DNA from: Lishizhenia tianjinensis
GTDB lineage: Bacteria; Bacteroidota; Bacteroidia; Flavobacteriales_D; Crocinitomicaceae
Length of the DNA stretch: 32,455 nt
Assembly (NCBI GenBank): GCA_945863425.1
Contig: CAMBBW010000009.1
Coordinates: 1-32,455, forward strand
Reading direction: 5' to 3'
In this document: positions 1 to 32,455 of the stretch, piece after piece
How positions within the stretch are numbered: the stretch's first letter is position 1
Layout of the letters: the number at the start of each line of letters is the position of its first letter
Made by a program: the position numbers and the translations under genes
The notes under the pieces: model-generated
Databases searched by the model: none
What the model saw: only the letters and a program-made list of their open reading frames with translations
Told to the model about the DNA's origin: nothing

Positions 1-1250
1 GCAGTTTCCTTGGACATAATTGTCATGATCAATCTCAAGTAAATATAAACACCAATTGCTGAGTTAATCAGAGCAAAGACAATCAACCAAGGGTAATAAG
101 ACCAAACACTAGAAAACAACATTAATTTCCCAAAAAAACCGGTCATTGGTGGAATTCCCGATGTTGATAATAATGCTGCAATGGCTACCAACCCAATAAG
201 TGGTTTACGATATCCAATACCTTTAAAAGAAGCAATTTCGTCCGCATCATCATTCAAGATCATTGAAATAGTCAATAGAGTAACAACAGAAGTTCCGTAA
301 CCTAACATGAAAACCCACAACGTGGAATCACTTAATGCACTTGGGTACAAAATCGCCATTAAAGCATAAGCTCCATTTGTAATACTCGAATAGGCCATTA
401 ACCGCTTGAATTTGGTTTGAACCAGGGCAGATAAATTCCCTATAAACATGGAAATTCCGATGAGTACAGCGATTAAGGTTGACCAGAAATCGTACAACCC
501 ACCAAATGCCATGTGAAAAAACTTAATAAATGCATAAATCCCAACTACCTTAACAACGGATGACATATATCCCATAAATACCGTTGGACTACCTTGGTAA
601 ACATCGGGTACCCAGAAATGAAAAGGGGCAACACCAACTTTGAAAAGAAAAGACGCTAAAATAAAAATCATTCCAACATACAACATCGCATTTCCAGAAG
701 AATTAATCGTTTTAGATAGAATCTCGGATAACTCAAAAGATTGTGTTGCGCCGTAGGTTAAAACAACACCAAACAACAAAAGACACGTTGCAAATGCACC
801 CATGAAAAAATATTTTACTGCAGCTTCTGAAGATTCAGAAACCCCTTTTTTAGAACCTGCTAACACATATAAGGGAATGGATAAAATCTCCAAACCAAGG
901 AAAAACATAAATAAATCGGTAAATCCAATCAGTATAATTCCACCACAAAGAGAAAATAATAATAAGGCGTTATAATCACCGGCATGACTTTTTTCCTCTA
1001 AAAATTCTTTTTGTCCAGAAAGTACTATTAAAAGTGTTAGTAAAATAGCCAATACAACAAATCCATTTCCAACTTGATTAAATTCTAGTAAATTATATTC
1101 CGCCGGAAGTATATTCAATGGATAATGCTGAACAATGGCAGCTCCAATTAAACCAATTACAGAAATGATTGTAGTTAGCTTTGGTTGATTGTAAATACCT
1201 AAAAATAAAGCAATAATTCCTGAAAGAAATAATACGATGATAGCCTCCAT
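1..1250 (-). CDS. nuoN: NADH-quinone oxidoreductase subunit N (partial, C-terminus beyond left edge)
   Basis: Minus-strand frame from ATG at 1248-1250 reads MEAIIVLFLSGIIALFLGIYNQPKLTTIISVIGLIGAAIVQHYPLNILPAEYNLLEF..., a polytopic membrane protein directly downstream of nuoM. Not in the ORF track because it is truncated by the window edge. Confidence 0.88.
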   Translation of the reverse strand, partial: MEAIIVLFLSGIIALFLGIYNQPKLTTIISVIGLIGAAIVQHYPLNILPAEYNLLEFNQVGNGFVVLAILLTLLIVLSGQKEFLEEKSHAGDYNALLLFSLCGGIILIGFTDLFMFFLGLEILSIPLYVLAGSKKGVSESSEAAVKYFFMGAFATCLLLFGVVLTYGATQSFELSEILSKTINSSGNAMLYVGMIFILASFLFKVGVAPFHFWVPDVYQGSPTVFMGYMSSVVKVVGIYAFIKFFHMAFGGLYDFWSTLIAVLIGISMFIGNLSALVQTKFKRLMAYSSITNGAYALMAILYPSALSDSTLWVFMLGYGTSVVTLLTISMILNDDADEIASFKGIGYRKPLIGLVAIAALLSTSGIPPMTGFFGKLMLFSSVWSYYPWLIVFALINSAIGVYIYLRLIMTIMSKET

Positions 1251-1251
1251 A

Positions 1252-2682
1252 TTAGTGGGTAGTTGTTTCGTTAAAAATAATAATTAGCTTGTCAAGACTT
1301 GGACCAACCAGATCTGCAATGCATTGAGGAAACAATCCGATCCCAACAATGGCAATGGTTAGTAGAATAAATACTAAAATTTCATTCCAACGCAAATCTT
1401 CAAAAGATTCATTTTTAGGTGCACCAAACATACTTAACTGATATGCCCTTAAGGTATACACTGCACCAAATACGAGAGTTGTTGCGCTAAGAATACCTAT
1501 GGCAAAATTAAATTCAGTTAGTTCTTTTAGTAAGGTGAACTCTCCGATAAATCCTGCAGTAAATGGCACCGAGACAGATGCGAACGCAATAATAGCAAAC
1601 CAAAAACCAAATTTAGGAGCTAGGGTAGCAGTACCTTGCATGTGCGATAACTCACGTGTTTTTAATCGTGATTCAAGAATATCTGCTACAAGGAACAATC
1701 CGATGGCGATTAAAGAGTGATTGACAATTTGAACAGATGCTCCAACCAGTGCGTCTTTGGTAAACACCATAATTCCAGCTGCTATTAACCCCAAGTGACT
1801 TATGGAAGCATAAGCAAATAAACGCTTAATATCTTGTTGTTTAATGCAAATAATTGCAGCGTAAATTATACCAATAACACTTAAAATAATTACTAACCAT
1901 TTAATTTCAGCGACTCCTTCGGGAACAAGCGGAATCATCCATTTAATCATTCCGAAAAGTGCCATTTTCAACATTAAGGCTGAAAGTAGCATTGTTCCAG
2001 ACATGGGTGCTGAAGTATAGGTGTCAGGCTGCCAAGTATGAAAAGGGAAAAGTGGAATTTTAATGGCAAATGCAAGAAGAAATCCAGAAATGATCCAGCA
2101 CGCTTCTTTCGTAGGAAGATGAACGGCTAATAAATCAGAATAAGCAAAAGAATTTGCTTTTAAACCTAGTGCAATAAAGGAAAGTAGCATTCCTAATGAT
2201 CCGATAAGTGTATAAATGAAAAATTTCAACAAAACTTTATTCGTTCCTTTTCCAAACCAATACAGGATAAGAAAAACTGGAATAAGCGTAAATTCCCAAA
2301 AAATATAAAATAAGATACCGTCAGCCGCTGTAAATACTCCTAACAAACCGAATTGCATGAAAAATACAAGTGCATGAAAAACACGATTTTCGGAGGTAGC
2401 TGAATTGTTATAATTACTTAAGATAATTATCGGAACGATCAAATTTGTTAGAGCGATCATCATTAAGCCTAATCCGTCATACCCAATTTGAAAAGTTAAT
2501 CCGAATGGCATTTCTGTAGTCTCAAAAATAGATACATATGAACCCGTTTCAAAATTAATTAGATGAATTATTGCAATAGCTGCAGACACAAAGCTACCAG
2601 CCAACCCAAATAGTTTGATACTATTACGGGGAACAAAAAAGGAAATTAATCCTAGGACAACTGTTATAATTAGAAGTTCCAC
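1252..2682 (-). CDS. nuoM: NADH-quinone oxidoreductase subunit M
   Basis: 476 aa, proton-antiporter-like subunit motifs (FYIFWEFTLIPVFLI, FPFHTWQPDTYTSAPMSGTMLLSALMLKM, FAYASISHLG); operon position. Confidence 0.96.
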   Translation of the reverse strand: MELLIITVVLGLISFFVPRNSIKLFGLAGSFVSAAIAIIHLINFETGSYVSIFETTEMPFGLTFQIGYDGLGLMMIALTNLIVPIIILSNYNNSATSENRVFHALVFFMQFGLLGVFTAADGILFYIFWEFTLIPVFLILYWFGKGTNKVLLKFFIYTLIGSLGMLLSFIALGLKANSFAYSDLLAVHLPTKEACWIISGFLLAFAIKIPLFPFHTWQPDTYTSAPMSGTMLLSALMLKMALFGMIKWMIPLVPEGVAEIKWLVIILSVIGIIYAAIICIKQQDIKRLFAYASISHLGLIAAGIMVFTKDALVGASVQIVNHSLIAIGLFLVADILESRLKTRELSHMQGTATLAPKFGFWFAIIAFASVSVPFTAGFIGEFTLLKELTEFNFAIGILSATTLVFGAVYTLRAYQLSMFGAPKNESFEDLRWNEILVFILLTIAIVGIGLFPQCIADLVGPSLDKLIIIFNETTTH

Positions 2683-4604
2683 AGCTTGAAATAAATTAAA
2701 TAATAACTAATTAAACCAACGATTCCCAAAATCATCCAGAAAAAGTAACTCGACAAAATACCCGTTTGAATTTTGCGGATTTGAGAACCTGAAAAACTAA
2801 TCATGTGAGTTAAAAGTCCAATCCCTTTAATTAAAATGCTATTTTCTATGAATGGTAGTACTTTTGATGCTTTCCATTCAACTGATTTCACAAATAAAGC
2901 ATTGTAAATCTCATCAAAATATAATTTTTTTGAGGAAAGTTTTTCCCATCCGGTAAAAGCATGTTCATCCTTGGTTACTTTTTGTTTAGAAACATACATC
3001 CAGTAAGAAATACCAATAATTAAGAATGTAATAACACTTGTTCCAATCATGATTCCAACAGCCGAACTTGTTTCCAAATGGTGTGGATGAATTTTGTCTA
3101 ATCCAAACGTTCCATGATTTAGAAAATGATCCAACCAATGTGCGCCATTTGAAACAATAAAATCAGGTAAATTTAGTGCACCACCAAGTACAGAAAATAT
3201 GGCCAAAACAATCAAAGGTAGTGTCATAACACCCGGACTTTCATGTAAATGTTCTTTCGTGTGATGATCCCCTCTGAATTGTCCAAAAAATACAAGGAAA
3301 TACATTCTGAACATATAAATAGCTGTTAATGAGGCGGACAAAATCAATAAAGAAAAAATTAATGGACTGTGTACAAACCCGGCGGCTAAAATCTCATCTT
3401 TTGAGAAAAAACCTGATAGTAACGGGAATCCAGAAATTGCTAAGGTTCCTAGTAAGAAAACGAGGTGTGTTACAGGCATATATTTCTTTAGTCCACCCAT
3501 TTTTGTGATATCTTGTTCGTGATGATTCGCGTGAATAATGCTACCGGAGCCAAGAAATAACAGTGCTTTGAAGAATGCATGAGTTGTAACATGGAAAATA
3601 GCTACAGTATACGAACCCAATCCAAGCGCAACAAACATTAAACCTAATTGGGATACCGTTGAATAAGCAAGTACTTTTTTAATATCATTTTGACGCATAG
3701 CAATAAATGCAGCAACCAAGGAAGTAGCAAGTCCAATGTATAAGATAATATGTTGCGTATAGGGTGCTAATTCGAATAAGAAATTGGAACGAACAACGAG
3801 GTAAATACCTGCTGTAACCATTGTCGCGGCATGAATTAATGCAGAAACGGGAGTTGGTCCAGCCATTGCATCTGGTAACCAAGTAAATAATGGTATTTGG
3901 GCAGATTTACCAGTAGCGGCAATGAACAAACACAAGGTAATTCCAACAATGGCAACAGAATCAGTGGCAATTGAAAGTGACTTCATTTTTTCAGCAATCA
4001 CAGAAAACTCAAGTGAGCCAAATTGATTGATTAATAAAAAACAACCAATTAACAAACCTAAATCACCTATTCGATTCATTACAAAAGCTTTTCGGGCAGC
4101 CAATGTATTTAGCAATCCTTTTTCTTTGTCGTTATAATGAAAACCAATCAATAGATACGAACAGATTCCAACTCCTTCCCATCCAAAAAAGAGCATGAAA
4201 TAACTGCTACCCAATACCAAAATTAACATGGAGAAGATGAATAAATTCAAATAAGTAAAGAATTTATAAAACCCAGGATCTCCTTTCATATATCCCATTG
4301 AGAATATATGTATTAACGAACCAATACCAGTTATTATCATTGTCATCCAAATCGCAAGTGAATCCACTTGTAATCCGGCATCCAGACTGAAATCAGATAA
4401 TTTTAATAGAGAAAACAAAGGAACATTAACTACGGAATCTAACGAAAGAAAAATGCTGAAAGAAATAACGAATGGTATTGCGACCATAAGAGTGCCAATT
4501 GTTCCAACTACAGTTTCGGACAAATTCTTTCCAATTGTTCCATTTATCAGGCCCCCAATAAGTGGAAAAAGTAAAACGAATAGTATTAAAGTTTCAGTTC
4601 CCAT
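2670..4604 (-). CDS. nuoL: NADH-quinone oxidoreductase subunit L
   Basis: 644 aa; FFGWEGVGICSYLLIGF, PLFTWLPDAMAGPTPVSALIHAATMVTAGIYL and AYSTVSQLGLMF motifs. Confidence 0.97.
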   Translation of the reverse strand: MGTETLILFVLLFPLIGGLINGTIGKNLSETVVGTIGTLMVAIPFVISFSIFLSLDSVVNVPLFSLLKLSDFSLDAGLQVDSLAIWMTMIITGIGSLIHIFSMGYMKGDPGFYKFFTYLNLFIFSMLILVLGSSYFMLFFGWEGVGICSYLLIGFHYNDKEKGLLNTLAARKAFVMNRIGDLGLLIGCFLLINQFGSLEFSVIAEKMKSLSIATDSVAIVGITLCLFIAATGKSAQIPLFTWLPDAMAGPTPVSALIHAATMVTAGIYLVVRSNFLFELAPYTQHIILYIGLATSLVAAFIAMRQNDIKKVLAYSTVSQLGLMFVALGLGSYTVAIFHVTTHAFFKALLFLGSGSIIHANHHEQDITKMGGLKKYMPVTHLVFLLGTLAISGFPLLSGFFSKDEILAAGFVHSPLIFSLLILSASLTAIYMFRMYFLVFFGQFRGDHHTKEHLHESPGVMTLPLIVLAIFSVLGGALNLPDFIVSNGAHWLDHFLNHGTFGLDKIHPHHLETSSAVGIMIGTSVITFLIIGISYWMYVSKQKVTKDEHAFTGWEKLSSKKLYFDEIYNALFVKSVEWKASKVLPFIENSILIKGIGLLTHMISFSGSQIRKIQTGILSSYFFWMILGIVGLISYYLIYFKLWNF

Positions 4605-4607
4605 CGA

Positions 4608-4937
4608 TTACCCTTTTAAATTGTTAAATAAGTCAGCGTCAATATTTCGTTTATTTCTGTAGGCAAGAATTAAAATTGATAATCCTACTGTTGCTTCCGC
4701 TGCTGCAACAACCACGATGAAGAAAACAAAAATTTGCGCATCACCTTGATTGAAATAACTAGAAAATGCAACAAGTAAAAGATTTACAGAGTTTAGCATT
4801 AATTCAATACACATTAACATAACAATCATATTTTTGCGTGTCATCAGTCCGATGGCTCCAATTGAAAATAGAATGGAGGAAAGAATTACGTAGTAATCTA
4901 CTGTTAATCCTTGTGTGATAGATAGAGCTGCTGGCAT
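4608..4937 (-). CDS. nuoK: NADH-quinone oxidoreductase subunit K
   Basis: 109 aa, three TM segments, LMCIELMLNSVNLLLVAFS...AAAEATVGLSILI. Confidence 0.96.
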   Translation of the reverse strand: MPAALSITQGLTVDYYVILSSILFSIGAIGLMTRKNMIVMLMCIELMLNSVNLLLVAFSSYFNQGDAQIFVFFIVVVAAAEATVGLSILILAYRNKRNIDADLFNNLKG

Positions 4938-4939
4938 AA

Positions 4940-5446
4940 TTAATCAATATGTTGTTTTTCTCTTTTGGCAAGCAATACAGCTCCCACCATTGCAGAGATG
5001 AATAAAATCGACGAAATCTCAAAGGGAACAACGTATTTAGAAAACAATAAGGTTCCTAAATTTTCGACCAAACCAACATCACTTTTAACTATGGTATTCG
5101 TAAACGTGATTCCGTCTTTTAATGCTGCCAAGATTACAAGTAGAAGAGCTCCACCAGCAATTACTGCGGTAAACGAAATAGGATGATTTGTTTTTTTTTC
5201 ATCTACTTTATTTAGATTTAGGAGCATTAAAACAAACAGGAAAAGAACCATTATAGCTCCTGCATAAACGATAATATTCACAATTGCAATGAACTGAGCA
5301 TTCATTAATATGAAATGTCCAGAAATAAAGAAGAATGTAATTACTAAATAGAGTACGCTTCTAATTGGGTGTTTACTGAGAATCACCATCAGTGCTGAAC
5401 CGATAGTCATTCCGCCCAAGATAATTGAGATTAGTTCTAATATCAT
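4940..5446 (-). CDS. nuoJ: NADH-quinone oxidoreductase subunit J
   Basis: 168 aa, NIIVYAGAIMVLFLFVLMLLNL signature; operon position. Confidence 0.95.
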   Translation of the reverse strand: MILELISIILGGMTIGSALMVILSKHPIRSVLYLVITFFFISGHFILMNAQFIAIVNIIVYAGAIMVLFLFVLMLLNLNKVDEKKTNHPISFTAVIAGGALLLVILAALKDGITFTNTIVKSDVGLVENLGTLLFSKYVVPFEISSILFISAMVGAVLLAKREKQHID

Positions 5447-5985
5447 ATTGCTCCTCTTTTTCCTGTGTTTTGCCTAAGGCTGATGTCTATTCGATCTTCC
5501 ATTGACTCAACCAATTTATCTTTGCCGTATATAAAATTGGCACGTTCAAATTCGGTTGGAACGATTCTATCTGTTAAGAAAATTGCTTCTTTTGGACAGG
5601 CTTCTTCGCACAATCCGCAAAAAATACATCTCAACATATTAATTTCATAAGTTGAAGCATATTTCTCTTCACGATACAAATTTTCTTCGCCACGTTTTCT
5701 TTCATCTGCCACCATTGTTATTGCCTCAGCCGGACATGCAACTGCGCACAATCCACATGCCGTGCAATTTTCTCTTCCTTCTTCATCGCGTTTAAGTACA
5801 TGTTGTCCTCTATAAACAGGTGCAAAAACACGTATTTCTTCTGGGTATTTGATTGTCTTTTTTCGTGTGAGGATATGTTTCATTGTAATCATCATCCCAC
5901 TAAAAATAGCAGGTAAATACAATTTCTCAATGAATGTCATTGGTTTGTCAGAAACAACTTTTTTCCTATTAGTGAAGCTTTCCAT
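5443..5985 (-). CDS. nuoI: NADH-quinone oxidoreductase subunit I (2x[4Fe-4S])
   Basis: 180 aa with two ferredoxin motifs CTACGLCAVACPAEA and CIFCGLCEEACPKEAI. Confidence 0.96.
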   Translation of the reverse strand: MESFTNRKKVVSDKPMTFIEKLYLPAIFSGMMITMKHILTRKKTIKYPEEIRVFAPVYRGQHVLKRDEEGRENCTACGLCAVACPAEAITMVADERKRGEENLYREEKYASTYEINMLRCIFCGLCEEACPKEAIFLTDRIVPTEFERANFIYGKDKLVESMEDRIDISLRQNTGKRGAI

Positions 5986-5997
5986 TTCTTTTAATTT

Positions 5998-7026
5998 TTA
6001 GAACCAACCTTTGTGAAAGGCGATCACAATAGCTGTAATTAACATATTAATTATGGCGGCTGGAATCAGTGTTTTCCAACCCAAATGCATTAATTGATCA
6101 AATCTAAAACGTGGAATTGTCCAACGAATCCACATGAAAACAAAAATGAACAAAAATGTTTTGGTGAAAAAAGCTAGAACACCCAATATTGCTAGTGTAT
6201 TACCATCAAAGTAATCCATGCCTGGGAAATTGTATCCACCAAAGAAAAGAATAGCCATCAAAGCAGAAGAAATAAACATGGAAACATATTCTGCAAATAA
6301 AAATAAACCCAGTTTCATGGAAGAATATTCTGTATGATAACCACCAACAAGTTCAGATTCACACTCTGCTAAATCAAAAGGAGCTCTGTTTGTTTCAGCG
6401 AGGGAACAAATAAAGAAAATTAAGAAACAAACGGGTTGATAGAAGATATTCCAATTCATGCCATGTTGACTTTTCACGATATCAGTTAAACTTAAACTTC
6501 CTGTTAACAGAATGATCGTTATTAAGGAAATCCCCATTGCTAGTTCATAAGAAATCATTTGGGAGGAAGCCCGTATTGCACCGAAAAGTGAGTACTTATT
6601 ATTGGAAGCCCAACCACCAATCATGATTCCATAAACTCCAATAGAAACAACACCAAAAATGAATAGGATTCCAATGTTAAAATCAGCAATTTGAAGCTCG
6701 ATTTGTCTCCCGAAAATTTCAATCGGCGGACCCCAAGGAATAATTGTACTTGTTATTAATGCCGTAAACATGGAAATTCCTGGACCAATGATAAATAACC
6801 ATTTGTCTGAGTTTTTTGGTATGAAATCTTCTTTCATAAACATTTTTACACCATCAGCAATTGGTTGAAGTAAACCGAATGGTCCAGCTCGATCAGGTCC
6901 AATTCGATCCTGAATCCATGCCGCCAATTTCCGTTCGAAATAAGTAGAATATGCGGCAACACCTAATGATATTAGGAAAACGATAACTACTAGCGAGAAT
7001 TTCTCAATTAAAAGCGCCGTATCCAT
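5998..7026 (-). CDS. nuoH: NADH-quinone oxidoreductase subunit H
   Basis: 342 aa; ERKLAAWIQDRIGPDRAGPFGLLQPIADGVKMFMKEDFIP, AETNRAPFDLAECESELVGGYHTEYSSMKLG, RWTIPRFRFDQLMHLGWK. Confidence 0.97.
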   Translation of the reverse strand: MDTALLIEKFSLVVIVFLISLGVAAYSTYFERKLAAWIQDRIGPDRAGPFGLLQPIADGVKMFMKEDFIPKNSDKWLFIIGPGISMFTALITSTIIPWGPPIEIFGRQIELQIADFNIGILFIFGVVSIGVYGIMIGGWASNNKYSLFGAIRASSQMISYELAMGISLITIILLTGSLSLTDIVKSQHGMNWNIFYQPVCFLIFFICSLAETNRAPFDLAECESELVGGYHTEYSSMKLGLFLFAEYVSMFISSALMAILFFGGYNFPGMDYFDGNTLAILGVLAFFTKTFLFIFVFMWIRWTIPRFRFDQLMHLGWKTLIPAAIINMLITAIVIAFHKGWF

Positions 7027-8006
7027 TATTCAATATTTTTTGTTGACGAATCTATTTTTGTTTCATATTTCCCTTGGGAAATGACAGAATGTCTATCAAC
7101 TACTCTTGGTCCGATTACGTTCCATTTTGCCGTGTCTTTCTTCTCAAATCTACATTCGTTGCAAATCCAACCTGGTTTCCCTTCAATATCTTCTACTTCT
7201 CCGTAAGTATCTTTCCGTGCTGTAACGCGATAAACTTCATTACCGAACATCCATAGAACTACTTTTCCAGAACATTTCGTACAACTGCATTCTGCTTCCA
7301 TCGGTTTTAAAAACCAAACACGACTTTTAAAACGAAATGTTTTATCAGTTAACGCACCAACAGGACAAACATCGATCATATTTCCAGAAAAATCATTATC
7401 GATAGCGTTTTCAATATATGTACTGATTTCAGCATGCTCACCTCTGTTTAAGACACCGTGAACTCTATCTTCCGTTAAATTATTAGCAACATGAACACAT
7501 CGATAACAAAGAATGCATCGATTCATGTGCAATTTAATTGTATCACCAATATCTATTGGGTCAAACGTTCGTTTTTCTTCTTCGTATCTACTTGTTTGGG
7601 AGCCATGTTCGTATCCTCAATCTTGTAAATGACATTCACCTGCTTGATCACATACTGGACAATCTAATGGATGATTCGCTAATAAAAACTCAACAACTCC
7701 ACCGCGATTTTCATGGACTTTTTCGGATGTTTTGTTTTTCACTATCATGCCATCCATCACGTTCGTAGAACAAGAAGCAACCAATTTAGGCATGGGTCTT
7801 GGATCTGCTGTAGATCCAGCAGCAACCTCCACTAGACACGTTCTACATTTACCTCCAGTTCCGGGTAATTTGCTGTAATAACACATCGCAGGTGGAACAA
7901 CCTCACCACCAATTTGTCTGGCGGCATTCAATATTGTAGTACCTGGTTCTACTTCTACCTCAATATTATCTATAGTAACTTTAATCATAACTCCCGATCT
8001 ATGCAC
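7026..8006 (-). pseudogene. nuoG: NADH-quinone oxidoreductase subunit G, short form without the large molybdopterin domain, interrupted by one in-frame TGA at 7617-7619
   Basis: Track ORFs 7617..8006 and 7026..7532 lie in one frame. The join reads ...HPLDCPVCDQAGECHLQD-[TGA]-GYEHGSQTSRYEEEKRTFDPIDIGDTIKLHMNRCILCYRC.... The full span is 327 codons including the TGA and terminal stop. N-terminal 2Fe-2S, HxxxCxxCxxxxxC and CxxCxxC motifs are intact. Labelled pseudogene only because of the stop; function is unresolved. Confidence 0.85.
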
Positions 8007-9381
8007 TTACAGGTTCTTTACTTAACCCAAAGTTTCTTGTTTGTGATTCCTCTTTATTTGTTACGTGCCATTCAAATTCTTCTCTAAAATGATGAATTGC
8101 AGCTGCCACTGGCCAAGCCGCAGCGTCTCCTAATGGACAAATCGTATTTCCTTCAATTTTTTTATTGATTTCTGCTAATAGATCAATATCTCTTAAATTT
8201 CCTTGACCATTTTCCAAACGATAAAGTACTTTTTCCATCCAACTCGTTCCTTCACGACATGGAGAACATTGCCCACAAGACTCATGAGAATAGAATCGTG
8301 CAAAATTCCACGTATTTCGAACAATACATTGATCTTCGTCAAACACAATAAATCCACCTGAACCTAACATAGATCCTGTAGCAAACCCACCGTCAGAAAG
8401 ACTTTCATAGGTCATTAAACGATCTTCACCAGCAGCCGTTTTGGTTACCAAGTAATGAGGTAAAATAGGAACTGATGAACCGCCAGGAATACACGCTTTT
8501 AACTTTTTACCATTGGCCATTCCGCGACAATAATCATCGCCGTATATAAATTCTTCAACCGATAAGCCTAAATCAATTTCATAAACTCCCGGTCGAGCCA
8601 AATTTCCACTTGCTGAAATTAATTTTGTTCCTGTGCTTCGTCCAATTCCAATTTGAGCATAGGCATCGCCTCCATCGTTCACAATTGGAACCACTGCAGC
8701 AATACTTTCAACATTATTTACAACTGTAGGACATCCCCACAATCCTTTTACAGCAGGAAATGGAGGTTTAATTCTTGGATTTCCGCGTTTTCCCTCAAGA
8801 GACTCGATTAATGCTGTTTCTTCGCCACAAATATACGCTCCACCACCAGGCATAACGCGCAGGTCTAAGTCATAGCCAGAACCCAAAATGTTTTTCCCAA
8901 GATATCCTTGAGCATATGCTTCGGCAATTGCCTTTTCTAAAATATCGAGAATCCACATGAATTCGCCACGAATATAAATAAATGATAAATTACATCCTAA
9001 AGCATAGCTTGATGTAATCATTCCTTCAATTAATAAGTGTGGAAGGTACTCCATTAAATACCGATCCTTGAATGTTCCAGGTTCAGATTCATCTGCGTTA
9101 CAAACCAAATAACGAGGAACGCCCTCTGGTTTTGCTAAAAAAGACCACTTCATTCCGGTTGGAAATCCTGCGCCTCCTCTTCCACGTAAACCTGATTTTT
9201 TTACTTCTTCAACGACATCATCGGGTGACATCGTTTTAATCGCTTTATCAACGGATCGATAACCACCATTTTTTCTGTAGACATCAAAAGTTTCGATGCC
9301 CGGAATATTGACTTGTTCTATTAGTAATTTTCTTCCTTTCATATACTTAGGATTCAAATTGGCCTGATCGATAGGCATCAA
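7999..9381 (-). CDS. nuoF: NADH-quinone oxidoreductase subunit F
   Basis: 460 aa; GLRGRGGAGFPTGMKW, CNADESEPGTFKDR, GGGAYICGEETALIESLEGKRGNPR, ESCGQCSPCREG. Confidence 0.97.
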   Translation of the reverse strand: MMPIDQANLNPKYMKGRKLLIEQVNIPGIETFDVYRKNGGYRSVDKAIKTMSPDDVVEEVKKSGLRGRGGAGFPTGMKWSFLAKPEGVPRYLVCNADESEPGTFKDRYLMEYLPHLLIEGMITSSYALGCNLSFIYIRGEFMWILDILEKAIAEAYAQGYLGKNILGSGYDLDLRVMPGGGAYICGEETALIESLEGKRGNPRIKPPFPAVKGLWGCPTVVNNVESIAAVVPIVNDGGDAYAQIGIGRSTGTKLISASGNLARPGVYEIDLGLSVEEFIYGDDYCRGMANGKKLKACIPGGSSVPILPHYLVTKTAAGEDRLMTYESLSDGGFATGSMLGSGGFIVFDEDQCIVRNTWNFARFYSHESCGQCSPCREGTSWMEKVLYRLENGQGNLRDIDLLAEINKKIEGNTICPLGDAAAWPVAAAIHHFREEFEWHVTNKEESQTRNFGLSKEPVSA

Positions 9382-9880
9382 TTAGTTCATCAACTTTATC
9401 TTTCGTTAAAAACTCATGGTTTTTAAAGCGGCATTGTAGCATGGGTCCATACCCACAAGCACCTAAACATTCTGCGGTTTTCAAGGTGAACATACCGTCT
9501 TGAGTTGTTTCACCCACTTTAATGTTCAATTTATTTTCAATGTGCGAAATAATATCATCACTTCCCACCAACATACATGGTCCAGTTCTACAAACTTCAA
9601 AAACATGCTTACCAACGGGATCTAAATGGAACATGGTATAAAAGGTTGCTACCTCATACACTTCAATCGGTTGAATTTTTAATAATTCCGCCACATAATC
9701 CATTGTTTCTATACTCAGCCACCCAAATTCAATTTGAGCAAGGTGTAACACTCGAATCAACGCACTCTTATGCTTCCCCTCAGGAACATGGGTCATTAAT
9801 TCATTTACTTTTGCCAAAGATTCAGGACTTAATTCCCTTTTCTCTGCGTGTCGTTTATTCCAATCAACGTGTAATTTCAT
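9347..9880 (-). CDS. nuoE: NADH-quinone oxidoreductase subunit E (2Fe-2S)
   Basis: 177 aa; VATFYTMFHLDPVGKHVFEVCRTGPCMLVGSDD, AECLGACGYGPMLQ. Confidence 0.96.
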   Translation of the reverse strand: MKLHVDWNKRHAEKRELSPESLAKVNELMTHVPEGKHKSALIRVLHLAQIEFGWLSIETMDYVAELLKIQPIEVYEVATFYTMFHLDPVGKHVFEVCRTGPCMLVGSDDIISHIENKLNIKVGETTQDGMFTLKTAECLGACGYGPMLQCRFKNHEFLTKDKVDELIDAYRSGQFES

Positions 9881-9883
9881 AAT

Positions 9884-11110
9884 CTATGCGTCTAATTCAC
9901 CTGCAATCACGTTCATACTACTCAATGTGAGTACTGCATCACTTATTGTCATTCCTTTAATCATTTCAGGATATGCTTGGTAATATATAAAACAAGGCCT
10001 TCTAAATTGTAAACGGTACGGGTTTCTTCCACCATCACTAATAAGGTAATAACCCAACTCACCGTTTCCACCTTCCACGGCATGATAAACTTCACCAGCT
10101 GGAATGTGCGTTTCGCCCATAACAATCTTGAAATGATAGATTAAGGCTTCCATTTGATTATAGACTTCAGCCTTTGGTGGTAAGAAAAATTCCGGTAAAT
10201 CAGCTTTGTACGAGCCTTCCGGTAGATTTGAATAAGCTTGTTGAATGATTCTCATACTTTGACGGATTTCTTCTTGACGGACCATAAAACGGTCGTAAGT
10301 ATCGCCATTAACCCCAACAGGAATGATAAAATCAAAATCTTCGTAGGAGGAATAGGGTTGAGCAACTCGTACATCGTAATCAACACCAGCTGCGCGAAGA
10401 TTTGGACCTGTAAAAGAATAGTTTAGCGCTCTTTCTGCTGAAATAGGTCCAGCGCCTTTCGTACGATCCATAAAAATTCGATTCCGTTCAAGCATAGAAT
10501 TGAATTCTTCAAAAGCAGGAGGGAAGGTTTTTAAGAAGGATTTTAATTTGGTATGAAATGTTTCATTAAAATCGCGTTCGAAACCACCAATTCTACCAAT
10601 GTTAGTTGTTAAACGAGCACCACAAATTTCCTCATACAACTCATAAATCTTCTCTCGTTCTGTAAAAGGGTAGAAAAAACTTGTCAATGCCCCAGCATCA
10701 ACTCCAACAACTGAATCACAAATTAAATGATCAGCAATTCGCGCCAATTCCATAATAATGACACGCATGTATTGAACTCTTTTTGGGATTTCTGCCCCAA
10801 TAAGTTTCTCAACTGTCATTTCCCACCCAATATTATTAATAGGGGAGGAGCAGTAATTCAAGCGGTCTGTAATTGGAGTTATTTGGTTGTATGGCCTTCT
10901 TTCTGCCAATTTTTCAAATGCACGATGAATATATCCAACGGTTTGTTCAGCAGAAACAATTTTTTCACCATCTACTTGTAACACGTTCTGAAAAATTCCA
11001 TGTGTTGAAGGGTGAGTGGGTCCAAAATTTATGGTAGCTATTTCTCCGTCAATTGTATCTTTTGACAGATCGGTTAGCTGGTTTTCTTTATATTTTTCTT
11101 TAGCTTCCAT
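9884..11110 (-). CDS. nuoD: NADH-quinone oxidoreductase subunit D
   Basis: 408 aa; NFGPTHPSTHGIFQNVLQVDGE, GYIHRAFEKLAE, DRLNYCSSPINN. Confidence 0.97.
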   Translation of the reverse strand: MEAKEKYKENQLTDLSKDTIDGEIATINFGPTHPSTHGIFQNVLQVDGEKIVSAEQTVGYIHRAFEKLAERRPYNQITPITDRLNYCSSPINNIGWEMTVEKLIGAEIPKRVQYMRVIIMELARIADHLICDSVVGVDAGALTSFFYPFTEREKIYELYEEICGARLTTNIGRIGGFERDFNETFHTKLKSFLKTFPPAFEEFNSMLERNRIFMDRTKGAGPISAERALNYSFTGPNLRAAGVDYDVRVAQPYSSYEDFDFIIPVGVNGDTYDRFMVRQEEIRQSMRIIQQAYSNLPEGSYKADLPEFFLPPKAEVYNQMEALIYHFKIVMGETHIPAGEVYHAVEGGNGELGYYLISDGGRNPYRLQFRRPCFIYYQAYPEMIKGMTISDAVLTLSSMNVIAGELDA

Positions 11111-11115
11111 ATGAT

Positions 11116-11625
11116 TTAAAATCTTCCAAAAAAGCGATCATCTTTATCCTCACGTGTCTCATCCTCCAAATGGAATTCTTTTCGCATGGGAAAATAGTCC
11201 ATTGAATCTTCATTTAATATTCTACGTAAATCAGGGTGTCCGGTGAAATTTACGCCAAAGAAATCATAGCTTTCACGCTCCATCCAATTAGCTCCATTGT
11301 ATATGGGAACTATAGTTGCAATGGAAGGATTTGAGATTGGTAGAAATGCTTTTAACCGTAAACGGAAATTATTTCTCCAACTATGCAATTGATACACAAC
11401 CACCATTTCTCGATTCGTGTCTTTTGGATAATGAATCGCTGCAATATTGGTTAGGAAATCACATTGTAAAACAGTATCGTTTTTCAACCATTCAATAATC
11501 TCGTAGGATTTTGAAGGAGTTATTTCCAGCGTTAGTAAACCAAAAGGCTCCTCATTGGAAAGAATATCGGCTTCGAAAAATTCATTGAGCCTTTTCAATA
11601 CCTGTTCATTACTTATCGCGCTCAT
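11116..11625 (-). CDS. nuoC: NADH-quinone oxidoreductase subunit C
   Basis: 169 aa; ANWMERESYDFFGVNFTGHPDLRRIL...YFPMRKEF. Confidence 0.95.
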   Translation of the reverse strand: MSAISNEQVLKRLNEFFEADILSNEEPFGLLTLEITPSKSYEIIEWLKNDTVLQCDFLTNIAAIHYPKDTNREMVVVYQLHSWRNNFRLRLKAFLPISNPSIATIVPIYNGANWMERESYDFFGVNFTGHPDLRRILNEDSMDYFPMRKEFHLEDETREDKDDRFFGRF

Positions 11626-12163
11626 CTGTAATATCGATTTGGTAAGTTTTCAATAAGTCTTTATACTCATCACTGTATCGGCGTCTCATAGATTCCAATT
11701 TCACCAGTTTGTGAATATTAATTACTCCATCAATTATTTGCTCAGGTCGAGGAGGACATCCAGGAACATAAACATCAACGGGAATAATTCGATCAATTCC
11801 TTGTAAAACACTGTATGTATCAAATATACCTCCTGAAGAAGCACATGCGCCAACGGATAGAACCCATTTAGGCTCAGCCATTTGTTCATATATTTGTTTC
11901 AATACAGGTCCTAATTTTTTAGATATTGTTCCGGCAACGATTAATAAGTCAGCCTGACGTGGCGTAAACGACATACGTTCCATACCAAATCGGGACATAT
12001 CATAGGTACTTCCCATGGTGGCCATAAACTCAATTCCACAACAAGATGTGGCAAATGGAAGTGGCCAAACTGAATTAGCACGAGCCAAACCTATGGCCTT
12101 ATCGAGGGTTGTCAATTGATACCCTTCACCATTGATTACTTTTAAATCTTCTATTTTTCCCAT
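11609..12163 (-). CDS. nuoB: NADH-quinone oxidoreductase subunit B
   Basis: 184 aa; SVWPLPFATSCCGIEFMA, MSFTPRQADLLIVAGTISKK, VGACASSGG, YVPGCPPRPEQIIDG. Confidence 0.97.
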   Translation of the reverse strand: MGKIEDLKVINGEGYQLTTLDKAIGLARANSVWPLPFATSCCGIEFMATMGSTYDMSRFGMERMSFTPRQADLLIVAGTISKKLGPVLKQIYEQMAEPKWVLSVGACASSGGIFDTYSVLQGIDRIIPVDVYVPGCPPRPEQIIDGVINIHKLVKLESMRRRYSDEYKDLLKTYQIDITDERDK

Positions 12164-12525
12164 TCTAATGCACCTTTTTTGTATACGTAGAAAAATCCGA
12201 TAAGGAAGAACGCTACAAACATAATAACAGCTAATAATCCTTCTAGTTCAAGTTTGTTGAAATTTACAGCGTAAGGGTAAAAGAAAATAACCTCCACATC
12301 AAATAGAACAAACAAAATTGCAGTCATAAAATAGCGAATTGAAACGGGGAATCGAGCATTACCTTGAACTTCTATTCCACATTCAAAATTAGCATCCTTC
12401 TTTTTTGATTTCAGACGCGGCATTAATATATGGGTAACAAATAGCGTGAAAACTACGAATCCACCGGCCACAATCATCTGAAGAAGTAATGGAAGGTAAT
12501 CAATAGTAGATGAAGATGTATTCAT
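12151..12525 (-). CDS. nuoA: NADH-quinone oxidoreductase subunit A
   Basis: 124 aa; FECGIEVQGNARFPVSIRYFMTAILFVLFDVEVIFFYPYAV. Confidence 0.96.
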   Translation of the reverse strand: MNTSSSTIDYLPLLLQMIVAGGFVVFTLFVTHILMPRLKSKKKDANFECGIEVQGNARFPVSIRYFMTAILFVLFDVEVIFFYPYAVNFNKLELEGLLAVIMFVAFFLIGFFYVYKKGALEWEK

Positions 12526-12570
12526 TTTTCGTTTGTAAATGTCAAATAATCAATATCTTAATCTAAAGTC

Positions 12571-12595
12571 TCAAGTATTTTTTGGTATACTTTGA
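12571..12595 (-). repeat. Inverted repeat in the inferred nuo operon leader
   Basis: TCAAGTAT-TTTTTGGT-ATACTTTGA: complementary arms with one bulged base and an 8-nt loop, between the candidate promoter (12608-12615) and the nuoA start (12525). Confidence 0.4.
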
Positions 12596-12607
12596 ATTTA
12601 GTCGTGG

Positions 12608-12615
12608 CAAATTTA
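12608..12615 (-). promoter_or_regulatory. Candidate Bacteroidota -7 element for the nuo operon
   Basis: Minus strand reads TAAATTTG (consensus TAnnTTTG), with a TTG 19 nt upstream at 12635-12637. Short motif in AT-rich DNA. Confidence 0.4.
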
Positions 12616-12765
12616 ACTTTTCTTTTCAATTATTCAATGTGAAATGCGGGTAAAAAATAATTTAATTGATACCTTTCTTAATAAAAATAAAGAAATGGAT
12701 AAAACCAATAAGATTGTAAAATCAAAGATGATTCATGAATTTGAAATCTAAAGGAGGCTAGCTCA

Positions 12766-13143
12766 TTATTGTCCATTCAAACAAGCTTTAACCTTCGCTT
12801 GATGAGCTGCTCTATCATTCGGTTTTTTGGATTGTAAATCAGTTAAGAAAAGTTTGCATTTTTTCTCAACTTCATCTGCTCGAAGTAATAATTTTTCCGT
12901 TTCCTTATCCGACAGTGTACTTTTTTTTAACACTTTGTCTAATGAATCATTTTTTCTGACACAATCACAAAAATCCCATTGAGCACCATATTTCTTTTCG
13001 ATTCGATCTTGATTCTCGGTATGATTTGAGTTTGAAGTAGCGTTTTTTTCATTAGTACTTCCAACACTTTTGGGTAAAGCATTATCGGTAGATTCGCAGG
13101 AAAGTAAAAATAGAGCAGTGAAAACAGAAAAAAGTTTTCTCAT
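12766..13143 (-). CDS. Small hypothetical lipoprotein
   Basis: 125 aa with signal peptide and lipobox (FTALFLLSC); no family recognised. Confidence 0.75.
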   Translation of the reverse strand: MRKLFSVFTALFLLSCESTDNALPKSVGSTNEKNATSNSNHTENQDRIEKKYGAQWDFCDCVRKNDSLDKVLKKSTLSDKETEKLLLRADEVEKKCKLFLTDLQSKKPNDRAAHQAKVKACLNGQ

Positions 13144-13145
13144 GT

Positions 13146-13415
13146 TTATTTTACCAGATCTTCAGAAGAACGAGCGATTGAGTTTTTATCTACACGCAAT
13201 TTACTACCTTCTGAACTGATTAAAATAGTTGTTTCAGCAACTTCCAATACTTTTCCATGTATTCCAGAAGAAGTAATTACTTTGTCTCCAGCACTTAAAG
13301 ACTCTACGAATTTTTTTAATTCCTTGCGTCGTTTCATCGGCGCTCTAAAAATTAAGAAAAAATATACAAGCACTGCCCCAAGCAGTAATAACATATTGAT
13401 GACTTCTTTACTCAT
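13146..13415 (-). CDS. yajC: Preprotein translocase subunit YajC
   Basis: 89 aa; one TM segment followed by RRKELKKFVESLSAGDKVITSSGIHGKV. Confidence 0.93.
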   Translation of the reverse strand: MSKEVINMLLLLGAVLVYFFLIFRAPMKRRKELKKFVESLSAGDKVITSSGIHGKVLEVAETTILISSEGSKLRVDKNSIARSSEDLVK

Positions 13416-13427
13416 TTTTTGTTTTAT

Positions 13428-13829
13428 TTATTTGATTACAACTTTAGCTTTGACATGAACAACCGTTAAGTTCGGTTCTGTATTGGCAATAATTCGAATA
13501 GATTTTGAAATAGCCCCATCACCCGTTTTATCTGTATTCACCTCTGCTTTAATTTCAGCAGATTCTCCAGCGGGAATTGGCTTTTTGGGGAAATCAGCAA
13601 CTGTGCATGTACATGACCCTTTCACTTCACTGATGACAAGAGGACTTTTGCCGGTATTTGTAACCTTAAATACGGCCTTAATTTTTTCTCCTTTATTAAC
13701 GGTTCCGGCATCATAAACGGCGTTTACTTTCATTTCAGTTTTCTTTCCAATCTCTACATTGTTATCTGATTGACAGGAAGTAAAACTTAAAAATGAAAAC
13801 AAGGAACAAAATACGAGTATGTTTTTCAT
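13428..13829 (-). CDS. DUF1573 domain lipoprotein
   Basis: 133 aa; lipobox FTSC; DAGTVNKGEKIKAVFKVTNTGKSPLVISEVKGSCTCTVADFPKKPIPAGESAEI is typical of DUF1573. Confidence 0.9.
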   Translation of the reverse strand: MKNILVFCSLFSFLSFTSCQSDNNVEIGKKTEMKVNAVYDAGTVNKGEKIKAVFKVTNTGKSPLVISEVKGSCTCTVADFPKKPIPAGESAEIKAEVNTDKTGDGAISKSIRIIANTEPNLTVVHVKAKVVIK

Positions 13830-13834
13830 GATAT

Positions 13835-14812
13835 TTAATTTAAAAGGCCACGGCCCATTTTTATTATTTTTTTCTCTTTTTTTAATATTTCAATGGCGTT
13901 ATCTAATACTCCATTAATAAACGTATTACTTTTTGGTGTGCTGTAGTATTTTGAAATTTCGATGGTTTCGTTTAGTGTAACTTTTATAGGTATTTCTGGA
14001 AAAATCTGCAATTCAGTAATTCCCATTTTTAATAAGATTATATCCATTTTTGCAATTCGATCCAATTCCCAATTTTTAGTTAAATCATCAATTAATGATT
14101 CATTTTCAGCATTCTTGGCGATTGTGTTTCTGAACAATTGAATCACAAAGTCTTTTTCGGAATCATTTTCCTTGTAAAGTGGTAACACATGAAATTCTTC
14201 GTTTTCATTTGTTGATTTCAATGTTTTTAGTACCATGGAGCATGTGTGGTCCAAGTCATCCATCCAATGTATACTGCGTTCTTCCAGAAAATTATGCAGC
14301 AATTCTGAATTAGCAATTTCTATTTTGAATAAATTTAGGATAAAAGCCTTGTCATTTTCATAACCTGTCTTTTCATCGTTCATAAATTCAAAGTAAGTTT
14401 CACTTTCTTGTATTTGAAGAAACATTTTTCGTATAACCTCTTGATTTTCTGCTCCAATCCAGTTTGCTTTGTTTTTTTCCGATGCTTTGCGTAATTCAAT
14501 ACTAGTGCCTATTTTTTTAATAGAAGAATTATCCACAAATTTTCTATTTGGGTGAAGGTCCTCTTCTGTTAATTGCATTTTCTTTTTTTTGACCTCTAAG
14601 CGATTTTCAGCAGTATGAACTAACTCAGGTAAGGATAAAATGAGAAGCAAATACAAGTCATACATGCGCTCAACCGATCCTAGTAATTCGTTCTCAAATT
14701 TCAATAGATCTTCTTCGCCTGATTGATAATAGGCATAAAGCATTTGTAAAATCTTAATACGTAAATGTCTTCTGTTTAACATGCTTTTATTTTGTGAAAT
14801 CGATGATGCCAA
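13835..14812 (-). CDS. nusB: Transcription antitermination factor NusB (long Bacteroidota form)
   Basis: C-terminal half contains DRIAKMDIILLKMGITELQIFPEIPIKVTLNETIEISKYYSTPKSNTFINGVLDNAIE. True start may be the internal Met in MLNRRHLRIKILQMLYAYYQ, near 14782. Confidence 0.92.
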   Translation of the reverse strand: MASSISQNKSMLNRRHLRIKILQMLYAYYQSGEEDLLKFENELLGSVERMYDLYLLLILSLPELVHTAENRLEVKKKKMQLTEEDLHPNRKFVDNSSIKKIGTSIELRKASEKNKANWIGAENQEVIRKMFLQIQESETYFEFMNDEKTGYENDKAFILNLFKIEIANSELLHNFLEERSIHWMDDLDHTCSMVLKTLKSTNENEEFHVLPLYKENDSEKDFVIQLFRNTIAKNAENESLIDDLTKNWELDRIAKMDIILLKMGITELQIFPEIPIKVTLNETIEISKYYSTPKSNTFINGVLDNAIEILKKEKKIIKMGRGLLN

Positions 14813-15881
14813 TTGCTTTGATGCGCTCTTCTGCTATTGCGTTGGCTATTTGGTAAGTTGGAAGTTTCTCTTCTTGAGATCGGGAAACTATATTAGATAT
14901 CGTTTGATAAATTTCTTCTGCTTTTGTGTGTGCCCATTTGCTTGACAATCCATGAACCTCAGAAAAACAATTGATTACCCCACCAGCGTTTATTGCATAG
15001 TCAGGAGCGTAAATAATTCCTTTATCCATTACCGCTTGACCGTGAATTGATTCGTTTCTCAATTGATTATTCGCTGCTCCTGCAATAATTGAACATTTCA
15101 ACTTTGCCAAAGTCTCGTCATTGATTGTTGCACCAAGGGCGCATGGGGCATAAATATCCATGTCAATATCATAAATATCTTGTGGAGCAACAACTGTGGC
15201 ATTGTAGGTTGATGAAACACGATCTAACGTTTGTTGATAGATATCTGAAATAAAAACTTCAGCACCTTCATTTGTCAGGTGTTTAACCAAATACTCTCCA
15301 ACATGTCCAACTCCTTGAACGGCAATTTTTTTACCTGCTAGTGAATCGGATCCAAATTGGATTTTAGCACACGCTTTCATTCCCATGTAAACACCCAAAG
15401 CCGTTACCGGAGAAGGATCTCCACTTTTTCCGGGCAAACCGACAACATGTTTTGTTTCTTTACTTACCCAACCCATGTCTTCTGGTGAAATGCCAACATC
15501 TTCTGCAGTAATGTATTTACCTGAAAGACTTTCAACAAACTTTCCGAAACGTCTGAAAAAAGCTTCGGATTTCATGGTGTGAGAATCTCCAATAATTACT
15601 GCTTTTCCACCACCTAAATTTAAGTTAGAAATTGAGTTTTTATATGTCATTCCGCGAGAAAGTCTCAAAACATCATTGAGGGCTTCCATTTCACTGGCAT
15701 ATTTCCACATGCGCGTTCCACCTAAAGAGGGGCCAAGAACGGTACTATGAATGGCAATTATTGCTTTTAATCCTGTTTCTTCGTCGTTACAGAATAAAAG
15801 TTGCTCATGCCCCATGGATGCCATTTGAGCCAAAACAGGGTTTTCGTTTAAATTAATTTCGTTTATAGTCTTTACCTCCAT
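14787..15881 (-). CDS. Glu/Leu/Phe/Val dehydrogenase (leucine dehydrogenase type)
   Basis: 364 aa; LGPSLGGTRMW, GMTYKNSISNLNLGGGKAVI, GKKIAVQGVGHVGEYL, PCALGATIND, YAINAGGVINC. Confidence 0.92.
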   Translation of the reverse strand: MEVKTINEINLNENPVLAQMASMGHEQLLFCNDEETGLKAIIAIHSTVLGPSLGGTRMWKYASEMEALNDVLRLSRGMTYKNSISNLNLGGGKAVIIGDSHTMKSEAFFRRFGKFVESLSGKYITAEDVGISPEDMGWVSKETKHVVGLPGKSGDPSPVTALGVYMGMKACAKIQFGSDSLAGKKIAVQGVGHVGEYLVKHLTNEGAEVFISDIYQQTLDRVSSTYNATVVAPQDIYDIDMDIYAPCALGATINDETLAKLKCSIIAGAANNQLRNESIHGQAVMDKGIIYAPDYAINAGGVINCFSEVHGLSSKWAHTKAEEIYQTISNIVSRSQEEKLPTYQIANAIAEERIKAIGIIDFTK

Positions 15882-15931
15882 GAAGAATCGAGTTTATCCG
15901 TTTTAATCAATAGTTTTTGATTTCGAATGCT

Positions 15932-15939
15932 TAAATTTG
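15932..15939 (+). promoter_or_regulatory. Candidate -7 element (TAAATTTG) upstream of the ABC exporter
   Basis: Exact TAnnTTTG match. It lies inside the track's N-terminal extension, which suggests translation from ATG 15984. Confidence 0.4.
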
Positions 15940-15983
15940 CTTCCAGCATAAGAAATAAGTCCACAAAATTAGAAAATAATCCC

Positions 15984-17738
15984 ATGAAGTCGCTGAGCTA
16001 TCTCAACAAATATTTTATTAAATACAAATGGCACCTTTTATTGGGGATTTTGTTCACAATTGTTTCCAATTATTTTGGAGTGAAAATGCCTGTTTATGTG
16101 AAGGAAACAGTGGATGATTTCATGACTAATACAAATTTTACAAAGGTTGATAGTGTTTTATTATTGTCGCTTAAATTGGGAGGGATATATATGTTTCTTT
16201 CCATCGCAAAGGGTTTTTTCCTTTTTCTCATGCGTCAAACGATCATTGTGATGTCTCGATTAATTGAATTTGATTTAAAAAATGAAATTTATACACAGTA
16301 TCAAAATTTAGATACGCCATTTTACAAACGAAATTCTACGGGTGATTTAATGAATCGGATTTCGGAAGATGTCAGTCAAGTTCGCATGTACTTAGGTCCT
16401 GGAGTTATGTATTCAATCAACTTGGTTGTCTTGTTTTTTATGGTAATCTACCAGATGATTGCAATCAACCCTATTTTGACATTTTTTGTCTTGTTACCGC
16501 TCCCAATTATGTCTGTGTTGATCTATTTTGTTTCTACAAAAATGAATCAGTTAAGTGGGAAGGTACAAGAAGAACAATCTAATTTATCAACCATTGCTCA
16601 GGAGTCTTTTGCTGGAATGCGTGTAATTAAAGCCTATAGCAGAGAAAAAGAAATTTGGGAAGGATTTTCTTCTTCCTCCTCAGCGTATAAAAAAAGGACG
16701 ATGAAATTGGTTTTCGTCAATTCATTATTTATGCCAACTATGATGTTTCTCATTGGATTAAGTACATTGATTGCAATCTATTTAGGAGGATTAATGGTGT
16801 ATGAAAAAACAATTTCATTAGGCGGGATTGTTGCTTTCATTTTTTTTGTGAATAATTTGACATGGCCATTTGCTAGTATAGGATGGGTTACTTCTTTAAT
16901 TCAACGGGCTGCAGCATCTCAAAAAAGAATCAATGAGTTTTTGATTCAACATCCAGAGGTGGTTTCAACCAATCAATCGAAGTTCGTTTTTAATGGTAAG
17001 ATCGAATTTTCTCACGTTTCATTTACTTATTCAAACACAGGTATTCAGGCGATAAAAGACATTAGCTTTACCGTGAATAAAGGCGAAACCCTTGCAATAA
17101 TTGGAAGAACAGGAAGTGGGAAATCAACTCTTTTGAGTTTGTTAATGCGTCAATTTGACGTGACAGCTGGAGCTGTTTTTGTGGATGGAGAAGAGATAAA
17201 ATCGATTAACTTGGAATCATTTCGTGATCAGACGGGGATTGTTCCGCAGGATGTGTTTTTATTTTCCGATACCATTAAAAATAATTTGCAATTTGGGTCT
17301 ATTTCAAACCAAGTTACAATGGAACGACTTATTCAAGTTACCAAAGAAGCGCATGTCTATCACAACATTCAAGATTTTCCAGATCAATTTGAAACCGCAC
17401 TTGGTGAGCGTGGAGTCAATTTGAGTGGAGGTCAAAAACAACGTGTTAGTATTGCGCGCGCCTTGATACGCAATCCAACATTACTTTTATTGGATGATTG
17501 TTTATCGGCGGTTGATACAGAGACGGAGGAAATTATTTTAACCAATTTGAAAAAAATGGAAAAAGAAAGAACCTCGATCATTGTTAGTCATCGAATATCA
17601 GCCGTAAGAAATGCCAATAAAATAATTGTAATCGATGGGGGTGAGGTGGTTGAATCTGGTTCACACAACTCGTTAATGATGGAGAATGGCATTTATGCTG
17701 AAATGTATGCTAAACAGTTGGCAGAAGAAAAATCTTAA
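15984..17738 (+). CDS. ABC transporter, fused permease/ATPase, MsbA/MDR-like
   Basis: Track ORF begins at 15927; internal Met (MKSLSYLNKYFIKYKWHLL) preferred. Walker A GRTGSGKST, signature LSGGQKQRVSIARAL, Walker B LLLLDDCLSAVD, N-terminal TM domain. Confidence 0.93.
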   Translation: MKSLSYLNKYFIKYKWHLLLGILFTIVSNYFGVKMPVYVKETVDDFMTNTNFTKVDSVLLLSLKLGGIYMFLSIAKGFFLFLMRQTIIVMSRLIEFDLKNEIYTQYQNLDTPFYKRNSTGDLMNRISEDVSQVRMYLGPGVMYSINLVVLFFMVIYQMIAINPILTFFVLLPLPIMSVLIYFVSTKMNQLSGKVQEEQSNLSTIAQESFAGMRVIKAYSREKEIWEGFSSSSSAYKKRTMKLVFVNSLFMPTMMFLIGLSTLIAIYLGGLMVYEKTISLGGIVAFIFFVNNLTWPFASIGWVTSLIQRAAASQKRINEFLIQHPEVVSTNQSKFVFNGKIEFSHVSFTYSNTGIQAIKDISFTVNKGETLAIIGRTGSGKSTLLSLLMRQFDVTAGAVFVDGEEIKSINLESFRDQTGIVPQDVFLFSDTIKNNLQFGSISNQVTMERLIQVTKEAHVYHNIQDFPDQFETALGERGVNLSGGQKQRVSIARALIRNPTLLLLDDCLSAVDTETEEIILTNLKKMEKERTSIIVSHRISAVRNANKIIVIDGGEVVESGSHNSLMMENGIYAEMYAKQLAEEKS

Positions 17739-18354
17739 TTCGCTCTCTCAGTTCATTCAGCATGAGCGATGTTGCCCCCCAAATTGTCTTATTTTCAAAT
17801 TCAAAACAAGGAACATGGGAAAGTACTTCCCCATTTTCTACGGAAATGTCTTTTGAGGTTTGAAACGAAGGGTTTAATAAGGTAGAAAATGATAAAAAAA
17901 GAATTGTGTGAACTTCCAATTCATTCGCTACAAAAGATGGTTTTTTCTCATGAATAAAAACGAATGGATAAACGACATAATTGGTAACGGGAATAAAAAC
18001 CGGACTTAAACTTCCAATATGTTGGGTTGATTGTGGATTAATTCCTAATTCTTCTTCGCTTTCTCGCATTGCTGTATGAACCAAATCTAGGTCTATTTCA
18101 TCCATTTTTCCACCGGGAAATGCTATTTGTCCTGCATGTTTACGCATGATAGAAGGGCGCTCAATTAAAACGATTTTTGGTTCTTTATCAAAAAAAACAT
18201 GAATTCCAACTGCACATTTTATGGCTGATTGAGAATCGATTGAATCCCATAATTTGCGGTAAGGAGACATTTCAAGATGGGCTTTTTTTGCATCAAACGC
18301 GTTATCGAAAATTTGGAATACGTGATTTTCCCACTGATTTTCGTCAAAAGGCAT
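17710..18354 (-). CDS. NUDIX hydrolase, CoA pyrophosphatase-like
   Basis: 214 aa; GQIAFPGGKMDEIDLDLVHTAMRESEEELGI matches the Nudix box and CoA-type motif. Confidence 0.9.
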   Translation of the reverse strand: MPFDENQWENHVFQIFDNAFDAKKAHLEMSPYRKLWDSIDSQSAIKCAVGIHVFFDKEPKIVLIERPSIMRKHAGQIAFPGGKMDEIDLDLVHTAMRESEEELGINPQSTQHIGSLSPVFIPVTNYVVYPFVFIHEKKPSFVANELEVHTILFLSFSTLLNPSFQTSKDISVENGEVLSHVPCFEFENKTIWGATSLMLNELRERIKIFLLPTV

Positions 18355-18359
18355 AGCGA

Positions 18360-18875
18360 TTATTTCTTGAGGTATTTATCCAATGTAATATGTAGATTTA
18401 ATCCACGTAATTCATTCCCTTTGGCGATAATATTTCCATCTTGATCCATTAAAAAGGCAGATGGAATAGAATTTACATAATAATCTTTGGAGGCCTTGGA
18501 TTCACTATCGAGCACGTGGTTTTTCCACATCAAGCCATCGTCTTTTATTGCTTGCTTCCATTGATCCTTATCTTTATCAAGCGATACACTGAACACTTCA
18601 AACCCTTTTCCATTCACGAATTGTTTGTTTTTATATTTTTGATAGGCTTCCACTACTTTTGGGTTTTCTTTTCGACAGGGTCCACACCAGGATGCCCAAA
18701 AATCGATTAGCACCAATTTCCCTTTGAGGGAAGATAATTTCGTTTTTCTACCAGATGGATTAAGTAGTTCGATTTCAGCTGCTTGTTCGGTTGATTCAGA
18801 ATTGATTGATTTCGAATCAGCAGTAGATTTGCAAGAAAAAAGTAGTGTAATTAAAAGAAAGTATAAGAATCTCAT
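18360..18875 (-). CDS. TlpA/ResA-like thioredoxin lipoprotein
   Basis: 171 aa; lipobox LLFSC; LVLIDFWASWCGPCRKENP active site. Confidence 0.92.
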   Translation of the reverse strand: MRFLYFLLITLLFSCKSTADSKSINSESTEQAAEIELLNPSGRKTKLSSLKGKLVLIDFWASWCGPCRKENPKVVEAYQKYKNKQFVNGKGFEVFSVSLDKDKDQWKQAIKDDGLMWKNHVLDSESKASKDYYVNSIPSAFLMDQDGNIIAKGNELRGLNLHITLDKYLKK

Positions 18876-20185
18876 TAGCCAATTCGTCTTATGTCTGCTC
18901 CAATATTATTTAATCTCAACTCAATATCTTGGTAACCACGATCAATTTGTTCGATGTTGTGAATTACACTTTTTCCTTGAGCCGAAAGTGCCGCTATCAA
19001 AAGGGAAACTCCTGCTCGAATATCTGGCGATGTCATTTGAATTCCTCGCAACGGAAATTCTCTATTAAGTCCAATTACGGTAGCGCGGTGTGGATCACAC
19101 AAAATAATTTGTGCCCCCATATCAATTAATTTATCTACAAAGAACAGACGTGATTCGAACATTTTTTGATGAATCAGTACGGAACCTTTTGCTTGTGTTG
19201 CAATAACTAAAATAATGGATAATAAATCGGGTGTAAAACCAGGCCAAGGCGCATCATAAATAGTTAAAATTGAGCCATCAATAAACGTTTCAATTTCATA
19301 TTTTTCTTGTGCGGGAATATAAATATCATCTCCTCTTTTTTCCAGTTTAATTCCCATGCGACGAAAGACATTTGGAATTATGCCCAAATTCTCCCAGCTT
19401 ACATCTTTGATAGTAATCTCTGATTGAGTCATAGCGGCCAAGCCAATAAAACTTCCGATTTCAATCATGTCAGGCAAAATGCGGTGGTAGCAGCCTTTTA
19501 ATTCTTTAACCCCTTCAATGTGCAATAAGTTCGATCCAATCCCTTCAATTTTTGCGCCCATAGCATTTAACATACGACACAATTGTTGTATATAAGGTTC
19601 ACAAGCTGCATTGTAAAAGGTTGTTTTTCCTTCCGCCATTACCGCAGCCATCAAAATGTTCGCAGTTCCAGTTACGGATGCTTCATCTAAATGAATGTAT
19701 GTCCCTTTTAATTTCTTTGCTTCAATAGAATAAAAGTGATCACCAGCATCGTAATTAAATTTGGCTCCAAGAGTGGTAAATCCTTCAAAGTGTGTGTCTA
19801 ACCTTCTTCTTCCGATTTTATCTCCACCCGGTTTGGGAATAAATCCTTTTCCAAAGCGAGCAAGTAGTGGACCAACAATCATAATTGAACCCCTCAAAGC
19901 AGAAGCTCGATTTTTAAAGTCTTCGGTTTCAAGGTATGCTAAATCAATTTCTTTGGCTTGAAAACTAAAGGTCCCTTTTTCAATTTTCTCAATCTTTACT
20001 CCCATAGTTTGAAGCAAGTTGATTAGTTTATTTACATCAACAATATCAGGGATATTTGAAATTGTGACTTTTTCAGCCGTTAAGAGGGGAGCACACAATA
20101 CCTGAAGTGCTTCGTTTTTTGCTCCTTGAGGTATTAATTCACCTTTGAGTTTTTTACCTCCATGTATTTCGAATGATGCAGACAT
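18875..20185 (-). CDS. murA: UDP-N-acetylglucosamine 1-carboxyvinyltransferase
   Basis: FEIHGGKKLKGELIPQGAKNEALQVLCAPLLTAE..., GSIMIVGPLLARFGKGFIPKPGGDKIGRR. The track start at 20269 overlaps the upstream gene; MSASFEIHGGKK at 20185 is preferred. Confidence 0.95.
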   Translation of the reverse strand: MSASFEIHGGKKLKGELIPQGAKNEALQVLCAPLLTAEKVTISNIPDIVDVNKLINLLQTMGVKIEKIEKGTFSFQAKEIDLAYLETEDFKNRASALRGSIMIVGPLLARFGKGFIPKPGGDKIGRRRLDTHFEGFTTLGAKFNYDAGDHFYSIEAKKLKGTYIHLDEASVTGTANILMAAVMAEGKTTFYNAACEPYIQQLCRMLNAMGAKIEGIGSNLLHIEGVKELKGCYHRILPDMIEIGSFIGLAAMTQSEITIKDVSWENLGIIPNVFRRMGIKLEKRGDDIYIPAQEKYEIETFIDGSILTIYDAPWPGFTPDLLSIILVIATQAKGSVLIHQKMFESRLFFVDKLIDMGAQIILCDPHRATVIGLNREFPLRGIQMTSPDIRAGVSLLIAALSAQGKSVIHNIEQIDRGYQDIELRLNNIGADIRRIG

Positions 20186-20186
20186 A

Positions 20187-20837
20187 TCAAATCTTTTTGA
20201 ATTTCTTTTTTTGCTTTTGTTTGTAGGAGTTGTTTTTGTTATTGTTGGGAATAATTCGTTTTTGTCCATTATTCATTCCCATAGAACGCAACAGTGTGTT
20301 TGTGCTTATTAGTTCATCCGGATTATCTAATACCAACTCACCACGAGATAATTCCTTTAGATTTCCTGCTATTACGTGATTTTCAACAGCATCGTTGTTA
20401 TGGGAGAGATACAATTTTTTCATGAAGTTAGACATGCTTGTTTTCAAGAATTCTTTTTCCTCCGGATTTTTTGTGTCCTTGGCTGTTGCAAGAATTTTCT
20501 CAGTATACTTCCCATAATGTCCATACTTGATGGTGCTTTTAGGGTATTCCAATCGGTTAGGTTTTTCTTGAAGTTTTTCTAGTTTTGGAATTTCATAAGG
20601 AGATTCAACATCTAACTTAAAATCAGACATTAAAAATAAATGTGTCCAAAGTTTGTGTCTGAAATCATCCACGTCTCTCAAATGTGGGTTCAATTGACCC
20701 ATAACTTCGATAATTGCCTGAGCTGCGCGGTTTCGTTCCTCTTTGTTTTCAATTTTCATTGCGAACGAAATCATGTTTTGTACATTTCTTCCGTATTCCG
20801 GAAGTAACATTTTGTCTCTTGTTGTGTTGTATTCCAT
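20187..20837 (-). CDS. DUF4290 domain protein
   Basis: 216 aa; MEYNTTRDKMLLPEYGRNVQNMI...; basic Lys/Asn-rich tail. Typically next to murA in Bacteroidota. Confidence 0.83.
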   Translation of the reverse strand: MEYNTTRDKMLLPEYGRNVQNMISFAMKIENKEERNRAAQAIIEVMGQLNPHLRDVDDFRHKLWTHLFLMSDFKLDVESPYEIPKLEKLQEKPNRLEYPKSTIKYGHYGKYTEKILATAKDTKNPEEKEFLKTSMSNFMKKLYLSHNNDAVENHVIAGNLKELSRGELVLDNPDELISTNTLLRSMGMNNGQKRIIPNNNKNNSYKQKQKKKFKKI

Positions 20838-20839
20838 TT

Positions 20840-23077
20840 TTAATTTTCTAAATGCTTAGAAAGAGCATTGTCATAAAGGTTTTTCGCTTCTGTTATAAAG
20901 CCGAAGTGTTCTCCATCAATTTGAAGTTTTCCTTTGGTCACATGACCTAATAAGGTGAAACTTACTGACGAAGATACCATAAATTCGATAAATTCGTCTT
21001 CTTTTTCTTCAGAAACACTTATTACAACTCTTCCTTGCCCTTCGCCAAATAAAAATGCATCTGTTCGAATCTCTGAATCTGTCTCAATATCAAAGCCTAA
21101 TTCACGCGGGAATGACATCTCAACAAGCGTGGTAAATAATCCTCCATCAGAAACATCGTGTGCCGCGTTAATAAACTCATTCTCAATAAGTCCAGCAATT
21201 GTTTGATGTAAATCATATTCTTTTTCGAGATCGAAATAGGGAGCAGGGGAAGCCGTAATTCCATGATGACTCACCAAATATTCGGATGAAGAAATATCAT
21301 TTGTACATTCTCCAACAACAAAAATTAAATCTCCTTTTAGTTTGAAATCCAACGACATCACTTTGTTTTTGTCTGGCACAATGCCAATCATTCCAATTGT
21401 TGGAGTAGGAAATACAGGAACTTCAACTCCATTAGTTACGGTCTGATTGTAAAATGATACATTGCCTCCAGTTACGGGTGTGCCAAATTTCAAACAAGCC
21501 GTCGACATTCCTTTGATAGCACCTACAAATTGCCAGTATGATTCAGGATTATATGGGTTTCCAAAATTCAAGCAATTGGTAATCGCACTTGGTATTCCGC
21601 CTGAACAAACAATGTTTCTGGCTGCCTCAGAGACGGCAATCATGGTTCCAATTTCTGGATCAGCATGCACATATCTTGAGTTACAATCCACGGTCATTGC
21701 CAAAGCCTTATTTGTTTCCTTAATATTCACAATGGCAGCATCACTTGGCTTATTGGTACTCATGTTTTTTGTACCAACCATTGAATCATATTGTTCGTAG
21801 ACCCATCTTTTTGATGCAATATTTGGACGTTGAATGAGTTGATAGGCTATTTCTTTCAAATTACTTGGTTCAGTAATGGAATCAATAGAGAATTTCTTGT
21901 ATTCTTGGAAATAGGCAGGTTCCTTAAACTCACGCTCGTATTGGGGTGCTCCACCTCCTAGAACCAAAGAAACAGCTGGCACATCACCAACTAACGCTTC
22001 ATTCATGTAATATCGAATTCTTCCAGTATCTGTAACAACTCCAATTTCTTCAGCATTCAAATCCCATTTATCAAAAATCCTTTTTACGATATCTTCCTTG
22101 CCTTTTTGAACAACGACTAACATTCTTTCTTGCGATTCGGAAAGTAATATTTCATAAGGAAGCATGTTTTCTTGACGCATCGGAACTTTGTCAAGGTGAA
22201 TTTCCATCCCAACATTACCTGCCGCACTCATCTCGCATGTTGAACAGGTAATTCCTGCCGCACCCATGTCTTGCATTCCTACAATCGCATCGGTTTCAGC
22301 AAGTTCCATTGTTGCTTCAAGCAAGAGTTTTTCCATAAATGGATCACCCACTTGAACAGATGGTAAATCATTGGCTGAATCTTCCGTAATGTCTTTTGAA
22401 GCAAAAGCAGCTCCAGCAATTCCGTCTTTTCCTGTAGATGAGCCTACAATGAAAACAGGGTTTCCAGGGCCTTTCGCCGTGGCTGAAATTATTTTTTTTG
22501 TATCGATTATTCCAGCAGAAAAAGCATTTACTAATGGATTGGTGTTAAATGAATCATCAAAGAAAACTTCACCACCCACAATTGGAATTCCAAAAGCATT
22601 TCCATAATCACCAATTCCTTTAACAACTCCTCGCACTAGCCATTTTGTTCGAGCGGATTCAATATTACCAAAACGCAACGAATTTAACTGAGCGATTGGT
22701 CGGGCTCCCATCGTAAAAATATCCCGATTAATTCCACCAACTCCTGTAGCGGCTCCTTGATAGGGCTCTAAGGCACTCGGGTGATTGTGTGATTCAATTT
22801 TGAAAACACAACCCAAGCCATCACCAATATCCACCATTCCGGCATTTTCTTCTCCCGCTTTAACAAGCATGTGAGGACCATCTTTGGGTAGTTTTTTTAA
22901 ATATAAAATTGAATTTTTGTAGGCACAATGCTCTGACCACATAACGGAATAAACGGCAGTTTCCGTGAAATTTGGCGTTCGTCCAAGAATTTCTTTAATC
23001 ATCTCAAATTCATCCGCTCTTAGTCCTAAGTCTATTGCTTGTTCAAGAGTTGCTTCTTGTTTTATTGTCTGTTGCAT
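20840..23077 (-). CDS. purL: Phosphoribosylformylglycinamidine synthase subunit PurL
   Basis: 745 aa; [66 protein letters not shown]. Confidence 0.96.
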
Positions 23078-23093
23078 AATTAAACGTGTTGAA

Positions 23094-23101
23094 CAAAAGT
23101 A
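23094..23101 (-). promoter_or_regulatory. Candidate -7 element (TACTTTTG) for purL
   Basis: TAnnTTTG match on the minus strand, 16 bp before the purL ATG. Confidence 0.4.
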
Positions 23102-23246
23102 AGCAATATCATTTTCTTATGTATCGAAACAAAAGAGATAATTGAATAAATTAATAACAACTTAACTAGAAAATATGTGAATAAGTGTCTGTGAAAAATA
23201 GATGTCTTTTTAGGGTGGTAAAAATCGAAAACAGGCTCGGATGCTA

Positions 23247-23271
23247 AATTAATTTCTGAAACAGATTAATT
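23247..23271. repeat. Inverted repeat next to the polysaccharide-cluster promoter
   Basis: AATTAATTTCTG-AAA-CAGATTAATT: arms match apart from a TT bulge; ends 1 bp before the TATCTTTG motif. Confidence 0.45.
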
Positions 23272-23272
23272 G

Positions 23273-23280
23273 TATCTTTG
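23273..23280 (+). promoter_or_regulatory. Candidate -7 element (TATCTTTG) for the polysaccharide cluster
   Basis: Exact TAnnTTTG match just before the first gene of the cluster. Confidence 0.5.
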
Positions 23281-23286
23281 TCGCTC

Positions 23287-24585
23287 ATGGTTCTCCAACG
23301 AATTAAAAATATGAAGAATAGTGATTTCATAAAATCACTCACTGTTCTTTTGACGGGTACATTAATCGCTCAAGCAATTGGGTATCTTTTAGCACCTATA
23401 TTAACTAGACTTTACACACCATCCGAAATAGGTGAATTGGGATTTTATTTGCGTTTAACAGGTTTTTTATCGGCAATAGCAACATTAAGGTATGAATTAG
23501 CTATTCCGCTACCCAAAAATCATGGTCATTCTTATTTATTGTATCGACTTTCATTGATGATTTCAATAATCATTTTGTGTTTTATTTTTCTCATATTAGG
23601 TGGAATACTTTTTTCAGGTTATTCTATCGGAATGGAATTGTGGTATTTGATAATGGTTATTTTGGGTGCCGCATTTACAGTTGTCATTAATCTTGGAACT
23701 AATTGGTCGGTTAGAATGGGTTCTTTCTCTGTTATCTCAAGGCAAAAAATTGTAAATTCATTCTTGTCCAATGGTCTTAAATGGTTTTTTGCACTTTTTT
23801 CATGGAGTTATTTTGGATTGATTCTTTCAACCTTAATAGGATTAATGGTTTCTTCAATTGAAATAATATTCAATTTCAAAAAAATAAAAGAAAAATTCAA
23901 GCATTTCAGGTCTTCTAGAAAAACTAGATTTTTAATGAAAAACCACATTGAATTTCCTTTAGTTAATTTGCCCCATGTTATTATCGATAATGGCAGGGAT
24001 ATGTTGGTTGCATCTCTTATTTTTACTCATTTTTCGAGTAGTATCTACGGTTCTTTTAGTCATTCATATAATATGCTGCGCATCCCTATGATGTTGGTTG
24101 GCGTATCGCTAAGTCAGCTTTTTTATAACCAAGTAGTAAAGAAATACAATAATAATGAACCAATTCTACCACTATTTACGAAGATAATTGGCTTTTTAAC
24201 TTTATTGAGCATTGTGCCATTTACAACATTATATTTTTATGGTGAAACTATTTTTAGTTGGGTTTTTGGAGCTCCGTGGGCTTTATCTGGACGTTACTCA
24301 GAAACAATGTCTTTCTGGTTACTGGTTAATTTTATTCTTTCACCAATTTCTTCTTTGCCTCTCATTATTGGTATTCAGCGATTAGCATTTGTTTTTGGAA
24401 TAATTAGTGCGCTTATTCAGGTAATTCCCTTGTGGTTAATTCCCCACTTTTATGGGAATTCAGAACCCATTTTTGCATTGTCACTGCAAATAATTTCTTA
24501 TTCTCAAGCAGTTTGGTTGATGTTTTGTGTCGTTTTCTATTCTATTTTTGTTTATAAAAACGATCTGAGATTAAAAAATGAATAA
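23287..24585 (+). CDS. Oligosaccharide flippase family protein (Wzx/MOP-like)
   Basis: Polytopic; SLTVLLTGTLIAQAIGYLLAPILTRLYTPSEIGELGFYLRLTGFLSAIATLRYELAIPLP. Track start 23278 is TTG; ATG 23287 or 23311 is more likely. Confidence 0.88.
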   Translation: MVLQRIKNMKNSDFIKSLTVLLTGTLIAQAIGYLLAPILTRLYTPSEIGELGFYLRLTGFLSAIATLRYELAIPLPKNHGHSYLLYRLSLMISIIILCFIFLILGGILFSGYSIGMELWYLIMVILGAAFTVVINLGTNWSVRMGSFSVISRQKIVNSFLSNGLKWFFALFSWSYFGLILSTLIGLMVSSIEIIFNFKKIKEKFKHFRSSRKTRFLMKNHIEFPLVNLPHVIIDNGRDMLVASLIFTHFSSSIYGSFSHSYNMLRIPMMLVGVSLSQLFYNQVVKKYNNNEPILPLFTKIIGFLTLLSIVPFTTLYFYGETIFSWVFGAPWALSGRYSETMSFWLLVNFILSPISSLPLIIGIQRLAFVFGIISALIQVIPLWLIPHFYGNSEPIFALSLQIISYSQAVWLMFCVVFYSIFVYKNDLRLKNE

Positions 24586-25867
24586 TCATAAATCCTCATT
24601 TATTTTACTAGAAGCAAACTCAATTAAGGCCGAGAAAATGGACGGCATACTTCTTTTTGTAACCTTATTTTCTATTTTATTTGTTCCTAGTATTCGAATA
24701 CATAGCGGGTTGTTTTTAGGGATAGAAGAACTGCTTATCGTAATTATGGGATTAAGATTATGCTTGGTTCGCTGGTATTTAATAGATCGCTTCGTACTTA
24801 TTTTAATGGCGATGGCAAGTATTATTTTGATTTCAATTTTTGCTAACCCCAATTGCAAGGACTATCGCGAGTATTTGGAAATACATAAATTGGCTAAAAT
24901 TGGGGTGGTTTATCTTTTTACTATTTTTTTTCTCCGAACTAATTTACGCTATCATTCGCTGGTCAAGTGGATTAATTTTTGTTTTTTAGGTTTAGTACTA
25001 TTTAATATCTTTCATTTGTTTAATCTGTTTTATTTCAATGAGATAATTACAATATTATATGATACGGATGGAAGAGATGTTTTGAGTTTTGGAAAAAACT
25101 CGTTAGGAGGCCCTGGTCCAAAGCGCATAGTTGGTACAATGGGGAATCCAAATATAAATGGGATATTATTTCTTTTTTTCTTTGCTTTTTATTCCTTTTT
25201 GTTGATTGAACTGAAAAATAAGGAAAGCAATTGGAATTTGTTAACACATACGAGACTTAAAATTCTCTTTTTGACAAGTATTCTGTTTGTTATTTTGTGC
25301 CAATCTCGAACGGATATCGGAGTATTGGTTGTCCTCTATGTTCTCGGGGTTTTATGGAGAAAGGCTACCGCATTGGAAGTTGTGTTTGAAATTAGTTGTA
25401 CGTGTTTGTTTTTTGGTTTATCAGCATTTCTTGATACAATTGCATTGCAATATTTATTCAATACAAAACCCCAAATTCACGAGAATAATTCCTTTGCTGC
25501 TAGGATAAAAGTTTGGGTTAGTTTGATTCACCAATGGATGGAGAATCCGATTTTTGGTTATGGTCCCAACAAGGCATATATGTATCGTGAAAAGCTATAT
25601 CCTGAAAATGAATATGTCTTTTATCTTTGGAGATATGGGATACAAGGAGTACTTTTATATCTATCCTTATTATTGACGCCTATTTTTTCATTTTATAAAA
25701 GAATAAGTCATTTTCGTTTTCTAAGTATGATAATAATTATTATTGCCTCAGTGGCTTTCATGAATAACCCAATGTCTAATGCTAAAATTAGTATGCTAGT
25801 GGCATTTGTTTTTGGATTATCTCTCGTAATTTTGGAAAACATGGACACTCAAAAAAATCGCACATGA
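24578..25867 (+). CDS. O-antigen polymerase (Wzy)-like membrane protein
   Basis: 429 aa, polytopic; late HQWMENPIFGYGPNKAYMYREKLYPENEYVFYLWRYGIQGVLLYLSL resembles Wzy_C-type proteins. Confidence 0.8.
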   Translation: MNNHKSSFILLEANSIKAEKMDGILLFVTLFSILFVPSIRIHSGLFLGIEELLIVIMGLRLCLVRWYLIDRFVLILMAMASIILISIFANPNCKDYREYLEIHKLAKIGVVYLFTIFFLRTNLRYHSLVKWINFCFLGLVLFNIFHLFNLFYFNEIITILYDTDGRDVLSFGKNSLGGPGPKRIVGTMGNPNINGILFLFFFAFYSFLLIELKNKESNWNLLTHTRLKILFLTSILFVILCQSRTDIGVLVVLYVLGVLWRKATALEVVFEISCTCLFFGLSAFLDTIALQYLFNTKPQIHENNSFAARIKVWVSLIHQWMENPIFGYGPNKAYMYREKLYPENEYVFYLWRYGIQGVLLYLSLLLTPIFSFYKRISHFRFLSMIIIIIASVAFMNNPMSNAKISMLVAFVFGLSLVILENMDTQKNRT

Positions 25868-26439
25868 TTAATCGAATTTGGCAAGGATTACAATACCGAT
25901 TAGCTAAGCTTTTATTTGTCTTCACTCGACCCCGAATGTTGTCCAAAACAATCAATTTTCAGGGACTTAAAGTGCAAGGTGTTCGTATTGGAAATACAAC
26001 TTTTATTGATAACCCAAAGCAATTAAAGGTTGAAGATCATGTTTACATTGGGCATCATAATTATATAGAAGCAAGCAATGGAATCCAATTGGGTAAAGGT
26101 TGTCAAATTACTTCTTTTGTAAGCATAACAACTCATTCTAGTCATCAATCAATAAGGTTGTATGGATCTTCATATGCGAAACACAATGATCATATTGGAT
26201 ATATCAAAGGATCAGTCGCCATTGGGGATTTTTCTTTTGTGGGGCCATTTACGGTAATTATGCCCAATACAACAATCGGAAAAGGATCCCTGATAGCTGC
26301 GCATTCCTATGTGAAAGGTGAATTTCCGGATTTTTCAATTATTGCGGGTAATCCAGCTGTTGTAACAGGAGATGTTCGTGATAAAGATAACAAATGGTTA
26401 ACTGAATTTCAGGAATTGAATCAAACTTATATGAAGTAA
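25864..26439 (+). CDS. Left-handed beta-helix acyltransferase (sugar O-acetyltransferase-like)
   Basis: 191 aa; hexapeptide repeats (VEDHVYIGHHNYIEASNGIQLGKGCQITSFVSI; VAIGDFSFVGPFTVIMPNTTIGKGSLIAAHSYV) and IIAGNPAVV. Confidence 0.87.
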   Translation: MINRIWQGLQYRLAKLLFVFTRPRMLSKTINFQGLKVQGVRIGNTTFIDNPKQLKVEDHVYIGHHNYIEASNGIQLGKGCQITSFVSITTHSSHQSIRLYGSSYAKHNDHIGYIKGSVAIGDFSFVGPFTVIMPNTTIGKGSLIAAHSYVKGEFPDFSIIAGNPAVVTGDVRDKDNKWLTEFQELNQTYMK

Positions 26440-26442
26440 AGC

Positions 26443-27480
26443 ATGAATAAGCTATTGGTAATAGGTTCAAATTCAGTGCACACCTTCAATTTTATTGAAT
26501 TAGTTTCAATTCATTTTGATGATGTTTTATTGATTACAAATGAACGGAATCAAGAAAAAAAAGTAAGACAGGAAATAGTAAGTTTTAATTTAAAACTCTC
26601 TTCACTATTTATCTCACCGTCCAAAATTCGTCGGATTGTTATAGAATATAATCCAACTATTGTTCACGTTCATCAAGCCAATAGTTATGCTCTTTATGCT
26701 GCCTTGGCTATAGGAAAACGAGCAAACACCGTCCTTACAGCTTGGGGAAGCGATATCTTTATTTTGCCAAAAAAGAATTTTTTTTGGGGAAAATTTGTGC
26801 GTTTTTATATTAATAAATTTAATTATTTCACCGCTGATTCAATTAACCTAGCTGAAGAGTTGAAGGAATTATTAGTCGAATCAAAAGAGGTTTTAGTCGC
26901 AAACTTTGGAATTGAACTTTTTCAGATTGAAAAAGAAAAAGAGAATTTATTCTACTCAAATAGATTGCATAAACCTTTGTATCGAGTCGCAACTATTATT
27001 TATTCTTTTCATACGTTTCGCTTAAAAAATTCAACTACTGATTGGCGTTTAGTTATTGGTGCGACTGGAACCGAAACAGAAAATCTCAAGAAAATTGTAC
27101 GAGAACTTCATTTGGGAGATTCAGTTGAATTTATTGGATGGGTTGATTCTGAAACAAATCGTAATTGGTATGCGCGGTCTACATTTTGGATTTCAATTCC
27201 CGAATCTGATGCAACTAGTATAAGTTTATTAGAGGCAATGGCCTATGGTTGCATACCAATTTTATCTGATCTTCCTTCAAACCGCGAATGGATAAAAGAT
27301 AAAATCAATGGAAGTATTGTTGCCGAATTAGATGCCGATTTTTTAACACCAGCATTTGATTTAGATCGAGAAAAGGTCAGGTCAATGAATCAAATCATTA
27401 TTCAAAAAGACGGAACAAAAGAGGCGAATCGAAAAAAATTTATTTCTCTTTATGAAAAAATAATTAATTCTCAATTATGA
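26443..27480 (+). CDS. Glycosyltransferase, GT4-like
   Basis: 345 aa; VHVHQANSYALYAALAIGKRANTVLTAWGSDIFILPKK and C-terminal ESDATSISLLEAMAYGCIPILSDLPSNREW. Confidence 0.87.
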   Translation: MNKLLVIGSNSVHTFNFIELVSIHFDDVLLITNERNQEKKVRQEIVSFNLKLSSLFISPSKIRRIVIEYNPTIVHVHQANSYALYAALAIGKRANTVLTAWGSDIFILPKKNFFWGKFVRFYINKFNYFTADSINLAEELKELLVESKEVLVANFGIELFQIEKEKENLFYSNRLHKPLYRVATIIYSFHTFRLKNSTTDWRLVIGATGTETENLKKIVRELHLGDSVEFIGWVDSETNRNWYARSTFWISIPESDATSISLLEAMAYGCIPILSDLPSNREWIKDKINGSIVAELDADFLTPAFDLDREKVRSMNQIIIQKDGTKEANRKKFISLYEKIINSQL

Positions 27481-28583
27481 AAATCTGCCATATTACAACC
27501 GTTCATCCTGATGGAGATGTACGTATTTTTCATAAGATGTGTGTTAGTCTTGCAACGAGTAATGATTTTCAGGTAAGTTGTATTGTTCCAAATTGTGAAA
27601 CACGAGTTGAAAGTGGTGTCAATATCATTAGTTTTTCTTTGGATGCTCAAAATAGAAGTTCCCGTATACGCCTGGCTTCTAAAAAAGCTTTAGGTCTCGC
27701 TATAAAGCAAGATGCTGATATATACCATTTACATGATCCTGAATTACTGACAATTGCCTTAAAGTTGAAAAAAAAAACAGGTGCGCGCGTTATTTTTGAT
27801 TCGCATGAAGATGTCCCAAAGCAATTAATGGATAAAATTTGGATACCAAGCTATCAACGGGTTTTAATTTCCAAACTTTATGCTATTTATGAACGTTTCG
27901 TTTGTTCCAGATTGGATGGTGTCATTTCAGTAACTCCTCTAATTTGCAATAGATTTAGAAAATTTCAGCCCAATGTTGAAATGATTGCAAATTATCCTGA
28001 TTTATTGGAGCTCAACATTTTAGAAAAAAATAGGTTCTCAAGAACAATTTGCTATGTTGGTGGGATTTTTCGAACTCGAGGAATCATAGAGCTAGTTAAT
28101 GCAATCGATAAAATAGAGGTTAGGTTACTACTGGCAGGGACTTTTGAATCTGATGAATTAAAAGAAACTGTAATGAATTTACCAGGTTGGGAAAATGTTC
28201 AATTTTTTGGACAAGTAAGTCGAACTGAAATAGCGTCAATTTTGAATCAAAGTGAAATTGGGATTGTTACTCTACATCCAACACAAAGTTATGTTGAGGC
28301 ATATCCAATTAAAATGTTTGAATACATGGCTTCGGGCACAGCCGTTTTAGCAAGTGATTTTCCGCTCTGGAGAGAAATCATTTTTCAGTCAAACTGCGGA
28401 AAATGCGTTGACCCAATGGATGTTAGTGCTGTAAGGGCTTCATTAATTGAAATGCTTGAAAATTCAACAGTAACCAGAAATCAAGGTAAAAATGGACTTT
28501 TGGCAGCGAAAAACATTTATAATTGGGAGAAGGAATTTATTAAATTAAAAGCATTTTATTCAGGTTTTGCTCAACATAGATGA
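27477..28583 (+). CDS. Glycosyltransferase, GT4 family
   Basis: 368 aa; YHLHDPELLTIALKLKKKTGARVIFDSHEDVPKQ, YVGGIFRTRGI, YPIKMFEYMASGTAVLASDFPLWREI. Confidence 0.9.
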   Translation: MKICHITTVHPDGDVRIFHKMCVSLATSNDFQVSCIVPNCETRVESGVNIISFSLDAQNRSSRIRLASKKALGLAIKQDADIYHLHDPELLTIALKLKKKTGARVIFDSHEDVPKQLMDKIWIPSYQRVLISKLYAIYERFVCSRLDGVISVTPLICNRFRKFQPNVEMIANYPDLLELNILEKNRFSRTICYVGGIFRTRGIIELVNAIDKIEVRLLLAGTFESDELKETVMNLPGWENVQFFGQVSRTEIASILNQSEIGIVTLHPTQSYVEAYPIKMFEYMASGTAVLASDFPLWREIIFQSNCGKCVDPMDVSAVRASLIEMLENSTVTRNQGKNGLLAAKNIYNWEKEFIKLKAFYSGFAQHR

Positions 28584-28679
28584 AAAATTGTTAATCTAAA
28601 AATTGGTTGATTTGAGCAATGATAAAATATGAATAGTCAAAAAAGTATTTATTTCGAAGTGTTACCTTAACTTAACCTT

Positions 28680-28687
28680 TATCTTCG
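28680..28687 (+). promoter_or_regulatory. Candidate -7-like element (TATCTTCG) upstream of the O-antigen ligase-like gene
   Basis: One mismatch to TAnnTTTG, 5 bp before ATG 28693, in the longest gap within this part of the cluster. Confidence 0.3.
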
Positions 28688-28692
28688 TATTC

Positions 28693-29916
28693 ATGAAAAG
28701 TTTCATCCGCTCGATTGGTTTGTTAGAAATTGCCATTTTGATAAATGCGGCTGCAATTGTTTTTATGCACTTGTTTCCTTTTGCCTTACTTGTATTAGTG
28801 ATTGCATGGTTGAGGGAATGTTGGATTCGAAAAGAAAAAGGTTCACTTATTCCAACTAGAAATTTTTATTACGCTTTAATTCCCTTCGGACTGACTTTAT
28901 TTGGTCTTGTTTACACGTCAAATTTTAAGCAAGGTATGGGAGATTTAGGTAGAATGATGCCTTATTTCATTTTTCCGATTACCCTATTTTCAATGGAGAA
29001 AAATCGGTTAAAAACAATTGAGCCAAAGGTAATTGCCTTTTTCGTTTCAGGTCTTGTTTTACGTTTTTTAATGGATTTGTATGCTTCCACAATTCGTTTT
29101 TTGAATGGTGGAAATATTAACGATTTCTTTTATGCCTATCTCGATTCAGACACGAATATTTTTTCAGTATTGACGCTTTTGGGAATTTTATTAGTTATTG
29201 ATTGTAGGATTAATCGGAATGCCATTCTTTCACGTACTAAATTACTTGGATATTTTAGCGTTATTTTCTTTTTAACGGTTGGTTTATTGCTCTTGCAAAG
29301 TCGTATCGTGATCGTTTGTTTCTACCTTGCTTTAGCCGCGTCTTTTCTCTATTATTGGAATCGTAAAAACAAGTTTGATGTCCTCCTAGTTGGTGCTTTT
29401 TGTTCATTACTTCTTCTATTTCCTGTTTTTCAAGGAAGGTTTCAAGTAGTGTCAAAAGAAACGATTCAATTAGGCAAAAAGGATATGTCTGTCACCAGAA
29501 AAGATACCTTATCCATGAATTGTATGTCTTCTACTTCTCTTCGATTGAATGCGGTAAAAACAAGTGTGTTAATTTTGAAACAACATCCAATATTGGGAGT
29601 TGGTACAGGAGATTGGCGCGATGAAATGTTTTCAATTTATAACCAAGAAAAAATGCCGTGTAACGCAAAAGAACATACTGCACCACATAATCAGTATCTC
29701 AGAATTGGAGTAAAGAATGGATTTTTTGGAATTCTCATATATTTCTTTTTCATATTCATACTGCTTAAAAAGCTAGTCAAATATAATCGGATGGGGCAAT
29801 TTCCATTTTTCCTGTCGCTCGTTTTGTGTGGATTTGGATACGATATTCTTGATGTGGGATCATCTGCTCCTGTTTTTGCATTTTTTTCAACTTGGCTATT
29901 TTTCACAAAAGATTAA
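28693..29916 (+). CDS. O-antigen ligase family (Wzy_C) membrane protein
   Basis: 407 aa, polytopic; LKQHPILGVGTGDWRDEMFSIYNQ...TAPHNQYLRIGVKNGFFGILIYF. Confidence 0.86.
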   Translation: MKSFIRSIGLLEIAILINAAAIVFMHLFPFALLVLVIAWLRECWIRKEKGSLIPTRNFYYALIPFGLTLFGLVYTSNFKQGMGDLGRMMPYFIFPITLFSMEKNRLKTIEPKVIAFFVSGLVLRFLMDLYASTIRFLNGGNINDFFYAYLDSDTNIFSVLTLLGILLVIDCRINRNAILSRTKLLGYFSVIFFLTVGLLLLQSRIVIVCFYLALAASFLYYWNRKNKFDVLLVGAFCSLLLLFPVFQGRFQVVSKETIQLGKKDMSVTRKDTLSMNCMSSTSLRLNAVKTSVLILKQHPILGVGTGDWRDEMFSIYNQEKMPCNAKEHTAPHNQYLRIGVKNGFFGILIYFFFIFILLKKLVKYNRMGQFPFFLSLVLCGFGYDILDVGSSAPVFAFFSTWLFFTKD

Positions 29917-30020
29917 TGACGTTACAACTAAATACCTCATATTATCCTTCGCAAGGTTTTGCTTTTACTCTTTTGAGCGAAAGTTTATTTCTAAGAATAT
30001 AATCAGTATTTATTTTACCT

Positions 30021-30028
30021 TAAATTTG
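30021..30028 (+). promoter_or_regulatory. Candidate -7 element (TAAATTTG) upstream of the GT2 gene
   Basis: Exact TAnnTTTG match, 22 bp before ATG 30051. Confidence 0.4.
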
Positions 30029-30050
30029 TTGACTTATCAGGAAAGTTTTT

Positions 30051-31070
30051 ATGCGAAAAATATCGATTGTAATTCCTTGCCGAAATGAAAAACTATACAT
30101 TGAAGAGTGCATTAGGGCTATAAATAGTGCTTTTCTTCCTGATGATTTTATTTCAAAGATTTATGTAGTTGATGGAATGAGTGACGATGGTACTCGTGAA
30201 ATAGTTCAGGCTTTGCAGCAGGAATTTAGCGATGTTTATTTAATTAATAATGAGAAACAACTTACTCCATTTGCCTTTAACTTAGGGATTTATGCAGGAG
30301 GAAAAGTAGATTATGTGCAGATCATTGGTGCTAGGCATATAATATCCGAGAATTATTTAATTGAGTGCGTTCGAATACTTCAAGAAGATTCTTCTATTTG
30401 GTGCGTTGGGGGAAAGATAATAAATGAATATACATCTAAAGTGAGTAAGGCAGTTTCTTTGGCGATGTCAACAAGTTTTGGGATGGGGATAGGTAATTTT
30501 AGAACGTTAAAAGTATCTGGTTTTACCGATACCGTTACAAGTCCAATGTATCCTTATCATGTTTTTGAAAAAATTGGTTTTTTCGATGAGGTTCTTATTC
30601 GAAATCAGGATGATGATTTTAATTTTAGAGTAACAAAAGCCTCGGGTAAGATTTATTTTGAGGCAGGAATTTTTTTGAAATATTTCGTTAGAGGAAATTA
30701 TAAAAATTTATGGAGACAATTTTTTCAATATGGCTACTGGAAGGTCTTTGTAAATAAAAAACATCGTATAATAACTACGCTTCGCCAGATAGTGCCACCA
30801 TGCTTTGTTATTTATTTTATGCTTTTTCCATTTGTGTTTTTTCTTGGGAATTTATTTGGGTTGGTAGCTCTAATGCCACTAATCATATATCTAATTTTAA
30901 ATCTCATTAATTCATACAAAGTAAAAACGAAAGACATCGAGTTTTATCAAATTGCACTAGTTTTTCCAATTCTTCATTTGAGTTATGGTTTTGGGTATCT
31001 GAGAGGTTTATTTGATTTTTTCATTTTGAATAAAAAACCATCTGAAAGGAATAAGCAAATGACTAGATGA
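30051..31070 (+). CDS. Glycosyltransferase, GT2 family (ExoA-like)
   Basis: 339 aa; ISIVIPCRNEKLYIEECIRAI, VVDGMSDDGTREIV, RNQDDDFNFRVTKASGKIYF, C-terminal TM segments. Confidence 0.9.
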   Translation: MRKISIVIPCRNEKLYIEECIRAINSAFLPDDFISKIYVVDGMSDDGTREIVQALQQEFSDVYLINNEKQLTPFAFNLGIYAGGKVDYVQIIGARHIISENYLIECVRILQEDSSIWCVGGKIINEYTSKVSKAVSLAMSTSFGMGIGNFRTLKVSGFTDTVTSPMYPYHVFEKIGFFDEVLIRNQDDDFNFRVTKASGKIYFEAGIFLKYFVRGNYKNLWRQFFQYGYWKVFVNKKHRIITTLRQIVPPCFVIYFMLFPFVFFLGNLFGLVALMPLIIYLILNLINSYKVKTKDIEFYQIALVFPILHLSYGFGYLRGLFDFFILNKKPSERNKQMTR

Positions 31071-31384
31071 TATTCCTTTCTCTAACCTTATTATTCGATA
31101 AATTTCAACTCGATTCCCTCCAAAGTTTTAAAGCATTGGCAATGGAAAAACCTTTGTTATTGGGGGTTGATGGCGAGGCGCGAAATCATTTTATAACGAA
31201 AGCTCAAGCTGGGCTATTTTTTGAGCCAGAAAATGCTAATGAATTAGCAAAACAAGTTCGGTTATTGTCAGAAAATCCTGAAATGATCGTGAAAATGGGG
31301 AAGAATGCTCGGAAATACGTGGGTGAGTTTTTTAATCGGGATATATTAGCACAATCATTCCAAAAACAACTCAACGATTTGTAA
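31067..31384 (+). pseudogene. Remnant of a GT4 glycosyltransferase (C-terminal fragment)
   Basis: 105-aa ORF with KALAMEKPLLLGVDGEARNHFITKAQAGLFFEPENANELAKQVRLLSENPEMIVKMGKNARKYV, the C-terminal part of GT4 enzymes of the WbuB-like type. Most of the protein is absent; IPSK reads in a different frame just upstream of a T run. Confidence 0.78.
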
Positions 31385-31546
31385 AGAAATGAATTTGTAT
31401 TGTGCACTTTGTATCATGATTAAGTTGAGGTATTTGTTTCATCCCTAGTTATTACTGTTTTTTCTTATTTATTTTAACCATACAAACAAAAGTCATTTTT
31501 TTGCAACTTTTGAATGCCCAATTTTGCTATTATTTAAATAAATACT

Positions 31547-32455
31547 ATGTTACAATTCTTTTCTGCAAGTACACGTATGGTTAACACAAAAAGAGGTGTT
31601 GCCGAATTAATGGAGGCATCCATGGGAGATCATTTTTCAAATGCTGATTTGTTGATTTTTCATTCGTCAATTGGGCATAATTTTCAAGAAATTTTGTATC
31701 AAGCCAAAGAAATGGCCCCTAATGCGCGCATACTTGCGGCTTCTTGTTGCGGCGTTGTTGGGAAAGAAGGAGTGAGTGAATCAATGAAGGATATTGCGTT
31801 AATGGCAATTAAAGGTACTGAGTTTAAAATCGCAAGTACGGATGGTATTTTTGGTTATAATTCCTATGTTAAATCAAAGGAAATGGCACATAACTTGAAA
31901 TCTCAATGTGATGGAATTAATATGATTTATTTTCTGGCATCTGGAATTGATATTGATGACGATGCTTGTATCAAAGGAATAGAAGAAGTATTTGGTTCAG
32001 AAGTAACAATTTTTGGAGCCACATCTGCCGATAACATGAAAGGATTTGTCAATTACCAAGGAGTTGATAATCAAGTTACAGAACATGGAGCATATATGGT
32101 TGGATTTTGCGATTCTTCATTGAAAGTGGAAACACAAGCAACTCATGGTTTTGTTGCCGTGGGAGAGCCATTGGTCGTTACGAAGTCTACTGGAAATATT
32201 ATCGAGGAATTTAATAATAAACCAGCGTGGGAAGAGTATTTAAACCGTCTTGGTTTACCCACAGACTCAACATGTGGAGATTCTATTCCTATTGGAGCTT
32301 TAGGGGAAAAACTGAGCCCAGAACTTGCTAAAGAATATGGAAATGAACATTTATTGAGAGTAGTAACGAAACATGAGGGTTCACACATGCATTATGCTAC
32401 CACCTGTCCTGTTGGGACTGAGCTTTGGTTAACGAAACGCGATGAGGACTTAATA
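31547..32455 (+). CDS. FIST N-/C-domain signal-transduction protein (partial, 3' end beyond right edge)
   Basis: Open frame from ATG 31547 to the edge (303 codons): MLQFFSASTRMVNTKRGVAELMEASMGDHFSNADLLIFHSSIGHNFQEILYQAKEMAPNARILAASCCGVVGKEGVSESM...TIFGATSADNMKGFVNYQGV...CPVGTELWLTKRDEDLI. Absent from the ORF track. Confidence 0.85.
   Translation, partial: MLQFFSASTRMVNTKRGVAELMEASMGDHFSNADLLIFHSSIGHNFQEILYQAKEMAPNARILAASCCGVVGKEGVSESMKDIALMAIKGTEFKIASTDGIFGYNSYVKSKEMAHNLKSQCDGINMIYFLASGIDIDDDACIKGIEEVFGSEVTIFGATSADNMKGFVNYQGVDNQVTEHGAYMVGFCDSSLKVETQATHGFVAVGEPLVVTKSTGNIIEEFNNKPAWEEYLNRLGLPTDSTCGDSIPIGALGEKLSPELAKEYGNEHLLRVVTKHEGSHMHYATTCPVGTELWLTKRDEDLI

Follow-up and report, generated by a model that had tools for sequence, protein, structure and literature searches.

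The complex I of Bacteroidota carries a short form of NuoG (Nqo3), and the copy described here shares its frame, its length of about 320 residues, its domains and its operon position with those of the sister genome and of Fluviicola/Crocinitomicaceae (81 to 98% identity to the aligned Crocinitomicaceae copies). The NuoG of E. coli has a large C-terminal domain, which is missing from this protein and its relatives, and the nearest solved structures are those of complex I 75-kDa subunits and bacterial NuoG/Nqo3. From the short-form NuoG of Bacteroidota our copy differs by one codon, a TGA in place of leucine. Conserved genes with an in-frame UGA are also known from UGA recoding, either as selenocysteine or in codes that read UGA as glycine or tryptophan. 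A second likeness is to the sporadic internal-stop pseudogenes of draft genomes (PMC11017572), with which it shares a lone stop, absent from close relatives, in a gene that is constrained and in other respects intact. Cooley and Wright (2024, PMC11017572) showed that internal stops frequently arise from errors of assembly and follow its overall accuracy; in that study they were often artefacts of coverage, sequencing platform or assembler, and the material comprised RefSeq assemblies and reassemblies but no metagenome-assembled genomes, whereas the genome studied here looks like one.

The window, i.e., the whole stretch of 32,455 nucleotides analyzed, is contig 9 of a fragmented draft in 239 contigs (85.76% complete, 2.52% contamination). 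The source organism is an uncultured freshwater-type bacterium, and its closest named relatives are Crocinitomicaceae/Fluviicola drafts. For comparison, nuoG was sought in sixty related genomes and in a further eighty contigs; the closest genome among those compared, a species of the same genus (G029), is called the sister below.

An interrupted nuoG frame in the nuo operon

Direct reading of the minus-strand frame 7988-7026 gives MIKVTIDN...CHLQD*GYEHGSQ...KNIE*, without indel or frameshift and open but for the TGA at 7619-7617, the one departure from the uninterrupted reading frame expected of NuoG/Nqo3 (Table 1). The original prediction, that the two NuoG-like ORFs are a single frame with no frameshift between them, was thus confirmed, and its count of 28 NuoG-like codons between the TGA and the TTG opening the second ORF proved exact, all of them being ordinary NuoG sequence. 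Both halves match the NuoG model TIGR01973 (E values of 2.8e-39 and 1.1e-40) and are contiguous on it, the first stopping at model position 107 and the second resuming at 112. Because both halves are strong NuoG matches and the sister holds the same frame without the stop, this stop is more than a chance reading of the frame. The domain order of NuoG/Nqo3 (Fer2, NADH-G_4Fe-4S_3, Fer4_Nqo3) is present, with PF13510 and PF10588 before the stop and PF22117 after it, and the uninterrupted sister gene carries all three. The TGA lies past the cysteine ligands of the NADH-G_4Fe-4S_3 region and ahead of Fer4_Nqo3, and no cluster motif is damaged on either side of it, which for the downstream motifs had been predicted. 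We rejected the idea that the short protein is itself a truncation, since the relatives are equally short (open frames in the genus mostly have 323-341 residues).

Table 1 Features of nuoG and its operon in the window
Feature	Position	Strand	Remarks
nuoG, short form, 320 residues	7026..7988	-	Contiguous frame with a single in-frame TGA; TIGR01973 matches in both halves
nuoG 5' part: Fer2 and start of NADH-G_4Fe-4S_3 with HxxxC..C.....C ligand motif	7620..7988	-	PF13510; PF10588 positions 1-28 of 40
In-frame TGA, codon 124 of 321	7617..7619	-	Every other nuoG examined has leucine here; the nearest uses TTA
nuoG 3' part: Fer4_Nqo3 and C-terminal tail	7026..7616	-	PF22117; pN/pS 0.023, constraint as in rest of operon
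TTG, ORF-finder start of second piece	7530..7532	-	Unsupported as start; internal coding sequence in all relatives
Rest of nuo operon, nuoA to nuoM	1252..12525	-	Neither internal stops nor indels relative to the sister

The TTG is codon 153, and the first in-frame ATG after the stop is codon 155, 31 codons downstream. No Shine-Dalgarno-like stretch precedes either codon, the sister reads straight through the region of codons 153-155, and no split nuoG was found among the relatives examined. The caution in the original prediction that the TTG is not evidence of a real start is therefore well placed, given the missing Shine-Dalgarno-like stretch and the internal coding sequence that relatives have there.

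As expected of NuoG/Nqo3, the gene sits between nuoF and nuoH in a nuoA-N operon, and the ATG of nuoH overlaps its stop codon. The further claim that every other complex I gene looks complete held for nuoA to nuoM in the comparison with the sister; nuoN (1250-3), whose frame is open and runs off the contig end, cannot be judged. After nuoA, a small predicted lipoprotein-like gene (12766-13143) is by far the most divergent shared gene, with 71.7% nucleotide identity to the sister and compensating small indels. Synteny with the sister stops at about 23373. The remainder of the window (23374-32455) is a polysaccharide-type cluster of flippase-like, O-antigen ligase-like, acyltransferase and glycosyltransferase-like ORFs, in which a single 250-base match to the sister is left, as expected for a variable surface-sugar locus.

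The TGA site in relatives and constraint on nuoG

An alignment of relatives' NuoG across the site, proposed as a check in the original prediction, gave leucine in all 105 other nuoG loci with a readable site, encoded by TTA (41), CTC (25), CTG (13), CTT (12), TTG (10) or CTA (4). No stop was found there in any readable locus of the sixty genomes and eighty contigs; TGA is present only in the window's own sequence. The sister's NuoG, 98% identical in protein and uninterrupted, has TTA at the site, so that one T-to-G change explains the stop. Between the two genes 69 codons differ, 64 of them synonymously. All four replacements lie after the stop and none before it, an imbalance that is not significant (Fisher p = 0.31), and all four are at positions that vary in the family. 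The sequence matches the sister at 94.3% of nucleotides before the stop and 91.7% after it, which led us to reject a chimeric join at the TGA site.

We then compared constraint across the operon. The pN/pS of nuoG against the sister is 0.020, equal to that of nuoD, nuoH, nuoI and nuoJ, and 0.023 in the part after the stop. At family columns conserved to 95%, the stop aside, the window's nuoG departs only where the sister departs as well. Relaxed selection after the stop, which would mark a decayed pseudogene downstream of its lesion, is thus not seen: the pN/pS stays low and no change at a conserved column is private to this gene. Hence nuoG has worked as a full-length gene up to the present, or continues to do so. 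A second nuoG was not found in the available 86% of the genome, and a redundant copy that would make the stop harmless was rejected on that ground; nqrF was not found in the same 86% either. With neither a second nuoG nor nqrF found, loss of NuoG would probably be costly.

Some of the comparison material has peculiarities of its own. Another genome of the genus (G023) holds two full-length nuoG matches (G023:C21:24352-25302 and G023:C12:26736-27686), which could reflect either a duplicated gene or a bin that mixes two strains. Bacteroidota-type nuoG is also present in records titled Glaciecola amylolytica (L054, CP034120.1) and Candidatus Kuenenia (L060, CALPRR020000108.1), the former with a site motif identical to that of Fluviicola chungangensis (L052); these may be wrong record names or mixed bins.

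Other internal stops and the decoding of UGA

A survey of about 1.08 Mb of the window's genome against 1.62 Mb of the sister covered 499 genes, or about 175,000 codons. None of the 499 contains a frameshift against the sister, and clear mid-gene stops in long genes number two: the TGA for leucine in nuoG, and a TGA for glycine (GGA in the sister) at codon 175 (L246:10114-10116) of the gene at L246:9592-10557 (G000:C1:29592-30557). From its sequence, we take this second gene to be fmt, encoding methionyl-tRNA formyltransferase. The other listed stops are near ORF ends, mostly through an over-extended start codon, or in short ORFs whose coding status is doubtful; the same survey of the sister gave a frame disruption in one long gene and some stops in short ORFs. 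In fmt, nucleotide identity to the sister is 92% before the stop and 78% after it, and given this lower identity the fmt case may differ from that of nuoG. Of 35 matched relatives, one shows a stop in its best fmt match (a single TAA in the distant genome G044). About 4.9% of random substitutions in the compared genes would create a stop; by this arithmetic one or two stops would arise from roughly 20-40 wrong bases across about 525 kb, a rate that seems plausible for such a draft.

The genome was also examined for signs of recoding, including the suppressor tRNA and release factor 2 that the original prediction had named as checks. The release factor 2 gene, prfB, is intact: it has no internal stop and scores 490.5 bits where the cut-off is 370. 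TGA terminates 110 of 650 ORFs in the window's genome and 227 of 1285 in the sister, about 17% in each. None of the 29 tRNAs found in this 86% complete genome has a UCA anticodon or reads UGA by Watson-Crick pairing. A selenoprotein would need SelA as well as a SECIS-like stem-loop downstream of the UGA. The search for SelA was negative, its absence from an 86% complete genome being no proof, and no stem-loop follows the TGA (fold z-scores of -0.33 and 0.16, no better than shuffled sequence). No Rfam element scores above threshold, and one sub-threshold Histone3 match (17.3 bits against a gathering score of 34) was treated as chance. In contrast to known UGA recoding, then, this genome yielded no SelA and no matching tRNA, keeps release factor 2 and uses TGA as a normal stop, and the residue expected at the nuoG site is leucine, not Cys/Sec, Gly or Trp. 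An alternative code would place the same residue at several in-frame TGAs; the two sporadic TGAs stand at two different residues, leucine in nuoG and glycine in fmt, which disfavors recoding. Neither recoding nor an alternative code thus finds support in release factor 2, tRNAs, SelA, TGA usage or structure after the stop.

Explanations of the TGA

Of the four causes offered in the original prediction, an error and a recent nonsense mutation are supported by the relatives and the genome-level checks, while reinitiation and readthrough are not. Judging from sequence, the nuoG TGA is probably (with a probability of about 0.62) a technical artefact of the consensus, arising from base calling, assembly or a mixture of strains. 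A single-base consensus defect in a fragmented draft would have turned a leucine codon (the sister's TTA) into TGA; the cells would hold a sense codon, and the organism would make an ordinary full-length NuoG. In favor of this reading are the invariant leucine, the one-base difference, the constraint on both sides and the isolation of the stop within its operon, as well as the absence of recoding machinery from the sequence examined, the incompleteness and fragmentation of the source draft, and the second sporadic mid-gene TGA in fmt, likewise a gene expected to be kept. Further support comes from the modest number of wrong bases (20-40) that one or two stops require and from the published finding that internal stops are frequently errors of assembly. 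However, with no frameshift in 499 genes the assembly is not grossly bad, T-to-G is also an ordinary mutation, and the published survey of internal stops (PMC11017572) did not cover metagenome-assembled genomes.

Alternatively, the TGA may be a genuine nonsense mutation that arose very recently in the population sampled, which we regard as possible but clearly less probable than an artefact. NuoG would then end after 123 residues, complex I would be lost or impaired, and nuoH may suffer from polarity. Such a mutation needs a single step and could be too recent for other decay to show, and it is tempting to read the placement of all four replacements after the stop in the same way, but these are at family-variable positions and their imbalance is not significant. 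The probable cost of the loss, with no second nuoG or nqrF found in 86% of the genome, and the intact and constrained remaining nuo genes also argue against it.

Readthrough or recoding, in which a tRNA decodes the UGA so that the gene yields full-length NuoG just as it stands, is very improbable: normal constraint downstream and the position of the stop at an invariant leucine of a conserved gene speak for it, but release factor 2 is intact, TGA ends about 17% of ORFs, no UCA tRNA (among 29), SelA, structure after the TGA or Rfam element was found, the fmt TGA stands for glycine, and no relative has a TGA at the site. Least probable of all is a two-piece NuoG, in which termination is followed by internal reinitiation and the N- and C-terminal proteins assemble, since the stop, although it falls between the last cysteine of HxxxC..C.....C and Fer4_Nqo3 and leaves the ligand motifs whole in each piece, cuts PF10588 at position 28 of 40, the nearest starts (TTG 153, ATG 155) are about 30 codons on without a ribosome-binding-like stretch, and no relative has a split nuoG. 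Even taken together, readthrough and a two-piece NuoG are unlikely and without positive support, and we give very little credence to a TGA that is real in cells and yet compatible with a working complex I, through either efficient UGA readthrough or a two-piece NuoG.

The nuoG TGA is a single isolated base, and an ordinary one. Should cells carry and tolerate it, they would offer an unusual example of UGA readthrough or of a NuoG in two parts; as it stands, its main value is as a caution: before a lone internal stop in a draft is taken for loss of function or recoding, the gene should be compared with those of close relatives.
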